Origin: Saccharothrix australiensis
GTDB taxonomy: Bacteria; Actinomycetota; Actinomycetes; Mycobacteriales; Pseudonocardiaceae
DNA length: 64,000 bases
Assembly: GCF_003634935.1 (NCBI RefSeq)
Contig: NZ_RBXO01000001.1
Coordinates: 2,257,501-2,321,500, forward strand
Direction: 5' to 3'
Positions 1 to 64,000 of this stretch are shown here, piece after piece (position 1 is the first letter of the stretch; each line of letters starts with the position of its first letter). Under the pieces are notes generated by a model. The model was not told the origin of the DNA. It ran no database searches and saw nothing but the letters and a program-made list of their open reading frames with translations. The position numbers and the translations under genes are program-made.

Positions 1-378
1 GCGCAACGCCCGGACGAGTGGGCCGGTCAGCCCGGCACCCGCGCCCCGCACCTGCCGATCACCACCACCGACGGCCGGGGAACATCGACCCTTGACCTGT
101 TCGGGCGCGGCTGGGTGCTGCTGTCGCAAGACCCGCGGTGGGCGCCCGCCACCCAGCAGACCGCCGACCACCTGGGCCTCCCGGTGCGTTTCGTGCACGT
201 CGGCGCCGAGGTGGACACGACCGACCCACACGCGTTCCCGACCGCCTTCGGAACCGGTCCCCAAGGCGCCACGCTGGTGCGCCCCGACGGCTACATCGCC
301 TGGCGCACGACCGATGTCCCGGTCTCCCCGGCCGAGACCTTGACCGACGTGCTCGCCCGGGTGGCCGCAGCCGGGTGA
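1..378 (+). CDS. aromatic hydroxylase, C-terminal fragment
   Basis: The reading frame is open from the first base and ends at TGA 376-378; only the last 125 codons are present because the window cuts the gene. The visible part has the shape of the C-terminal thioredoxin-like domain of PheA/TfdB-type FAD aromatic hydroxylases: a PHLPI entry strand, then DLFGRGWVLL, a variable helix, and the late GATLVRPDGYIAWR strand that is characteristic of this family. That domain is structural and mediates dimerisation; the FAD and substrate domains would lie to the left of base 1. Such enzymes hydroxylate phenols or polyketide aromatics using NADPH and O2. It runs toward the MFS gene (convergent, 15 bp apart). 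The family call is fairly sure, the substrate unknown. Confidence 0.7.
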   Translation, partial: AQRPDEWAGQPGTRAPHLPITTTDGRGTSTLDLFGRGWVLLSQDPRWAPATQQTADHLGLPVRFVHVGAEVDTTDPHAFPTAFGTGPQGATLVRPDGYIAWRTTDVPVSPAETLTDVLARVAAAG

Positions 379-393
379 GCACTTCCCGTCCCG

Positions 394-1821
394 TCACGCC
401 ACGTCCACGGCGCGTGCCGGATCGGATGCCACGGATGCGCGGCGTTGTGCGCGCACGAGCAGCACAGCCAGCACCCCGGCGGCCACGAACGCGCCGGTGC
501 CGATCCCGATGTAGCCGAACACACCCGTGGCCGAGTTCGCCGCCGCGCCGCCGACGTCCACCCGGGTGGACCTGAGCACGGCCGCGCCGACGAAGTTCAG
601 GATCACCGAGCCGATCGCGATCATCACCATGACCAGGCTGGACACCACCCCCTGCCGTTCGGCGGGCGCGAGCGTCGACGCCATGTTGAACCCGGACGTC
701 ACCAGCGCGCCGGCGGTGAGGCTCAACAGGAAGGAGCAGACGACGGCGAGCGGGAGCGTCGCCACCGCGGCGAACAGCCCCAGCGTCCCCGCCAGCCCGA
801 GCACGACACCGGCCACCAGCGTCGCGGCGGGTCCGACGCGGGTCGCGAGTGCGCCGGCGAGGGCGCCGCCGAGCACGATCCCGATGGCCGGTATGCCGTA
901 CAGCATGCCCAGCGCTCCCTCGGCGGCGAGCCCGTACCCGAGTCCCTCGTCGGCCGACACGTCGGCGAGGAGGCTGAACAGTTGCAGCATGCTCTGGTAC
1001 GCGCCGGTGCCGAGGACGACCACCCCGAGCGTGAGCACCAGCGGCCTGCTGAGCTTGGTGATGTCCACCACCGGGTCGGGCGTCCGGTGTGCCAGCCTGA
1101 CCCAGCAGGCCAGCGCCACGGCGCCGGCCAGGAGGATCGGCAACGGGATGGCGCCGGTCCAGCCGAAATCTCCGCCGAGGCTGACGTAGGTGACCACCGC
1201 CGCGATACCGCCTCCGAGGAGGAGCGCGCCGGCGATGTCGACCCGGCCCGGGGTCCTGACCACCGATTCGGGGAGGAAGAACCGGACGAGGAGCGCCCCG
1301 GTCGCCGCGAAGACCGCCGACACGACGAACACGACCCGGTAGCCGTAGGCGTGCGACAGCGTCTCGAAGAGGAACGGGAACGCGATGCCGAACACCGCGT
1401 TGCCGGTGGTCACGATGCCGGTGACGATCATTCCGATGCGGGTCTCGCAGATGTCCCTGACGATCCCGACGGTCAGGAAGAGCGACGCCACCGCCGCGCC
1501 CTGGACCACCCGTCCGAGCACGAACACCCACAGGCCGGGCGCGATCATGCACACCAGGGCGCCCACACCGGCCAGGACCAACGTCCACACGAGCACCTTG
1601 CGCTTGCCGTGGATGTCGGCGGTCTTGCCGAGCAGCGGCGCCCACATCGCCCCGGCCAGCAACGCGCCGGCGTTGAGCCAGGCGGGCTGGTCGGTGCCGA
1701 AGTGGTCGAGCATCTGCGGGAGGACGATGAGCGGCGCCGTGATGACGGTGTCCACCATGACGTTGACCAGGATCAGGACGGCCGCCTGGCCGACGAGGCG
1801 CTTGTTCCACCGCGTGTGCAT
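394..1821 (-). CDS. MFS drug exporter, DHA2-like
   Basis: A 475-residue, highly hydrophobic protein of the major facilitator superfamily. The loop after the second membrane segment carries the family motif A as GKTADIHGKRK (residues 65-75), and the spacing of hydrophobic blocks fits 12-14 membrane segments; the length suits the DHA2/EmrB-QacA proton antiporters. The ATG at 1821-1819 shares its A with the TGA of the upstream FAD monooxygenase (sequence TGATG), so the two are translationally coupled. It is the last gene of a three-gene operon with a hydrolase and an oxygenase, which suggests export of the substrate or product of that small pathway, or self-protection. The substrate cannot be told from sequence. 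Confidence 0.85.
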   Translation of the reverse strand: MHTRWNKRLVGQAAVLILVNVMVDTVITAPLIVLPQMLDHFGTDQPAWLNAGALLAGAMWAPLLGKTADIHGKRKVLVWTLVLAGVGALVCMIAPGLWVFVLGRVVQGAAVASLFLTVGIVRDICETRIGMIVTGIVTTGNAVFGIAFPFLFETLSHAYGYRVVFVVSAVFAATGALLVRFFLPESVVRTPGRVDIAGALLLGGGIAAVVTYVSLGGDFGWTGAIPLPILLAGAVALACWVRLAHRTPDPVVDITKLSRPLVLTLGVVVLGTGAYQSMLQLFSLLADVSADEGLGYGLAAEGALGMLYGIPAIGIVLGGALAGALATRVGPAATLVAGVVLGLAGTLGLFAAVATLPLAVVCSFLLSLTAGALVTSGFNMASTLAPAERQGVVSSLVMVMIAIGSVILNFVGAAVLRSTRVDVGGAAANSATGVFGYIGIGTGAFVAAGVLAVLLVRAQRRASVASDPARAVDVA

Positions 1822-3389
1822 CAGTAGGGCCTGACCCGGGTGCCGGTCGACCGGAACGGGGCCAGGTGCTCGATGACATCCTTCTCCCGGTCCGCGGGGA
1901 CGCGGGCGATGAGGTACCCGTCGGTCCTGATGAGGATCAGCTCACCGGGGTGGGGGTGGTAGACGCGCTGGAACTCGCCCTCGCCGTCCACAATGGCGCT
2001 GTCCGAAGTGGATCCTATGCGGTGTACGTGCATGTGGGTCGGTTTGGCGTTGTCGAAGATGACCGGGTCGGTGTCCTCGTACGCGATCAGCGACCAGTGT
2101 GGTCCGCGCATGAGGTCGAACAGGTCGCCGCTGAAGCCCTCCCCCCGCAAGCCGCCGACGTTCGGCGCGCGATCACCCGGTACGGGGCCGGACGCGGGTC
2201 CACCGGGGTGGACGAGCGGGCTCGTGCGGTAGTGGATGCCCAGTCCGCTGTTGAGCGCACCGTCGCCGATCCCGGCGAGCGCCGAGCCCAGCCCGTCCTC
2301 CGCGCCGCGACCGGCCTGCGCCAGGGTCCTGGTCATCTTCTCCGCGCTGGTCTCCAGCACCGTGCGGGCGACCGGGATGCGCTCGGCGCCATACGTGTCC
2401 AGCAGGTGGATCCGCGCGCCGTCGAGGACGCTGGCGAGCTTCCAGCCGAGGTTGTAGGCGTCCTGGATGCCGGTGTTCATGCCCTGGCCACCCGCCGGCG
2501 GGTGCACGTGGGCGGCGTCCCCGGCGAGCAGCACACGACCGTTGCGGTAGTTCTCCACCATGCGGACGTTCACCTGGTACACCGACAGCCAGGAGGCGCT
2601 TTCCAGCGCCACGGCGCCCTTGCCTGCCCGTGCGTCGAACAGTTGCTGGTAGAACTCCAGGGACGGGGTCCCCGCGTGCTCGCCGGGCGGGATCGGGCTC
2701 TGGAACTGCCACAGGTCGTCGCCCAGCGGGGTGAGGCCGAGCATGCCGTGCTCGGACGGCCAGATGTGGATGTGGCCGCGGTCGAGGCCCGGCGCCGTGA
2801 CGTCCCCGAGGTACCAGCGCTGTTCCTCGTAGGTCCTGCCGACCAGCGGGAGCCCGGCCGGCTTGCGGGTGGTGCTCTTGCCGCCGTCGGCGCCCACGAC
2901 GAACCTGGCGCGAACGCCGCGCTCGCCGTCCGGTGTACTCAGGGTGGCGGTGACACCGTCGTCGTCCTGCTCGATCCCGACCACTTCCGCGGCGAACTCG
3001 ACGTGTCCGCCGAGCTCGCCGAGCCGTTGCCGCAGTGCCTGCTCGACATCGAACTGACCGAGCCACAGCACGTCCGGGTACGGGGTGTGGAACTGCTCGT
3101 CCGCCCGCACCGAGATCGGCGGCTTGTCGACCACCGCGCCGGACGGCTCGTGGAACCGCACGGGCAGCCCGGCGACACCGCGCCGCAGGACGTGCTCGAC
3201 GGCGCCGAGGTCGTCGAGCACTTCGAGCGATCGGGGCTGGATGGCCTTGGCCCGCGTGGCGCGGCTCGGCGCCGGGTCCCGTTCCACGATCCGGTGCGCG
3301 ACACCGCGACGAGCGAGGTCGCATGCCAGGGTCAGACCGGTCGGCCCGGCTCCGATGATGAGAACGCTGGTGTCGAACGCGTCAGTCAT
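1821..3389 (-). CDS. FAD-dependent aromatic monooxygenase
   Basis: A 522-residue class A flavoprotein monooxygenase of the PheA/TfdB/pentachlorophenol hydroxylase type. It shows the N-terminal dinucleotide fold GAGPTG (13-18), the mid-protein DG motif (VGADGGKS), the second FAD motif RVLLAGDAAHVHPPAGGQG, and a C-terminal thioredoxin-like domain ending with the late strand HPGELILIRTDGYLIARV. The start chosen is the ATG at 3389, preceded by AGGAAGGA; an in-frame start 30 bp upstream would lie deep in the amidohydrolase gene. It overlaps the amidohydrolase by 8 bp and the MFS gene by 1 bp. Together with the fragment at the window start this makes two related hydroxylases within 3.4 kb. The reaction is probably NADPH-dependent ring hydroxylation; the substrate is unknown. 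Confidence 0.85.
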   Translation of the reverse strand: MTDAFDTSVLIIGAGPTGLTLACDLARRGVAHRIVERDPAPSRATRAKAIQPRSLEVLDDLGAVEHVLRRGVAGLPVRFHEPSGAVVDKPPISVRADEQFHTPYPDVLWLGQFDVEQALRQRLGELGGHVEFAAEVVGIEQDDDGVTATLSTPDGERGVRARFVVGADGGKSTTRKPAGLPLVGRTYEEQRWYLGDVTAPGLDRGHIHIWPSEHGMLGLTPLGDDLWQFQSPIPPGEHAGTPSLEFYQQLFDARAGKGAVALESASWLSVYQVNVRMVENYRNGRVLLAGDAAHVHPPAGGQGMNTGIQDAYNLGWKLASVLDGARIHLLDTYGAERIPVARTVLETSAEKMTRTLAQAGRGAEDGLGSALAGIGDGALNSGLGIHYRTSPLVHPGGPASGPVPGDRAPNVGGLRGEGFSGDLFDLMRGPHWSLIAYEDTDPVIFDNAKPTHMHVHRIGSTSDSAIVDGEGEFQRVYHPHPGELILIRTDGYLIARVPADREKDVIEHLAPFRSTGTRVRPY

Positions 3390-4659
3390 GGCGTCCTTCC
3401 TGGGTTTGTTGAGCGACAACGGGGAGCGTGTTCTTGCGGATGACGCCCTGCTGTGCGACGACGACGATGTTCTCCGGCTTCGACAGCACGCCGATGTCCC
3501 GCAGCGGGTCGTCCGCGCAGATGACCAGATCGGCGAGCATGCCGGGCCGCAGTGTGCCCAGCCGGTCGTCGACTCCCATCAGGCGCGCGCTGTTCGACGT
3601 CGCGGCGCGGATGGCATCCATCGGGCTCATGCCCAGCTCCACGAGACACGACAGCTCGGTGAGGTTCTCGCCGTGCGCGGAGATGCCCGCGTCGGTTCCC
3701 GCGGCGATGTTCACCTTCCGCTCGATGGCGGCGGCGATGTTGCGCCTGGTGCGGTCGCGCCAGCGCAGCTTCTTCTCGTAGCGCCACGGCGGTACGGTGG
3801 CCGGATCGGGCGGTTTGACCATTGTGGACAGTGTCGGGACGAGGAAGGTCCCGTGCGCGCCGAGGAGGTCGCACCCTTCGTCGTCGATGCCGAAGCCGTG
3901 CTCGACCGACCGGACGCCACCGCGGATCGCGGCGAGGACCCCGGCCCGGCCCTGGGCGTGCGCCGCGACCGGACGACCGCCGTGCCGTCGTGCCTCGTCG
4001 ACGACCGCCGCGATCTCCTCGTCGAGCAGGTCCTCGTCGTCGGGGTCGTCGGTCGCGCTGCTGATGCCGCCGGTCGTGCAGATCTTGACGACGTCGGCGC
4101 CGGCACGCAGCACCCGCCGCGCCGCGATCCGAGCCTCGCGCACGTCGTCGGCGAGCAGGCAGAAGTCGAAGCCGAGGTCCATTCCGCCGGGTAGCGTGCT
4201 GTCCGCGTGCCCGCCGGTGTGGCTGATGATGCCGACCGCGACCTGGAGTCGCGGACCCGCCAGCAGTCCGGTGGCGACGGCGTGGCGGAACCCCGCGGGC
4301 AGCGCGCCCAGGTCGCGTGCCGAGGTGACGCCGGACTCCAGGGTCCGCCGCAGCCGTTCGGTCGTCTGCAGCATGCGGACGACCGGGTCCGTCATCAGCG
4401 CCTCCTCGACGATGGAACGGTCGGACGGCATGCCGAGGTGGACGTGGCAGTCGAAGAACCCCGGGAGCAGGGTGCCGCCGCGGCCGTCGATCGTCCGGAC
4501 ACCCGGTGGGGCCGCGGGTGCGTGGCCCGCGGGTCCGGCGTAGACGATCCGGCCGTCGACGTCCGCCTCGAGCACGGCGTCGGGCACCGCTGCCGAGCCG
4601 GCACCATCGACCAGCGTGACGTTGTGCACGCGCAGGGCCGCCTTGCGCTCGATCTCCAT
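3382..4659 (-). CDS. amidohydrolase superfamily metalloenzyme
   Basis: A 425-residue metal-dependent hydrolase with the TIM-barrel amidohydrolase signatures in order: HVH at 72-74 after the PGFFD strand, the candidate carbamylated lysine K191 (VVKICTTGG), metal histidines H233 (AAHAQGRAG) and H253 (SVEHGFGID), and the catalytic aspartate D322 (AAGTDAGIS). The tail returns to the small beta-sandwich (LGTLRPGMLADLVI). This is the imidazolonepropionase/prolidase-like branch. It is the first gene of the operon with the FAD monooxygenase and MFS exporter, with an 8-bp overlap at its 3' end. It probably opens a lactam, hydantoin or amide; a lactonase is possible. The 44-bp gap to the divergent Lrp gene must hold both promoters. 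Confidence 0.82.
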   Translation of the reverse strand: MEIERKAALRVHNVTLVDGAGSAAVPDAVLEADVDGRIVYAGPAGHAPAAPPGVRTIDGRGGTLLPGFFDCHVHLGMPSDRSIVEEALMTDPVVRMLQTTERLRRTLESGVTSARDLGALPAGFRHAVATGLLAGPRLQVAVGIISHTGGHADSTLPGGMDLGFDFCLLADDVREARIAARRVLRAGADVVKICTTGGISSATDDPDDEDLLDEEIAAVVDEARRHGGRPVAAHAQGRAGVLAAIRGGVRSVEHGFGIDDEGCDLLGAHGTFLVPTLSTMVKPPDPATVPPWRYEKKLRWRDRTRRNIAAAIERKVNIAAGTDAGISAHGENLTELSCLVELGMSPMDAIRAATSNSARLMGVDDRLGTLRPGMLADLVICADDPLRDIGVLSKPENIVVVAQQGVIRKNTLPVVAQQTQEGRHD

Positions 4660-4703
4660 GCCACCGAAACTATGGTTATCCTGCGAATGGGCCCGGATAT
4701 CGC

Positions 4704-5762
4704 ATGTTTCCTTCGGCAGTGGAGCCTTCGGTGCAGGAAACCTACGACGAACTCGACGTCGCCATCGTGGACGCCGTGCGGTCCGCGCCGCGCGCGAGCT
4801 GGCGGGAGCTGGCGCCGGTCCTCGGCATCGACCCGGCGACCGTCAGCCGACGGTGGTCGCGCATGCGCACCACGGGGGACGCCTGGGTCACCGCGCACCC
4901 GGCGGGCCGGGCGACCCCCTCGTGCGCCCTGGTGGAGGTCGACTGCACGCCGGGGCGCAGGGCCGACGTGGCGGAGGTCCTCGCCGCGGACGTGGAAGCC
5001 GCCACCGTCAAGTTGACCTCCGGCGCGCGGGACATCCTGGTCCTGGCACAGGCGCCGGACCTCGACGCGCTCTCCGCCTACCTGCTCGACCGCGTGGAAC
5101 ACGTCCCGGGTGTCCGAGGCGTGCGCAGCCATCCCGCGACCCGAGCGGCCCTGGAAGCCAGCCGGTGGCGGGAGGGCGCGCTCGACCTCGAGCAGCGCCG
5201 CCGCCTGCACGCCCGTGCCGGGAACCGCCGGGAGCGGGACGCGAACCTGACGACCGCCGACCGCGACATCATCCGTGCGCTCAACATCGATGGACGGATG
5301 TCGTTCGAGCGGCTCGCCGAACACGTGGGCCTGGGCCCCGTCGTCGTCCGGCGCAGGCTGACCCGCCTGGAGGACGCCGGGCTCGTCACCTTCCGGTGCG
5401 ACGCCTCCCGTCGCCTGTCGGGACAGGCCGTCGCCGTCGTCTACTTCGGCTCGATCGACGTCCGCGACATCGAGCACGTCGAGGCCCGGATCCCCGCCCT
5501 GCCGGGTATCCGCGCGTGCAGCCTCGTCGCGGGGCCGTACAACGTCGTCATCGACGCCTGGCTCAGGTCGACGGCGGAAGCACACGACCTGGAGCGGAAG
5601 ATGAGCCACGCGCTGCCCGGCCTGCGCGTGCAGGACCGCTCGGTGGTCCTGCGAACGGTCAAACTGCTGGGCCGCATCCTCGACGCGGAGGGAAGATCGG
5701 TGCGTTCCGTGCCACTACTGGCCGAAGGTCACTCCGCATCCGCGGGCAACGGGACGTCATAG
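4704..5762 (+). CDS. double-Lrp/AsnC transcriptional regulator
   Basis: A 352-residue regulator made of two fused Lrp/AsnC units. The first helix-turn-helix is near residues 18-55 (LDVAIVDAVR ... IDPATVSRRWSRM), the second near 180-225 (RDIIRALNIDGRMSFERLAE ... RRRLTRLEDAGL), each followed by a ligand-sensing alpha/beta domain. Single Lrp proteins are about 150 residues; the doubled form is common in Pseudonocardia and Streptomyces relatives. The ATG at 4704 is used here; a GTG 27 bp later is a reasonable alternative. It diverges from the amidohydrolase operon and most likely controls it in response to a small metabolite. Its 3' end overlaps the convergent carboxymuconolactone-decarboxylase-like gene by 34 bp. 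Confidence 0.85.
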   Translation: MFPSAVEPSVQETYDELDVAIVDAVRSAPRASWRELAPVLGIDPATVSRRWSRMRTTGDAWVTAHPAGRATPSCALVEVDCTPGRRADVAEVLAADVEAATVKLTSGARDILVLAQAPDLDALSAYLLDRVEHVPGVRGVRSHPATRAALEASRWREGALDLEQRRRLHARAGNRRERDANLTTADRDIIRALNIDGRMSFERLAEHVGLGPVVVRRRLTRLEDAGLVTFRCDASRRLSGQAVAVVYFGSIDVRDIEHVEARIPALPGIRACSLVAGPYNVVIDAWLRSTAEAHDLERKMSHALPGLRVQDRSVVLRTVKLLGRILDAEGRSVRSVPLLAEGHSASAGNGTS

Positions 5763-6292
5763 GCGTTGAGCACCAGGGAAATACCGGTGTACTGGGCGAT
5801 CAGGAAAACCAGCTCCGCCGTGCCCGCCGCACCGAGGCAGCCGACCGCGGCGCGGTAGAGCGCACCCGGCAGCGGGCCACCGGTGTAGAGGCACGCCGCC
5901 ACGTCGTGGGCGATCTCCTGTTCCGGCGTCAGACCGGAAGGCCGTTGCCCCGCGACCAAACCCGCGACGACCGCGCTCGACAGCCCGATCGCCGACGCGA
6001 CCCTGCTGTGGGAGTACAGCTCGTAAGCCGCGCCGTACCGTGCACCCGTGGCGAGGATCGCGACCTCGCGCACCCGAGCGGGAAGCACGGACTCGCCCGC
6101 CACCGTGGTGAACCACTCCAGCAACGGGCGCGCGAGCCGGGGAAAGCGCAGCAGCGCGGGAAAAGGGCCGACCAGCGCACCGTCCTCGTCCGTCGACGTG
6201 AACGGAACCCGCTGTCCGTCCATGATCCGCCGAGCTTGCTCGTCGAGCGGTCGCTGCTCGTCCGAGAGGTCGCCGGGCTTGATCGGGGGCAT
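5729..6292 (-). CDS. carboxymuconolactone decarboxylase-like protein
   Basis: A 187-residue all-helical protein of the CMD/AhpD superfamily. The core EVAILATGARYGAAYELY-SHSRVA carries the usual glutamate and the final histidine region, but the redox CxxC of AhpD is absent (tyrosine/leucine there), so a peroxidase role is unlikely; the gamma-carboxymuconolactone decarboxylase-like branch fits better. The ATG at 6292 follows GGAG; the open frame continues 59 codons further upstream, but those codons read as a histidine-kinase remnant and are not part of this gene. It is convergent with the double-Lrp gene and overlaps it by 34 bp. The nearby hydroxylases make a role in aromatic breakdown plausible but unproved. 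Confidence 0.75.
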   Translation of the reverse strand: MPPIKPGDLSDEQRPLDEQARRIMDGQRVPFTSTDEDGALVGPFPALLRFPRLARPLLEWFTTVAGESVLPARVREVAILATGARYGAAYELYSHSRVASAIGLSSAVVAGLVAGQRPSGLTPEQEIAHDVAACLYTGGPLPGALYRAAVGCLGAAGTAELVFLIAQYTGISLVLNAYDVPLPADAE

Positions 6293-6379
6293 TCGCACGG
6301 TTGCTCCTGTCGAGGTCCGCTGTTGGCGACCAGCCTGCGACAAGGTCGTCCCGGAACTCGTCGATTGCACGTTTCCTGT

Positions 6380-6545
6380 CGCGAGGCGCTTGCACGCGCA
6401 CGGCTCGAAGACGTGCGGCAGGTGTTCCGGCGCGATTCCGTCGCCGTCGTCGCGTACCGCGATCCTCACGTGCCGGTCCTGGGAGCCGGCTCGTGACCGG
6501 TGCGCCGGGCCGGGTGTGCTGCACCGCGTTCGCCGACGCCGTGCT
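6380..6545 (-). pseudogene. histidine kinase ATPase-domain remnant
   Basis: Reading the minus strand, two frames together give pieces of a kinase catalytic domain. One frame has an N-box-like ANAVQHTRPGAPV (around 6535-6495), and after a one-base shift the other reads DRHVRIAVRDDGDGIAPEH then LPHVFEP (around 6480-6395), which is the G1 box and ATP-lid start. No HisKA part and no rest of the domain follow; the sequence turns to unrelated codons at about 6390. It lies between the CMD-like gene and the tetR gene. It is a decayed 3' piece of a sensor kinase. A HisKA-type piece of a similar kinase is found at 60.7-61.1 kb, though I cannot show they come from one gene. Confidence 0.6.
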
Positions 6546-6583
6546 CCGGTCGCTCGTGCGGCAGGTCCTTGTGGCGGTGGGAC

Positions 6584-7228
6584 TCAGTCGTCGATCGACG
6601 GCCCTGGTCCGGTCACGGCGTACCGGGCGGCGATGGTGCGGACGGCCTCGTCGACCACCTGAGCGACGCGTTCGGCGCTCACCTCCCAGCCCGGCACCAG
6701 GAGTGTCGGCCAGAAGACGTAGTTGGAGATCATCCCCAGGAACTGGGTGGCTGCGAGGTCCACGTCCTCGATCCGCACCGTTCCCGCCTCGTGCTCAGCC
6801 AGGAGGTAGCTGCGCACGGACTGGAAGTAGGGCATCTTCCCGTGCGAGAACTGCGCGTGGGCCAGCTCGGGGAACCGCGGCAGCTCGGCGATGACGATCC
6901 GGAACAGGTCGGTCATCTGGGCGCGGCCCAGCAGCTCGGCGTAACGGCGACCGATGATGCCGAGCCCGTCGACGACGTTGCCCGCCGGCGGGGGATCCTC
7001 CTCGTCGGCGGTCGACCAGGACTCGGTCACGATGGCGTCGAACAGGGCGGCTTTGCTCGGGAACTGCTTGAACAGGGTGGCCCGCGAAACGCCCGAGCGC
7101 TCCGCGATCCGCGCCAGCGACGTCCGGTCGTAGCCCAACTCCAGGAACAGCGCGGTCGCGGCCGCCACGATCAGCGCGCGCTTCTCCTGGGCGACGCGCT
7201 GGTGGTACGTCGGTACGACCCTGCTCAT
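6584..7228 (-). CDS. TetR-family repressor
   Basis: A 214-residue one-component regulator. The N-terminal helix-turn-helix spans about residues 18-60 (ALFLELGYDRTSLARIAE, then GVSRATLFKQFPSKAALF), the standard TetR signature; the rest is a helical ligand-binding domain. The ATG at 7228 lies 146 bp from the start of the divergent SDR gene, and two palindromic sites (7244-7263 and 7292-7311) lie between them, so it most likely represses both itself and the SDR. The inducer is probably a substrate or product of the dehydrogenase. Confidence 0.9.
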   Translation of the reverse strand: MSRVVPTYHQRVAQEKRALIVAAATALFLELGYDRTSLARIAERSGVSRATLFKQFPSKAALFDAIVTESWSTADEEDPPPAGNVVDGLGIIGRRYAELLGRAQMTDLFRIVIAELPRFPELAHAQFSHGKMPYFQSVRSYLLAEHEAGTVRIEDVDLAATQFLGMISNYVFWPTLLVPGWEVSAERVAQVVDEAVRTIAARYAVTGPGPSIDD

Positions 7229-7243
7229 GGACCGAGTATATGA

Positions 7244-7263
7244 GGTGAGTGGCTTGACTCACC
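7244..7263. promoter_or_regulatory. TetR operator 1
   Basis: A perfect inverted repeat GGTGAGT-N6-ACTCACC lies 16 bp upstream of tetR. It contains the TTGACT (7254-7259) that would be the -35 element of the SDR promoter, so a bound repressor would block RNA polymerase. Confidence 0.75.
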
Positions 7264-7282
7264 ACTGCCGCCCCCCTAGTGT
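7254..7282 (+). promoter_or_regulatory. sigma70-type promoter of the SDR gene
   Basis: TTGACT (7254-7259), exactly 17 bp, then TAGTGT (7277-7282). Transcription would begin near 7289, just before operator 2, giving a leader of about 85 nt before the SDR ATG at 7374. Confidence 0.6.
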
Positions 7283-7291
7283 CGAGGCAGT

Positions 7292-7311
7292 GGTGAGTCA
7301 CTTGGCTCACC
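7292..7311. promoter_or_regulatory. TetR operator 2
   Basis: GGTGAGT-N6-GCTCACC, the same box as operator 1 with one changed base in the right arm. Its centre is 48 bp from that of operator 1. The two sites plus flanks (7244-7269 and 7286-7311) also form a larger inverted repeat, because the CACTGCC flank of site 1 is mirrored by GGCAGTG before site 2. Confidence 0.75.
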
Positions 7312-7373
7312 ATCGGCCGGCCGTTCATCGCCTACGAGCCCGGTCGGTCACCCACGTACCGAGGGAACATCCG

Positions 7374-8153
7374 ATGAACCGCTTCGACAACCAGACCGTG
7401 CTCGTGACCGGTGGGACCGGCGGCCAGGGATCGAGCCACGTACGCGCCTTCCACGCGGAGGGAGCGAACGTGGTGATCGGCGACATCGACACCGAAGGCG
7501 GCGCCGCTCTCGCCGACGAGCTCGGCACCCGCGCTCGCTTCACCCGCCTCGACGTCACCGACGAGAGCTCGTGGTCCGCCGCTGTGCTGGCCGCCGAGAG
7601 CGCCTTCGGCGCCCTGGACGTGCTCGTCAACAACGCGGGCGTCCAGAACCCGCCGGCGCTGATCGAGCAGACGGACCAGGCCACGTGGTCGCGCATCCTC
7701 GGCATCAACCTCACAGGGACCTTCCTCGGCATCAAGGTCGCCACCCCCGCTCTGCGCCGCGCGGCAGGGGGAGCCATCGTCAACATCGCCTCGACGATGG
7801 GCCTGGGCGGCACGGCGCACTACGCGCCGTACGTCGCCAGCAAGTGGGCCGTGCGAGGTCTCACCCGCACGGCGGCGCTCGAACTCGGCCGGGACCACAT
7901 CCGCGTGAACACCATCCACCCCGGCGTGATCGCGACCCCCTTCATCCACGAACCAGCAGCCGGCGCCACCGCGGCAATCGCCGACTTCTACTCACCCGAG
8001 CCGTTCGCCATCCCCCGACTTGGAGAGCCGACCGACGTCACCCGGCTTCTCCTGTTCCTCACGTCATCGGACGCGTCGTTCATCACGGGGTCGGAGTACG
8101 TCATCGACGGTGGGCTCCTCCTCGGCCCCGCCCTTCAGGCCGAGACCGCGTGA
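7374..8153 (+). CDS. short-chain dehydrogenase/reductase
   Basis: A 259-residue classical SDR. The cofactor motif is TGGTGGQG (12-19), NNAG is at 87-90, and the catalytic residues are S140, Y153 and K157 (YVASK). An aspartate at the end of the second strand (GDID, around 37-39) suggests NAD(H). The closest general types are 3-alpha/20-beta-hydroxysteroid dehydrogenase-like enzymes, but the substrate is not visible. The ATG at 7374 is chosen over the longer open frame because the upstream codons cover the operators and promoter, and GAGGG precedes it. It is controlled, by position, by the divergent TetR gene. Confidence 0.88.
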   Translation: MNRFDNQTVLVTGGTGGQGSSHVRAFHAEGANVVIGDIDTEGGAALADELGTRARFTRLDVTDESSWSAAVLAAESAFGALDVLVNNAGVQNPPALIEQTDQATWSRILGINLTGTFLGIKVATPALRRAAGGAIVNIASTMGLGGTAHYAPYVASKWAVRGLTRTAALELGRDHIRVNTIHPGVIATPFIHEPAAGATAAIADFYSPEPFAIPRLGEPTDVTRLLLFLTSSDASFITGSEYVIDGGLLLGPALQAETA

Positions 8154-8178
8154 GCAGTCCGGACGCCGATCGGGTCGA

Positions 8179-8202
8179 AAGACTCCGCACGGGACGAGTC
8201 TT
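8179..8202. terminator. hairpin after the SDR gene
   Basis: AAGACTC and GAGTCTT form a 7-bp perfect stem with a 10-nt loop 26 bp after the SDR stop, in the gap between convergent genes. There is no T-run, as is usual for high-GC actinomycetes. Modest support. Confidence 0.4.
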
Positions 8203-8296
8203 CGTCCCACCTGCCCAACCACATCCGACGAGCCGTCGACTCCACCCCCGCCGCGGGGTCGCCGTTCCTCGTCGCGGAGCCAGTCCCGCCGGGAGT

Positions 8297-8797
8297 CTAT
8301 TGCTCCAGATGGGACAGGAGGCCGTCCAATGCCTCCATGAGGGCTGCGGCGTTGGCCGGGTCGAACCACGTGGTGCGGATACGCTCGTTGTTCCCTTTGG
8401 GTGTCTCGTGATCGGCAGCGAGCTGGTGCAGAGGGCGGCTCTCGTCGTTCAGTGAGCGGCCGACGTTCTGGAACAGGCCGCGCACGTACCGATCGGCGGC
8501 GTCGGGGGCGATGCCGTGGTCGGTGGCCCACGAGGTGATCGTGGCGAGGTAGGCGTAGTGGGCGGTGAGGGTTCCGGTGAGTGCGGAGAAGACGTTGAAG
8601 GCGTTCTCGTCCGCGACCGGGAGCGCACCGCCCAGTTGTTCGAAGAGAGCGTCCACCGCCGGGTGCGAAGGGCAGGTCACGGTGACGGAGCGGCGCTCGC
8701 GCACCGCGGGCAGCGGGATGGCGCGGATGATGGGTGCGCCGGTGGCGAGGGTCCGACGCAAGTCGTCGATGGCGACGCCGGCCATCAGGTTGACCAC
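8297..8797 (-). pseudogene. P5C reductase-like protein, 5'-truncated
   Basis: The 166 codons match only the C-terminal half of the pyrroline-5-carboxylate reductase-like (NADP oxidoreductase) family: a strand LMAGVAI, the mid-domain PIIRAIPLPAV, then the helical dimerisation domain with the ALTGTLTAHYAYLAT helix and a DHETPKGNNE loop where P5C reductases have a Gly-rich Thr-Thr loop. Family members are about 260-270 residues; the whole N-terminal Rossmann domain with its GxGxxG is missing. At the break the upstream sequence is already the 3' end of the alpha/beta hydrolase, so a deletion appears to have fused the two. It might still be translated from a GTG, but could not bind NADPH in the normal way. 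Confidence 0.6.
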
Positions 8798-9697
8798 AGG
8801 GCGGCGCGGAGGAACGCGAGGATCTCGGCTTGGGCGGCTTCGGCCTGTGGCTCCACGCCGGGCAGGGTGAGGAACGCGTGCTTCGCGCCCGGGTATTCGG
8901 AGAGCCGCACAGGGGGCCCTGCCTCGCTCAGCCGCTCGGCGTAGCGGCGGCCGTGGTCGGCGACCGCGTGCCGGGTGGGCACCACCACGAGTGCCGGGGG
9001 GAGCCCGCTCAGGTCGTCGGCGTACAGCGGCGAGACGGCGCCGGCATCGGCTCCCGGCGGGACGGCGAGCCGCTGGAAGAGCCGCAGCAGCGGCAGGGCC
9101 CGGCTCGGGCGGTACGCGTATTCGGTCATGGAGGGGTACTCGAACATCGTCCCGGTCACGTCGACCGCGGGGTTGACCAGCACCTGGGCCTTGAGTTCCA
9201 GGTTGGCCTCCCTGTCCCGGATGGCCGTCAGCGCGCTGATCAGCGCGCCGCAGCTCTCACCGAACACGGCCGCGTGCGCCGGGTCGACGCCCCACTGCGC
9301 GGCGTGCCGCACCACGTGCCGGAGCACGTCCCAGCCGTCGTCGGCGGCGTTCGCCAGCGGGCTGCCGGGGGCGAGGAGGCGGTGCTCGACCGAGACGACG
9401 AGGGCGGGCAGCCGCGCGGCGAGGCGGCTGTTCGTCCAGTCGCACTGCACCGCCGTGCCCACGAAGCCGCCCCCGTGGACGTGGACCACCAGTGGCAGGT
9501 CGCTTCGGGCCGCGGCTTCGCCGCCTCCCGTCACCGCCGGCCGGTAGACCCGGACCGGTAGGGCCGGGCAGTGCGATCTCCTGCCAATCGATCGTGGCGC
9601 CGGGGTCCGGCTCCCCGAGGATCGCCCGCGCCGCGCTGGAGGCCCGGAAGCGGTTCTCCGCCTCGCGGTAGGCCAGTAGTTCCTCGGTCGTCACCAC
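8785..9697 (-). pseudogene. alpha/beta hydrolase (HSL type), frameshifted
   Basis: Two frames together make one hydrolase of the hormone-sensitive-lipase branch. The N-terminal cap region begins at the ATG at 9697 (MVTTEELLAYREAENRF) and runs to about 9570; after a one-base shift near 9560-9575 the second frame continues PVRVYRPAVTGGG and then holds HVHGGGFVG (oxyanion hole), GESCGAL (nucleophile serine with a cysteine beside it), and the histidine in PGAKHAFLT. The second frame could start on its own at a GTG at 9534 but would lack the cap. Either the gene is dead or a sequencing error is present. Its 3' end abuts a truncated P5C-reductase-like gene. Confidence 0.6.
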
Positions 9698-9878
9698 CGA
9701 GTAGTCGGGCTCGGGCGGTCGCGCCGCTGCCGCAGGCCCGCGTCGGGACTCATGTCCCCCCCGGACCTGGCGGGTGGAGGCAGCGCTGGGACTCCGGTCC
9801 AGCGAGGACCTTCACCCGGTGAGCAGGCGTCGACACGTGGTGAAGTGCTCCGGTCACTTGATGCCCGAGGAAACGGGT
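9698..9878. other. gap without a gene
   Basis: About 180 bp between the start of the broken hydrolase (minus strand) and the terminator hairpin of the next gene. I see no convincing reading frame or regulator site in it. Confidence 0.5.
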
Positions 9879-9907
9879 GCTCCCCGCCCACAGCGTGGAC
9901 GGGGAGC
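9879..9907. terminator. strong hairpin after the VCBS gene
   Basis: GCTCCCCG and CGGGGAGC frame an inner CCAC/GTGG stem with a 3-nt loop; one mismatch separates the two stems. It lies about 19 bp beyond the stop of the minus-strand secreted protein gene and is a good factor-independent terminator for it. Confidence 0.65.
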
Positions 9908-9925
9908 CCGTGGTCACATCGCTTG

Positions 9926-10767
9926 TCAGGCGACGTGGTGGACGCCGGACCAGGTCGGGTAACGCCAGTGCGCTCCCGTGTAGTAGTCGGTCTTCGTGTG
10001 GCCGATCACGTTGCCGTAGACCTGCAACTCGCCCCCTGTCGTGATGGCGGTCAAGTCCGCGAACCCGTCACCGGTGATGTCACTGAGACTGATGTCGTAG
10101 ACGGTGTTCCATCCACTGACCACCTGCCAGGAAACATCCCAGAATGGAGTGCTTTCGCGCCCTGGCAGGAGGATTCCGTTGCCGTAGACTTGCAGCGACC
10201 CGTCGGTGCGGATCGCGGCGAGGTCGGCGTAGCCGTCGCCGGTCACGTCACCCAATGCGATGTCGATGACGTCCGTGCCCCAGCCCGATTCGTAGACCTT
10301 CAACGGGCCGGAGAACGGGGACTGGCCGTCGCCGACCTGCTTGGTGTTGAGGAAGACCTCCAACTTGCCGCTCGACGTCACCGCGGCCAGGTCCGCGAAC
10401 CCGTCCTGGTTGATGTCGCCCGCGGCGATCTTCCGGTAGCCCGACCAGTTGTCGTACTGCCGCCACACGCCGGTGAACGGCGATTGGTCCGCGTTGATCA
10501 GTGACCCGTTGCCGTAGATCTGCAACTTGCCGGTGTTGGTCAGCACCAGGAAGTCCGCGAACCGGTCACCGGTCACATCGGCCGTCGTGATCGACACCGC
10601 GTCCTGGTTCCAGTTCGTGTTGTCCGTCTGCCACATCACCCCGTGGAACGGAACACCGTTGTTGCCCGGCACGAGAATCCCGTTGCCGAACACCGCCAAC
10701 CGACCCTCGGCCGTCACCGTCGTCAGGTCGGCGTAACCGTCACCGGTGATGTCACCCTCCGACCGGT
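9926..10767. repeat. 842-bp VCBS-module repeat, copy A
   Basis: This block is repeated in direct orientation at 11241-12082 (constant offset 1315 bp). The two copies differ at only about two to three dozen positions by eye, with one small cluster of changes (around 10465-10512). It encodes the C-terminal VCBS/FG-GAP part of the secreted lysozyme-like protein. The identity stops sharply at the RSEGDITGD module start on one side and at the stop codon on the other. Confidence 0.9.
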
Positions 10768-11218
10768 CACGGGGTGCCGGAGGCGTCCCGAGCCGGTTGA
10801 CGGCGGCCTGCGCGCGGTCCAGGTACTGCTTGTACTTGCCGGTCTTGTACGTCACCCATGCCTGGAAAGTGCTGTTGCGGCCCAGGTAGATGGCGTACGC
10901 GGCGTTGGCGTTGCACTGCGCGTCGTACGTGCAGGCGTTGGAGAACTGGGTGTGGATGGAGTTGATCTGCCACAGGCCGCGGTCGATCGTCCCGTTCGTG
11001 TTGTGCCCGGTGGCCGCCGGGTTGCACCCGGACTCGGCCAGGGCGATCGCGACGGCCGTGACGAGGTTCCCCGTCCTGGTGAACCCGGCGTTATCGCCGA
11101 CGGTGGCGCACAGGTCGGCCGGGGCGTCGAGCGGCGCGGCCACGGCGGGCGCGGCGGCGACCGGTAGCGCGAGGCCGATCGCGGCCACGATCCCGAGTGC
11201 CTGGTATCCCCACTTCAT
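9926..11218 (-). CDS. secreted lysozyme-like protein with VCBS repeats
   Basis: 430 residues. A signal peptide (MKWGYQALG start, Ala-rich core, likely cut near residue 28) is followed by a lytic-transglycosylase/lysozyme-like domain: ALAESGCNP puts the putative catalytic glutamate at 62, GLWQINS is the typical second motif, and paired cysteines fit an extracellular fold. From about residue 156 come repeated FG-GAP/VCBS blades (DITGDGYADL, DVTGDRFADF, DINQDGFADL) that usually form a calcium-binding beta-propeller. The start has GGGAG upstream. It follows the M15-like gene by 22 bp and shares an almost identical 3' module with it. It probably cleaves peptidoglycan outside the cell. Confidence 0.82.
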   Translation of the reverse strand: MKWGYQALGIVAAIGLALPVAAAPAVAAPLDAPADLCATVGDNAGFTRTGNLVTAVAIALAESGCNPAATGHNTNGTIDRGLWQINSIHTQFSNACTYDAQCNANAAYAIYLGRNSTFQAWVTYKTGKYKQYLDRAQAAVNRLGTPPAPRDRSEGDITGDGYADLTTVTAEGRLAVFGNGILVPGNNGVPFHGVMWQTDNTNWNQDAVSITTADVTGDRFADFLVLTNTGKLQIYGNGSLINADQSPFTGVWRQYDNWSGYRKIAAGDINQDGFADLAAVTSSGKLEVFLNTKQVGDGQSPFSGPLKVYESGWGTDVIDIALGDVTGDGYADLAAIRTDGSLQVYGNGILLPGRESTPFWDVSWQVVSGWNTVYDISLSDITGDGFADLTAITTGGELQVYGNVIGHTKTDYYTGAHWRYPTWSGVHHVA

Positions 11219-11240
11219 CGCTTCTCGGCTCCCTTCCGGA

Positions 11241-12082
11241 TCAGGCGACGTGGTGGACGCCGGACCAGGTCGGGTAACGCCAGTGCGCTCCCGTGTAGTA
11301 GTCGGTCTTCGTGTGGCCGATCACGTTGCCGTAGACCTGCAACTCGCCCCCTGTCGTGATGGCGGTCAGGTCCGCGAACCCGTCACCGGTGATGTCACTG
11401 AGACTGATGTCGTAGACGGTGTTCCATCCACTGACCACCTGCCAGGAAACATCCCAGAATGGAGTGTTTTCGCGTCCTGGCAGGAGGATTCCGTTGCCGT
11501 AGACTTGCAGTGACCCGTCGGTGCGGATCGCGGCGAGGTCGGCGTAGCCGTCGCCGGTCACGTCACCCAATGCGATGTCGATGACGTCCGTGCCCCAGCC
11601 CGATTCGTAGACCTTCAACGGGCCGGAGAACGGGGACTGGCCGTCGCCGACCTGCTTGGTGTTGAGGAAGACCTCCAACTTGCCGCTCGACGTCACCGCG
11701 GCCAGGTCCGCGAACCCGTCCTGGTTGATGTCGCCCGCGGCGATCTTCCGGTAACCCGACCAGTTGTCGTACTGCCGCCACACCCCCGTGAACGGGGACT
11801 GGTCGGGGTTCAGCAGGAAACCATTGCCGTAGATCTGCAACTTGCCGGTGTTGGTCAGCACCAGGAAGTCCGCGAACCGGTCACCGGTCACGTCGGCCGT
11901 CGTGATCGACACCGCGTCCTGGTTCCAGTTCGTGTTGTCCGTCTGCCACATCACCCCGTGGAACGGAACACCGTTGTTACCCGGCACCAGGATCCCGTTG
12001 CCGAACACCGCCAACCGACCCTCGGCCGTCACCGTCGTCAGGTCGGCGTAACCGTCACCGGTGATGTCACCCTCGGAGCGGT
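11241..12082. repeat. 842-bp VCBS-module repeat, copy B
   Basis: Second copy of the block at 9926-10767, in the same orientation. It forms the 3' part of the M15-like secreted protein. Upstream of both copies the genes are unrelated. Confidence 0.9.
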
Positions 12083-12650
12083 CGATCGGCTTGAGCGGAC
12101 TCCACCAGCTCGTCTTCTGGAGCGCGCCGCTCCAACTGAAGCTCAGGTGCACGTGATCGGTGTGCGCGCTCGCACCGTTGTAGGGCTTCCAGCTCAACGT
12201 GCTGGTCGACCAGATCTGGCGGTTCCAGATGATGTACATGATGCCCATGCGGCGGAGCAGCGCGTGCTGGTTGCCGTACTGGTCGGTCGCCAGCAGCCAG
12301 TTGACCAGGTCGTCGCCCTGCGCGCGCTGGCCGGCGTCGAACGCGTTGAACGGGTAGTCCAGCGCGCGTCCTTCCTTGTGCTCGCTGTTGCCGGGTTTGC
12401 CGCACTCCCGGCTGATGCCCGAGCTGGGGCGGCCGTAGGTGGACACGAGCAGGTTCTTGATGTCGACGACCCCGGGCTTGGGCGTCGGGTCGCAGGTGCG
12501 CTGCGGGTCGTTCGCGGCGTACGCGTCGATCTGCGGCCCGAAGCTCGGCGCGGGTGGTGCGGCGTGAGCCGCCGGTGCGACCGTGGCGCTGACGGCCGCG
12601 ATCACGGCGACCCCCACGACGGCGCGCGCCATCGCTTTCCATCTGGACAT
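11241..12650 (-). CDS. secreted M15/ARB_07466-like protein with VCBS repeats
   Basis: 469 residues from the ATG at 12650, which follows GGGGGA; a GTG 18 bp upstream is possible. A signal peptide ends near AHA-AP (30). The head domain has the zinc-peptidase pattern of M15-like cell-wall enzymes: SEHKEGRALDY (H91, D98) and AHTDHVHLSF (H163, H166, H168), as in the ARB_07466-type domain of actinomycete secreted proteins. From about residue 198 the protein carries the same FG-GAP/VCBS propeller as its downstream neighbour, nearly identical in DNA. It is first in a two-gene operon of extracellular wall-acting proteins. Whether it is a working peptidase or only a binding domain is not certain. Confidence 0.8.
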   Translation of the reverse strand: MSRWKAMARAVVGVAVIAAVSATVAPAAHAAPPAPSFGPQIDAYAANDPQRTCDPTPKPGVVDIKNLLVSTYGRPSSGISRECGKPGNSEHKEGRALDYPFNAFDAGQRAQGDDLVNWLLATDQYGNQHALLRRMGIMYIIWNRQIWSTSTLSWKPYNGASAHTDHVHLSFSWSGALQKTSWWSPLKPIDRSEGDITGDGYADLTTVTAEGRLAVFGNGILVPGNNGVPFHGVMWQTDNTNWNQDAVSITTADVTGDRFADFLVLTNTGKLQIYGNGFLLNPDQSPFTGVWRQYDNWSGYRKIAAGDINQDGFADLAAVTSSGKLEVFLNTKQVGDGQSPFSGPLKVYESGWGTDVIDIALGDVTGDGYADLAAIRTDGSLQVYGNGILLPGRENTPFWDVSWQVVSGWNTVYDISLSDITGDGFADLTAITTGGELQVYGNVIGHTKTDYYTGAHWRYPTWSGVHHVA

Positions 12651-12784
12651 ACTTCCCCCAGTTGTCACTGAAGTAGAACTCGAACCCTCGTTCGATCACT
12701 TCATTAGTCCGTCGCAGCGTAACCACGGATGGCGAAGACAGTCAACAAGGTGACTTCGTGGCGCAGTACAGCCACTTCAGTGAC

Positions 12785-13876
12785 TCACAGGCGGTCGAAC
12801 GCGCTGCTCACGCGCGCCAGCCAGGCCGCGTCGGCGTCCAGGTCCGCTCCCGAGGTCAACGCGGGGGCGGCCCCGGACCCGAGCGGGGCACCGGCGCGCT
12901 TGCGCCCGATCGCGTCCGCGATGGCACGGGCTTCCGCGCCCGCGTCGCCACTCGACTCCGGCGCGCGCAGGAACGGGTGCAACGGGCCGATCAGCGCGTC
13001 CCGGATGCCGATGACGCGCTGCTGGTAGCGCACCTGGAACCGGAACGGGCGGTCACCGGTCACGACCTCCGGGCACGCCTCGCGCAGCGCGCGCTCCAGC
13101 GGAGCCATCCGCCGGTAGCGCCGCAACCGCGCCCGGCGACGAGCCACGCGCGGCCCCCACGACGGCAGCGTGATACCGACCATCAGCAGGAAGGTCGCCG
13201 GGATCAGCAGCACGGCCTGGATGCCGTAGGAACCGCTCTCCTGCCACGGGAGCCGCCCGCCCGCGTTCACCGTCACCTGGTAGGCGATCTTGTGCACGAC
13301 CTGGAGCAGCGCGACCGCCGCGCCGACGGCCATCATCGTGACGCCGGCGCGCAGGTACTTCCCGGTGATCGCGGGCCGGTGCCACCACATCTGCACGATG
13401 TCGATCAGCACCAGGCACGTGTAGCTCTGCCACGCCAGCACGTAGAGCGTGACGCCGAAGTCGGCGTGGCCTTCCGGCGCCAGGATGGGCAGACCCAGTC
13501 GCAGCGGCCCCGCCGCGTAGCACGCGCCCAGCAGCACGAGCGCCCCGATCAGCAGCCGCCGCCGCAGCCGCACCCCGCGCTCGGGTCGCGCGGTGGCGAC
13601 GCGGACCATGAACACCTCGGCGCAGTGCGCCATGAGCATGGCGAAGAAGTGCTGGACCAGTTGGGGCATCAGGGGAAGTTCACCCAGCACCCGGTGCACG
13701 GGCCAGTAGACCTGCGGCGATCCGAGCAGGAAGACCACCGTCAACGACAGCAGGCCGAGGAAGATCGCCCGCACGGTGGCGTCCCCGGGGTGACGGCGCA
13801 CCGACCGCAGCCGGTACGCGCACGCGAGCCCGGAAGCGGCGATCAACCCGAACTGGATCCAGTTGGCCGGCGTCAC
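12785..13876 (-). CDS. MAB_1171c-like membrane protein
   Basis: A 363-residue protein with about seven hydrophobic segments in the first 230 residues (for example TVVFLLGSPQVYW and IDIVQMWW) followed by an Arg-rich cytosolic tail. It resembles the actinobacterial MAB_1171c/DUF6545 membrane family, which is annotated as a putative transporter without biochemical proof. The GTG start at 13876 is 4 bp after the stop of the ImmA-like gene, with GGACTGAGG as ribosome site, so it is the third gene of the XRE - ImmA-like - membrane operon. That linkage suggests a signal-controlled membrane function rather than a housekeeping transporter. Confidence 0.7.
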   Translation of the reverse strand: MTPANWIQFGLIAASGLACAYRLRSVRRHPGDATVRAIFLGLLSLTVVFLLGSPQVYWPVHRVLGELPLMPQLVQHFFAMLMAHCAEVFMVRVATARPERGVRLRRRLLIGALVLLGACYAAGPLRLGLPILAPEGHADFGVTLYVLAWQSYTCLVLIDIVQMWWHRPAITGKYLRAGVTMMAVGAAVALLQVVHKIAYQVTVNAGGRLPWQESGSYGIQAVLLIPATFLLMVGITLPSWGPRVARRRARLRRYRRMAPLERALREACPEVVTGDRPFRFQVRYQQRVIGIRDALIGPLHPFLRAPESSGDAGAEARAIADAIGRKRAGAPLGSGAAPALTSGADLDADAAWLARVSSAFDRL

Positions 13877-13880
13877 CGCC

Positions 13881-14366
13881 TCAGTCCTCCAACGCTCGCC
13901 CGAGCCGGTCGGTCATCCCGTCACCACCGCCGCGCGGCCGGACCACGCGATCCGCCCGCGCCCGCACCTCGTGGGCGAACCACTCGGCCTCCGCCTCCTG
14001 CCCGCTCGTGTAGGCGTCGTGCCGTCGAGCCAGCATCCGCCCCACCACCGCCGGGTCGAGATCGGGGAACAACGCGGACAACACCTCGCCCGCCGGCCCG
14101 CCGCTGCCGTGCTCGCACAGGATGTGGCCGAGCTCGTGCAGGATCACATGTTCCCGGTGCGGCACGGAGGTGTTCTGCTCGTACCAGATGTAGTCGAGGG
14201 CGTCAGCGGCCATCCACAGCCCGGACACGCCGAGCGCCGCGAGGTTCGCGGGCACCAGCTCGATCGGCCGCCCCCTGGCCCGCCCGGCCCGGCGGCACAG
14301 CTCGGCCAGGTCGAAGGTGTCCGGGAAGTCCAGCCGGGCCACCACCCGACGGCAGCGACGACGCAC
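13881..14366 (-). CDS. ImmA/IrrE-like metallopeptidase
   Basis: About 161 residues from a GTG at 14366; a TTG at 14390 that overlaps the XRE stop codon is an equally possible start. The zinc-peptidase motif is ILHELGHILCEH (HExxH at 77-81), placed after a helix with DYIWYEQNTSVPHREH, as in ImmA/IrrE proteins. Families of this type cleave or sense a partner repressor; ImmA of ICEBs1 cleaves ImmR. It lies directly after an XRE regulator, the classical arrangement, and before a MAB_1171c-like membrane protein. The role here, release of repression by cleaving the XRE protein, is inferred. Confidence 0.75.
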   Translation of the reverse strand: MRRRCRRVVARLDFPDTFDLAELCRRAGRARGRPIELVPANLAALGVSGLWMAADALDYIWYEQNTSVPHREHVILHELGHILCEHGSGGPAGEVLSALFPDLDPAVVGRMLARRHDAYTSGQEAEAEWFAHEVRARADRVVRPRGGGDGMTDRLGRALED

Positions 14367-14386
14367 CCGCCACGTGGACCACCACC

Positions 14387-14800
14387 TCAAGCGTCGTCCG
14401 CTTCCAGGCCCTCCAGCTTGCGAAGCTGCTCGGTCATCGCCTGCACCGCCTCCAGGCTGCCCTGCGACAGCCCGACCATGCGGGCGGCGACCTGGGCGAT
14501 GCCCGCGTCGCGCAGCATGGCGGCGAGCGCGATCTGGGCGGTGACCTGGTCGGCGGTCTGCTCGTCGAAGAAGAACGCCTCGGGCACGCCGAAGAACCGC
14601 GCGAGGCGTTCGAGGGTGTCCTTGGTGGGGTTCTGGTTCTTGCCGGACCGCAACGCCGACAGCAGCCCGGTCGACAGCCCGGTCTGCTCGGCGATCTCGG
14701 GGTGCGTGTACGGCTTGCGCCCACGCGGGTGCACGTTGCGGATCAGGTAGTCGACCTTCTCCGGCAACGTCCGGGGCACCGGTCCCGGCTGCCCGTCCAT
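14387..14800 (-). CDS. XRE-family regulator
   Basis: A 137-residue protein with an N-terminal helix-turn-helix of the Cro/CI type (about 32-75: HPEIAEQTGLSTGLLSALRS, then a third helix before FGVPEAFFFDE) and a helical C-terminal part. The ATG at 14800 follows GGGAGG; upstream codons are not supported. It is the first gene of the operon with an ImmA-like peptidase and a membrane protein. It probably represses its own promoter in the 350-bp gap shared with the divergent DUF4342 gene. Confidence 0.85.
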   Translation of the reverse strand: MDGQPGPVPRTLPEKVDYLIRNVHPRGRKPYTHPEIAEQTGLSTGLLSALRSGKNQNPTKDTLERLARFFGVPEAFFFDEQTADQVTAQIALAAMLRDAGIAQVAARMVGLSQGSLEAVQAMTEQLRKLEGLEADDA

Positions 14801-15070
14801 GCTCCCTCCTCCCACCGCGAAGAGCGTACCCACCTGCGTTTTCGGCGAGAGTATCAACGCGCCCGATCCGCGCCGATTCCACCGTGGACCGCGCCGCGGC
14901 AGCGGCGCGGTCCCGTCGGTCAGGGTGAGCGGGGCGGTGCCGAGGTGGAGTTCGGCGCGGCGACGCTCGACGATCCGGGCGAGGAAGCCTCGCGTGTCAC
15001 CCGACCACGGGACCGGCGGCGGTGAGCGGTGCGCTGAGGGATGGATGCTGAGGGATGAATCAGGCAGGGG

Positions 15071-15086
15071 TCAGGGGAAACCCTGA
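15071..15086. promoter_or_regulatory. small GAAA-loop hairpin before DUF4342 gene
   Basis: TCAGGG-GAAA-CCCTGA forms a perfect 6-bp stem 65 bp upstream of the DUF4342 ATG, next to a repeated GCTGAGGGATG (twice within 15031-15056). It could be part of a leader; low confidence. Confidence 0.25.
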
Positions 15087-15151
15087 TGGCAGGCGGTCCG
15101 ACCGCGGGCACGCTGGAGGCGTCAAGGGATATCCGCAGTTCGAGGAGAGTC

Positions 15152-15442
15152 ATGAGCGAATCCAAGCCCGAGTCCTCCCGCGCCGCCGTCGATGCCGTGG
15201 TCGACGCCGTTCGCGGACTGGTCAACGAGGGCATCAACCGCCGTGTTGTGGTGCGTGACAGCAAGGACGACGTGGTGCTGGAGGTGCCGGTGGCTCTCGG
15301 GGTGGTCGCGGCGCTGGCCGCTCCGGTGGCCACGACGATCGGTGCCGGTGTTGCGCTGGTCGGCAGGTGCGGGATCAAGCTGGAGAACCGCCAACGGCCC
15401 GGTAGCCGGCCCGCGACGACGGTCGACACCGGACAGGTGTAG
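15152..15442 (+). CDS. DUF4342 protein
   Basis: A 96-residue protein preceded by GAGGAGAG. After a polar helix it has the family core INRRVVVRDSKDDVVLEVPV followed by a hydrophobic segment LGVVAALAAPVATTIGAGVAL that fits one membrane helix, then a short basic tail. DUF4342 proteins are small, often linked to stress promoters; no biochemical role is known. It stands alone between divergent regulators, facing away from the XRE operon. Confidence 0.75.
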   Translation: MSESKPESSRAAVDAVVDAVRGLVNEGINRRVVVRDSKDDVVLEVPVALGVVAALAAPVATTIGAGVALVGRCGIKLENRQRPGSRPATTVDTGQV

Positions 15443-15589
15443 CCGGCAGCCGCGGGTTACGTCTGTAGGGACGTGAATGCGGGCGGGGGCCGCATGCTGC
15501 TCGACATGGTCGTAGCGATTCCGGCAGGTACAGCTCGCGGTCGATCAGCATGCGACCTTCTACCGCAGATCCATCGGCACTATGACCCG

Positions 15590-15780
15590 ACGACGTGCAG
15601 GTCGACGGCCGACAGCACTACGCGCACAACGACACCGTTCTCCCAGGCCGTCTCGCAGACGGTCGCCGAGGACGGACGGCTACGACTGCGTGGGTATGAG
15701 GTGTACCGGTTCGGCGGGCACGAACCGACCCACCCCGATGCGGGCTTGCGCCAGGTGGAGCCGACACCTCCCTGGCGGGA
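15590..15780 (+). pseudogene. PD-(D/E)xK nuclease-like C-terminal remnant
   Basis: The 346-bp stretch between the DUF4342 gene and the HxlR gene has no intact gene, but two frames read DVQVDGRQHYAHND (about 15593-15635) and, after a shift, AEDGRLRLRGYEVYRFGGHE (about 15665-15725). Such a pairing (a D/E-x-Q/K strand followed by a 'GYEVYRFGG' strand) is typical for the end of restriction-endonuclease-fold proteins of the DUF559/Vsr-like kind. The frame break and lack of an N-terminal half point to a dead piece. Confidence 0.4.
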
Positions 15781-15788
15781 GCACAGCG

Positions 15789-16130
15789 CTACCGGCGGTT
15801 GTCGTACGCAGCGCGGGCGGCGTCGATGTGGGGCAGGTGCGTGATGCTCCATTCGAGCAGCGGCGCGGTGGCCTCGCCCAAGGTCCGGCCCATCGTGGTC
15901 AGCTCGTAGCTGACGTGCGGCGGCATGACGTCGCGGACCGTGCGCGTCAGGATCCCGTCGCGCTCAAGGTCGCGCAACGTCACCGTGAGCATGCGCTGGC
16001 TGATCCCGTCGATGGACCGCTTCAGCTCGGTGAAGCGCCGCGGGCCGTCCTTGAGCATGCGCACGATCAGCAGCGCCCACTTGTCCCCGACGATCCCCAG
16101 GACTTCGCGGGCCTGGCACGGGTCCTGCAT
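15789..16130 (-). CDS. HxlR-family regulator
   Basis: A 114-residue winged-helix protein of the HxlR/MarR group. The conserved opening DPCQAREVLGIVGDKWALLI holds the family cysteine (C6) and the GDKW turn; the recognition helix is near ISQRMLTVTLRDLERDGIL, followed by the wing VSYELTTMG. The ATG at 16130 has a perfect GGAGG ribosome site. It diverges from an alpha/beta hydrolase 118 bp away and probably controls it; in the gap a short direct repeat TACCGA-N4-TACCGA (16209-16224) is a candidate site. Confidence 0.88.
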   Translation of the reverse strand: MQDPCQAREVLGIVGDKWALLIVRMLKDGPRRFTELKRSIDGISQRMLTVTLRDLERDGILTRTVRDVMPPHVSYELTTMGRTLGEATAPLLEWSITHLPHIDAARAAYDNRR

Positions 16131-16248
16131 GGTTACCTCCAGGGAACCGGGGCACCGGAAAGTGCCGTATTGCCCGGCGCGCGCCGGGTGGATCACGATG
16201 TGACCGGTTACCGAAGGATACCGAGGCACAAGGGGGAACCACCCGACC

Positions 16249-16962
16249 ATGGCCACATTTCTGCTGGTACACGGCGCCTGGCACAGCGGGCGGAGCTGGG
16301 ACCGCGTGGTTCCGCTGCTGGAATCGGCCGGGCACCGGGTGTTCGCGCCGTCGCTGACCGGTTACGGCGACAAGGCGCACCTGCTGAGCCCCGCGGTCGG
16401 GCTCGGCGCGCACGTCGACGACATCACCGGACTGCTCGACGACGAAGGTCTCGACAACGTCGTGCTCGTCGGGCACAGCTACGCCGGGATGGTCATCTCA
16501 GGGGTCGCCCACCGGGTCCCGGAACGGATCGCGCACCTGGTGTTCCTCGACGCGATGGTTCCCGAGGACGGTGAAACCGCGGTCGACGTCCTCCCCGTCA
16601 CCAAGCAGCTCATCGACCACGCCGTGGACGGCTGGCGGGTGCCGCCGATGCCGGAGCAGCCACCACCGCTCGGCCTGTTCGGGGTCACCGATCCCGACGA
16701 CATCGCCTGGTTGCGCTCGATGCTGTCGGACCAGCCGGTGCGGTGCCTGCTGGAGCCGGTCCGACTGGACAACCCGGCCGCGCGCACGATCCCGCGCACG
16801 CACATCCACTGCGTCGCGGACCGGCCGGCGGGCATCACCCGACGCCCCGTCCCGACCGGCGAACTGGTGCGAGAACTGCCCACCGGCCACGACTGCATGA
16901 TCACCATGCCCGCCGAACTGGTCGAGCTGCTGATCGAGACAGCCTGGCGCCCGAGTCGTTGA
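16249..16962 (+). CDS. alpha/beta hydrolase
   Basis: A 237-residue hydrolase of the compact esterase branch (methylsalicylate esterase/MES-like). The oxyanion start is LLVHGAWHSG (5-14), the nucleophile elbow GHSYAG places serine at 77, and the histidine is in PTGHDCMI near 214. It has no signal peptide, so it is cytosolic. It is divergent from an HxlR regulator, a common arrangement for detoxifying or ester-cleaving enzymes. The substrate cannot be told. Confidence 0.85.
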   Translation: MATFLLVHGAWHSGRSWDRVVPLLESAGHRVFAPSLTGYGDKAHLLSPAVGLGAHVDDITGLLDDEGLDNVVLVGHSYAGMVISGVAHRVPERIAHLVFLDAMVPEDGETAVDVLPVTKQLIDHAVDGWRVPPMPEQPPPLGLFGVTDPDDIAWLRSMLSDQPVRCLLEPVRLDNPAARTIPRTHIHCVADRPAGITRRPVPTGELVRELPTGHDCMITMPAELVELLIETAWRPSR

Positions 16963-17262
16963 TTCGTGGCCACCTCGGGCCCGCAGCGCCGGAAGACGGC
17001 TCAAGGCAGGCCGGCGAGGTTCGCCGACAATCCGAGGCGGTTGCCACCCGCGACACATTTCCTCAAAACGTCACAGCGCGCGTTGCCGAGGTCTGTGCAA
17101 CCGATGCGCGGTCGGCGTTACAGGTTGTGACGTACGGCATAGCCGGTTGGATTACCGTGCGCTGTCATCGATGATCTTCAGCTGCGGGGTGCCCCGGCAC
17201 CTCGCGCGCGCTTCGTGCTCGAGCTGGATGAACGCACGTCACAGGCCCTACAGGGGGAAGCT

Positions 17263-17769
17263 TTGCGCAAACGATCCGGTATGCGGATTTTCGGCGTCGC
17301 GGCCGTTCTGGGAATGGTCGCGGGAGGCGCCGCACTCGTACTCGACAATACACCGTCCGCCGCTGCCGCCGCTGAGGAGACCCAGTCGAGCTTGGTGGAG
17401 ACGTTCGACCACCCCGGTGCGGCGGCCATTGAGGAACGGCGTCATATTCGCCTGAAGAAGGGCGATGGGAACATCATGTTGGTCGAGTGCCGGGCGAACG
17501 CCAATCAGATCCGGGTGGAGAGCACCGCGTTCCTGCCGCCGGAGAACGTCTTCTGCTTCCAGGTCGTCGGTGACAAGGGCTCGCTGACCATGGAGATTCC
17601 CGAGGCGTTCCTGGTGTTCGGCAACGACTACCGCTCGGTGGCCTCGTGGACCACCGACAGCGGCGAGGTGCGGCAGACGGTCGTGGATCGGAAGGACAAG
17701 CCCTTCCCCATCGGGGAAGGTGTCACCGGGAAGCCCGGAGTGCTCATCGAGCTCACGGCCAGCCGCTGA
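17263..17769 (+). CDS. small secreted partner of ALF toxin 1
   Basis: 168 residues from a TTG at 17263, which has GGGGGAAG at proper spacing; the ATG at 17281 is the alternative. A signal or anchor helix (IFGVAAVLGMVAGGAALVL) is followed by an exported domain with two cysteines (LVECRANAN and FCFQVVGD). It is a clear paralogue of the protein at 44027-44548: the shared skeleton is SSL[VI]E-F-PGA, then a GDG[NH] strand, LV[ED]C, and [FY]CF[QR]V. Both sit beside a giant ALF-repeat toxin gene. Here it is upstream on the same strand with a 164-bp gap. Function unknown; an export or surface-assembly partner of the toxin is the main inference. Confidence 0.7.
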   Translation: MRKRSGMRIFGVAAVLGMVAGGAALVLDNTPSAAAAAEETQSSLVETFDHPGAAAIEERRHIRLKKGDGNIMLVECRANANQIRVESTAFLPPENVFCFQVVGDKGSLTMEIPEAFLVFGNDYRSVASWTTDSGEVRQTVVDRKDKPFPIGEGVTGKPGVLIELTASR

Positions 17770-17933
17770 CCACCCACCGACCTGTGGTGGACCGGGCAGC
17801 GGGTCGTCCTCGTCCGCGTGCGGTCCCTTCGGACGCGGGCTATCGGCAGCACGGGTACCTGACGCCGGCCGAGGCTCCACTTGCCGAGGCGGTCGTCCTT
17901 GATGGCGTCCGAGTGAGAGTCTGGGGTGAGGCT

Positions 17934-20900
17934 GTGAAGAAGGTCGGGGTGCGGCTGCTTTGCGCGGCCGTTCTCACCGTGGTGACAGCGGGCTTGGCGG
18001 GTGTTCCCGCGGCGATCGCCGACGAGGGACCGCAACGCACGGATCGTGAGCGGGTCGTCGAGCTGATGCGGGTCGGTGGCCCCGTCGTGGCGCGCACGGC
18101 CGAGGCCGCGCTGCTGTCGTCGGACGCGGCCGTGCGCGAGTACTTGAGAACCGGTGCGAAGACCGCGTCGGAGTTCGACGACCGCATACGGGCGACGCGG
18201 ATCATCGCGATCGGTGGGCGCAAGCTGCGGGAGGCGGCGGGCGCGGCGCTCGCGGGCACGCCGGAGCAACTGCGCGCCTTCCTGGTCGGCGGTTGGCAGG
18301 CGCCGTCCGCGCTGGATCAGCGGGTACGTGTCACGCAGATCATGAGCGCGGGCGGGTCGGTGGTGCGCCGCGAGGCGCAGCGGGCGCTGCTCGGCACGGA
18401 CGACGACAGGGAGACCTTCCTGCTCTCGGGCCAGTTCGCGGCCCGCGAGGTGGACAACCGGCTCAAGGTCACGCAGATCATGAACGCGGGCGGTCCGGAG
18501 GTCCGGCGCACCGCCGAGGTCGCGCTCGCCGGTACCGGCGAGGACGTGCTGGACTACCTCGAAGTCGGCCGGCACGTGGCGCGCGAGCGCGACCAGGAGA
18601 CGCTGACCATCGTCCAACTCGTCGACTTGGCCAAGGAAGCGGGCGCCACGGCCGCGGTCGAGACCGAGCGGGCGAAAGAAGCGTCCGAGCAGGCCGTGCA
18701 GGCGTCCGCGCTCGCCAAGGAGGCCGCGGAACGCGCCGCGCGGGAGACGGCCGCCGCCAAGGACGACGCCGAGCGCGCGTCCGCGGCGGCAGGGCGGGCG
18801 GCGGACGCAGCCGCCGGTGCCGCGAAGGCCGCGGAGGTGGCCATCGGTGCGGCGTCGGCGGCGAACAACGCGGCTCGCGTCGCGGCCAACGCGGCTGCCC
18901 GTGCCGCCAGTGCCGCGGTGCTGGCGGGCAATGCCGCGGCCGCCGCGTACCAGGCGGCGTCCGACGCGGCGACCAACCAGCAGGACGCCCAGCAGGCGCG
19001 TGAGGCGGCGGAACGCGCGCGGGACGTGGCCAGGGCGGCGAAGCTGGCCTCTGACGCGGCGCAGGCCGCAGGTGACGCGGCGGGCGCTTCCGGCAACGCC
19101 GCCAACGCCGCCGCCGCGGCCGCGACCAACGCCGATCGAGCCGCTGCCGCCGCCGCGGAAGCGGGCAACCAGGCCGGCATCGCGGACAGCGAGGCCGACC
19201 GTGCCAGGCAAGCCGCGGCTCGGGCGCACAACTACGCCCAGATCGCGACCCGTGCGGCGAGCGACGCGAACGGGTTGGCGAGCCGGGCCGCACAGGCCGC
19301 GTACGAGGCGCGGGACGCGGCCCGATCGGCGGCCGCGCACGCGGAGAACGCCGCTGCGGCCGCCGAGGAAGCCGCGGACCACGCCGGCGAGGCCGCCGAC
19401 GCGGCGCGTCGGGCAACCGACGCCGCGAACAACGCGACCACCGCGGCGAACACCGCGACGTCGGCGGCGCTCAAGGCCAAGGACGTCGAGGCCGCGGCCC
19501 GCGAGGCGGACCGCGTGCGCTTGGCCACGACGACCGCCGTGCTGAAGACCGAGGCGGTCGAGGCGAGGGCGGAGCACGACGCGCAGCCGGTCGAACCCGC
19601 GTGGGACGACCCCGAGGACACCCGGATCACCGCGCGGACCCGTCAGCTGATCGCCGAGGCGACGGCCCCGGACGCGGTCCGGGAGGTGCGGGTCGCCAAG
19701 GGTCGCCAAGCCGCCGCCCAGCTCACCCGCACCGGCGGCGCCTGGACCAGGGAGGCCGCCTTCAACGCGTTGGGCGGCACCGAGGAAGAGGTGTTCGAGT
19801 GGCTCTCCCGGCAGAGGGCCGCCGCCGCTGAGCACGACGACCGCACGCGGGTCGAGCAGCTGCGCAACACCTCGGACAAACCGGCGCTGCGCACCGCGGC
19901 CGAGGCCGCGGCGCGGGGTGACGGCGCGGCGGTCCGCGAGTTCCTGCGGACGCAGCACTACGAGGGCAAGTACGTCGACGACCGGGTCAAGATCGCGCAG
20001 ATCATGAACACCGGGGGCTCCGCGACACGTGCCGCGGCGCAGAAGGCGTTGGAGGGGACCGAACACGACCAACACGTGTTCCTCCGCACCGGGCAGTTCG
20101 CCGCGCGCCAGCAGGACGAGCGCGTCGCGGCGGCCCAGTCGCTGGACACGTCCCCGGACACCCTCACCGAGGTCGGCGCGGCGGCGGAGGTCGCACTGGC
20201 CGGTCCACCGTCCTCCGTCACGCGGTTCCTCCAGGTCGGCCTGGTCCAGGCGCAGCGGCGTGACCAGGACGCCGCGACGCACGCGGCACGTGTGAAGGGC
20301 TACGTGGCCGACGCGGCCCAGATCGCCGCGACCGCCCAGTCACAGGCGGCGGAGGCCCAGCGGGTGGCCGCGGTGGCCCGCCAGGCCGCGGCGGAGGCCG
20401 AGCACCACGCCCGGCAGGCGAAGGAATCCGCCGACCTGGCGGCGGGGTACGCGCGTGAGGCGAACCAGTCCGCCGAGGACGCTCAGCGGTCGGCGGAGCA
20501 GGCGGCCGCGTCGGCCAAGGCGGCCCGCGACGCCGAGGCGTCCGCCGCCGCGGCCGCACGGCAGGCGGCCGGTTCCGCGGCGTCGGCCACGGCGTCGGCC
20601 CACCAGGCGCGCGGCTACGCCGATGACGCGGCGGCCCTCGCCCGCGCCGCGCGGGCGTTGGCGGACATGGCGGGCCTCGACGCCAAGGCCGCGGCTGCGG
20701 CGGCGTCCGAGGCGTGGCAGGCATCGATCGACCTCCAGCGCCGTGAGAACGAGGACATCCGCCCGGGTGAGAACGCCCCGGCGATCGACGTGAGGGAGTA
20801 CGGCAACTCCACGATCCTGATCAAGGGTCACGACGGCACCTGCTTCCTCAACGGCATCCAGCTCCCGCGCAACCTCGGCGGCTCGTGCGAACAGCTCGCG

Positions 20901-21551
20901 GAAGCTTTCGACGCGATGCTCGGCGACAACGCCATGTTCATCCAGTTCGAGGAGCTCAGGGGGCAGGACGACGCGCCCGCCCGACTCCTGAAGCTGTACT
21001 GCGGCAGCCGCGGCAACCTGTGCGGCCCGGACCTCACGAACATGCTGAAGGACTACAAGAAGGCCAGGATGATCCTGCCGGAGATGGGCGGCCCCGTCGG
21101 CGTTCCGGGCAGGATCGGTGGCGCGGCGGGCAGGGTGCCGAAGATCGCGGAACTCGCCAGGGGCAGCAGCCTGGTCAAGGTCGGTGACTTCCTCGACGAC
21201 CTGAAAGCCTTCCAGCACTACGCCAAGCACGTCCAGGGCGTCATCCTGAAGAACGGGAAGTCGACGGTCAAGGCGGGCGGTCCGGACATGCCCGAGTTCG
21301 GCTCGTTCGCCGAGTACCGCACAGCGGCACGTGCGATGTTGGGTGGCGGTAAGCCCGAGCACGTCCTGGAGGGCGTGCGCAAGACCGACTGGTCCACCTG
21401 GCGGCTCGACCCCAACACCGGCATCATCGGGAGCAGGAGCAAGGACGGCGTGATCACGACTTTCTTCCGACCGACCGACCCCGCGGGTAAGGTCCCGCAG
21501 AAGGACTACGCCTACCAGTACTTCGTCAACGAGATCAACCGGACGAAATGA
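17934..21551 (+). CDS. ALF-repeat polymorphic toxin 1
   Basis: 1205 residues from a GTG with GGGTGAGG upstream. Order: signal peptide; ALF repeats about 32-222 (units ending in forms like ALAGTPEQLRAFL); an alanine-rich coiled coil 226-545; a second ALF block 559-780; a second coil 783-936; and a unique C-terminal region 942-1205. The last 110 residues begin HYAKHVQG and continue EFGSFAEYRTAARAM to VITTFFRPTDPAG, a layout I associate with BECR-fold (barnase/EndoU/colicin-like) ribonuclease toxins, with histidines and TFFRP as candidate active residues; this is an inference. There is no Hint domain, unlike its paralogue. The stop overlaps the next gene by ATGA. Probably a secreted antibacterial toxin of the polymorphic class. 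Confidence 0.78.
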   Translation: MKKVGVRLLCAAVLTVVTAGLAGVPAAIADEGPQRTDRERVVELMRVGGPVVARTAEAALLSSDAAVREYLRTGAKTASEFDDRIRATRIIAIGGRKLREAAGAALAGTPEQLRAFLVGGWQAPSALDQRVRVTQIMSAGGSVVRREAQRALLGTDDDRETFLLSGQFAAREVDNRLKVTQIMNAGGPEVRRTAEVALAGTGEDVLDYLEVGRHVARERDQETLTIVQLVDLAKEAGATAAVETERAKEASEQAVQASALAKEAAERAARETAAAKDDAERASAAAGRAADAAAGAAKAAEVAIGAASAANNAARVAANAAARAASAAVLAGNAAAAAYQAASDAATNQQDAQQAREAAERARDVARAAKLASDAAQAAGDAAGASGNAANAAAAAATNADRAAAAAAEAGNQAGIADSEADRARQAAARAHNYAQIATRAASDANGLASRAAQAAYEARDAARSAAAHAENAAAAAEEAADHAGEAADAARRATDAANNATTAANTATSAALKAKDVEAAAREADRVRLATTTAVLKTEAVEARAEHDAQPVEPAWDDPEDTRITARTRQLIAEATAPDAVREVRVAKGRQAAAQLTRTGGAWTREAAFNALGGTEEEVFEWLSRQRAAAAEHDDRTRVEQLRNTSDKPALRTAAEAAARGDGAAVREFLRTQHYEGKYVDDRVKIAQIMNTGGSATRAAAQKALEGTEHDQHVFLRTGQFAARQQDERVAAAQSLDTSPDTLTEVGAAAEVALAGPPSSVTRFLQVGLVQAQRRDQDAATHAARVKGYVADAAQIAATAQSQAAEAQRVAAVARQAAAEAEHHARQAKESADLAAGYAREANQSAEDAQRSAEQAAASAKAARDAEASAAAAARQAAGSAASATASAHQARGYADDAAALARAARALADMAGLDAKAAAAAASEAWQASIDLQRRENEDIRPGENAPAIDVREYGNSTILIKGHDGTCFLNGIQLPRNLGGSCEQLAEAFDAMLGDNAMFIQFEELRGQDDAPARLLKLYCGSRGNLCGPDLTNMLKDYKKARMILPEMGGPVGVPGRIGGAAGRVPKIAELARGSSLVKVGDFLDDLKAFQHYAKHVQGVILKNGKSTVKAGGPDMPEFGSFAEYRTAARAMLGGGKPEHVLEGVRKTDWSTWRLDPNTGIIGSRSKDGVITTFFRPTDPAGKVPQKDYAYQYFVNEINRTK

Positions 21552-21868
21552 CCACGTCGAACAGCCTGCTGGAGCAGTGGGAGCAGTTCGTGCAGCTCGT
21601 CGAGGAGTCCTACGACGACAACATCGACGAGTACCACTTCGACCTGCGCGTGCGGGACGCGTTGGAGACCGCGGTGTCCTCCGACACCGAACCCGAGTGG
21701 GTGATGGAGAAGCTGTCGTCACTGGACGAGCGGTTCCGCGCGTTGCTGCGGCCGGAACCGGTGCGTGACGACGTGCCGTGGTGGCGAGGTCGCGTTCCGC
21801 GCTACGCGGGAGAGGAACTCGCTGCCGCGTTCCGGCAGTGGTACGGGGTCGAGGTCGAGGTGCGCTGA
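21548..21868 (+). CDS. putative immunity protein for ALF toxin 1
   Basis: A 106-residue, acidic, leucine-rich helical protein with no signal peptide and no family I recognise. Its ATG overlaps the toxin stop codon (ATGA at 21548-21551), the usual position for the immunity gene of a polymorphic toxin. The opening helix LLEQWEQFVQLVEE and repeated Glu/Asp stretches fit a cytosolic binder of a basic nuclease domain. The role is from context only. Confidence 0.6.
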   Translation: MTTSNSLLEQWEQFVQLVEESYDDNIDEYHFDLRVRDALETAVSSDTEPEWVMEKLSSLDERFRALLRPEPVRDDVPWWRGRVPRYAGEELAAAFRQWYGVEVEVR

Positions 21869-21880
21869 CGCCGGCCGGCA

Positions 21881-21923
21881 GCGGTTCGCCCCCGGGGGAG
21901 GAATCCCACCGGGGGCGAACCGC
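21881..21923. terminator. perfect 15-bp hairpin terminator
   Basis: GCGGTTCGCCCCCGG pairs without mismatch with CCGGGGGCGAACCGC across a 13-nt loop. It lies 13 bp after the immunity gene stop and before the convergent GMC oxidoreductase gene, so it can serve both strands. Confidence 0.8.
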
Positions 21924-22016
21924 TTCCGTGCCGACGGGCGGCTGGACCGCTCGATCCTGCCGGGTTGGAGTCGCGGGTGGGAGCTGTGTGTCGACCGCCA
22001 CCGACTCGTCGACGTG

Positions 22017-23516
22017 TCAGGAGAAGTGGGGGCCTTTCGACAGGAGGCGGTCCATGCACCGCTCCGCCAAGGCGGTGATGGTCCACGAGGGGTTGCAGCA
22101 GCCCGTGGAGCCGGGGATCAGCGCGGAGTCGACGACGTGGAGGCCGGGGTGGTCGTGCACGCGCCCGGCCTGGTCGCAGACCGGCCCGATGACGGCGCCG
22201 CCGAGTGGGTGGAGGGTCAGCGGGTAGGTGGCGGTGAGGTCGGCCGCGACACCGCCGCCGGCGTCGGTCAACCTGGCGACGGCAGCCCGGACAGCTCGTC
22301 CGGCGCCGCGGTCGGCGGCCCTCGGCCACGTCAGCCGGACCCTGCCGGTCCCGGATTCGTACCGGAACGCGCCGCGACCGTCGGACAGGCCCATGCAGCC
22401 CAGCAGCGCGCTCCTGGTTTCGACCCCGAAGGGCAGCGGGACGTGCTGCACGGTGACCGGCGTCGGGGACGACTCCCAGTCGTGCGCTCCCACGCACGCG
22501 GGTCCGCCCTGGTGGGGCAGGGTCGAGTAGGGCAGCAAGGCGCGCAGGTGGATACGGTCCCCGTTGTCGCCCCAGTGCTCGCCGACCTCATCGGGCAGAT
22601 CGGGAAGTGCCCGCGTCGCCTTCGCGCGCACCAGCAGCTCGGATGTGCCGACCGAGCCGGCGGCCAGGAACACCGCGTCGGTGGTCACCTCGACGTGCTC
22701 CAGGACGGTGCCGTCGGTGGCGATCCGGTCGCACGTGAGGGTGTAGCGGCGGCCGGTGCCGCCGGTGAGCTCCCGGACGACGTGGAGGGGAGCGACCTCG
22801 CACAACCCCGTGGCTTCCGCGGCGGCCAGATAGGTCTTGTCCACGGAGTGCCGAGCGTCGTTGTTCACCCCGCAGTGGACCTCGCCCCGGGTGGACCAGG
22901 GTGGCAGCCCTCCGGAGAGTTCCCTGCGCACGACGTCCCAGTCCACCGGCTGCGGGATCCGGAAGGTCCGCAAGCCCGCTTCGCGCGCGTCGGCCAGGAA
23001 CCTCCGGCTCGACGTGTACCGCTCGTGGCGCAGGACGTCGTCGGGGATGGGGGAGAGCCGCAGGGCGGCCGCCGCCCGCGGGTAGTAGGTCAGGTCCATC
23101 TCCTCGAAGTCGACGCCGGAGGGCATGACCCGGCCGAACAACTCCTCGCTGGGACGGATGGACGCCCCGCCGTAGTGCAGCGAGCCCCCGCCGACGCCTG
23201 CTCCGCACAGGACGCGTATCCCGCGTCCGACGACCTTCTCCACCAGACCTGCGTATCGCGGCAGCAGTACCGGCCGCGTGCCGTGCGTCGGGGGCGTGCG
23301 CGCCGACCAGCGCATCCGGCGGTCCGGCCGCCACAGCCGGGGGAACGGGTCGCCCGCCGGTCCACCGCGCCAACGCCGACCGCGTTCCAGCACGAGGGTG
23401 GCCACGCCGGCCTCGGCGAGGCGCAGGGCGGCGACCGCTCCGCCGAACCCGCTGCCCACGACGACCGCCTGGCGGTGTTCCTGCCGGACGGGTGTCCTGC
23501 CTGCCGGGCGCGCCAT
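22017..23516 (-). CDS. GMC oxidoreductase, cholesterol oxidase-like
   Basis: 499 residues from the ATG at 23516, with CGAGGAG upstream. FAD-binding GSGFGG in the first strand, a GAGVGGGSLHYGG motif after the first helix pair, and the C-terminal motifs HPLGG and NPSWTITALAE are all as in actinobacterial cholesterol oxidase/choline dehydrogenase-type GMC enzymes. There is no twin-arginine or Sec signal, so it is probably cytosolic. It diverges from a WS/DGAT acyltransferase with a 241-bp gap and is next to a lipid/polyketide region. It likely oxidises an alcohol to a ketone or aldehyde; steroid use is not shown. Confidence 0.82.
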   Translation of the reverse strand: MARPAGRTPVRQEHRQAVVVGSGFGGAVAALRLAEAGVATLVLERGRRWRGGPAGDPFPRLWRPDRRMRWSARTPPTHGTRPVLLPRYAGLVEKVVGRGIRVLCGAGVGGGSLHYGGASIRPSEELFGRVMPSGVDFEEMDLTYYPRAAAALRLSPIPDDVLRHERYTSSRRFLADAREAGLRTFRIPQPVDWDVVRRELSGGLPPWSTRGEVHCGVNNDARHSVDKTYLAAAEATGLCEVAPLHVVRELTGGTGRRYTLTCDRIATDGTVLEHVEVTTDAVFLAAGSVGTSELLVRAKATRALPDLPDEVGEHWGDNGDRIHLRALLPYSTLPHQGGPACVGAHDWESSPTPVTVQHVPLPFGVETRSALLGCMGLSDGRGAFRYESGTGRVRLTWPRAADRGAGRAVRAAVARLTDAGGGVAADLTATYPLTLHPLGGAVIGPVCDQAGRVHDHPGLHVVDSALIPGSTGCCNPSWTITALAERCMDRLLSKGPHFS

Positions 23517-23757
23517 CACAGCTCCTCGAGTCGTCGGGGGCACCGGTCCGCACCGGCGGCCGCACGGTCGCACCGATGGGTCCATCCCGTCACACTCGCG
23601 GGCCTCCGGCAACAGTGCCCAACGTCCCGGACACCGCGACGGGGGCCTGCTCCGCCCGGAGTGCCCCGAAGGTCCCGGGGCGAAGTGCCGGTGGCCGCAG
23701 GCGGGGGTGTTCCCGACAATCGGGTGGATGTCCACGGGGGTCCCGAATCGAGGTCCC

Positions 23758-25128
23758 ATGCCGACACCTCCCGCCGATCCGCCGTCCTGGGTCGCCGAAC
23801 CCCGGATGAGCGAGATGGAGACGATGTTCTGGCGCGGTGAGACCGATCCCCGCATCCGCGTCACCGTTCTCGCGGTCGAGGTGCTGGACCGCGCGCCGGA
23901 CTGGGAGCGCCTGGTGCGTCGACACGAGCTGACCAGCCGACTGGTGCCGAGACTGCGCCAACGGGTCGTCGAACCGCCGTTGCGGCTGGGTCGGCCCTGG
24001 TGGCGGGACGACCCGCTCTTCGACCTGGCGCACCACCTGCGCCGGGTTCGCTTGCCGGCGCCGGGCGCGACGCGGCAGCTCCTCGACCTGGCCGGGACCG
24101 CGGCTTCGGCGCCGTTCGACCGCACGCGACCGCTGTGGGAAGCGATCCTCGTGGAAGGGCTCGACGGGGACCGCGCCGCGTACGTGCTCAAGCTGCACCA
24201 CAGCCTGTGCGACGGCATCGGCGCGGCCCAGCTCGCGGCGGTGCTGCACGAAGCGGCGACGCCCGACCACCCCGTCGGTCCCATCCGGCACCCCGAACCG
24301 CCCGCCGCCGACGGCGCGGTGTCGGAGAGGGCCCGCGCCGCGAAGCTGCTCTCCGCGGTCCTCGGGGCCCCGCGTTCCGCGCACGCCGTGCTCAAGGCCA
24401 CCGTGCTGCCCGCCGCCGCACCGTCCCCCCTGCTGAGCGGGCGGAGCAGGACCCGGTCCCTCAGCACCATGACCCTGCCGACAGCGGACCTGCGCGCGGT
24501 GGGCAGAGCGGTCGGCGGCTCGATGAACGACGCCTACCTCGCGCTCCTGCTCGGCGCGTTCGGCCGCTACCACGAGCACTTCGGCGTCCGGCGCGCGGAG
24601 TTGCCGGTCCTCATGCCGATCAGCACCCGCACCGCGAGGTCCGCGCTCGGCGGCAACCAGTTCGCGAGCCACCGCCTGGCCGGCCCGATGTGCGGTGCGG
24701 GTTTCGCCGAACGCGTCCGGCTCGTGCGCGCGGCGGTCGCGGCGGTGCGCGGCGGCACGGCGCTGGGCGCGTTGGGGGTGCTGGCCCGTTGTGCCACGCC
24801 GCTGCCCGCGCCGGTCATCGCGGCGGCCGAGAAGATGCTGTTCCGGGGCAACGACCTGATCGCGTCGAACTTCCCCGGCACGCCCGAGCGCGTCCGGCTG
24901 GCCGGCGCCCTGGTCGAGGCGGTGTACCCGTTCGCGCCCGTGGTGCTCGGAGCGGCGAACGCGGTGCTGGTCTCCTATGCCGCCAACTGCCACATCGGGG
25001 TGAACCTCGATCCGGCGGCGATCAGGGAACCCCTGCTGCTCATGGAGTTCCTCCACCGGGAGTGGGAGGAGGCGCGGGAGCGGTTCGGCCGCGCGGGGTC
25101 GTCACGGGGTGCAGGCCCGCAGGGGTGA
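23758..25128 (+). CDS. WS/DGAT acyltransferase
   Basis: 456 residues of the wax ester synthase/diacylglycerol acyltransferase family. The catalytic HHxxxDG is LHHSLCDG (H147, H148, D152, G153); the second conserved region is near SMNDAYLALLLGA, and NFPGTPERV plus YPFAPVV fit the C-terminal domain. These enzymes join an acyl-CoA to an alcohol or diacylglycerol. The ATG at 23758 has GAGG in front; an ATG 30 bp upstream is weaker. Its 3' end overlaps the convergent PKS gene by 27 bp. With an alcohol/aldehyde-handling set around it, a wax-type ester is a possible product, as inference. Confidence 0.85.
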   Translation: MPTPPADPPSWVAEPRMSEMETMFWRGETDPRIRVTVLAVEVLDRAPDWERLVRRHELTSRLVPRLRQRVVEPPLRLGRPWWRDDPLFDLAHHLRRVRLPAPGATRQLLDLAGTAASAPFDRTRPLWEAILVEGLDGDRAAYVLKLHHSLCDGIGAAQLAAVLHEAATPDHPVGPIRHPEPPAADGAVSERARAAKLLSAVLGAPRSAHAVLKATVLPAAAPSPLLSGRSRTRSLSTMTLPTADLRAVGRAVGGSMNDAYLALLLGAFGRYHEHFGVRRAELPVLMPISTRTARSALGGNQFASHRLAGPMCGAGFAERVRLVRAAVAAVRGGTALGALGVLARCATPLPAPVIAAAEKMLFRGNDLIASNFPGTPERVRLAGALVEAVYPFAPVVLGAANAVLVSYAANCHIGVNLDPAAIREPLLLMEFLHREWEEARERFGRAGSSRGAGPQG

Positions 25129-28023
25129 CGGGGCCCAGCGGACACCGCCCAGCTCGACCAGCACCGCACCGTCGTCGTCGCACACCAGGACGTCCGCGGG
25201 GCCGCCCTGCGGGGTGCCGGTCACCAGTCCCCACATCGAGGAGGTCCAGCGGCCGACGACGGTGGTCCGCTCGACGGTGAGCACGGCGTCGGCCGCGTGG
25301 CGACCGGTCGCCGCCCCCAGCACCCCGTCCAACAGGTCCGGGGGGAACCCGAAGTCCACCTCGCCGGGTGCCGGGCCGGTCAACCGCAGCAGCACGGAGT
25401 TCCCGTGCCGCTCCGCGACGCGCACACCGGGGGACCGCGGGTCGGCGGCTGGTCCGCGTGGTCGCGCCGCGCCGCCACCGGTGCGCTGCACCCGGTGGCG
25501 CAACAGGGCGGGGAGATCGCCGGCCTCGCGCCGCCGCGACACGCGCGCGGTCCCCTCCGCCAGGCGGGCCCGTGCCGCCGGCCGATCGGCTCCGGGCGCT
25601 TCGGTGATGTGGAACCGCCAGCGGCCGGGCGGTCCCGCCACCCCGGCGGCCTCCAGCGCCGAGCCGTGCCGGAACGCCGGGTCGAGGACCACGCTCAGGT
25701 CCTCGACGGTGGCCGGGGCCGAGCCGCACAGGCGGTGGGCCACCGCCGCCGCCAGTTCGACCAGCCCTCCCGCCGTCGGAGCACCGGAGGTGCCCCGGTC
25801 CCCGGCGCCTCCACGGGGGGTGGCGGTGGTGCGCCACCGCACCCCGCGTTCCTCGGTGGCGTGGTCGGGCAGCAGCGGGTGGGCACGTTCGGCTGGTGCG
25901 CCCGTGGTCGGCGCCCAGTACCGCCGCCGGCGCCAGGGATAGGGCGGAAGGCTCACCTGCCGGCCGGCGGGCAGGATCCGCTCCCACCGCAGGGCGTGCC
26001 CGGCTTCGTAGAGGTCCGCCGCGGCGGCCACGAGGGACTCCCACACCGAGCCGGCACACCCGGCGGCGGGCGGGTCGCCCAGGAAGACCCCGGCCGGGGT
26101 GAGGTGCAGCACGAGGTCGTCGGACGCGGCGGCTCCCGGCGCGTCGACCCTGGTGACCGGGGGGAGCCGCGGTTCGGCCGCTCGGTCCGCGTCGACACCG
26201 TCGCCGGGCCGGCGCGCCGCCACGCTGCCGGGCGGGGTCGTCAGCCGCACGCCCCAGTCGCGCCACAGGGCGATCAGCCCCGCCGGCAGCGGCCTCGACG
26301 CGAGGTCCGGGGCGGTGGGGTGGAGCGGGCCGGCTGCTCGTCGCGGCGATGCCGCGCACTCCCGGACGGCGTCGCGGAACGCGTTGCTGCGTCGGGACAA
26401 CTCCTCCACCACCGCGTGGTCGGTCGGCTCATCGCGGAGGACGAGCACCACACCCGGCGGGCTGCCCACCGGGGTGGCGCGCAGCGGCCGGGGTTCCCGC
26501 CGCAGGGCCTCCACCATGCCCGCGCGGTCGTGGGCCCGGAACGCGCGCCGGTAGGGGTGGTGCGCCCGGCGGACCGCCGCGGTGTGGCAGACGTCGGCGA
26601 GCGGCACCTCGGGCGAGGTCTCCAGGAACTCGGCGTGGGCCGCGGCGGCGGCGTCGAGGCTGTCCGGGTGCCGCGCCGAGAGCACCAGTGCGAAAGGACC
26701 CACGTCCGGTGCGCCACCCGGCACCGGGTGGTCGGCGGAACCCAGCACGGCGTGGACGTTGGTGCCGGTGACGCTGAAGGAGTTGACACCGGCGACCAGG
26801 CCGTCCCGGTCGGGCAGGGGCGTCGACCTCGTCACCACCGAGCAGCGCGACCCGTCCCACCGCAGCGCCGGCGTCGGCGTGGTGTGGTGCAGCGTCGCGG
26901 GGAGCAGCCGGTGGTGGAGCGCCAAGGCGGCCTTGAGCAGTCCGGTGAGCCCCGCGACCGGCTCCTGGTGGCCGAAGTTGCCCCGGACCGAGCTGAGCAG
27001 GACCGGGCGGCCCGGCGGCCGTCCGGGACCGAGCACCGACGCCAGCGCGGCGATCTCCACCGGGTCCCCGGCCGGGGTGCCGACACCGTGGGTCTCGACG
27101 AACGACACCCTGGCGGGCTCGACACCCGCGTCCCGGTAGGCCAGGCGCAGGACTTCCTCCTGCGTGGCCGCCGCCGGGGCGAGCATCGTCGGGCTCGCGC
27201 GGCCGTCGTTCGTGACGGCGCTGCCGAGCACGACCGCGTACACCCGGTCACCGTCCCGCCGCGCGGCGGACAGCGGCTTCAGCACGACGACCGCGCACCC
27301 CTCGCCCCGCACGAACCCGTCCGCCCCGGCGTCGGCGAACGCGCTGCGCCCCTTGGCGGACAGCACGCCGGCCCGGCCGTAGGCGATGGTCTCCTCCGGG
27401 GACAGGACGAGGTGGACCGCTCCCGCCACCGCCAGTCGGCATTCGCCGTCGCGCAGGCTCCGGCACGCCAGGTGCACGGCGGCCAACCCGCCCGAGCAGT
27501 TGGTGTCGACGGTCATGCTCGGGCCGCGCAGGTCGAACTGGAAGGACACCTGCCCGCTCAGGCCGGCGCTGCCGGCGGCCCCGATCACCGAGAACATGTC
27601 CAGCAGACCGTCCCGCGCCAGCAGGTGCCAGTAGTGCGACGCGGCCTTCGCCATGAACACGCCCGTCCGGCGCGTCGCCGTGCCGCCGGTGACGACACCG
27701 GCGTCCTCGAAAGCCTCCCACGTCGTCTCCAGCACCAACCGCTGCTGGGGGTCCATGTGCGCGGCCTGCCGGCGGCCGATGCCGAAGAAGTCGGCGTCGA
27801 ACGACGAGACGTCCTCGATCGACGCCATGCGCGGGGCGGGTCGGTGCCGGCTGCCCTCGTCGGTGCCGGCGAGCGCTCGGAGGCCGTACCGGTCCGCGCC
27901 GATCGGGCCCACGACGTCGACCCCGTCGCACAGGGCCCGCCAGAGGGCCAGGGGTCCCCGGACGCGCGGGAAGCGGCACCCCGCGCCGACCACGGCGATC
28001 GGCTCGTCGTTCCCACGCGTCAT
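25102..28023 (-). CDS. unusual PKS: KS, decayed AT, partial DH
   Basis: 973 residues. The KS (1 to about 430) has Cys in DTNCSGGLAAVHLA (near 174), His in ETHGVGTP (near 313) and His in GNFGHQEPVAG (near 350); all three catalytic residues are there, but DTNCSGG, ETHGVGTP and GNFGHQ are unusual versions of DTACSSS, EAHGTGT and SNIGHT. The following KS-AT linker is normal, but the AT is cut to about 200 residues without GQGxQ or GHSxG. A post-AT linker (SLPPYPWRRRRYW) leads to a double-hotdog DH that keeps the C-half aspartate (PPDLLDGVL) but lacks the N-half HxxxGxxxxP. No ACP, KR or TE. It diverges from a full acyl-CoA carboxylase set. An ACP must be supplied in trans, or the KS works on acyl-CoA. 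Confidence 0.8.
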   Translation of the reverse strand: MTRGNDEPIAVVGAGCRFPRVRGPLALWRALCDGVDVVGPIGADRYGLRALAGTDEGSRHRPAPRMASIEDVSSFDADFFGIGRRQAAHMDPQQRLVLETTWEAFEDAGVVTGGTATRRTGVFMAKAASHYWHLLARDGLLDMFSVIGAAGSAGLSGQVSFQFDLRGPSMTVDTNCSGGLAAVHLACRSLRDGECRLAVAGAVHLVLSPEETIAYGRAGVLSAKGRSAFADAGADGFVRGEGCAVVVLKPLSAARRDGDRVYAVVLGSAVTNDGRASPTMLAPAAATQEEVLRLAYRDAGVEPARVSFVETHGVGTPAGDPVEIAALASVLGPGRPPGRPVLLSSVRGNFGHQEPVAGLTGLLKAALALHHRLLPATLHHTTPTPALRWDGSRCSVVTRSTPLPDRDGLVAGVNSFSVTGTNVHAVLGSADHPVPGGAPDVGPFALVLSARHPDSLDAAAAAHAEFLETSPEVPLADVCHTAAVRRAHHPYRRAFRAHDRAGMVEALRREPRPLRATPVGSPPGVVLVLRDEPTDHAVVEELSRRSNAFRDAVRECAASPRRAAGPLHPTAPDLASRPLPAGLIALWRDWGVRLTTPPGSVAARRPGDGVDADRAAEPRLPPVTRVDAPGAAASDDLVLHLTPAGVFLGDPPAAGCAGSVWESLVAAAADLYEAGHALRWERILPAGRQVSLPPYPWRRRRYWAPTTGAPAERAHPLLPDHATEERGVRWRTTATPRGGAGDRGTSGAPTAGGLVELAAAVAHRLCGSAPATVEDLSVVLDPAFRHGSALEAAGVAGPPGRWRFHITEAPGADRPAARARLAEGTARVSRRREAGDLPALLRHRVQRTGGGAARPRGPAADPRSPGVRVAERHGNSVLLRLTGPAPGEVDFGFPPDLLDGVLGAATGRHAADAVLTVERTTVVGRWTSSMWGLVTGTPQGGPADVLVCDDDGAVLVELGGVRWAPSPLRACTP

Positions 28024-28187
28024 GGCCGGCCCTCGCCTCGATCGAGTCAGGACATCGTCCGCGCGACCCGGCGGACGCCGCCAGTGCCGTACGTCCCGGG
28101 ACCTTCGTCTCGGAGGCACGGGCGGCACCGACCGGGGACCATGGGGCCGGCCCTGACCGGTCGCGTCCTCGGCGGGAGGTGGAGCAC
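28024..28187. other. divergent control region of PKS and ACC operons
   Basis: 164 bp between the PKS ATG (minus) and the carboxyltransferase start (plus). It must hold both promoters. I did not see a convincing -35/-10 pair or a palindrome. Confidence 0.5.
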
Positions 28188-29900
28188 GTGGTCGAAGACC
28201 TGCTCGCCAGGGTCGGGGCGACCGCGAACCGGTGGCGCCGCTGCGCCGGGTGCCGCAGGTGGTGGCCGCGTCGCGCACTCCCGCCCGCGTGGACCTGCCC
28301 GGCGTGCGCGGCACCGTTCCGGATGCCGGCCGCGGACCGGATCGCCTCCCTCGTGGACCCGGGCACCTTCCGCGAGTTCGGAGCGACGCTGACGCCGGGC
28401 GACCCGCTCGGTTTCCGCGACCGCGCACCGTACCCCCAGCGCTGCGCCCGGGCCCGCGCGCGGACCGGCCTGCGGGAGTCGGCGGTGTCCGGCACCGCCG
28501 ACATCGCGGGCCGTCGGGTCGTCGTGGTCGTGTTCGACTTCGACTTCCTCGGGGGGTCCTTGGGGGTGGTGGCGGGTGAGAAGCTCGCCAGGGCCGCGGA
28601 AATCGCGTCACGCGAGCACGTGCCGCTGGTGACCGTGTCGGCTTCGGGCGGCGGGCGCATGCAGGAGGGCCCTTTCGCCCTGTTCCAGGGAGCCAAGACC
28701 GCGGCGGCGATCAGCGCTCTCCGGGACGCGGGCATCCCCTACATCAGCGTGCTCACCGACCCGGTGATCGGCGGTGTCCAGGTGTCCTTCGCCAGCGCCG
28801 GTGACGTCGTGGTGGCGGAGGAGGGCACCCGGGCGGGCTTCGCCGGCCGCCGGGTGGTCGAGCAGACCACCGGGCGCGCCCTGCCCGCCGACTTCCAGAC
28901 CGACGCCTTCCTGCTGCGGCACGGGCACGTGGACATGGTTGCGCCGCGCCGGGAACTGCCGGGGTGCGTGGCCCGCCTGGTGGCGTACGCGGTGCCGGCA
29001 CGGCGCGCGCAGGGCCGGGAGACCGGCGATCCGGTGCACCGCGCGGCGGCGCGCACACCACAGGACGACGCCGACCCCTGGGACGCGGTCGTCGCGGTGC
29101 GGGCGGCGCACCGCCCGCGACTGGCGCACTACCTGGCGGCGGTCTTCACCGACGCGGTCGAGCTGCACGGCGACCGCAGGCGCGGCGACGACGCGACCGT
29201 CTTCACCGGGTTCGCGCGGCTGGACGGGTACCCGGTGGTCGTCATCGGGCACAACAGGATCACCGAGGGCCCATCGCGCAACAGCGGGATGGCGAGCCCG
29301 GCCGGCTACCGCAAGGCGGCGCGCGTGATGCGCCTGGCGGCGCGGTGGTCCATCCCCGTGGTGACGCTCGTCGACACGCCCGGCGCGCACCCCGAGGCCG
29401 ACGCCGAGGCCGACAACCAGTCCGCCGCCATCGCCGAGACCATGCTCACCGCCGCGCGCCTGCCCACTCCCGTGCTGTGCGTCGTCATCGGCGAAGGCGG
29501 TAGCGGCGGCGCCCTGGCGTTGTCCATCGGTGACCGGCTGCTCATGCAGCACAACGCCACGTTCTCCATCATCAGCCCCGAGGGGTGCGCGGCGATCCTG
29601 TTCGCCGACAGCGCCAAGGCGCCGGAAGCCGCTCGCGCGCTGCACCTGCGCGCCACCGACCTGCACCGGCACGGGCTGGTCGACGACGTCGTGCGGGAGC
29701 CGCCCGGCGGCGCGCACGCCGACCCGCCGCGCGCGGCGGACCTGCTGGCCGACGCCCTGCGCAGGCACCTGGCCGAACTCCGGGGGCTGGACGGCCGGCG
29801 GCTCGTGGCGCGCCGGAGCCGCCGGCTGCGGGCCCTGGGCGGCGACTGGTGCCTGCCCGGCGCCACCACCCTCCTACCGGACGAGGACGACCGTGGATGA
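28188..29900 (+). CDS. acyl-CoA carboxylase, fused beta-alpha carboxyltransferase
   Basis: 570 residues from a GTG with GGGAGG 8 bp upstream; a GTG 9 bp earlier is too near that site. The first part is AccD-like with a four-cysteine zinc ribbon (CAGC near 23-26 and CPAC near 41-44), then the crotonase-type core SASGGGRMQEG; the second half is AccA-like, with GEGGSGGALALS and ISPEGCAAIL. Bacteria such as E. coli have these as separate subunits; the fusion is normal in some actinobacteria. It transfers CO2 from biotin to acetyl- or another acyl-CoA, giving malonyl-type extender units. Its last 8 bp overlap the biotin carrier gene. Confidence 0.88.
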   Translation: MVEDLLARVGATANRWRRCAGCRRWWPRRALPPAWTCPACAAPFRMPAADRIASLVDPGTFREFGATLTPGDPLGFRDRAPYPQRCARARARTGLRESAVSGTADIAGRRVVVVVFDFDFLGGSLGVVAGEKLARAAEIASREHVPLVTVSASGGGRMQEGPFALFQGAKTAAAISALRDAGIPYISVLTDPVIGGVQVSFASAGDVVVAEEGTRAGFAGRRVVEQTTGRALPADFQTDAFLLRHGHVDMVAPRRELPGCVARLVAYAVPARRAQGRETGDPVHRAAARTPQDDADPWDAVVAVRAAHRPRLAHYLAAVFTDAVELHGDRRRGDDATVFTGFARLDGYPVVVIGHNRITEGPSRNSGMASPAGYRKAARVMRLAARWSIPVVTLVDTPGAHPEADAEADNQSAAIAETMLTAARLPTPVLCVVIGEGGSGGALALSIGDRLLMQHNATFSIISPEGCAAILFADSAKAPEAARALHLRATDLHRHGLVDDVVREPPGGAHADPPRAADLLADALRRHLAELRGLDGRRLVARRSRRLRALGGDWCLPGATTLLPDEDDRG

Positions 29901-30419
29901 CCGACTCGCGAACGGGCCGAGCACACCGCACGACGACGCCTCGGCGGCCGTCGAAGCCGTCCGGAGGGTGCTGGCACTGCTCGGGGCCGCCCGGGCGGGA
30001 CAGGTCCGGGTCCGCAACGGCCGGTTCGAGCTCGACGTCACGCTGCACCCCGGTTCGGCGGGTGTCCACGGCGACGTCGAACCCGCCGAACCCGGACCCT
30101 CCGAACCACAACCCTCCGAACCCCGACCCGCCGGCGCGGGCCCGGCCGAGGTCCGGATCACCGCGCCCGCGATCGGCGTCTTCCACCGGCGGTCCGCGCC
30201 CGGTGAACCGCCGCTGGTGCAGGTCGGTGACCAGGTCGAGGCCGGGCGCGAACTCGGCCTGATCGAGGCGATGAAGGCGTTCATCCCCGTCGTGGCGGAC
30301 CGGCCGGGCACGGTCGGCGCGATCCACGTCGAGGATGCCGAAGTGGTCGAGTACGGGCAGGTCCTGATCGACCTGGTGCCCGACCCGGTCGGCGTACCGG
30401 AGCCCCGGGTGGGTGCCCC

Positions 30420-30423
<4 letters not shown>
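29893..30423 (+). CDS. biotin carboxyl carrier protein
   Basis: 176 residues. A helical N-terminal part and a Pro/Glu-rich linker (repeats of EPGPSEPQPSEP type) lead to a C-terminal biotinyl domain in which the biotin lysine is in IEAMKAF, after VQVGDQVEAGRELGLI. The GTG start at 29893 overlaps the carboxyltransferase gene by 8 bp, and its own stop overlaps the biotin carboxylase start (GTGA at 30420). It is the swinging arm of the carboxylase encoded around it. Confidence 0.9.
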
Positions 30424-31789
<1,366 letters not shown>

Positions 31790-31790
<1 letters not shown>

Positions 31791-33319
31791 TGGCCGCGCC
31801 CGACACCACGGCGCCGCAGGGACGGGTCCACACCGCTCACATCGCAGGCCGCGACCTCGTCCTCCAGCAGGTCGTCCAACCCGTCGTGGCCTCCCTCTCG
31901 GCGGACCGGTCCGTCCACCGACCGCCGATCCTCGGCCGTTGCGCCCTCGCCGGCCCGGACGAGGTGCGCGCCGCCACCGCCGCGGCCGTGGCGGCGGCAC
32001 CGCTGTGGGCCGACGTGCCACCGGCGGACAGGTTCGCGCTGGGGCCGGTCTTCTGCCGGCGGTTGGCGGACGCGGCCGGGGAGTTCACGGCCCTGCTCGT
32101 GGCCGAGGGCTGCCCGCGGCGCATCGCCGACTGGCTCCTCGACAGCATGTCGGGGATGTTCGACGCCGAGTCGTGCCGCTGGTACCTCGGCCTGGTGCGG
32201 CGCGAGTGGCGTGACGGCGACCGGCGGTTGGTGCTCCAGCACCACCCCGACGGGGTGCTCGCGATCAACCCGCCCGGCAACGCGGCCGCGTTCAGCGCCG
32301 CGACCGCGGCACTGCACGGGCTCATGGCAGGCAACGCCGTCGTCGTCCGCGTGCCCCGGCGCTTCCCGTCGAGCACGACGTTCCTGCTGCGCCACGTGCT
32401 CGTGCCGTGCCTGGAGGAGGCGCACGCGCCACCCGGAACGCTGAACTTCTTCTGCAGCGCACCGGATTCCGTGCTGCGGCACTGGCTCGACGACCCCGGC
32501 GTCGACGACATCCTGTACTACGGCAACAGCGAGCGCGGTCTGGGCTTCCAGCGCGCGTGCTCGGACCGGGGGAAGAAGGCCGTCCTCGAACTGTCGGGCA
32601 ACGACACGGTGGTCGTGTGGAAGGACGCCTCGATCCCCGGCGCGGTGGAGTCCCTGGTGGCGGCTTTCCACGGATCCGGTCAGATGTGCATCGCCCCGAA
32701 CCGCGCCGTGATCCACCCCTCGGTGGCCGACGACCTCATCGCGGCGCTGCGCGTGCGGGTCGCCGGGATCAGGCCCGGCAGGCCGGAGGACGACACGACG
32801 CTGCTCACCCCCGTGCCCGGTGACGCGCACGTCGCCGTGCTGCGGGAAGCACTGGCCGCCGGGGCGGTCCTGGTGTGCGGTGGCAGGCGGCTGACCCTCG
32901 CCGGCACACCGCACCCCGCCGGGCCGTTCCTGGAGCCCACCCTGCTCCGGGTCGACGGCCTGGGCACCGCGGCCGGCCTGAGCGCGGTCCGCGAGGAGAC
33001 GTTCTTCCCCCTGCTGACGCTGGTCGTACCGCACCCGGAGGCCGACGACGGACGCCTGCTCTCGGACGTGATCGGCTTCCTCAACCGCAACCGCTACGGC
33101 CTCCGCAACTCCCTGTGGACCGGTGATCCCGCTGTAGCCGAGCGGTTCGTGGCCGGTGTGCGCAACGGCGCCATGCTCAAGGTGAACCAACCGCACCTCG
33201 ACTTCGTCCACCTGCTGCCCAGCCACGGGGGGACGGGGCGGTCGGGTGGCGTCCACGGTGAAGCGACCTACGTGTTCCTCAAGACCAGCCACCTCCAGTC
33301 GGCGGTTCTGGGCCCGTGA
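31790..33319 (+). CDS. aldehyde dehydrogenase-type acyl reductase
   Basis: 509 residues of the aldehyde dehydrogenase superfamily. The nucleophile is in GSGQMCIAPNR (near 300), with the general-base region ELSGND (near 266) and the cofactor strand AINPPGNAAAFSAATAALHG. The sequence is divergent, somewhat toward the LuxC/acyl-CoA-reductase side, with PPGTLNFFCSAPDSV in place of the usual NxGPG-type loop. Translationally coupled (TGATG) to biotin carboxylase. It could reduce an acyl-CoA or acyl-ACP to aldehyde, or oxidise an aldehyde. It ends 11 bp from the convergent fabG. Confidence 0.75.
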
Positions 33320-33330
33320 CCCCGGCGCGG

Positions 33331-34056
33331 TCAGAACCGCAGGCCGCCGTCGACCCGCAGGACCTGGCCGGTGATGCCGGCCGCCCGGTCCGACACCAGG
33401 AACCCCACCACGGCGGCCACCTCCTCGGGGGTGCCGAACCGGCCCATCGGGATGAGCGGCTTCCACCTGTCCTCGTAGGGAAGGGCGGTGCTGGTGCCGA
33501 TGAAGCCCGGCGCCACGGCGTTCACCCGGACGCCGAACCGCCGCAGCTCCTTGGCCAGCGAGAGGGTGAAGCCGGTGAGCGCGGCCTTGGAGGAGGCGTA
33601 GTTGACCTGTCCGGCGTTGCCGTCCAGGCCCACCACCGACGACAGCGTGACGACCGCGCCACCGCGCCGACCCATCAGGTCCGGCACCACCTCGCGCGTC
33701 ACCCGGAACGTCCCGGTGAGGTTGACGTCCAGCACCCGGTGCCACGCCTCGTCGCCCATCCGGGCCAGCCACCCGTCCCGCATGACGCCCGCGTTGTTGA
33801 CCAGGACCGAGACGGGGCCCAGGGTGTCGCGCACCCGCTCGACGAACCGCCGTACCGAAGCGGTGTCGGTCACGTCGCATCGCGCGCCCAGCACGGAAGC
33901 GCCGGAGGGTTCCGCCTCGGCCACCGCCCGCCCCGCCGACTCGTCGTCGGACTCGTAGCAGAAGGCGACGTCGTGGCCGTCGCGCGCCAGGGCGGTCACC
34001 ACCGCACGCCCGATACCGCGGGAACCACCGGTCACCACGGCCACCCGACGGCTCAC
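33331..34056 (-). CDS. 3-oxoacyl-ACP reductase (FabG-like)
   Basis: 241-residue SDR with TGGSRGIG (9-16), NNAG (87-90) and the triad S140-Y153-K157 (YASSK); the arrangement NAVAPGFI is typical of FabG. The GTG at 34056 overlaps the LuxR stop (GTGA), so it is coupled to the regulator. Uses NADPH to reduce beta-ketoacyl chains. Next to a PKS protein with no KR domain, it may provide the missing ketoreduction in trans; this is an inference from position. Confidence 0.85.
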   Translation of the reverse strand: MSRRVAVVTGGSRGIGRAVVTALARDGHDVAFCYESDDESAGRAVAEAEPSGASVLGARCDVTDTASVRRFVERVRDTLGPVSVLVNNAGVMRDGWLARMGDEAWHRVLDVNLTGTFRVTREVVPDLMGRRGGAVVTLSSVVGLDGNAGQVNYASSKAALTGFTLSLAKELRRFGVRVNAVAPGFIGTSTALPYEDRWKPLIPMGRFGTPEEVAAVVGFLVSDRAAGITGQVLRVDGGLRF

Positions 34057-34724
34057 GGCGAAACCGGGCCAGCGACGTCCCTGGCCGTCGACGGCACGGA
34101 GATGTAGCCGTGCCGGAGGGCGACGAGCACCGCCGTCGTCCGGTCGGTGACGGACAGCTTGGTGAACAACGAACTCAGGTAGTTCTTCACCGTTTTCTCC
34201 GACAGCCCCAGGCATCGGGAGATCCGGCGGTTCGACTGCCCCAGGCCCAGCAGTTGCAGGACCTGCCGTTCACGCGGGGTCAGGTCGTCGGCGCGCTTCC
34301 CGGGTGTCGGTTCCACCGCCGCGCGGATCCGGCCGGCGGGGTGCCGCTGCGCCGGGATGCCCGGCGAACCGTCGCGCCCGCTCCGCTGGGCCCGCCCCGC
34401 GGTCGCCGCCAACTCCGCTCCGGCCCGGTGCTGGGTCGCCATCCACTGGACCTTGGCGAGGGTCTCGTGGAGCGCCGCCTCCATGCGGCTGGACACCGCT
34501 TGCAGGAGCCGAGGGGGCATGGGCTCGGCGTGCTGGCCGAAGTGCAACCACCTCAGGCACGACGCGAGTTCGTCCCTGCTCCACCCGTGCAGGTCTGCCC
34601 GGCATTCGAGGTCGTGCACCACGTCCGCCGTGGTCAAACCGTTGATGTCCAGCCACCGCTGGAAGACGTGTGAGGTGTGGCCGGCGAGCTGCTCGGGTTC
34701 CGAAGCGGGATTCAAGTCGCCCAT
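34053..34724 (-). CDS. LuxR-type regulator
   Basis: 223 residues from the ATG at 34724. The C-terminal LuxR/GerE helix-turn-helix is about 160-215 (LTPRERQVLQLLGLGQSNRR, then SEKTVKNYLSSLFTKL). The N-terminal half is helical and does not match a receiver, PAS or autoinducer domain. It is coupled by GTGA to fabG and diverges from the alpha/beta hydrolase across 169 bp. It is the only obvious cluster-situated regulator in 22-38 kb. Confidence 0.85.
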   Translation of the reverse strand: MGDLNPASEPEQLAGHTSHVFQRWLDINGLTTADVVHDLECRADLHGWSRDELASCLRWLHFGQHAEPMPPRLLQAVSSRMEAALHETLAKVQWMATQHRAGAELAATAGRAQRSGRDGSPGIPAQRHPAGRIRAAVEPTPGKRADDLTPRERQVLQLLGLGQSNRRISRCLGLSEKTVKNYLSSLFTKLSVTDRTTAVLVALRHGYISVPSTARDVAGPVSP

Positions 34725-34893
34725 GGAACGAGCCCCCCACGTCGATGGTTGCTCTTCGTAGTTGCCAGGTTGCAGAATGTAGCACATGTCGATCCATCGG
34801 CACAGTGGGTCAAAAGGCCGAAAGCGCTGTCTCGACGTGCTGTTCACCGGTCGGCGTCGGCATTCGGCGGGAGCCGTCGGTGGTGCTCGTCCG

Positions 34894-35634
34894 ATGGCGT
34901 CCGATAGGCGTCACCACTTCCGTGGTGACGAGTTCGCCGGGACGCGCGTGCGTGCCCTGTGCGCGGGCGACCGGCGGGCGGGACGACCGGTGGTGGTGTT
35001 CGTGCCGGCTCTTGGTGTCACAGAGGACTTGGTGAACCTCGCGAGCGAGTGCGGGACGTGGACGCGGTCGGTGCTGCTCGACGTGCTCGGGTCGGTCGGT
35101 CGTGTCGACCTGCCCGCGTTCGCGACCGCTGTGGCGCAGTGGTTGGAGGTCGCGGTGGACGCGCCCGTCGTGCTGGCGGGGCACTCCACGGGGGCGCAAG
35201 TCGCCCTGCGCGCCGCCGTCCAGGTGCCGGCAGCGGTGCGGGTGCTGGTCCTGATGTCGCCGACGTTCCCGCCTCGGCTGCGACGGGTCCCGGCCCTGGT
35301 GCGCGCGAACTTCCGCAACGCGGCGCACGAGCCGCTCGACGTGTGGAGGGCCGTCCTGCCGGGGTGCGCGAGGGTCGGGGCGGTGACGTTGTGCCGGCTC
35401 CTGCGGTCGGCGCAGCACGACCGCCCGGAGGAGATCGTCACCGACGTGCGGTGCCCGGTGCTGGTCGTGCGGGGGGAGCACGACGCGTTCTGCCCGGAGC
35501 CCTGGGCCAGCAGGCTGGGCGCCGCCGCTCGACGAGGTCGGTGCGTGAACGTCCTCGGAGCACACGGTTTCCCGCACCAGTACGACAAGAACACCAGTGC
35601 GCTCATCGCCGACTTCGCCGGCAGGAGCGGCTGA
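34894..35634 (+). CDS. alpha/beta hydrolase
   Basis: 246 residues from the ATG at 34894; a longer open frame upstream runs into the LuxR promoter. The nucleophile elbow is AGHSTGAQ, the acid is in VRGEHDAFCP, and the histidine in GAHGFPHQY. No signal peptide. Cytosolic esterase/thioesterase-like enzyme; in this region a release or editing role is possible. It faces away from LuxR and is followed by a hairpin at 35698-35724. Confidence 0.78.
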   Translation: MASDRRHHFRGDEFAGTRVRALCAGDRRAGRPVVVFVPALGVTEDLVNLASECGTWTRSVLLDVLGSVGRVDLPAFATAVAQWLEVAVDAPVVLAGHSTGAQVALRAAVQVPAAVRVLVLMSPTFPPRLRRVPALVRANFRNAAHEPLDVWRAVLPGCARVGAVTLCRLLRSAQHDRPEEIVTDVRCPVLVVRGEHDAFCPEPWASRLGAAARRGRCVNVLGAHGFPHQYDKNTSALIADFAGRSG

Positions 35635-35697
35635 CCCGGTTCGTCCGCCTGCGCGGTGCGTCGCCGCCACCCGAAGGTGTGAGATGTCCACGTCGGC

Positions 35698-35724
35698 GGA
35701 GGGGACCGCTGGCCCGTCCCCTCC
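35698..35724. terminator. hairpin after alpha/beta hydrolase
   Basis: GGAGGGGAC pairs perfectly with GTCCCCTCC across a 9-nt loop, 64 bp after the hydrolase stop. It separates the hydrolase from the methyltransferase/borosin genes, which then probably have their own promoter in 35725-35809. Confidence 0.6.
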
Positions 35725-35809
35725 CGCTCGCGCAGACTCGGGTGGCAGACCAGGAGCGGAAGGTCCCGGCACCGGGCTGACCGGCCTGCCTGCGTGAGGA
35801 GCCATCGGC

Positions 35810-36682
35810 ATGAGACCACCGCGAACCCGGCCCGAGCTGGACGGTGTTCCCGAAACAGCCCTCTGGACGCTGTACATGCGCGCGTGGGAAGCACGTCGGC
35901 CCGACCGCCTGCTCGACGACCCGAAGGCCGTCGAGCTGGTCGACGCCCTCGACTACCCTTTTCAGGAGCGATTCGGCCCGGACAAGTGGGACTCGACCGT
36001 GGGCGAAGCGATCCGGACGCGGGTTTTCGACGACGAGGTCCGCCGGTTCCTCCGCGACCACCCGGACGGGACCGTCGTCGTTCTCGCCGAGGGGTTGGAG
36101 ACGCAGTTCTGGCGCGTGGACAACGGACGCGCCCGGTGGGTCAGCGTGGACCTGGCGGAGGTGGTGGGACTGCGGCGGCGCCTGCTGCCGGAATCGACGC
36201 GGCAGCGGCTCATCGCCTGCTCGGCGCTGGACGAGCGCTGGATGGACGAGGTGGACCGCACCCGCGGAGTGCTGATCACCGCCAAGGGACTGCTCCAGTA
36301 CTTCCGACCGACGGAGGTGCACCGACTCGTCGCCACGTGCGCGGAGCGGTTCCCCGGCGCCGCGATGGTCTTCGAGGCCCCGGCCCGCTGGCTCAGCGCC
36401 CTCATGGCCCGAGGGCGTACACGCACCCCCGCCGGGGTCCCGGTCCCTCCCGCGTACTGGGGGATGGACCCGAAGGAGGCCCGCAGGCTGCGGGCGGCCC
36501 ACCCGGGGATCGTCGAGCTGGTGGACCTGCCCCTCCCCGCCGGCCGGGGGAGGATCTACGGCCGACGACTGCCGTGGATGGCACGTACACCCGTGGTGAG
36601 GAACTGGAAACCGGTCTGGATCATGCGCCTGCGCTTCGGCGACGGGTCCGGGACGGACCCGGCGCGAAACCCTTCCGGGTGA
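35810..36682 (+). CDS. LCM-family SAM methyltransferase
   Basis: 290 residues of the leucine-carboxyl-methyltransferase/TcmP-like family (PPM1 type): an opening with ALWTLYMRAWEARRPD, the SAM loop VVLAEGLETQFWR (E-G-L-x-T in place of G-G-x-G-T-R of relatives), WVSVDLAEV for the ribose acid, and ITAKGLLQYF. Preceded by GAGGAG. Members O-methylate carboxylates or phenols. It is 79 bp upstream of the borosin precursor on the same strand, so C-terminal or side-chain O-methylation of the peptide is possible but unproved. Confidence 0.78.
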   Translation: MRPPRTRPELDGVPETALWTLYMRAWEARRPDRLLDDPKAVELVDALDYPFQERFGPDKWDSTVGEAIRTRVFDDEVRRFLRDHPDGTVVVLAEGLETQFWRVDNGRARWVSVDLAEVVGLRRRLLPESTRQRLIACSALDERWMDEVDRTRGVLITAKGLLQYFRPTEVHRLVATCAERFPGAAMVFEAPARWLSALMARGRTRTPAGVPVPPAYWGMDPKEARRLRAAHPGIVELVDLPLPAGRGRIYGRRLPWMARTPVVRNWKPVWIMRLRFGDGSGTDPARNPSG

Positions 36683-36761
36683 CGCGCGGTGCGGAACGAC
36701 ATCGACGTGCCTACCGTTGCCCATGAGCCGCACCCGGCTCCCGGACGAAAGGTGGTAGGCG

Positions 36762-37013
36762 ATGTCCGCCGCGCTCGCGACGTTCATGGAGGAGTTGGCC
36801 CTCGACCCGGTCAGGCGCCGCGCCTTCCAAGCCGACCGGCACGCCGTGCTCGCCGAGTCCGATCTCGACGACGAGCAGCGGGCGGTCCTCGCCGGCGGCG
36901 ACATCGGCGCCATCAACGCGCTGCTGTCGCAGGAACACCCCGATCCCGTCCAGCGCAGCACGCGGGGCGCCCTCGCCCTCGTCGTCCTCGTCGTCGCCAC
37001 CCCCGAGCAGTGA
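36762..37013 (+). CDS. split-borosin precursor peptide
   Basis: 83 residues, ATG with AGGTGG ahead. Residues 1 to about 58 form a helical, charged domain (FMEELALDPVRRRAFQAD and LDDEQRAVLAGGDIGAINAL) of the small LigA-like/borosin-binding type that split-borosin precursors use to dock on their methyltransferase. After a short EHPDPVQRSTR hinge the last residues are GALALVVLVVATPEQ: a run of Val/Leu/Ala ending in Pro, very like the Val-rich core of omphalotin-type borosins. Its stop overlaps the start of the N-methyltransferase (GTGA at 37010-37013). The Val/Leu run is the expected site of backbone N-methylation. Not a leader-cleavage-marked class; the protease is not visible here. Confidence 0.82.
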   Translation: MSAALATFMEELALDPVRRRAFQADRHAVLAESDLDDEQRAVLAGGDIGAINALLSQEHPDPVQRSTRGALALVVLVVATPEQ

Positions 37014-37861
37014 CACCGGCTCGCCGCGGAGGACCCGACACCGTCCTGACGCGACGGTCCGGGGCGGGCGACCCGGAGCGGGGCGAGCTGATCGTCGTGG
37101 GCACCGGGTACCAGGCCATCGGGGACCTCACCCTCCAGGCCGAAAGGGCGATCCGCGCCGCCGACACGGTGTTCACCGTCCTCGACAACCCGCTGTGCGC
37201 GGAATACCTCTCGCGCCTGAACCCGTCGGCGCGCTCCCTGACGGACTGCTACGCGCGCGGCAAGTCCAGGATGGACTCATACCAGGAGATGAGCGACCGC
37301 ATCCTGGCGGAGGTTCGCGAACAGCGCCTGGTGTGCGTGGCGTTCTACGGCCACCCCGGCGTCTTCGTCGCGCCCTCCCACATGGCCATCCGGCAAGCGC
37401 GCCGAGAGGGGTTCCCGGCGCGGATGCTGCCCGCCGCGTCCGCCGAGGACTGGCTGTTCGCCGACCTCGGCATCGATCCGGGGCCCGTCGGCTGCCAGAC
37501 CTTCGAGGCCACCGACTTCCTCGTCCACCAGCGGGTGTTCGACCCCACCAGCCTGCTCGTGCTGTGGCAGATCGGCGCCATCGGCATGAGCGACTGGTCT
37601 CCCGAGCACGACCCCGCGCCCGGCGCCCGACTCGTGGTGGACGTCCTCACCACCACCTACGGGGCCGCCTACGACGTCATCATCTACGAGGCCACCCCCT
37701 ACGCCGTCGCCGAACCCCGCATCGAACACGCACCCCTGGGTGAGGTCGCCGACAGCAAGCTGACCATGTGCTCCACCCTGGTCGTTCCCCCGCTCCCGCC
37801 TCGCCGCCCTGACCCCACGGTCGTCCAGCGCCTGCGCCGGCTGGACCAGAACCTCACCTGA
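37010..37861 (+). CDS. borosin peptide-backbone alpha-N-methyltransferase
   Basis: 283 residues of the tetrapyrrole-methylase-like fold, from a GTG overlapping the precursor stop. SAM-binding opening VGTGYQ (30-35); YGHPGVFV (113-120), RMLPAASAEDWLFADL (138-153), EATDFL and WQIGAIG follow the borosin methyltransferase OphMA closely. The catalytic Tyr-x5-Arg-x3-Tyr of OphMA (Y66, R72, Y76) is present with the same spacing as Y81, R87, Y91 in YARGKSRMDSY. In OphMA the substrate peptide is fused to the enzyme C-terminus; here the enzyme ends soon after RRLDQNLT and the peptide is a separate gene, that is a split borosin as in Shewanella SonM/SonA. It should methylate amide nitrogens of the core peptide iteratively. 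Confidence 0.88.
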   Translation: MTPARRGGPDTVLTRRSGAGDPERGELIVVGTGYQAIGDLTLQAERAIRAADTVFTVLDNPLCAEYLSRLNPSARSLTDCYARGKSRMDSYQEMSDRILAEVREQRLVCVAFYGHPGVFVAPSHMAIRQARREGFPARMLPAASAEDWLFADLGIDPGPVGCQTFEATDFLVHQRVFDPTSLLVLWQIGAIGMSDWSPEHDPAPGARLVVDVLTTTYGAAYDVIIYEATPYAVAEPRIEHAPLGEVADSKLTMCSTLVVPPLPPRRPDPTVVQRLRRLDQNLT

Positions 37862-37917
37862 CCGCGCGGCGCGCCGGGGGAGCGCGAGGCGGTCCCGATC
37901 AGTCCGTCCTGGTCCGG

Positions 37918-37958
37918 TGGCCGGTGTGCCGCCACGGGACTGGCCGGTGTGCCGCCAC
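37918..37958. repeat. short direct repeat after borosin operon
   Basis: TGGCCGGTGTGCCGCCAC occurs twice (37918-37935 and 37941-37958) in the 131-bp gap between the convergent borosin methyltransferase and SUKH genes. No hairpin of note. Confidence 0.6.
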
Positions 37959-37992
37959 TGGACGGTCCGGCGCACCCGCTCCTCGCCGCGGT

Positions 37993-38451
37993 CTACGTCG
38001 CTCCGCCCCTCGCGACAGCCTGGGCTTCCGCCTGGTCGACGAGGAAGTCCAGCAGCGACGGCCAGGTCCGGTGCACGGTCGTCGCTCCTTCCTTGTACCA
38101 GCTCAGCTCACCGGACGGCGCCAGCCAGTACAGCTCGTACCCCTGGTGCATGCCGACGACGACGGCACCTTCCGGCAGGAGGTCCGCCGCGTCGTTCTCG
38201 TCCAACAGCTCACGCCCGTCATCCGCCAGTCCCAGGACGGTCGGGTAGAAGAAGTCCGTGCCGCGAAGCAGGTCCCCCGCCTGACGACCGGCGGTGAGCA
38301 GGAACTCCTCGTACTGCGCGGGCAGCCACTCGACCCGCTGATCGGCGCGCACCTCCGCGACCTCCGCGGGCGTGCAGCCCCGGACCGTGTCCGCAGTGGC
38401 GATGCCGCTGTCGAGCAGGGTCGCGACGAATGACGACATGGTGTGGGGCAT
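37993..38451 (-). CDS. SUKH/SMI1-type immunity protein
   Basis: 152 residues. The pattern PAEVAEVRADQRVEWLPAQY, then FLLTAGRQAGDL and the late strand YELYWLAPSGELSWYKEG is typical of the SMI1/KNR4 (SUKH) superfamily, the most widespread immunity fold of polymorphic toxins and often paired with deaminase toxins. The ATG at 38451 is 15 bp after the stop of the RHS toxin gene. It should bind and block the deaminase tip of that toxin in the cytosol. Confidence 0.8.
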   Translation of the reverse strand: MPHTMSSFVATLLDSGIATADTVRGCTPAEVAEVRADQRVEWLPAQYEEFLLTAGRQAGDLLRGTDFFYPTVLGLADDGRELLDENDAADLLPEGAVVVGMHQGYELYWLAPSGELSWYKEGATTVHRTWPSLLDFLVDQAEAQAVARGGAT

Positions 38452-38465
38452 GGGTTTCCTCGTTC

Positions 38466-41400
38466 TCAGCGACCTAGATCGGAATAGGTCAGGTCGATGC
38501 CGGGGAAGGCTCTGCGGAAGTCGTCGATGACGACCTGGCAGGACGGGCACACCGGTCGCTCGGACGTGATGTGGATGCGGCCGGTGGCACCCGGCTGGAG
38601 TCGGCTGCCCAACTCCTCCAGGATCTTCCACTCGGAGTCGGAGTCGCGGGAGATGTTCGCCGGTCCTCGGCTGTACTGCGGTGACGTGGGCATCGGCGCG
38701 GAGTCGGGGTACTGGTGGCCGCCGCTGACGCCGATCCGCTCACCGCTCACCCCGTTGATCTCGTACTCGGCGACGGCGATGTTCCTCCGCCCACCGACGT
38801 TGTACCGCGACCGGAACTGGTCGATTTTATCCTTCGGGCACAACGCGAGGCCGAGAGGGTCGGCGCCGGTCGCCGGATCGGACGCGTAGGCGTGGGGGTC
38901 GGGTCCGGCCGCCGCGCCCATCGGGTCGGGGCTGAGGTAGCGCCCGATCCTCGGGTCGTAGTAGCGCTGGTTGTTGTAGTGCAGGCCGGACTCGGTGTCG
39001 TGGTACTGGCCGGGAAACCGCAGCGGGGTGTCAGCGGCGAACTCCAGGCGCCCGAGGGCCTCACCCCATCTCGTGGCCCGGCTCTGCCACACGACTGAGC
39101 CCAGTTCGTCCACAAGTTCGGTTGGCGTGCCGATCATGTCGGTGACGATGGAGTAGAAGCGCTGGTCCACCCATTCTTGCGTTTGCGGGGCGAGTCCCCG
39201 CTCGACTTGGGTGAGCGGCCGGAAGGTGCCGGGTTCCCAGTCCCACGTGGTCGCGCGGCCGTCGCCGATCTGCTCGGCCAGGAGCATGCCGTCCCACACG
39301 AACAGCAGCCGGGCGCTCACCTCGCCGGCGGCGTCGAGCCGCTCCTTGGCGATCCTCCGGCCGAGGGCGTCGTACCGGTAGCGCCATCGGACACCGTCCG
39401 GAGTGGTGAGCGTGACAAGGCGGTCCTCGCCGTCCCACGCGTAACGCCAGACGTCGGGCTTCGCAGACAGCCTCTTGCGGCGCGCTTGGACCACCCGGCC
39501 TTGGGCGTCGTGCTGGTACACGAGGCCACCCGCGCGCTGCTCCGGATCACCTTGAACCGCACCGGGATGGCTGCGTGTCGGGGCGACGCCGTCGTCGACG
39601 TATGCGCGCCGACCGTCCGCACGGTGGTGGAACCGGCGGTTCTGGACCGTCCGCCTGCCGACGGAGACGGTCTGCGCGGCGAGCCGGTGCGCGGGGTCCC
39701 ACGCCTGGGCCAGTGCGACACCGGTGTCCAGGAGTCGTTCGACCTCACGGCCGGAGGCGTCGAAGGTGAAGGAAAGGGTCCTGCCGCCGCTATGGAGACC
39801 CACATGCCTGCCGCGGGCGTCGTAAGACCAGTTGCTCACCGATCCGGTGGGCGTGGTCCTCGACGTGCGCCTGCCCGCCTGGTCGTACACCGACGTGACC
39901 GCCAGTCCGTTGACCGTCTCCCGCACCACGCGTCCGGCGGCGTCGCGTTCGAACCACACGTCGGCGTCCGCGTTGACCGCGCGAAGCAACCGGCCCAGCG
40001 GGTCGTAGGTGAACCTCGCCTCGGAGCCCGCCGACACGGCCGCTATCCGGTTGCCCATCGGGTCGTACTCGTAACGCGTCGGCTCGCCCGCGCCGTTGAT
40101 CCTCTCCACGAGTCGGCCGGCCGCGTCGTAGCCGTAGCGTTGTTCCCTGCCGGACGGGTCCACCTCGCGGACCAGCCGCCCGTTCGGGTCGTAGTCGAAG
40201 TGCCAGGCCGAGGCCGGGCCGTCCTCGATGTCGACCACACGGAGGTTGCGGTCGTAGTGGAACGTGGTCCGGACACCGTCCGGTCCGGTCCGCGTCGCCA
40301 CCATGTCGAAGTGCGTGGTCGTCGTGCGCGTGACCCGGCCGAGCACATCGATATGCTCGATCTCGTTGCCCTCGCCGTCGTAGCGCCACCGCTCAACCGC
40401 ACCGTCCGGCCGCGTGCGGCTCAGCAGCTTGCCCTCCACGGACCAGGTGAAGGCGCTCGTCGCGCCGCCGGGGTCCACCACGCGGGAGATCCGGCCGAAC
40501 TGGTCGCGGTCGTAACGCGTGACCCCGTCGTGTTCAGCCACGGCGACCGGCAGTCCGGCGGGGTTGGTCTCGATCCGGCGGACGGCTCCGGTCGGTGTGG
40601 TGACCGTAACGGGACGGCCCCGGTCGTCGTATTCGTAGAGGGTGATCGCACCGGCGGGGTCGATGGTCCTCGTGAGGTTGCCGCGGTCGTCGTGGTCGCG
40701 CCGCCACACGCCGCCGTCCGGTGCGACGACGACGGTCGCCTGCCCGAGGCCGTTGTACTCGGCCAGCGTGCGGGAGGAGTCGGGGTGGGTGACGACCACG
40801 ACGTTGTCGTTCTCGTCGTACTCGTACCGCGTCACGTTGCCCAGCGGGTCCGTGGTGGCGACGAGTCGGTCCTCGTCGTCCCACTCCTTTGTCCACGTGT
40901 TGCCGAGAGGGTCCAGTTCGGCGACCAGTCGGTTCCCGGCGGTGTACCGATAGGTGGTCACGTGGCCCAGCGCATCGGTGAACCGCGTGATGCCGGTGTC
41001 GTAGTCGAAGGAGCCGTCGAGCACCCCGCCCGAGCCCTCGTTGCGCACGCAGCGACCCTGCGAGTCGTACGAGTACCGGTACCACTCGCCCGTGCGGTCG
41101 GTCCACTGCGTCATCCGCCCGGAGGCGTCGTACTCGTACTCCATCGGCTGGCCCGAGGAGTTGACCACCGCCCTCAGGCGGCTATCGGAGTCGTAGTCGA
41201 ACCGCGCCAGGGTGATCGGAGGTCCGGCGGGGTCGTGCAGGCGCAGTTCGGTGATCCGGCCGGACGCCGACCCGACGTCCACGCGGTAACCGCCGCTGTG
41301 GCGCAGCACGAGCGGCACGCCGTCGGGGCCGCGCTCGATGTCGATCCGGTTGCCGTTCCGGTCGGTGATCGCGGTGAGTCGAGCTTCGCGACCGGCTTCG

Positions 41401-42863
41401 GAGAAGTGCAGGATCTCGGGCGTGCCGCGGCGGACCAGCGCGTAGCCGTCATCCGTGCGGTGCAGGGGCCAGCGCGGCCCCATCAGGGGCAACACATCAC
41501 CGGAGTGGGGCACTGCCGGGTAGATCAGCACCATGCCTTCATCGGCTACATACACGACGCCCAGATCGTCGAACTCCAGTCGCTGGTCCAGGGTCGCGGC
41601 CCAGTTCGGCCCGAAGCTCCTACCGGACCGGTAGGACGAGACATGGGTGCGGCGTAGCAGCAGCGGCAGCACACCGGCCAGGTCGACATCGGTCTCGCCC
41701 GCCACCACGTCGCCGGTGACCACGTCCACCGGGTCGTTGCACAGGTTGCGCGAGCCTTCAGGTGTCTTGGTCTTGTTCGGGTCGGTTGGCCGGCTCGTGC
41801 TGCCGGGAGAGGTCGAGTCCGGTGACTTGGGCTTGGGGGACGGCGTTGTGCCTGAGGCATCCGGCGTGGCGGTGCCGGACGGCGCGGTGCTGCCCGATGG
41901 GGTGGTGCTGCCCGAGGGCGAGGTCGTGCCCGATGGTGAGGTGGTGCCCGATGGTGATGTGGTGCCGGAGGGTGATGTGGTGCTGGAGGGGGAGGTCGTG
42001 CCGGATGGGTTGCTGGTGCTGGATGGGTTGGTGCCGTCTGCGCCTTTGACGGTGGGTGTGTCGGCCCTGGGTGTGCTGGCGGGGGTGGTGGTGTCGGGGC
42101 TGGCGGGTCCGTCGGTCTTGCGGCCGAGGGTGCTCAGCTTGTCCGTGATCTCGCCGAGTTTGTCCAGGACTTTGCGGATGCGGGGGGTGACGTTGGCGAT
42201 GGTTTTGACGAGTTTGCGGACCAGGTCGGCGATGCGGTTGCAGACCTTGGTGATGGTGGAGACGGCCTGGGCGATGATCAACGGCGTGGCCAGGCCGAGG
42301 GTGGCGATGGCTTCCAGGGCCCAGGTGATGAGTTTGCCGACGACCTCGGCGACGAGGTCGCGGATGATCTCGCGGACGGCGGCGACGACTTCGCCCATGA
42401 CCATCACGCCGGTGCCGACGCCTTCGGCCAGCGTGCCGGCGCCGGTGAGGGCGTCGGCGGTCTGGGCGGCGTGTGCGCGGTAGGTGTCGGCGGCGGTGCC
42501 CTGCCAGCCGGTGGCGTGCTGGTGTCCGAGGTCCTGGGCGATGGTGCGGACTTCGGTGGCGACGGTGGTCCAGGTTTCGCTGAACGAGCGGATGACGGGT
42601 GGGTCGCCGGCGAACCAGTCCAGGGCCTGCTTCAGGGGTTGGACGTGTTCGATGAGCCAGGACACGCCGTAGGAGGCGACGGTGCCGACGGGGTCGAGCA
42701 CCATCGACAGCACTTCCAGTCCGACTCCGACCCCGCCGAGTCCGGCTTCGACCCAGCTGCCGTCGGAGATGCCCTGGGCCAGGTCGTTGGCCGACTCGGC
42801 GATACCGATCCCGGTCACCGCCGACGTGTCGTCCTTCGGCGCGGCCACCAGCGGGTTGGTCAC
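38466..42863 (-). CDS. RHS toxin with deaminase tip (T7SS type)
   Basis: 1465 residues. The N-terminal part is a WXG100-like helical export domain (GWQGTAADTYR near 118) with hydrophobic helices to about 240; then a Thr/Ser/Pro linker with PSGTTS repeats (about 275-340); a DUF6531 opening (CNDPVDVVTGDVVAGETDVD); many YD/RHS repeats; and the RHS core end RYYDPRIGRYLSPDPMG near 1311. The variable tip (about 1335-1465) has SDSEWKILEEL and ERPVCPSCQVVIDDFRRAFP: a DxE motif (near 1409) and CxxC (near 1441), the zinc-site set of BURPS668_1122-like nucleic-acid/nucleotide deaminase toxins, where Asp replaces the usual His/Cys. GTG start coupled by GTGA to the EspC-like gene. SUKH immunity gene follows. 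Confidence 0.85.
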   Translation of the reverse strand: MTNPLVAAPKDDTSAVTGIGIAESANDLAQGISDGSWVEAGLGGVGVGLEVLSMVLDPVGTVASYGVSWLIEHVQPLKQALDWFAGDPPVIRSFSETWTTVATEVRTIAQDLGHQHATGWQGTAADTYRAHAAQTADALTGAGTLAEGVGTGVMVMGEVVAAVREIIRDLVAEVVGKLITWALEAIATLGLATPLIIAQAVSTITKVCNRIADLVRKLVKTIANVTPRIRKVLDKLGEITDKLSTLGRKTDGPASPDTTTPASTPRADTPTVKGADGTNPSSTSNPSGTTSPSSTTSPSGTTSPSGTTSPSGTTSPSGSTTPSGSTAPSGTATPDASGTTPSPKPKSPDSTSPGSTSRPTDPNKTKTPEGSRNLCNDPVDVVTGDVVAGETDVDLAGVLPLLLRRTHVSSYRSGRSFGPNWAATLDQRLEFDDLGVVYVADEGMVLIYPAVPHSGDVLPLMGPRWPLHRTDDGYALVRRGTPEILHFSEAGREARLTAITDRNGNRIDIERGPDGVPLVLRHSGGYRVDVGSASGRITELRLHDPAGPPITLARFDYDSDSRLRAVVNSSGQPMEYEYDASGRMTQWTDRTGEWYRYSYDSQGRCVRNEGSGGVLDGSFDYDTGITRFTDALGHVTTYRYTAGNRLVAELDPLGNTWTKEWDDEDRLVATTDPLGNVTRYEYDENDNVVVVTHPDSSRTLAEYNGLGQATVVVAPDGGVWRRDHDDRGNLTRTIDPAGAITLYEYDDRGRPVTVTTPTGAVRRIETNPAGLPVAVAEHDGVTRYDRDQFGRISRVVDPGGATSAFTWSVEGKLLSRTRPDGAVERWRYDGEGNEIEHIDVLGRVTRTTTTHFDMVATRTGPDGVRTTFHYDRNLRVVDIEDGPASAWHFDYDPNGRLVREVDPSGREQRYGYDAAGRLVERINGAGEPTRYEYDPMGNRIAAVSAGSEARFTYDPLGRLLRAVNADADVWFERDAAGRVVRETVNGLAVTSVYDQAGRRTSRTTPTGSVSNWSYDARGRHVGLHSGGRTLSFTFDASGREVERLLDTGVALAQAWDPAHRLAAQTVSVGRRTVQNRRFHHRADGRRAYVDDGVAPTRSHPGAVQGDPEQRAGGLVYQHDAQGRVVQARRKRLSAKPDVWRYAWDGEDRLVTLTTPDGVRWRYRYDALGRRIAKERLDAAGEVSARLLFVWDGMLLAEQIGDGRATTWDWEPGTFRPLTQVERGLAPQTQEWVDQRFYSIVTDMIGTPTELVDELGSVVWQSRATRWGEALGRLEFAADTPLRFPGQYHDTESGLHYNNQRYYDPRIGRYLSPDPMGAAAGPDPHAYASDPATGADPLGLALCPKDKIDQFRSRYNVGGRRNIAVAEYEINGVSGERIGVSGGHQYPDSAPMPTSPQYSRGPANISRDSDSEWKILEELGSRLQPGATGRIHITSERPVCPSCQVVIDDFRRAFPGIDLTYSDLGR
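41873..42040. repeat. 18-bp tandem repeats in the RHS gene
   Basis: About nine degenerate 18-bp units of the type CCCGATGGTGAGGTGGTG (plus-strand reading) encode the PSGTTS hexapeptide repeats of the RHS linker. Copy number is likely to vary between strains. Confidence 0.75.
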
Positions 42864-43168
42864 CGGTTCATCCCGTCGAAGCGCGCGGACTCACCGGATT
42901 CCCGCGTGTCGTAGTCGCGCGAGGTCTCCCGCAACTTGGCGGCGTTGTCCGACACGGTCTCCGCCGCCTTGGTCAGCGCCTGCACGCCCATGTCCTCGAA
43001 GGGTTGGAGCAGCATGGCGAACGGCTGGCAGACCACGCCGTAGGCGGAGTCGTTCATCGTCACCGTCCGCGCCGCGTCCGCCGCCGCGCGCAACCGGTCC
43101 GCCAAGCCCTCCACCCGACCGGCCAGCGCGCCGATCTCACCGGTAACGACCTCGTACCCGCCGGTCAT
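42860..43168 (-). CDS. EspC-like ESX-secretion-associated protein
   Basis: 102 residues, helical hairpin. It resembles the DUF2580/EspC group of type VII-associated small proteins: VTGEIGALAGRVEGLADRLR as first helix, a central VCQPFAMLLQPF turn and a second helix. EspC-like proteins are often encoded just before WXG-headed toxins and act as export partners. Its TGA overlaps the GTG of the RHS gene (GTGA), and it follows the YbaB-like gene by 4 bp. Confidence 0.75.
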   Translation of the reverse strand: MTGGYEVVTGEIGALAGRVEGLADRLRAAADAARTVTMNDSAYGVVCQPFAMLLQPFEDMGVQALTKAAETVSDNAAKLRETSRDYDTRESGESARFDGMNR

Positions 43169-43172
43169 CGCG

Positions 43173-43619
43173 TCACCTCAGGTAGCTCTCGTCGGTGAAG
43201 TCCCCGTCGTCACCGGGCCGCCGGCGTGGCGCGGCGGGCGGCTGTGCGTCGGGTTCGGGCCGGGGGAAGTTGCGCTCGGCCACCGCCACGATGTGCTGCC
43301 CCGACGGCGTCCGGCCGACCGTCTCCCCGACGATCCGCGCCAGCTCGGCCGGATACCCGGCCTGGGCCTTGCCCATCGCCTCCATCACCGCCGCCGCGAT
43401 CTGCTCGGGCCGCAACCGCGACACGCCCTCGGTCATCGTCACCGCGCTCGGGATGCCGTTGGGCCCCACGGTCACGCTCACCGCGCCATTCGCGGCCGAC
43501 GCGGTGATGGAGATCCGCTCGACCTCCTGCCGCATCGACTCGTACCGCGCGGCCTTCTCCTCCGCGTTGCGCTCCCAGTCGTCCACCAGGCGCTGCACGT
43601 TGGCCAACGGATCGGTCAT
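43173..43619 (-). CDS. YbaB/EbfC-like protein
   Basis: 148 residues. The first 95 match the YbaB/EbfC DNA-binding-like fold (helix, three strands with VSVTVGPNGIPSAVTM, helix); the tail is Pro/Asp-rich and disordered. In actinomycetes such genes regularly precede an EspC-like gene and an RHS or WXG toxin gene. It is the first gene of the toxin operon. DNA binding is not established for this subgroup. Confidence 0.78.
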   Translation of the reverse strand: MTDPLANVQRLVDDWERNAEEKAARYESMRQEVERISITASAANGAVSVTVGPNGIPSAVTMTEGVSRLRPEQIAAAVMEAMGKAQAGYPAELARIVGETVGRTPSGQHIVAVAERNFPRPEPDAQPPAAPRRRPGDDGDFTDESYLR

Positions 43620-44026
43620 CGGCTCCCCCTCCGGTGAGCTGCGGACCGGGCCAAGCTACTGCCCCCGGGGCGACGCTCCGTGCCGATTCGTCCCGAAGAT
43701 GACCGGTTCGGCCCAACCGGTTGACCCGGATTGCCGTACCCGCCCACCGAGTCGCCGTCTGGCGTGTCGTCGGCGCGTGCCCGCGGAACCTGGTCACTTC
43801 AGGCATGGCACCGCGATGACATGGATTCGCGAACCGGCGCATCGGGTGAGGCTGGTCCCTCGGGCTGATCGTGTCCCGTGCCGGGGGTGCTGATCGCCCC
43901 GAGGACCATGACGAGTTCTTCACGGCCGAGCGTCGGCACGTAATGCTGTCCGACGACTTCCGCTGCCAAGGCGATTCACGCCGTCTTGCCCGACCCCTTG
44001 CTGATGAGCGTCGGAATGGCGAGGGC
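43620..44026. other. 407-bp gap without intact gene
   Basis: It holds the promoter of the YbaB-EspC-RHS operon. On the minus strand around 43890-44010 one frame reads ISKGSGKTA, a stop, and then LAAEVVGQHYVPTLGREEL, a possible scrap of a P-loop protein, but it is too short to name. I see nothing else. Confidence 0.4.
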
Positions 44027-44548
44027 TCAGGAAGTGGCGCGCAATTCCAGGACGGTCGACCACGGGTTGTCCGGGTCGCGGGTGATGTCCAGGTTGGTCC
44101 AGTTCTGGTTGCTCAGCGTCTTGGTGGTCGTCTGGTCGTTCGCGGTGACCTTCGCGGTGACCGTCCGGTCGTCGGCGCGGGCGTTGAAGGCGTTCTTCAG
44201 TTCCATCTTCAGGAAACCGTCGGGACCGGTGACCCGGAAGCAGTAGTGGCCGCGTTCGCCGTTGCTGTCCACCACCGTGTCCTTGTTGGCGTAACCGTCG
44301 GCGCGCACCTCGATGAGCTTTTCGTTCGGCGCGCAGTCGACCAGCACCAGGTGGCCGTCACCGGAGATCAGGGTGATGCCGCGCTTGGCCTTCACCTGCT
44401 CGGCGCCGGGGTAGCCGAAGTCCTCGATGAGCGACGACTGGCCGCCCGCGTCGTTCTGGTCGGAAGTGGTGGCGATCGCCGCCACGCCGCCGGACAGGGC
44501 CACGCCCGCCACGGACATGACGATCAGGAAAAGGGGAAGTCGTGGCAC
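44027..44548 (-). CDS. small secreted partner of ALF toxin 2
   Basis: 173 residues from a GTG at 44548, with GGAGCG ahead. A signal/anchor helix (LPLFLIVMSVAGVALSGGVAA) precedes the exported domain: SSLIEDFGYPGAEQV, GDGHLVLVDC and HYCFRVTGPDG. It is the paralogue of the protein at 17263-17769, with the same two cysteines, and again stands next to an ALF-repeat toxin gene, but divergent here (241 bp apart). Keeping the pair in two arrangements argues for a joint role. The function is unknown. Confidence 0.7.
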   Translation of the reverse strand: MPRLPLFLIVMSVAGVALSGGVAAIATTSDQNDAGGQSSLIEDFGYPGAEQVKAKRGITLISGDGHLVLVDCAPNEKLIEVRADGYANKDTVVDSNGERGHYCFRVTGPDGFLKMELKNAFNARADDRTVTAKVTANDQTTTKTLSNQNWTNLDITRDPDNPWSTVLELRATS

Positions 44549-44789
44549 GGGAAACGCTCCTGGCGGCACATGGTCCGGTGGGTCGGCAGGGACTGTAGGC
44601 GACAAGATCCAGGTTCGCCCAGTTGATCTCGACGCGGTGTGATGCCTGTCGCAGCGCGCCGGGACGTCGGGTGTTCGCCGGATCACGCTTGTTCTTCCGG
44701 CGGCGGATATGTGGACGTTGATCGGTTACGGTTCGCCGGCTCGGTCCGCCGGAGCTGCGGACGAATACCAGGGCTTCGAGGAGGAGTCG

Positions 44790-47700
44790 GTGGGCAGAAT
44801 GCGGTGGCACGCGGTGCGATCGCGGGTCGCGGTCGCGGTGGTGGCCGCGGTGGGCGCGGGTTTGATCGCGGTCCCCGACACCCCGGCCGTCGCGGCGGGC
44901 GAAGCCTCTCCCCAGCCCGGCGAGCGCGCCCGGGTCGTGGCGTTGTGGCACACCGCGGGTGCGGCGACCAAGCGCGCCGCCGGCACGGCGTTGGCGGGGT
45001 CCGACGAGGACGTCCACCGGTTCCTCACCGAGGTCGCGCCCCAGGTGGCCAAGGTCGACGACCGGATCAAGCTCCAGCAGCTGATCACCCTGGCCGGCCC
45101 GGCCACGCGCCGCGCCGCCGACCGGGCGATGTCCGGTTCACCCGCCGACGTGCGGGCGTTCCTGGACTCCGGTTGGCAGCAGACCGTGGACACCGACGAC
45201 CGCATCCGGGCCACCGAGTTGGCGAGCACCGGCGGCCCTTCGACCAGGAGGGCCGCGAACGCCGCCCTGTCGGGGTCGGCGGCGGACGTGCGCGCGTTCC
45301 TGGACAGCGGCCAGTACGACACCGCGCGCTCCGACGACCGGGTCGAGGTCCAGCGGCTCGCCGACAGCGGTGGCCCGCTGGTCAAGGCCGCCGCCGACCG
45401 CGCCTTGTCCGGCACCCACGCCGACATCCGGGACTTCCTGGAGTTCGGCTACGCGGTGGCCGCCGAACGCGACCAGGAGACCGCTTCGGTGTCCCGGTTG
45501 GCCGAGCTGGCCACCGAGGCAGGCGCGCGGGCGTCGACCGAGACGCAGGCCGCCGCCGACGCCGCCGACCGCGCGGTGCAGGCCGCCGAGATCGCGCGCG
45601 CGGCCGCCGCCGAAGCCGCCGAGCAGACGGAGCAGGCCAAGGGCAACGCCGCCAGGGCCGCGGACGCCGCGGAGCGGGCCGCCGTCGCCGCCGACCGCGC
45701 CGCCGCCGCCGCCCGGGTGGCCATCGGCGCGGCCGCACGGGCCAACCAGGCGGCCCGCGTCGCCGCCAACGCCGCGTCGCAGGCGGCCACCGCCGCGTCG
45801 CTGGCCGGTCAGGCCGCCTCCCGCGCGCAGCAGGCCGCCGGTGCCGCGGCCGGCGACGCGACCAGGGCCGGTGAGGCGAACAAGGCCGCGCAGGACGCCA
45901 GGGCCGTGGCCGCGGCAGCCCGGCTGGCCGCGCAGGCCGCGGACGCGGCGGGCAACGCGGCCCAGGCCGCCGGTGAGGCGGCCAAGGCCGCGTCCAGCGC
46001 CGGCAACAACGCCCAGGCCGCCGCCGGCGCCGCCGACCAGGCCGCGGGCCACGCCCGGAACGCCGGCGCGCAGGCCGACCGGGCCACGCGTGCCGCCGCC
46101 GACGCCCGCCGCGCGGCGCAGCAGGCCACCAACGCCGTCAACGCCGCGGTGGCCCTCGCGAACGAAGCGGCCACCGCGGCCCGCCAGGCCAGGGACGCCG
46201 CCGACGCGGCCGCCCGCAACGCCATCGCCGCCGCCGAGGCGGCCGAACGGGCCGCCGCCGCGGCAGGGCAGGCGGCCGACGCCGCCGCCGAGTCCCGCAA
46301 GCACGCCGAGCAGGCACGCCAAGCCGCCGACCAGGCCACCGCCGCGGCCGACCAGGCCCGGCGGATCAACGAGATCGGCCGCCGGGCGGACCAGGCACGC
46401 CTGGACGCCTGGCGGGAGCAGCAGAGCGCCGCCGCCCGGGCCGCGCTGCACGCCGAGCGCGAGCGCTCGGCCGGCGCGGAGTCCACCACCGACCAGGTCT
46501 CCCGGCGCGACGCGGAGACGACCCGCCTGCTCGACCAGGCCCGCGACCCGCACACCCCGGTCGACGCGGCCGTCGGCCACGCGCGCCGCGCGGCGGTGAA
46601 CCTGCTGACCTCGGGCGGCTACTGGACGCGCACCGCCGCCGCGGAGGCGCTGTCCGGCGGTCCCGCCGAGGTCCGCGCGTTCGCGACCACCGGCTTGGCC
46701 CTGGCGACCGAGCAGGACGACCGCGCCGCCCTGGAGGCCCTGGCCGCGACCTCGGGTCGCGTGAAGCTCAAGCAGGCCGCCCCCGGCGCCCTGGCGGGCT
46801 CGCACGACCAGGTGCTGGCGGTCCTGCGCGACCGGGCCTACGAGGGCAGCGAGATCGACGACCGCATCGAGCTCCAGCGGCTCATCGACACCGGCGGGCC
46901 GTCCACCCGGCGGGCCGCCAACGCGGCGATGTCCGGCTCGCCCGCCGACGTGCGCGACTTCCTCCTCAACGGCCAGTCGCAGACCCGCCTCGTGGACGAG
47001 CGCCTGGCCGTGCAGAAGGCCATCGACGCCGGCGGCCCGGAGGTCAGAGCCGCCGGGCAGGCGGCGCTCGACGGGCCGTCGTCCTGGCGGCAGGCGTTCC
47101 TGGCGAACGGCCAGTACTCGGCCGCCCAGCGCGACGCGGACACCGCCACCCACGCCGCGGTCATCGCCCGCCACGTCGCGCAGGCCGCGCAGACCGCCGC
47201 GACCGCGCGGGAGACCGCGGACCGCGCGGCCGAGCACGCCGCTCGCGCCGCCAAGGCCACCGCCGAGGCCGACGGTTGGGCGGAGCGCGCGGGCAACTCG
47301 GCGAAGGAGGCCGCCCAGGCCGCGAAGACCGCCGCGGAGTCGGCGGACGCGGCGCAGCGGTCGGCGGACCAGGCCGCGGCCTCGGCCAAGCAGGCGCGGC
47401 AGGCCCAGCAGTCCGCGCTCGCCGACGCCCGCGCCGCGGACGCCTCCGCCGCCGGCGCCCGCGCCTCGGCCGCCCGCGCGAACGACGCCGCCATCGCCGC
47501 CCGGGGTTACGCGGAGCAGGCCAGGGCTTCCGCGCTGGCGGCGGGCAAGAGCGCCGAGGAGGCAGCGGCGGCGGCCGAGGACGCCCGGCGGATCGCCGCC
47601 GAGAAGAAGAACCTGGAGGACCAGCTCAGCCGCGCCGGCAACCCCGAGGGGGCGAACGGCGGGACGCAGCCGCCGTCCTCCGACGACGAGGCGGCGCTGC

Positions 47701-48719
47701 GGGCGGCCGGCGGGCAGGAGGCGGTCGACCGGTACCGCGAGGCGCAGGCCACCCTGGAACACGGGCTCGTGGACTGGATCATCCAGAACGGCGGCCAGAT
47801 CCTCGTCGACCTGTTCATCGGCGGCATCAAGGCGTGCGCCCAGGACCCCAGCCTGCTCAACTGCCTGATGGGCGCGCTGGACATCGCCTCCATCGCGGTC
47901 GGCGTGTTCAAGGCGTTCGAGGTCGGCCGCGCCATCTGGCGGGTCGTCACCGGCATCGGGAAGTTCATCGAGAAGTCCGCCGCCGCGCGACGGGTGGTCG
48001 AGGACGGGCGCAAGGTCATCGAGGCGGCCAAGGTCGGGAACTGCTTCCCGGCCGGGACCACGGTCGCGACCGAATCGGGCTCGGTGCCCATCGAGCAGCT
48101 TCGGGTCGGTGACCGGGTCTGGGCGTCCGACCCCGTCACCGGGGACACGCGGCTGCGCACCGTCACCCGGCTGTTCTCCAACCACGCCACCGAGCTGGTC
48201 GAGGTCACCGTCGGGGACGGCTCGGTGCGCGCGACACCCGGACACCCCTTCTGGGTGACGGGCAAGGGGTGGACCGACGCGGCGGACCTCTTGGCCGGCG
48301 ACGAGCTGCGCACCCTGGACGGCGGCACCGCGCAGGTGCGGACCGTCGCCGTCGAGCAGACCTCCGCACCGGTCTACACCTTCGAGGTCGACACCGATCA
48401 CGACTACTACGTCGACGTCGCCGGGCAGTCCGTCCTGGTCCACAACTCCTGCGCGTGGCGGACGGAGTTCGAGGCGCTCGCCAAGGGCAAGCAGGGCACC
48501 GTGCGGACCGTCCGCAACGAGGGCGAGCTGCGGACCGTGTTCGACCGGTGGATCGCGGGGGCCGAGAAGCTGCCGCCGCGCGGGGACAAGATCCCCGAGG
48601 TCTACAAGTTGAAGGACGGGACCGTGGTCCAGTGGCGCCTGGAGTCGGCGTCGGGTGGGGCCACGGTCGACATCACGGACGCGACGGGCAAGGTGCTGAA
48701 GATCCACATCGAGCCGTAG
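44790..48719 (+). CDS. ALF-repeat polymorphic toxin 2 with Hint domain
   Basis: 1309 residues from a GTG with AGGAGG 5 bp upstream; the ATG at 44799 is the alternative. Signal peptide; ALF repeats about 44-230; alanine-rich coil 234-563; second ALF block 584-777; second coil 781-943; a hydrophobic segment (990-1080); a Hint (pretoxin autoprocessing) domain 1084-1220 beginning NCFPAGTTVAT, with ATPGHPFWV and ending VLVHNS; and a final 89-residue tip with KLPPRGDKIPEVY, GTVVQWRLES and SGGATVDI. The Hint Cys1, TxxH-like GHPF and terminal His-Asn fit self-cleavage that frees the tip. The tip type is not identified; the R-x-S-x(2)-SGG pattern recurs in actinomycete toxin tips. Confidence 0.82.
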   Translation: MGRMRWHAVRSRVAVAVVAAVGAGLIAVPDTPAVAAGEASPQPGERARVVALWHTAGAATKRAAGTALAGSDEDVHRFLTEVAPQVAKVDDRIKLQQLITLAGPATRRAADRAMSGSPADVRAFLDSGWQQTVDTDDRIRATELASTGGPSTRRAANAALSGSAADVRAFLDSGQYDTARSDDRVEVQRLADSGGPLVKAAADRALSGTHADIRDFLEFGYAVAAERDQETASVSRLAELATEAGARASTETQAAADAADRAVQAAEIARAAAAEAAEQTEQAKGNAARAADAAERAAVAADRAAAAARVAIGAAARANQAARVAANAASQAATAASLAGQAASRAQQAAGAAAGDATRAGEANKAAQDARAVAAAARLAAQAADAAGNAAQAAGEAAKAASSAGNNAQAAAGAADQAAGHARNAGAQADRATRAAADARRAAQQATNAVNAAVALANEAATAARQARDAADAAARNAIAAAEAAERAAAAAGQAADAAAESRKHAEQARQAADQATAAADQARRINEIGRRADQARLDAWREQQSAAARAALHAERERSAGAESTTDQVSRRDAETTRLLDQARDPHTPVDAAVGHARRAAVNLLTSGGYWTRTAAAEALSGGPAEVRAFATTGLALATEQDDRAALEALAATSGRVKLKQAAPGALAGSHDQVLAVLRDRAYEGSEIDDRIELQRLIDTGGPSTRRAANAAMSGSPADVRDFLLNGQSQTRLVDERLAVQKAIDAGGPEVRAAGQAALDGPSSWRQAFLANGQYSAAQRDADTATHAAVIARHVAQAAQTAATARETADRAAEHAARAAKATAEADGWAERAGNSAKEAAQAAKTAAESADAAQRSADQAAASAKQARQAQQSALADARAADASAAGARASAARANDAAIAARGYAEQARASALAAGKSAEEAAAAAEDARRIAAEKKNLEDQLSRAGNPEGANGGTQPPSSDDEAALRAAGGQEAVDRYREAQATLEHGLVDWIIQNGGQILVDLFIGGIKACAQDPSLLNCLMGALDIASIAVGVFKAFEVGRAIWRVVTGIGKFIEKSAAARRVVEDGRKVIEAAKVGNCFPAGTTVATESGSVPIEQLRVGDRVWASDPVTGDTRLRTVTRLFSNHATELVEVTVGDGSVRATPGHPFWVTGKGWTDAADLLAGDELRTLDGGTAQVRTVAVEQTSAPVYTFEVDTDHDYYVDVAGQSVLVHNSCAWRTEFEALAKGKQGTVRTVRNEGELRTVFDRWIAGAEKLPPRGDKIPEVYKLKDGTVVQWRLESASGGATVDITDATGKVLKIHIEP

Positions 48720-48776
48720 GGGCCGACCGTCCAGGATGGAGGCGTCCGACGCCCGGAACACGAGAGTGGGAAGCAG

Positions 48777-49283
48777 ATGCTCCAGTACCGAGACCGCGTG
48801 CTCGTCAACTTCCGCGACTTCGCGTTCGCGGAGCGCGGCGGGCACGGGTTCCGCTGGGTCGACGTGAAGCGGTTCGGGACCTCCGCCGCGGCGGATCGGG
48901 AGTTGTTGCGGGCGTTGGTCGGTGATGTCCGGTTCCGCGACGACTACGCGGGTGGGGGCGTCGACCCGGCGGGCACGCGTCACGGCCCCTACTGGTTGGA
49001 CCGGGTGACCGCGGAGGCGTTCGAGCCGGTGGCCGAGGCCGAGGCCGTCGAGGTGCTGGGGAACTGGGCGTCCGGGGGCGGCGAGGTGCCGGCGGACCTG
49101 GCGGAGGTGCTGGAGCGCGAGGTGTTCGGGCCCGTGCGGGAGGCCACCGGTCGGTACCGCCTGAAGGACCTGGGGCGGACGGCGTTCCACGACTGGGGCG
49201 GCGTGCACGGCGAATTCCACGAGTTCGTCCTGGTCGACCGCGCCGCCGGGAGCCTGTCCCTGCTCGTGGCCGCCGACGACTGA
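48777..49283 (+). CDS. putative immunity protein for ALF toxin 2
   Basis: 168 residues, no signal peptide, no family I recognise; acidic overall with strands at both ends (YRDRVLVNFRDFAF and FHEFVLVDRAAGSLSLLVA). It is 57 bp after the stop of toxin 2, on the same strand, and is followed by a convergent gene, so it is the only candidate for the immunity gene. Role from context. Confidence 0.55.
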   Translation: MLQYRDRVLVNFRDFAFAERGGHGFRWVDVKRFGTSAAADRELLRALVGDVRFRDDYAGGGVDPAGTRHGPYWLDRVTAEAFEPVAEAEAVEVLGNWASGGGEVPADLAEVLEREVFGPVREATGRYRLKDLGRTAFHDWGGVHGEFHEFVLVDRAAGSLSLLVAADD

Positions 49284-49420
49284 ACCCGCGGTGCCACCGG
49301 ACATCACCGGCCCACGTCGGCGCCGGCGCGGGACCGTCGCCCGCGAGCGCCGCGCCGACCTCCGGCCCGTACCGGCCCGGCACATCGTCGGCGGGCTCAA
49401 GCCCTGTTGCCGGGGAACGA

Positions 49421-50518
49421 CTACGGCCGTCGGTTGCCGGTGCGCGGTGGCGCGGTGGGTAGTCGCACCGTGACGCGGAGCCCGCCACCGGGCCGTGGGC
49501 TCAGGGTGAGGGTTCCGTCGTGCGCCTGGGTGATGCTGTTGACGATGGCCAGTCCGAGGCCGACGCCTGCGTGGTGGGTGCGGTTGCGCTCGGTGCCGCG
49601 GTGGAACGGCTCGACGAGCGTGGGAACGAGTTGTGGGGCGAGTTCCTCGCCGGTGTTCTCGACCGTGAGCACCACGGTGTGGGGCTGAGCGCTGGTCGTG
49701 ACCCACACGTTGCCCTGTGCGGGCAGGTTGTGGACGATCGCGTTGTGCACGAGGTTGGTCGTCATCTGCAGCAGTAGCGCTTGCGAGCCGACGGTGGGGG
49801 CCACCTCGCCGGAGGTCTCGACGGTGACGCCGTGTTGTTCCGCGAGCGGGAGGAGCGTTTCGGCCGCTTGTTCCGCCACGAGGGACAGGTCGACGTGCTC
49901 CCGGCTGAAGGAGCGCTGGTCGGCGCGGCTGAGCAGGAGCAGCGCCTCGGTCAGCTCGATCGCGCGCGTGTTGACGACGTGGAGGCGGTCGACGAGTTCG
50001 CCGGTGTCGTGGTTGTCGTCGTTGCGGGCCACGTCGAGGAGCGTCCGGGTGATCGCCAGTGGTGTGCGCAGCTCGTGGGAGGCGTTGGCCGCGAACCGCT
50101 GCTGTTCGGCCACGTGCGCTTCGAGCTGCGCGAGCATGGTGTCGAAGGCGTCGGCGAGTTCGCGGAACTCGTCCGTGCGGCCGGGCAGCCGTATCCGGTG
50201 GGAGAGCGATCCGCTCGCGGCCCTGCGCGTGGCGTCGGTGATGCGGGTCAGCGGGGTGAGCATGCGGCCCGCGAGGAGCCATCCCCCGACGAGGCCGAAC
50301 ACCAGCAGGAACGCCAGCACCACGACCGCGGCCGTGCTGAAGACGGCCGGGCCGAAGTTGGTCGGGTCGAACACGCGCCGGAGGTTGGAGAGCTTGGGCA
50401 CGAGGGAACCGGCGGGCCAGAACCGCAGGACGAACACCCACACGGCAGTGAGCAGCAGGACACCGGCGAGCATGAGGAACCCGGCGTAGCTGAGGGTGAG
50501 CTTGAGGCGAACGCTCAT
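49421..50518 (-). CDS. sensor histidine kinase, orphan
   Basis: 365 residues from the ATG at 50518. Two membrane segments (about 8-28 and 60-82) frame a short 30-residue outside loop, then HAMP (about 83-135), HisKA with the phospho-accepting histidine in ASHELRTPLA, and the HATPase domain with N-box HNAIVHN, VENTGEEL and GVGLGLAIV. The minimal sensor loop suggests sensing within the membrane. Normally a response regulator precedes such a kinase; none is adjacent, so it is an orphan or its partner was lost. An 11-bp inverted repeat lies at 50624-50669 upstream. Confidence 0.88.
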   Translation of the reverse strand: MSVRLKLTLSYAGFLMLAGVLLLTAVWVFVLRFWPAGSLVPKLSNLRRVFDPTNFGPAVFSTAAVVVLAFLLVFGLVGGWLLAGRMLTPLTRITDATRRAASGSLSHRIRLPGRTDEFRELADAFDTMLAQLEAHVAEQQRFAANASHELRTPLAITRTLLDVARNDDNHDTGELVDRLHVVNTRAIELTEALLLLSRADQRSFSREHVDLSLVAEQAAETLLPLAEQHGVTVETSGEVAPTVGSQALLLQMTTNLVHNAIVHNLPAQGNVWVTTSAQPHTVVLTVENTGEELAPQLVPTLVEPFHRGTERNRTHHAGVGLGLAIVNSITQAHDGTLTLSPRPGGGLRVTVRLPTAPPRTGNRRP

Positions 50519-50623
50519 ACCAGGCGCCCTGTCCACGGTCTGCTCCCTCGTGTCCGGTGTCGAGTGCCGTGCCGATGCGGTGGCCGACGGCCACGGCGGT
50601 GCCGATCCCGGCTGCACCGGGGC

Positions 50624-50669
50624 GATCACCGAGGCGCGGGTGCGGTCGCCCACGTCGCCCTCGGTGATC
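50624..50669. promoter_or_regulatory. inverted repeat upstream of kinase gene
   Basis: GATCACCGAGG and CCTCGGTGATC, perfect 11-bp arms with a 24-nt loop, 106-151 bp upstream of the kinase start. It may be an operator, or a terminator of transcription entering from the right. Confidence 0.35.
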
Positions 50670-50733
50670 ACGCGCACACCCTCGGGATGAGGCTAACCGC
50701 AGGGGCATATCGTCGGCATATCGAAACCCGTAC

Positions 50734-51120
50734 GTGCCGACAGCACCGCGCGACAACCGGCTCCGCGAGGACGAACGCCGGGACCGCGCCGCGGTCCCGG
50801 CGGGGTTCGTGCGGACCGATGTGGACACCGCCATCCGACCGTTCGGGGACCTGCTGCGCCACTGGCGGCGGCGCCGGTACAGCCGGCTCGAACTGGTCCT
50901 GGAAGCCGACATCCCGGCCAGGCACCTGAGCTTCCTGGAGGCCGGCCGCGCCCGGCCCAGCCGGGACGTGGCGCTGCGCCTGGCCGACCGGCTCGACGTG
51001 CCGCTGCGCGAGCGCAACCACCTGTTGTTGGCGCGGGCGCAGCGGGAGGGGGCGGCCGGCAAGCGATCCGTCGCCGGTGCCGGCTCGGCCCGCCCGCCTG
51101 CGGTCCGGGCTTCCCGAATG
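50734..51120 (+). pseudogene. MmyB-like regulator, 3'-truncated
   Basis: The frame encodes the N-terminal XRE helix-turn-helix of MmyB-type regulators (FGDLLRHWRRRR, EADIPARHLSFLEAGRAR, ERNHLLLAR), then changes at about 51060 into codons without the large MmyB ligand domain. Relatives are about 260-290 residues; only about 100 recognisable codons remain. The frame stays open by chance into the next secreted gene. A truncated DNA-binding domain could still act as a repressor. Confidence 0.55.
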
Positions 51121-51232
51121 GCCGCAGGTGAAGATCAGGCGAACTCGATCATGCATTCTTTGCGCATACAACCTTCCGTTCGTACCGTGGCCGTGCGGGT
51201 GCCGTCCCGCCCGATCACTTGCAGGGGGTACT

Positions 51233-51469
51233 GTGTTTCGGTTCCGCAGAACGGTTTTCGCCGCCCTGGCGGCTGTCGGCCTCACCGCGGTGGCGACGCC
51301 GCCGGCCAGCGCGGCGACCTACTACAACCTCGTGAACTACAAGAGCAACAAGTGCATGTCCGTCGAGAACGGCGGCAGCACCGCCAACGGCGCCAAGGTG
51401 GTCCAGTGGTCGGCCAACGGCGGCGGCGAGCAGGGCTGGTACTTCGACGCCCGCTACATCGACGCCTGA
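51233..51469 (+). CDS. small secreted ricin-type lectin
   Basis: 78 residues from a GTG with GCAGGGGG upstream. A clear signal peptide (cut near ASA-AT) is followed by one beta-trefoil unit: YYNLVNYKSNKCMSVE, GSTANGAKVVQWS and the QGWYFD version of the QxW motif. Family members have three units (about 130 residues); one alone is short. A secreted sugar-binding or adhesion peptide. In tandem with the next secreted gene (39 bp apart). Confidence 0.65.
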   Translation: MFRFRRTVFAALAAVGLTAVATPPASAATYYNLVNYKSNKCMSVENGGSTANGAKVVQWSANGGGEQGWYFDARYIDA

Positions 51470-51507
51470 TCTCCTGTCACACCAACACGAACCCTGGGGG
51501 TTCAACC

Positions 51508-51852
51508 ATGTTCCTCTCCGCTGTCAAGCGGATCGGCGTCGTGCTCGCCGCGGTCGCCGGCGCGGCCGTCCTCGCCGCCTCACCGGCCTCCGCCGCGCAG
51601 CAGTGCGGCGACCTGCGCGGGCCCGAGGGCGGCACGCTGCCGCTGTGCAAGTCCTGGAACTGGGACGGCAACGACTACGACGGCAAGTGGTGGACGAACG
51701 GCCCGTCCTCCCTGCCCTCGCACACCTACCTGCAGCGCTCCGAGGACGGTTCCGTGACGAACTCGTCGTTCTCCGGCAGCTACCAGGACGTCAAGACGAT
51801 CCGCTTCCGCCTCTGCGACAGCTCGACGCGGCGTTGCACCGGCTGGTGGTGA
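51508..51852 (+). CDS. small secreted Cys-containing protein
   Basis: 114 residues. Signal peptide (MFLSAVKRIGVVLAAVAG start, cut near ASA-AQ), then a small aromatic-rich domain with four cysteines (QQCGDL, PLCKSW, RLCDSS, RRCTGWW) that could form two disulfides. I do not recognise the family. Likely co-transcribed with the ricin-type gene. A hairpin terminator follows at 51884. Confidence 0.65.
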   Translation: MFLSAVKRIGVVLAAVAGAAVLAASPASAAQQCGDLRGPEGGTLPLCKSWNWDGNDYDGKWWTNGPSSLPSHTYLQRSEDGSVTNSSFSGSYQDVKTIRFRLCDSSTRRCTGWW

Positions 51853-51883
51853 CCGAAGGGGCACGCTCCCGCTGAACCCCGTA

Positions 51884-51912
51884 GACCCAAGGCGCCACCG
51901 GGGCCTTGGGTC
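51884..51912. terminator. bidirectional hairpin terminator
   Basis: GACCCAAGGC pairs perfectly with GCCTTGGGTC over a 9-nt loop, between the convergent secreted-protein gene (ends 51852) and DUF1048 gene (ends 51921). Confidence 0.7.
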
Positions 51913-51920
51913 CACGGGTG

Positions 51921-52247
51921 TCACTCGTCGGCTTCGCGGGATTTTTCGGCGACGGACTCCTGGTAGACGTCCGAGTAGGTGCGCGAGTCCTTGATCAGGC
52001 CGTCGCAGAAGGCCGCGACGTCGTCGCCGATGAGGTCCAGGACCCCCTTGCCGGACGCCGCGCCCTCCTCGAAGAAGTCCACGATCCCGTAGAGCAGGGG
52101 ACCGTCGAGCAGGTCGGTCGGCCCGACCTTGAAGAGGTACTTCTGGATCTCCTCGTAGACGATCCGGTAGTCCGGCGGGAGCGCCTTGGCCCGCGCGACG
52201 TGTGCCCGCCACTGCTTCTTGCCCTCGATCATGTCCCGGATGCCCAT
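51921..52247 (-). CDS. DUF1048 protein (second copy)
   Basis: 108 residues, helical. It matches the DUF1048 family, as does its neighbour: GIRDMIEGKKQWRAHVARAK, ALPPDYRIVYEEIQKYLF, and LDLIGDDVAAFCDGLI. It lies 1 bp after the first DUF1048 gene's stop and is third in the PadR operon. DUF1048 genes occur almost always behind a PadR regulator; function unknown. Confidence 0.78.
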   Translation of the reverse strand: MGIRDMIEGKKQWRAHVARAKALPPDYRIVYEEIQKYLFKVGPTDLLDGPLLYGIVDFFEEGAASGKGVLDLIGDDVAAFCDGLIKDSRTYSDVYQESVAEKSREADE

Positions 52248-52248
52248 G

Positions 52249-52605
52249 TCAGCCTCCCAGCTGCCCCAGTTTGCGCGCCACGTTCCTGTTCAACTGCTCG
52301 CGCCAGCGGTCGCGGTAGCCCGGCGCCTCCTTACCGCCGGCCAGCGCCGCGCAGAAGCCCTTGACGTCGTCACCGAGCACGTCGCGGATGTCCTGCCCGT
52401 CCGCCGCGGCCTCCTCCAGCAGCGCCAGCCCGCTGTCGAAGATCGGCATCAGGTTGCGGCCCGTGAAGTCCGAGTAGGGCACGAGGTGGAGCTTGATCTC
52501 CTCCCACGCCGCCTGGTAGTCGGCGGGCAACGCCGCCGCCCTGGCGTCGAACGCCTTCACCTCCCTGGTGAGGTCGCTGCCGGTGATGGTTTCCCAGAAG
52601 CTCAT
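52249..52605 (-). CDS. DUF1048 protein (first copy)
   Basis: 118 residues, helical, with the same landmarks as its downstream neighbour (ALPADYQAAWEEIKLHL and IRDVLGDDVKGFCAAL). The ATG at 52605 overlaps the PadR stop (ATGA), so translation is coupled. The tandem pair probably works as a hetero-dimer or came from duplication. Confidence 0.78.
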   Translation of the reverse strand: MSFWETITGSDLTREVKAFDARAAALPADYQAAWEEIKLHLVPYSDFTGRNLMPIFDSGLALLEEAAADGQDIRDVLGDDVKGFCAALAGGKEAPGYRDRWREQLNRNVARKLGQLGG

Positions 52606-52928
52606 GCCCCGCCCTCCTTGAGCTGGTCGATCCGTGATGAGACGTACTCCCACTTGGCCCAGAACGTCGCGAGCTCCGCGCGTCCGGCGTCGTTGAGCGC
52701 GTAGAACTTGCGCGGCGGACCCACGCCGGACGGTCGCTTCGTCACCTGGACGAGCCCGTTCTTCTCCAGTCGCAGCAGGATGGTGTAGACCGTCCCCTCG
52801 ACGACGTCGGTGAAGCCGAGTTCGTTCAGCCGACGCGTGATGGCGTACCCGTAGGTCTCCTCGCGGCCGATGATCTGGAGCACGCAGCCTTCGAGCGTGC
52901 CCTTCAGCATCTCTGTCAGGTCGTCCAT
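52602..52928 (-). CDS. PadR-family repressor
   Basis: 108 residues, the size of PadR subfamily 2. The winged helix has EMLKGTLEGCVLQIIGREET, the recognition helix VVEGTVYTILLRLEKNGLV and the wing PRKFYALNDAGRAEL. It heads the operon with two DUF1048 genes and likely represses its own promoter via the inverted repeat at 52953-52984. Such regulators often control membrane stress or drug response operons. Confidence 0.88.
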   Translation of the reverse strand: MDDLTEMLKGTLEGCVLQIIGREETYGYAITRRLNELGFTDVVEGTVYTILLRLEKNGLVQVTKRPSGVGPPRKFYALNDAGRAELATFWAKWEYVSSRIDQLKEGGA

Positions 52929-52952
52929 CGCGCGTTCTCCTCCGCCCCCAGG

Positions 52953-52984
52953 TACTGCGTACTGCTGGGTACCGGTACACAGTA
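52953..52984. promoter_or_regulatory. PadR operator candidate
   Basis: TACTGCGTAC and GTACACAGTA form 10-bp arms with one mismatch and a 12-nt spacer, 25-56 bp upstream of padR. An inner GTACCGGTAC palindrome overlaps the right arm. Confidence 0.55.
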
Positions 52985-53092
52985 TCACAGAGTAGTGGCG
53001 GTGCGCACGTACCGGGCAGGTCGCCGGTCCGGGTGGAGGGGCCGGGTGCCCGCGGCGCTCCGGGGCGCGGCGGAAGCAGTTGCCCACAACGC

Positions 53093-53144
53093 GGAACTCC
53101 TGGTGTGCCGGCCGGTGTTCACCCGCCGTTCCACCAGGAGTTCC
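53093..53144. repeat. long perfect inverted repeat
   Basis: GGAACTCCTGGTG and CACCAGGAGTTCC, 13-bp arms without mismatch and a 26-nt loop, in the gap between the EF-hand gene (ends 53252, minus) and padR. It could be the terminator of the EF-hand gene, though it is 108 bp beyond the stop. Confidence 0.6.
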
Positions 53145-53251
53145 ATTGTTGTCGTGCACGCCGCTCGCGGGCCGTGTCATCGCGATTGTCCGGTAATGCC
53201 GTCCGTCCCCGACTCGCGTCCGGAATCGCGCGTCAACGGGAATTCCCTGGA

Positions 53252-53800
53252 TCAGGCGCCGAGCATGTGGGCGCCTTTCATCGACTCGTCGGTCGCGGTG
53301 AAGACGCCGCGCACGTTCGCGGTGAACTCGGCCTGGTCGACGAGGGCGTCGCTGTTGGCGTCCATCGCGGCGAAGGCGACCGCGGCCGTCTGCTCCGCGT
53401 CGCGCACCTCCGCGCTCCGGTACAGCGCCGCCAGCACGCCCTGGTCGATGCGGCCGTCGCCGTCGCGGTCGATCAACTCGAAGCACCTGTCGGACGCGGT
53501 GGCCCACAGGTCCGCCACCGCCGCCGTGGACAGCCGGCCCGCCAGGTGGGCCTGCTCGAACTCCTCCCGCGTCACGGCGTCGTCGCGGTCGGTGTCCGCC
53601 GCGCCGCGCACGTACTCCCACACGCGCCGGTAGGCCGCCAGCAGGCGCACGGCCTCGGGCGCGTCCGGCGCGACCGCGAACTCCCGGCTGATCGCGCTCG
53701 TCTTGTCCTCGAAATCGGCCCATTCCACCCGACCGTCGCCATCCAGGTCGAGCACCGCGAAAACGCGGTCGACATTCCTCGTCGGCAGTTGCTCGGACAT
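53252..53800 (-). CDS. EF-hand calcium-binding protein
   Basis: 182 residues, cytosolic, calerythrin/sarcoplasmic-type with four EF-hand positions: DLDGDGRVEWAD (18-29), DTDRDDAVTREE, DRDGDGRIDQGV and DANSDALVDQAE. Loops one and three have full acidic ligand sets; two and four are less canonical. Actinomycete homologues (calerythrin of Saccharopolyspora) bind calcium with high affinity and are thought to buffer or sense it. ATG at 53800. Monocistronic. Confidence 0.9.
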   Translation of the reverse strand: MSEQLPTRNVDRVFAVLDLDGDGRVEWADFEDKTSAISREFAVAPDAPEAVRLLAAYRRVWEYVRGAADTDRDDAVTREEFEQAHLAGRLSTAAVADLWATASDRCFELIDRDGDGRIDQGVLAALYRSAEVRDAEQTAAVAFAAMDANSDALVDQAEFTANVRGVFTATDESMKGAHMLGA

Positions 53801-54034
53801 GCGGATGCCTCGCCTTCGTGGTCGACCCTGCCTTTGGTCGGAGGGTAGCGAAAGCGCGAATCCGGGGCGTCGGGGAAACGGGTCGGTCGTTTCACTCGAT
53901 GCGGTGGCACGCGAACTGCCCGACAACGACCGCCAGTGGCACTCGCACCGCCGACCGCGTGAATTCCGGGTTCCGCGCCGGCCCTGTCGACGGCCTGCCC
54001 GTCCGCCGAGAAGCGGTCAGCGGCGTCGGCCGGC

Positions 54035-54910
54035 TCAGTCGGTGGTGTCGCGCCGGCGGCGGTGGAGGAGGAGGAAGGCGCCGCTCGCGAGCACGAGCAC
54101 CGCGCTCGAACCGCCGACGACCAGCCACGTCGAGGGCGGCACGTGCTGCTCCGCCTCCGTGCTCGGGGCGTCGTAGCCGCTGGAGAAGCCCTTGGTGTCG
54201 TACTCCGACCCCGCCTGCTTGTCGGCGTAGCGCTCCTTGACCAGCTTCTGGTAGTCGCTCAGCGACATCGACGCCTGGCCGCCCAGGCCCTGCCGTGCCT
54301 GGTCGTTGAGCGGCGTGACCGTGGTGACCTTGAGCTGGTACCACCCGCGGATCTGCGGTTCGGCGAACACCACGCTGCCCAGCTCGGCCTGGCCGGCGAA
54401 GGCGGCGTCGCTGTCGCCGTCGCGCACCGCCGCCAGGTGCCAGCCGCCGCCCTCGGTGGGGTTGAGCATGACGGTGGCCTGGCGGTCGTTGACGGTGACG
54501 CTCAACGACGACACCAGGCGGCTCAGCTTGACCGCCTCGGTGGGGATGGGCTGGGCCGTGCCCGCGGCGAAGCCCGGCGTGATCTCGTTGACCGCCAACG
54601 GGTCCTTGATCGTGAAGGTCGGCAGGCCCTCGCACGGGTCCGCCTTGTCGGGTATCGGCCGCGGTGACGAGGACCCGCCACGGGGCAACGGCACGCTCAG
54701 GAAGCGGCAGACGGCGTTGCGCACGGCGGGTGACTTCACCGCGTCGAGCGCGGCCTGGTAGTCGGGGATGTTCGGCAGCGGGTCCTCGGCCTGGGCCGCG
54801 TGGCCGGGGCCGGTCGCGCACAGCAGCGCGGTCGCGCCCACTGCCAGGACTGCGGTCAGGCGGGAGAGGCGTGGCGCCGTTCGCTCGCCGGATGTCGGTG
54901 TTTCGCGCAT
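54035..54910 (-). CDS. secreted, membrane-anchored protein of unknown function
   Basis: 291 residues: signal peptide (1 to about 39), an exported domain of about 200 residues with two cysteines (RNAVCRFL and KADPCEGLP), a low-complexity stretch, then one membrane helix (WLVVGGSSAVLVLASGAFLLL) and an RRRR stop-transfer tail. No family recognised. It starts 10 bp after the stop of the cysteine protease gene, so it is in one operon with it. It may anchor, present or inhibit the protease at the cell surface. Confidence 0.65.
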   Translation of the reverse strand: MRETPTSGERTAPRLSRLTAVLAVGATALLCATGPGHAAQAEDPLPNIPDYQAALDAVKSPAVRNAVCRFLSVPLPRGGSSSPRPIPDKADPCEGLPTFTIKDPLAVNEITPGFAAGTAQPIPTEAVKLSRLVSSLSVTVNDRQATVMLNPTEGGGWHLAAVRDGDSDAAFAGQAELGSVVFAEPQIRGWYQLKVTTVTPLNDQARQGLGGQASMSLSDYQKLVKERYADKQAGSEYDTKGFSSGYDAPSTEAEQHVPPSTWLVVGGSSAVLVLASGAFLLLHRRRRDTTD

Positions 54911-54920
54911 GACGCCTGCC

Positions 54921-55484
54921 TTAACGGGAGATGCCGATCCGGGAGTGGGTCCACTTGAACGAGTTGTTGCTGACGTAGTCGTTGTAGTTCCACCACGTGT
55001 AGGTGGTGGTGTCCGGCCAGGGGTCGGCCACGCCGATGGTGTTGTTGGACGTGTCGAAGCCGTAGACGACGTTCATGTGGCCGCCACCCGAGGTCCACCC
55101 GATGCGCGCGCCGAGCGGACGGGCCGCCTTGACGTCGGTGTAGACCTGGTTGAACGACGCCGCGTTGTTCAGGCCCGAGCCGGTGTGCGCCATGCCGAGG
55201 CTCTTCCACCCCTTGGCCATGTCGTCGAGGGTGGCGGGCTGGTTGTTGCAGCCGTAGTAGGGCTGGGCGCGGTTGCAGAAGTCGGCCTGCGTGCTGCCGT
55301 AGCCCTGGAACTTGGCGATCGTCAGGCCGGAGGCGACCCAGCACCACTGGGTCTTCTCCTGCTTGAGCATGGTGATCTCGTCGTATGCCGCTTCCGCCTG
55401 GGCCGTGCCACCGGCGGCCACGAGCAACCCGGAGGTCGTCAGCGCGATGGCCGACGCCGCGGCCGCGAACTTGAACCTGCCCAT
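54921..55484 (-). CDS. secreted papain-like cysteine protease
   Basis: 187 residues from the ATG at 55484. Signal peptide cut near AQA-EA (30). The nucleophile is C48 in QEKTQWCWVASG, the histidine H136 in GGGHMNVVYGFD, and D154 of VADPWPD completes the triad, the pattern of AvrRpt2/C39-like secreted papain-fold proteases. The mature enzyme has little or no pro-region. Operon with a membrane-anchored protein. Actinomycete AvrRpt2-like genes are known in plant-associated species, but no such role is shown here. Confidence 0.8.
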   Translation of the reverse strand: MGRFKFAAAASAIALTTSGLLVAAGGTAQAEAAYDEITMLKQEKTQWCWVASGLTIAKFQGYGSTQADFCNRAQPYYGCNNQPATLDDMAKGWKSLGMAHTGSGLNNAASFNQVYTDVKAARPLGARIGWTSGGGHMNVVYGFDTSNNTIGVADPWPDTTTYTWWNYNDYVSNNSFKWTHSRIGISR

Positions 55485-55692
55485 CTTCCTGCCTTCCCGT
55501 GCGCACGAGGAGTGCCGGGCGACCTGCATGGATATGACAGCGCGAAATGTCGTGGCCACACAGGGACGCGCGGGAATTACGCTCATAAGAGTGAACCGTC
55601 CCGGTCCTCTGTGGACCATGATCCGGTGACCTTCGGGCGACTCGCGTGCGGGCGCTGCCGGGCGACGAGCAGCTGGGAACGGCTCGCCGGGC

Positions 55693-56148
55693 TCAGGGCG
55701 AGGCGTCGGACGACCCCGTGATCCCGTGGTTCCCCGTCGTCGTGCCGGAAACGGCGTCGAGCAGCCGCGTGAGCGCCGGGCGGTCGTCCGGCGCCAGGCG
55801 GTCGGTGTAGGGCGCGAGGGCCGAGCGGATCTCCTCCTGCACCCGTTCCGCGAGTTCGCGCCCCTCCGGGGTGATGAACACGTCGACCACCCGGCGGTCC
55901 TCCGACGACTTGCCCCGTGCCACGAGACCCCGGCGCTCGGCCCGTTCGACGAGGCCGGACATCGTGGACTTGTCCAGCCCCAGGAAGGCGGCCAGCTCGG
56001 TCATGCGCGGTCGGCGGTCGCGCAGGAGGCCGAGCAGCCGCAGCTGGGTGAGGGACAGGTCGTGGCCGGCTCCGATGCGGGTGAGCACGGCCATCATCCG
56101 GAAGGACGTCCGGACCAGGGCGTCGTGGAGCGCGTCATCGGGCCTCAT
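55693..56148 (-). CDS. MarR-family regulator
   Basis: 151 residues from the ATG at 56148. Winged helix: LSLTQLRLLGLLRD, MTELAAFLGLDKSTMSGLVE, then the wing EDRRVVDVFITPEG. It diverges from an FAD monooxygenase gene; the gap holds a two-tier palindrome at 56167-56216, so it most likely represses both genes and is released by a phenolic or drug ligand. Confidence 0.9.
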   Translation of the reverse strand: MRPDDALHDALVRTSFRMMAVLTRIGAGHDLSLTQLRLLGLLRDRRPRMTELAAFLGLDKSTMSGLVERAERRGLVARGKSSEDRRVVDVFITPEGRELAERVQEEIRSALAPYTDRLAPDDRPALTRLLDAVSGTTTGNHGITGSSDASP

Positions 56149-56166
56149 GCGGTGATCGTACTTGAC

Positions 56167-56216
56167 ATGGTTCGCACTACCAACCAAACTGCCATGTAGT
56201 TGGTAGTACAAACCAT
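56167..56216. promoter_or_regulatory. MarR operator, two-tier palindrome
   Basis: ATGGTT-N3-ACTACCAAC-N14-GTTGGTAGT-N3-AACCAT: inner arms 56176-56184 and 56199-56207, outer arms 56167-56172 and 56211-56216, all perfect and evenly spaced. A TTGACA at 56162-56167 could be the -35 of the monooxygenase promoter. Confidence 0.7.
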
Positions 56217-56266
56217 CGCGGGCTCGTCGCCCGCGCGCCACCGGTCCACCCGCACGAAGGAGAGCC

Positions 56267-57493
56267 GTGCCCGCCACCAACCGCAAGCGTTGCCTCGTCG
56301 TCGGCCTCGGCATCAGCGGTCTCGCCACCGCGATCCGCCTGCGCCGGATCGGCTGGGAGCCGGTGATCGTGGAACGTGCGCCGGACCGCCGGCCGGGCGG
56401 CTACTTCGTCGCCCTCTTCGGCGCGGGGCTGGCCGCCGCGCGCCGGCTCGGCTTCGACCACGCCATACCCGACCGGTCCGTGCCCGGCGGGCGGACCTTC
56501 ACCGTCACCAGGGACGGCGACCGCGAACCCGGCCTGGGGTTCAGCGACCTCGCGGGCGACCGGCGGATGATGCTGCGCGGCGACGTCGAGAGCGCCGCGT
56601 TCGACGCGCTCCCCGCAGACGTCGAGATCCGCTACGCGACGTGGCCCACCAGGATCGAGCAGGACGGGTCCGGTGTGGACGTCACCCTCGAACACGGCGG
56701 CGTGGCCCGCACCGAGCGGTTCTTCCTCGTCGTCGGTGCGGACGGGCTGCGTTCCACGGTCCGCCGGCTCGTTTTCGGTCCGCACGAACGACATCTGCAC
56801 CGGCTCGGCTACATGACCGCGGCACTCGCCCTGCCGGGCCCGCTCGGGGGAGCGCCGCCGCGCGACGGCATCAGCCTCTTCGAGCCCGGCCGCGCGCTGT
56901 GGCTGTTCCCCTTCGTGGACCGCCCCCACAGCCTGCTGTTCTCCTACCGCACCGACGACGTGGACGGGCAGTTCACCGGGCGGCCCGCGGATCGCGTCCG
57001 CGCCGCGTTCGGCCCGGAACCGGCGGGCCCGCTGCTCGGCCGGGCGCTGGACGAGCTGGACGACGCCGACAGCTTCCTGTTCGACACCGTGGAGCAGGCG
57101 CGGATGGCGGCGTGGTCCAGCGGTCGGGTGGTGCTCGTCGGCGACTCGGCGTGGTGCGTGGGCCTCTACGCCGGCATGGGCGTCTCCGCCGCGCTCGCGG
57201 GGGCCGACCTGCTCGGCACCGCGCTGGACCGCCACGCCGGCGACGTCCCCGGCGCGCTGCGGTCGTGGGAATCCCGGCTGCGCCCGTTCATCACCGGCTA
57301 CCAGCGTACGGGCGTCCGGGGGCGGCTCTTCTTCACGCCCGACAACCAGCGGCAGATCGCACTCCGGTCGATCACCGCACGCGGCACCCGACTTCCCGTG
57401 ATCGGCGACGCGCTGCGCTCCCTGCGGAGCAGGAGCAGGGTCAACCGGGAGCGCGACTTCGACATCGCGCGCGGCTCGTCGTCGGCGGCCTGA
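56267..57493 (+). CDS. FAD-dependent monooxygenase (TetX-like)
   Basis: 408 residues from a GTG with GAAGGAGA upstream. FAD fold VVGLGISGLATA near 12-23, the DG motif GADGLRSTVRR, and the second FAD motif RVVLVGDSAWCVG; here the usual GDAAH-P is changed to GDSAWCVGLYAG. The length suits the class A two-domain oxygenases such as the tetracycline-inactivating TetX or PgaE-like enzymes without the thioredoxin domain. Controlled by the divergent MarR gene. It probably hydroxylates an aromatic compound or antibiotic. Confidence 0.85.
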   Translation: MPATNRKRCLVVGLGISGLATAIRLRRIGWEPVIVERAPDRRPGGYFVALFGAGLAAARRLGFDHAIPDRSVPGGRTFTVTRDGDREPGLGFSDLAGDRRMMLRGDVESAAFDALPADVEIRYATWPTRIEQDGSGVDVTLEHGGVARTERFFLVVGADGLRSTVRRLVFGPHERHLHRLGYMTAALALPGPLGGAPPRDGISLFEPGRALWLFPFVDRPHSLLFSYRTDDVDGQFTGRPADRVRAAFGPEPAGPLLGRALDELDDADSFLFDTVEQARMAAWSSGRVVLVGDSAWCVGLYAGMGVSAALAGADLLGTALDRHAGDVPGALRSWESRLRPFITGYQRTGVRGRLFFTPDNQRQIALRSITARGTRLPVIGDALRSLRSRSRVNRERDFDIARGSSSAA

Positions 57494-57518
57494 CGGTCCG
57501 CGTGAGGACCGTCAGGCC
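57487..57518. terminator. shared terminator hairpin
   Basis: GGCCTGACGGTCC pairs perfectly with GGACCGTCAGGCC (13 bp, 6-nt loop). It overlaps the stop codons of both convergent genes (FAD monooxygenase and NarL regulator) and can serve both. Confidence 0.8.
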
Positions 57519-58171
57519 ACCAAGCCGTGCCGGTACGCGTAGACGACGGCTTGCACGCGGTCGCGGAGGTCGAGCTTGGTGAGGATGCGGGACACGTAGG
57601 TCTTGACGGTCTCGTGGCTGATCACCAGCGTCGCGGCGATCTCGCCGTTGGACAGGCCGTCCGCGATGAGGCGCAGGACTTCGAGTTCCCGCGCGGTCAG
57701 CGGGATGTCGTCCGGCGCGCCCCGCGCTGGCCGTATCCGCTCGGCGTACCGGCCGACGAGCTGACGGGTCACCTCGGGCGCGAGCAGCGCCCACCCGGTC
57801 GCGACCGTGCGGATGCCGTGCAGCAGCTGCGCGGGCGGCGCGTCCTTGAGCAGGAACCCGCTGGCGCCCGCGCGCAGCGCCTCGTACACGTACTCGTCCA
57901 GGTTGAACGTCGTCACGACGAGCACCTTGGCCGGGTTCGCGACGTCCGCGCCCGCCAGCAGGCGCGTCGCCTCGATGCCGTCGAGCACCGGCATCCGGAC
58001 GTCCATCACCACCACGTCGGGGCGCAACCGCTCGGCGAGGTCGACGGCGGCGCGCCCGTCACCGCACTCGCCCACGACCTCAAGGTCGGGCTGCGCGTCG
58101 ATGATCGTCGCGAACCCCGTGCGCACCAACGCCTGGTCGTCGCACACCAGCACCCGGACCGGTCCGCTCAC
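57512..58171 (-). CDS. NarL-family response regulator
   Basis: 219 residues. Receiver with the DD pair at 11-12, phospho-acceptor D57 (VVMDVRMPV) and FLLKDA; the C-terminal LuxR helix-turn-helix has LTARELEVLRLIADGLSNGE and SHETVKTYVSRILTKL. The GTG start at 58171 overlaps the kinase stop (GTGA). It is the partner of the kinase encoded just upstream. Confidence 0.93.
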   Translation of the reverse strand: MSGPVRVLVCDDQALVRTGFATIIDAQPDLEVVGECGDGRAAVDLAERLRPDVVVMDVRMPVLDGIEATRLLAGADVANPAKVLVVTTFNLDEYVYEALRAGASGFLLKDAPPAQLLHGIRTVATGWALLAPEVTRQLVGRYAERIRPARGAPDDIPLTARELEVLRLIADGLSNGEIAATLVISHETVKTYVSRILTKLDLRDRVQAVVYAYRHGLVA

Positions 58172-59313
58172 GACGGGCTCCCCGCCGGGATGCGGGCGCG
58201 CACCACGAAGTCGCCGCCCCGCCTGCCCGCGCTGAACTCGCCGCCGAGCACGCCGACCCGCTCGCGCAGCCCGGCGAGGCCGCGTCCGCTCCCGCCCGGT
58301 GACGCGGCGGACGAATTCCCGCCCTCGGTGCCGACCTCCACCACGATCTCGCTCCCGCCGTGCCGCACGCGCACCGTGGTCCGGTTGCCGTGCGCGTACT
58401 TGAGCGCGTTGGTCAACGCCTCCTGCACCACCCGGTACGCCACCACCCTCGCGCTCCCCGCCGGCGGCACGCCCTCCTCGGTGAACTCCACCGGCTGCCC
58501 GGCGCGCCTGGTCTGCTCCACGAGCGCGCTCAGCTCGCCGACGGACGGCGCGCGCGGATCGGCGGCGTGGTCCGGGTTCAGCACGTCGAGCAGGTGCCGC
58601 AGGTCCGCGATGGACCGGCGGCCGGTGTCGGTGATCGCGGCCAGCGCCTGGTCGAGGCGCTCGGGGGACGCGGTCAGGTACCGCGCCGCCTCGGCTTGCA
58701 CGACCATCGCCGTCACGTGGTGGGTCACGACGTCGTGCAGCTCGCGCGCGATGCGGGCGCGCTCGGCGAGCCGGGTGACCTCGGCCACGTGACCGCGGCG
58801 CTCCGCCTCCGCGGTCCTGGACAGCCGCAGCCACGCACCGACCGCCCACGCGGCGGCCAGCGCCAGGTAGAACGTCGTGAACCCGGCCACGCCCTCGGTC
58901 GACCCCTGCCGGTCGAGCGCGGCGGCCAGCGGCACGTACGCCGCGGAGGCCAGCACGGCGGTGGTGCGGCGGTGGTGGTCCAGGTGGAGCCCGGTGCTCA
59001 GCAGCGCGAGGGGGAGCGCGGTGCCCGCGACCGCGTGGTAGCCGAGGAGCTGGTCGGCCGCGAACCCCGTGCACACCAGCGCGAGGCACAGGAGCGGCCA
59101 CCTCCTGCGCACGACCAGCGGCAGGCACTCCAGCGCGATCACGGCCACGGCCAACGCGTCCATCGGGCGGGTCGGGAGGTCGCCGAGCTGGGTGCCCCGG
59201 CTGTGCAGCGCGGGCACCAGCGAAGCGAGCGCCAGCGCGAGCGCGAGCGGGACGTCCCGGACCGTGACGTCGCAGCGCTGCCACAGGTCCGGGATCTGCC
59301 GGAGGCCGATCAC
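58168..59313 (-). CDS. NarL-type sensor histidine kinase
   Basis: 381 residues. About five membrane helices in the first 160 residues, then the HisKA_3 dimerisation helix with RIARELHDVVTHHVTAM (phospho-histidine) and an HATPase domain with NALKYAHG and GRGLAGLRERV; the G1 aspartate box is altered (VVEVGTEGG in place of the normal DxGxG), which is unusual and may weaken ATP binding. GTG start overlaps the CPBP gene stop, and its own stop overlaps the regulator start, so the three genes form one coupled operon. Confidence 0.88.
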   Translation of the reverse strand: MIGLRQIPDLWQRCDVTVRDVPLALALALASLVPALHSRGTQLGDLPTRPMDALAVAVIALECLPLVVRRRWPLLCLALVCTGFAADQLLGYHAVAGTALPLALLSTGLHLDHHRRTTAVLASAAYVPLAAALDRQGSTEGVAGFTTFYLALAAAWAVGAWLRLSRTAEAERRGHVAEVTRLAERARIARELHDVVTHHVTAMVVQAEAARYLTASPERLDQALAAITDTGRRSIADLRHLLDVLNPDHAADPRAPSVGELSALVEQTRRAGQPVEFTEEGVPPAGSARVVAYRVVQEALTNALKYAHGNRTTVRVRHGGSEIVVEVGTEGGNSSAASPGGSGRGLAGLRERVGVLGGEFSAGRRGGDFVVRARIPAGSPS

Positions 59314-60158
59314 CCGGCGAGCGTAGCGGCGGTGGCCGAACGGCGGGGCAGCGCCACCAGGTTGCCGCGCCGCCGGGCCAGCCACAGGAACCCGGCCGTC
59401 ACCGCCACGCCCGCCAGCACCGAGTACCCGCTCGCCTCCGGGCCGAACTCGCCGCCGCTGAGCAGGAGCGGGCCGGACGTCACGCCGTCCAGCAGACCCT
59501 GCGGGGCGTCCTTGCCGGAGACGCTGGCGCTGAAGATGCCGCCCTGCGCGTAGTTCCAGCCGAAGTGCACGCCGATGGGCACCCACAGGTTCCGCGTGGC
59601 GGCGTAGGCGGCGGCCAGCATGAACCCGGCCTCGACGGCGATGGCGGACGCGGACCACAACGTGGCGTGCGGGTTGAACAGGTGCGCCGCGCCGAACAGC
59701 ACCCCGGTGAGCGCGAGCGACGCCCACGTGCCGATCCGCTGCTCGACGATGCGGAACAGGATGCCGCGGAACAGCAACTCCTCGGTCACGACGGCGGCGG
59801 CCATGAACCCGAGCAACGCCGTCGCGCCCGCCGGCGAGCCCCACCCCAGCACCTCGTAGCCGCCGAGGAACGCGATGTTCAGGATGACGGCGGCGAACAT
59901 GCCGAGGCCGATCAGCAACCCGCGCCCGAACGCGGGGCCCGCTCCCCGCAACGCCACCTCGACCGGTGCCCGGCGCTCGGTCCGCCGCACCACCTGGACG
60001 TAGGCGTACAGCGAGAGCGCCGCCGTCGCGAGGCCCAACGCCAGGGTGAGGGGCACATTCCACTGCACCGCGCCGACGATCGCGCTGCCGGCGAAAGCGA
60101 CCAGGGCGACCACACCGAACTGCAACAACAGTCGCATGAACAATCCTTCGTTCGACAT
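59310..60158 (-). CDS. CPBP-family intramembrane protease
   Basis: 282 residues, about eight membrane helices. The Abi/CAAX-protease motifs are present: E126-E127-x3-R131 (EELLFRG), H159 (FGAAHLFNP) and H198 (VHFGWNYAQG), which build a glutamate-dependent intramembrane site. ATG at 60158 or the internal ATG at 60137. First gene of the operon with a NarL kinase/regulator pair; it may process a membrane signal or give self-protection against a peptide. Confidence 0.85.
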   Translation of the reverse strand: MSNEGLFMRLLLQFGVVALVAFAGSAIVGAVQWNVPLTLALGLATAALSLYAYVQVVRRTERRAPVEVALRGAGPAFGRGLLIGLGMFAAVILNIAFLGGYEVLGWGSPAGATALLGFMAAAVVTEELLFRGILFRIVEQRIGTWASLALTGVLFGAAHLFNPHATLWSASAIAVEAGFMLAAAYAATRNLWVPIGVHFGWNYAQGGIFSASVSGKDAPQGLLDGVTSGPLLLSGGEFGPEASGYSVLAGVAVTAGFLWLARRRGNLVALPRRSATAATLAG

Positions 60159-60356
60159 CGGCGGCCGGTTCGCCGCCGATGCCCGGAACGCTAGGGATTC
60201 GCCGGCCCGGAGTCGTCACCGCGCAGTGGACACCTGCGTGTAGCTCGCACGGGGGACAAGCCCGTGGAGAAGGCGGGATCGGGCCGTGACTCCCACCGGC
60301 GGAGGCTCACTTCGGTGACTCGTCCCCGTGTCCGGTCCTCAGCCGGCCGCGCGATC

Positions 60357-60745
60357 ACGACGGGTACGGCAGGAGGTCGGCGTCGATCCGCTCCCGGTCG
60401 GCCCGGAGGTCGGCCAGCAGCTCCGGCTCGTGCCCCGAGCGGTCCGCGCACTCGCTCGGGTCGGCCACCAGGTCGAACAGCACGTCCTACCGCTGTTCGG
60501 GCGGATCTTCGCCGCGGTGGCGCGGTGGCGCTTCCACCTGTTCCGCCGCGGTGCCCGCTCGTCCCGCTGTCGCCAGAACAGGCCCGTCGTGGAGGGTCCT
60601 CGCCGCGCAGGAGGTGACTGGCGAGGCCGACGCCGTCCAGCGGCGTGCTCGGGTCGGGGTGCGCGCCGGAGACTTCGAGCAGCGTGGCGGTCCAGTCCGG
60701 CGTGCAGACCGGCACGTCGCTGACCCGCCCGCCGTCGACGCGGTC
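60357..60745 (-). pseudogene. sulfatase C-terminal remnant
   Basis: Read on the minus strand, one frame gives GRVSDVPVCTPDWTATLLEV and PLDGVGLASHLLRGEDP (about 60740-60600), then after frame breaks LFWRQRDERAPRR, and finally DVLFDLVADPSECADRSG to a stop at 60358. These are the last 130 residues of an arylsulfatase A-type enzyme, with at least two frameshifts and no N-terminal half. A dead gene. Confidence 0.65.
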
Positions 60746-61083
60746 GGCCGGCGCAGCGAGACCGACCGGCTCGCCGTCGCCGTGAACGGCGCCTTCGACG
60801 CCCGAATCCGCGCCGAGCACAACGTCCGGGCCTTCACCGCCGACGCGTCCCACGAGCTGCGCACCCCGCTGGCCGCGATCTCCGGCTGGCTCGACCTCTA
60901 CCACCAGGGCGGCCTCGCGGACGCCGACGCCCTCGACCGCGCGCTGGAGCGGGTCGACGACGAGGTGTGCCGGATGCGCCTGCTCGTCGCGGACGCGGGG
61001 GTCGTCGCGCCCAACTGCACCGTCCGCGTGCGCGCCGAACACCCGGTCCGGGTGCGCGGCGACGGGCCGAGGCTCGCGCGCGG
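60741..61083 (+). pseudogene. histidine kinase HisKA-region remnant
   Basis: The frame reads RLAVAVNGAFDARIRAEHNV, then AFTADASHELRTPLAAISGW (H-box), DEVCRMRLLV, and a shortened joint to VRVRAEHPVRVRGDGPRLARG. That is the HisKA domain and the very start of the ATPase domain of a sensor kinase; the sensor part and the N- and G-boxes are absent. It begins where the sulfatase remnant ends and stops where the AfsA remnant starts. Confidence 0.6.
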
Positions 61084-61218
61084 GACGTCGTGCTGTCGCC
61101 CGTCGGCCGCTCCGACAGCTGGCTGCCGCGCGTCGACCGGCGCCACCCGGTCCTGTTCGACCACCCGGTGGACCACGTGCCGGGGATGGCGCTCCAGGAG
61201 GCGGGCCGGCAGGCGTGA
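61084..61218 (+). pseudogene. AfsA-type hotdog remnant
   Basis: The frame DVVLSPVGRSDSWLPRVD-RRHPVLFDHPVDHVPGMALQ-EAGRQA then stops at TGA 61216. FDHPVDHVPGMxLxEAxRQA is the signature of AfsA/ScbA-like A-factor (gamma-butyrolactone) synthases; the second hotdog domain is missing. A broken piece of a signalling-molecule gene. Confidence 0.6.
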
Positions 61219-61339
61219 GCACGACGTCCGTCTACGGCCTTATGTCCACAGAGGAGTGTCCAAACCGGACTTGCGGACCGCGCTCACCTAGCCGGCGTCC
61301 CGCAGCCGCCTTCGCGCCGAGCAGGCGGTGCGCGGGTCC

Positions 61340-61605
61340 TGTCCGGCTTGACGCGATCCCGTGGTCCGGCGGGGAGACCTACCACGTCAGCCGCCCGCGA
61401 CCGGTCGGCTTCCGGTCGATCGTCCGGACGGTGTACCGGTCGCTGCGCCTCGACCTGCCGTCCCGCTCCCTGCCGGTCCGGGAGCACCGGGAGGCGACCC
61501 GCGCGGCGATGCCCGAGCTGACCGACCACCAGCACGAGCTGCTCGCGTCCGACCACTGGTACGACAGCAGCCGCATCCGGCGGGAGGTCGGGCAGAGCCC
61601 CGGTC
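61340..61605 (+). pseudogene. SDR/epimerase C-terminal remnant
   Basis: One frame reads GETYHVSRPRPVGFRSIVRT and then ELTDHQHELLASDHWYDSSR, followed by RIRREVG. This looks like the end of an extended SDR (NAD-dependent epimerase or acyl reductase type). No N-terminal nucleotide fold precedes it and there is no start. It is the last of four fragments in this stretch. Confidence 0.45.
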
Positions 61606-61626
61606 CCGCCCGTCCGCCTGCTCGGT

Positions 61627-62475
61627 TCAGGGTGTGCGCATCCGCCGCAGGTAGGTCACGGCCGCCCAGGGACGGCGACCGGACGCGACGATCCGGCCGG
61701 TCGCGACGGCGGGCACGAGCCGCTTGCGGCGGAAGACGACGAGCATCAGCGCGCCCGGCTCGAACCGGACGCGCGCGTCCACCTCGCGCCCCGGCGGTTC
61801 CGCGCCGACCCGGCCACCACCGGACGCGAGCACGACCGGGGTGGTGTGCCGCGAGCGGAACTCCACGTGGACGCGACGCCCCTGCCCCGCGTCGTCGCCG
61901 AAGAGGCGGTCCGTGTCGCAGCCGAGCAGCGGCACGAGGAACAGGTCGAACGCGAGCGCGGCCTCGGCGGACGGCACCGGCCACGGCCTGGACATCGCCT
62001 GGGCGACGTCGAAGCCGTGCAGCAGCGTCTCGTTGAGCTGGTGGGCCAGCAGGGACGCGACCGGGAGCGGTGCGCTGCCCAGCCACGTCGCGGGGCCGAG
62101 CGGGTCGAGGTCGGCGCTGCGGTCCAGCAGCAGCGAGACGCCGGCGCGCAGCCGACGGGCGACCGCCTCCGGCGACCGCTCGGGGAACTCGCGCAGCGCG
62201 ACGTCGTTGAGGTGGGCGAGGCCGCCGAGCGTGGTGGTCGTGGCGAACCGGTCGACCTCGGGGAGGCCGAGCGGGGCCGAGGGCGCGTGCAGCAGGCCGG
62301 CGTTGAGGTCGGCGACGATGGCGGTGTGCGCGGCCGTCTCGGCGGCGGTCCAGCGGCCGACCGCCTGGCGGTCCGGGGTCCGGCAGGCGAGGAGCAGCTC
62401 GACGAACCGGTCGGTCGCGGTGTCGAGCGCGGCCCGCAGTTCCCGCCACCGCCGGTCGGTGAGTTCGAGGTGCAA
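61627..62475 (-). CDS. MDMPI-type (maleylpyruvate isomerase-like) protein
   Basis: 282 residues of the mycothiol-dependent maleylpyruvate isomerase/DinB_2 superfamily: a helical N-terminal domain with RWTAAETAAHTAIVADLNAG (metal histidine) and LLAHQLNETLLHGFDVA, and a C-terminal SCP2-like half ending in the strand-rich RRKRLVPAVATGRIVASGRRP. Start by ATG at 62475. Members act with mycothiol or are of unknown function; the real substrate is open. Monocistronic. Confidence 0.75.
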   Translation of the reverse strand: MHLELTDRRWRELRAALDTATDRFVELLLACRTPDRQAVGRWTAAETAAHTAIVADLNAGLLHAPSAPLGLPEVDRFATTTTLGGLAHLNDVALREFPERSPEAVARRLRAGVSLLLDRSADLDPLGPATWLGSAPLPVASLLAHQLNETLLHGFDVAQAMSRPWPVPSAEAALAFDLFLVPLLGCDTDRLFGDDAGQGRRVHVEFRSRHTTPVVLASGGGRVGAEPPGREVDARVRFEPGALMLVVFRRKRLVPAVATGRIVASGRRPWAAVTYLRRMRTP

Positions 62476-63016
62476 CGGCCTACCTCCCAGGCACGACCCG
62501 CCACTCCGGTCGACGGTACTGACGAGGTGGTCCGCTCACAACGACTTCGGCGAAGGTGCGGGTTCCCGGCCACCGGATCGGCCCCTCCGGCTCCGAACCC
62601 TTGCGGGCGGGCCGGCGACGAGGTAGGCGGGCACCACCACCGGACCGGCGCATGGCCTTGCCGTGAGCCCAGGAGACCTCGATCGACCCGGCGGCCTTCG
62701 GCGGCTGCGGAGCCGTGGAGGCCGACCGCCGCCGTCGGCGCGCAGGATCGGTCCTCCCACCTGTTCCCGCCTTGACCAGCCGGCTGTGACGAGGTCGGTG
62801 GAATTTTCCACGCGTGCTGTGAGCAGCGTTACTTGACTCGGCGGTAACCACGAGCTGTACTCGTCGGTAACAAGAGTTCCCGCCCATCGCACAACCCCAT
62901 CGCGGCGCTCGGATCGCGCCGCCGGTGCGGTATCCGCACCCCACCTCTCCCCGTGACACCGCGGTGCGCTTCAGCGCGGCCTCCTCCCGCCGGCCGCCGC
63001 ACCGCAAGGAGTTCCC
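62476..63016. other. 541-bp gap with promoter of the hydrolase gene
   Basis: No convincing reading frame on either strand in 62476-62820. The right part holds a promoter candidate and direct repeats for the secreted hydrolase gene, listed separately. Confidence 0.5.
62833..62871 (+). promoter_or_regulatory. promoter and direct repeat before secreted hydrolase
   Basis: TTGACT (62833-62838), 17 bp, TGTACT (62856-62861) fits a sigma70-type promoter. ACTCGGCGGTAAC (62836-62848) and ACTCGTCGGTAAC (62859-62871) are direct repeats 23 bp apart that overlap it, about two helix turns, a likely regulator site. Confidence 0.5.
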
Positions 63017-64000
63017 ATGCGCTGGTTGAAGGCTGCCCCGCTGCTCGTCGCCGCCACGATCGCCGCGACGACCGTGACCCCGGCCCCCGCCGCGCTCGCC
63101 ACCGCGGGCGCGCCCTCGGTCCGCTCGTTCTGGCTGCACCTCAACAGCAGCCCCACGTCGGAGAAGATGCTGCGCACGGAAGCCAAGCGGCGCGGCTACA
63201 TCGTGCTCAACGCGTGGGAAGGGGCGCTCATCCCCACGCTGAAGGACGCCAACCCGGCCGTCCAGGTGTTCGTCTACAAAGACCTCAGCTCGACCCGCAG
63301 CTACGCCTGCCACGACGGCGCGGACGACCGGGAGCTGCCCACCGGCGTCGGCTACTGTGACGCGGACCGCAACCACCCGGAGTGGTTCCTCAAGGACGCC
63401 AAGGGAAAGCGCCTGGAGTACAGCGGCTACTCCGGTCACTGGCAGATGGACGTCGGCAACACCGCCTACCAGAAGGCGTGGGCGCGCAACGTCGTCTCCA
63501 GCAGCAAAGCCTCCGGTTTCGACGGTGTCTTCATGGACAACGCGCTGTTCCCGTGTGACGCCTACCACGATGGCGTGTGCCCGGCGGAGTACCGCACCGA
63601 CGCGGCGTTCCAGGACGCCTACAAGTCGATGCTGGCCAACACCCGCGATTCGTTCACCTCGGCGGGTCTGAAGACCGTCGCCAACCTCTCCAACGCACGG
63701 CTGCACGAAGGCGCGTGGAACGCCTACACCGACCACCTCGACGGCGGTTTCGACGAGTGGTGGCTCACCTTCGACAACACCAACATGCTGTCCGAGTACC
63801 CGGAGGGCTGGAGCCGGCAGGTCGCCGAGATCACCGCCGACGAGGCCCGCGGCAAGATCACGTGGGTGCAGCCGCACTTCACGCCCGACGCCGACCAGCC
63901 ATTCCACTACGCCTTGGCGAGCTACCTGATGGGCACCGGCTCGGCGGCGGCGATCTCGGAGATCGCCCGGACCGACCGTTACGACAACGCCTCGCCGTGG
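63017..64000 (+). CDS. secreted glycoside hydrolase (GHL15-like), partial
   Basis: The first 328 residues; the gene runs off the window. AAGGAG precedes the ATG. Signal peptide cut near ALA-TAG. The rest is a TIM-barrel of the 'putative glycoside hydrolase' group related to alpha-1,4-polygalactosaminidase: SFWLHLNSSPTSEKMLRTEA, VFVYKDLSSTR, QMDVGNTAYQKAW, GFDGVFMDNALFPCD (candidate catalytic Asp) and GGFDEWWLTF. Likely degrades or remodels an extracellular sugar polymer. Substrate unknown. Confidence 0.7.
   Translation, partial: MRWLKAAPLLVAATIAATTVTPAPAALATAGAPSVRSFWLHLNSSPTSEKMLRTEAKRRGYIVLNAWEGALIPTLKDANPAVQVFVYKDLSSTRSYACHDGADDRELPTGVGYCDADRNHPEWFLKDAKGKRLEYSGYSGHWQMDVGNTAYQKAWARNVVSSSKASGFDGVFMDNALFPCDAYHDGVCPAEYRTDAAFQDAYKSMLANTRDSFTSAGLKTVANLSNARLHEGAWNAYTDHLDGGFDEWWLTFDNTNMLSEYPEGWSRQVAEITADEARGKITWVQPHFTPDADQPFHYALASYLMGTGSAAAISEIARTDRYDNASPW

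What the first reader, a model, noticed from the sequence alone, without database searches (positions are those of the whole stretch)
36762..37861. Split borosin RiPP pair: hydrophobic-core precursor plus backbone N-methyltransferase
Seen: an 83-codon gene ending in GALALVVLVVATPEQ, whose stop overlaps (GTGA) the start of a methyltransferase with YGHPGVFV, ASAEDW and a Tyr-x5-Arg-x3-Tyr (Y81, R87, Y91) spaced as in OphMA. Known: borosin methyltransferases methylate amide nitrogens of Val/Leu/Ile-rich cores; split types have a separate precursor with a helical docking domain. Inferred: residues about 66-83 are the substrate, giving a multiply N-methylated peptide. Few actinomycete borosins have been described to my knowledge, so the product may be new.
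Basis: partly seen in the sequence, partly recalled or inferred. Interest (0 to 1): 0.88.

Follow-up and report, generated by a model that had tools for sequence, protein, structure and literature searches.

The report
Split borosin gene pair, actinomycete
Two overlapping genes encode a small peptide with a greasy tail and an enzyme expected to methylate that tail's backbone; this is a real but not unprecedented member of the split borosins, a family already shown to work in a Streptomyces.

Summary
Window 36762-37013 encodes an 83-aa peptide whose stop overlaps by 4 nt the GTG start of a 283-aa methyltransferase, 37010-37861. The enzyme's nearest solved relatives are SonM (E 5.5e-53) and OphMA, both borosin enzymes. 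Y81, R87 and Y91 are invariant in 21 of 21 aligned relatives and spaced as in OphMA. The peptide is predicted as five helices plus a disordered tail; the 50 PDB matches listed, of 78 weak ones, are borosin chains. A profile of six other actinobacterial precursors finds this ORF alone as significant in the genome (E 1.7e-13). The enzyme lies in a supported clade of seven (100/98) with Streptomyces sp. NRRL S-118, from which a split borosin pair was confirmed by LC-MS/MS in 2021 (PMC8429565). So the reading is right, but the kind is known: a new member of the class with docking domain and core on one protein and the methyltransferase separate. A leucine-carboxyl-methyltransferase-like gene beside it recurs in one of eight related loci, a lead on tailoring. 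No methylation was measured.

The parts
36762..37013 (+). Split borosin precursor, 83 aa: predicted borosin-binding (docking) domain about residues 3-56, linker about 57-68, hydrophobic core about 69-79 (GALALVVLVVA), tail TPEQ
   Evidence: relatives just upstream of the enzyme in six of six other actinobacterial genome-contig loci; five helices H3-14, H16-24, H26-31, H37-45, H48-56 then low confidence 59-83; 50 of 50 Foldseek rows listed (of 78) are borosin chains
36930..37010 (+). Linker and C-terminal core region of the precursor (residues 57-83)
   Evidence: Predicted disordered; a clear hydrophobic stretch at the like place in four of six other actinobacterial precursors, weaker in two
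37010..37861 (+). Borosin alpha-N-methyltransferase, 283 aa, GTG start; conserved part begins about residue 25
   Evidence: PF00590 E 3.8e-17; SonM E 5.5e-53; AlphaFold2 model, mean pLDDT 87.9, Foldseek best 7ltc_A E 5.2e-32; Y81/R87/Y91 invariant in 21 of 21
35810..36682 (+). Leucine-carboxyl-methyltransferase-like (PF04072) protein, 79 nt upstream of the precursor, same strand: possible tailoring enzyme
   Evidence: TIGR00027 only under its cut-off (53.6 against 93.55 bits); 77% identical gene directly downstream of the borosin pair in Streptomyces beigongshangae; not found beside seven other clade loci
34894..35634 (+). Alpha/beta hydrolase, 175 nt upstream of the LCM-like gene; membership of the cluster uncertain
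   Evidence: PF12697 (on the longer reading from 34786); no counterpart in the other borosin loci examined

Best explanation
The pair is a split borosin of the kind in which docking domain and core sit on the precursor and the methyltransferase is a separate protein (type IV of PMC8429565; 'Class 3' of PMC11395268). Mechanism, by analogy with SonM/SonA: the five-helix N-terminal domain of the precursor docks on the enzyme; the flexible C-terminal tail enters the active site; Y81, R87 and Y91 hold the peptide backbone; S-adenosylmethionine methylates backbone amide nitrogens of the A/L/V run, one after another from the N- to the C-terminal side. An unidentified protease then frees the core, and the neighbouring LCM-like methyltransferase may tailor it. 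Shown here by computation: homology, predicted fold, invariant residues, linkage, clade. Inferred: docking, methylation, sites and number of methyl groups, proteolysis, tailoring.
For: Nearest PDB sequences are SonM and OphMA and nearest folds likewise. Y/R/Y spacing as OphMA, invariant in 21 of 21. Precursor: predicted five helices then disorder; 50 of 50 Foldseek rows listed are borosin chains, at best 1.1 A over 53-54 residues to dbOphMA and OphMA and 1.7-1.8 A over 49-52 to SonA; left-out profile E 1.7e-13, the only significant hit in the genome. A precursor lies just upstream of the enzyme in six of six other actinobacterial genome-contig loci. Clade with NRRL S-118 100/98; a pair of that strain confirmed by heterologous expression and LC-MS/MS.
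Against: No mass data and no model of the complex (the tool folds single chains). Foldseek E-values for the precursor are weak (best 0.015, none at or below 0.001), and the top-ranked rows superpose at 6-8 A because the floppy tail is drawn in. Its sequence match to OphMA is weak (E 0.09) and LigA in Pfam is under its cut-off. The precursor model rests on 7 sequences, mean pLDDT 76.5, pTM 0.60. Two of six actinobacterial relatives (L012, L033) have only weakly hydrophobic tails. The ends of the core are guessed.
Confidence: 0.93

Rival explanations
1. The enzyme is an ordinary tetrapyrrole-type methylase (corrin, porphyrin or YabN-like) and the small ORF beside it is incidental.
For: It belongs to PF00590, and weak NCBIfam matches go to YabN and cobalamin enzymes. 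The genome holds eight other PF00590 places at 73 bits or more and one partial one at 28 bits.
Against: All six NCBIfam matches are far below cut-off (best 40.5 bits against 525). The PDB sequence hits at E up to 0.01 are borosin methyltransferases, 25 of 25. The precursor is conserved and linked.
Confidence: 0.02
2. A borosin pair by descent (so not exclusive of the best explanation), but the tail is not matured into a released product: the methylated precursor acts whole, or the locus is on its way out.
For: I saw no protease or exporter that clearly belongs to the locus. The gene is rare and patchy: of 24 other congeners only G005 has anything, a 46-aa fragment. PMC8429565 (2021) says no split borosin pathway was yet tied to a final product (passage).
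Against: Both genes here are intact with gene-like codon-position GC, and the catalytic residues are invariant.
Confidence: 0.25
3. The hydrophobic tail is a membrane anchor or a by-product of GTC/CTC-rich DNA rather than a methylation substrate.
For: The run is short and written in GC-rich triplets that also read as an acidic run on the other strand. Two of six actinobacterial relatives have weakly hydrophobic tails (STLSVSVETE, PAIVMRTELA).
Against: Four of six keep a clear hydrophobic stretch at the like place with other residues (AVLVVIIF, ALIVILGF, GLLILLAF, AHVIIIY), and one of those strains, NRRL S-118, has a proven pair.
Confidence: 0.04

Closest known systems
Split borosin pair of Streptomyces sp. 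NRRL S-118 (PMC8429565; L016 here)
   Same: Upstream precursor with docking domain and hydrophobic core, separate methyltransferase; also a 4-nt overlap if the GTG start of my gene caller is used (L016 5693-5944 and 5941-6765); same clade 100/98
   Different: Enzyme 51-53% identical, precursor 29-35%; core AVLVVIIF against ALALVVLVV; no LCM-like gene in its 12.7-kb locus
SonM/SonA of Shewanella oneidensis (PDB 7LTC; PMC8429565)
   Same: Fold of the enzyme (39% identity, E 5.2e-32), five-helix docking domain, Y/R/Y set
   Different: SonM has 3 more residues between Tyr58 and Arg67; SonA receives two methyl groups (Leu63, Ile65)
OphMA/dbOphMA, fused fungal borosins
   Same: Y-x5-R-x3-Y spacing without gap; clasp region matches the precursor, at best 1.1 A over 53-54 residues; hydrophobic core
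   Different: One fused polypeptide in fungi; two proteins here
Borosin loci of S. noursei, S. smyrnaeus, S. beigongshangae, Streptomyces sp. NBRC 110611 and a Pseudonocardiales MAG (L013, L033, L015, L014, L012)
   Same: Same two-gene order
   Different: Cores differ; of these only S. beigongshangae has the LCM-like gene, and on the other side of the pair

Membership tests
Split borosin (type IV; Class 3 of PMC11395268) | Methyltransferase and precursor encoded separately | tested here: met
   Two ORFs in different frames overlapping by 4 nt
Split borosin (type IV; Class 3 of PMC11395268) | PF00590-type methyltransferase nearest to borosin enzymes | tested here: met
Split borosin (type IV; Class 3 of PMC11395268) | Active-site Tyr, Arg, Tyr (SonM Y58, R67, Y71) | tested here: met
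   Y81, R87, Y91, invariant in 21 of 21 rows of A5; aligned to SonM and OphMA
Split borosin (type IV; Class 3 of PMC11395268) | Five-helix borosin-binding domain on the precursor | tested here: met
   Predicted only: five helices; 50 of 50 Foldseek rows listed are borosin chains, but none at or below E 0.001
Split borosin (type IV; Class 3 of PMC11395268) | C-terminal hydrophobic core | tested here: met
   Only 1 of 214 ORFs of 50-150 aa in the window has such a run; like place in four of six relatives
Split borosin (type IV; Class 3 of PMC11395268) | Backbone alpha-N-methylation of the precursor | not testable with these tools
   Needs LC-MS/MS
Split borosin (type IV; Class 3 of PMC11395268) | Dimer of enzyme-precursor heterodimers | not testable with these tools
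   Only single chains can be folded
Fused borosin (types I-III) | Methyltransferase, clasp and core in one polypeptide | tested here: not met
   Separate frames
Canonical tetrapyrrole/YabN methylase | Score above a specific NCBIfam cut-off | tested here: not met
   Best 40.5 bits against 525

The most novel reading that the evidence does not exclude
The pair belongs to a small operon (LCM-like methyltransferase, precursor, backbone methyltransferase, perhaps the alpha/beta hydrolase) that makes a borosin both backbone-N-methylated and methylated by a second enzyme, for example as a C-terminal methyl ester: a doubly methylated, uncharged hydrophobic peptide.
Probability: 0.2. Interest if true: 0.5.

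Novelty: new member of a known kind. Interest (0 to 1): 0.36.

Why it matters
Backbone N-methylation is known to make peptides stable and membrane-permeable, and ribosomal routes to it are few. This pair adds a distinct core (ALALVVLVV) and a compact enzyme of the actinobacterial clade, outside the Streptomyces branch of the tree, with a possible second methyltransferase. PMC8429565 stated in 2021 that no split borosin pathway was yet linked to a final product (passage seen), so an intact pair in a nearly complete genome is a useful test case. The kind itself is established.

Tried and rejected
Fused-borosin reading: rejected, separate frames. Tetrapyrrole methylase: rejected on NCBIfam scores and on PDB neighbours.

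The alpha/beta hydrolase as a core part: not supported, it has no counterpart in the other borosin loci examined. The LCM-like gene as a fixed partner: only partly supported. Of eight other loci of the clade it lies beside the pair in one (L015) and was not found in seven (L012, L013, L014, L016, L033, held as about 12.7 kb each; L069, L070, with about 1.5 kb on each side). Its other relatives (L046-L056, L058-L062, about 1.5 kb on each side) show no borosin gene beside them.

Promoter and terminator scan found none. Rfam gave no match in the window. The dmxorosin paper (PMC11855644, outline and passages) is about a lanthipeptide, unrelated. Two borosin papers asked for by DOI (Imani 2022, and a DOI that I recalled for a later borosin paper) are not held, so the finer types V-X were not checked.

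Alignment A3 held one wrong-strand row (L040); I dropped A3. A5 reads L040 on the right strand and leaves out nine other rows of A3 (L019, L023, L024, L026, L030, L032, L034, L036, L037), chosen by eye as same-group duplicates; so 21 of 21 is over 21 of the 30 enzymes aligned. Read by eye in A3, the nine omitted rows also carry the Tyr, Arg and Tyr. The E-values of the search for related loci are relative to candidates only.

Full report
What is there. Window 36762-37013 (+) is an ATG ORF of 83 codons; 37010-37861 (+) is a GTG ORF of 283 codons; they share GTGA. Their codon-position GC (0.81/0.45/0.95 and 0.71/0.50/0.92) is gene-like. A purine-rich stretch (GAAAGGTGGTAGGCG) precedes the ATG, which I read as a ribosome-binding site. 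The first 24 or so residues of the enzyme are not conserved, and its frame is open further upstream to a GTG at 36689; between the precursor's stop and the conserved part, GTG 37010 is the only ATG/GTG/TTG in that frame (sequence). The exact start is therefore likely, not proven.

The enzyme. Pfam places it in PF00590 (63.4 bits, cut-off 27.8). The 25 distinct PDB sequences found at E up to 0.01 are SonM and fungal borosin methyltransferases. An AlphaFold2 model on 21 sequences (mean pLDDT 87.9) has SonM 7ltc_A as nearest solved fold (E 5.2e-32, TM 0.84 by query length, 39% identity), then OphMA; the 50 rows listed, of 222 at E up to 0.001, are borosin enzymes. Y81, R87 and Y91 align with SonM Y58, R67 and Y71, whose mutation lowers efficiency about 14-fold (Y58F) to about 100-fold (R67K, Y71F) or leaves only traces (R67A; passages of PMC8429565). 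The three are invariant in 21 of 21 rows of A5, a set of 21 of the 30 enzymes first aligned; in the 30-row alignment, which carries one wrong-strand row, they are 'nearly invariant'. The spacing x5, x3 equals OphMA.

The precursor. Against PDB sequences the 83-aa peptide matches OphMA residues about 320-374 only weakly (E 0.09), and LigA in Pfam under its cut-off (21.6 against 25.3 bits). Fold and family evidence is stronger. The model (mean pLDDT 76.5, pTM 0.60, 7 sequences) has five helices up to residue 56 and low confidence from 59 to 83, which is the plan described for SonA ('five-helix bundle'). Foldseek returned 78 matches at E up to 10, none at or below 0.001 (best 0.015). The 50 shown are all OphMA, dbOphMA or SonA chains. 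Where the alignment stops at the helices the fit is 1.1-1.2 A over 52-54 residues at 36-38% identity to dbOphMA and OphMA; where the tail is drawn in, as in the top rows, it is 6-8 A. A profile of six other actinobacterial precursors, the window's left out, finds this ORF at E 1.7e-13 in the window's own genome, with the next of 145 candidates at 0.45.

Relatives. The scan of genome contigs gave 27 loci from 42 pattern matches. Among these 27, 17 have a precursor-like ORF at E up to 0.01 with a profile that includes the window's own peptide and the six actinobacterial ones; several loci have little flanking DNA. In six of six actinobacterial loci (L012-L016, L033) it lies just upstream of the enzyme. 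In four of these six (L013-L016) the tail is clearly hydrophobic, in two (L012, L033) weakly. The tree of 21 enzymes puts the window with the Pseudonocardiales MAG (95/84) inside a clade of seven (100/98) that holds Streptomyces sp. NRRL S-118. PMC8429565 (section 6 read) reports that pairs of NRRL S-118 and S. oneidensis were expressed and confirmed by LC-MS/MS as alpha-N-methylating; that the L016 pair is the one tested is my inference from the strain name, the adjacency and the sizes.

Spread. Intact relatives are rare. In the window's genus, 0 of 24 other genomes have an intact one at E up to 1e-10; one (G005) has an 83%-identical 46-aa fragment. In the family, 8 of 390 genomes including the window's own match at E up to 1e-15: four at E below 1e-50 (own, G228, G277, G390), the fragment in G005, and three matches at 26-27% identity. 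In an even draw of the phylum, 1 of 396, the window's own, at E up to 1e-30. In the genus of S. beigongshangae, 8 of 392, that species included, at E up to 1e-40, of which four (G809, G811, G901, G1121) are 57-60% identical to the window enzyme. In some searches at most six candidates per genome were scored, so these are lower bounds. G228 holds a contig of the same length, with the same precursor, as the Pseudonocardiales MAG L012 and is 'same family' as the window's genome; so the window belongs to that MAG's family, probably Pseudonocardiaceae (inference). A more exact name is not claimed.

Neighbours. Directly upstream lies an LCM-like methyltransferase (35810-36682; PF04072 44.1 bits over a cut-off of 22.3), 79 nt from the precursor. 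In S. beigongshangae a 77%-identical gene follows the borosin enzyme. That exceeds the identity of the two borosin enzymes (about 56%) and of the next LCM relative found (54%, on another contig of the NBRC 110611 strain). So the genes occur together in two loci, in different orders, and not beside seven others. I take this as a lead, not a rule. The alpha/beta hydrolase before it has no such support. Upstream on the other strand are a LuxR-type regulator and a short-chain dehydrogenase, and beyond them acyl-CoA carboxylase, aldehyde dehydrogenase, ketosynthase and wax-ester-synthase-like genes that read as a separate lipid or polyketide pathway. Downstream, on the other strand, is an RHS polymorphic-toxin system.

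Function. The best explanation is a split borosin that N-methylates backbone amides of about ALALVVLVV. The docking, the N-to-C direction, the number of methyl groups and the release step are taken from SonM/SonA and OphMA, not shown here.

Novelty. New member of a known kind. PMC11395268 (sections 3, 9 and 28 read) already lists the class in which docking domain and core are one protein and the methyltransferase another. A search for 'borosin' with 'Streptomyces' listed 13 papers, of which I read parts of three: PMC8429565 (passages and section 6), PMC11285071 (passages and section 12) and PMC11855644 (outline and passages). The listings show no paper on this pair, but the strain is unnamed to me, the library lacks most subscription papers, and the 2022 classification paper is not held.

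Noticed in passing
window 37993-43168 (-): RHS-repeat protein of 1465 aa with a C-terminal deaminase toxin domain (PF14424), an EspC-like small protein before it and a SUKH-type (SMI1/KNR4, just under cut-off) likely immunity protein after it: a polymorphic toxin system next to the borosin pair.
   Followed up: no
L041 1456-2819 (G390) and L072 from about 1354 (G1113): Borosin methyltransferase fused to a docking domain that ends without a hydrophobic core, followed by a short ORF without docking domain that shares the motif P[ND]LR[HY]AVMDxTR and has a hydrophobic (L041) or acidic-hydrophobic (L072) tail: looks like the known 'Class 2' layout, core in trans.
   Followed up: partly
L071, L075, L076 (G1187, contig 509): Three borosin-type methyltransferase domains in a row, two of them in one 621-aa frame, with a precursor-like ORF between the second and third.
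   Followed up: no
L010 1501-1638 (G005): An 83%-identical 46-aa fragment of the methyltransferase in a congener, with no other match to the enzyme in that genome: probably a remnant of a lost gene.
   Followed up: partly
window 22017-33319: GMC oxidoreductase, wax ester synthase/DGAT, ketosynthase protein, carboxyltransferase, biotin carrier, biotin carboxylase and aldehyde dehydrogenase: a lipid- or polyketide-like cluster.
   Followed up: no
L028 5950-7515: Gemmatimonadota MAG frame of 521 aa that reads as two borosin-type methyltransferase domains in tandem (translation printed).
   Followed up: no
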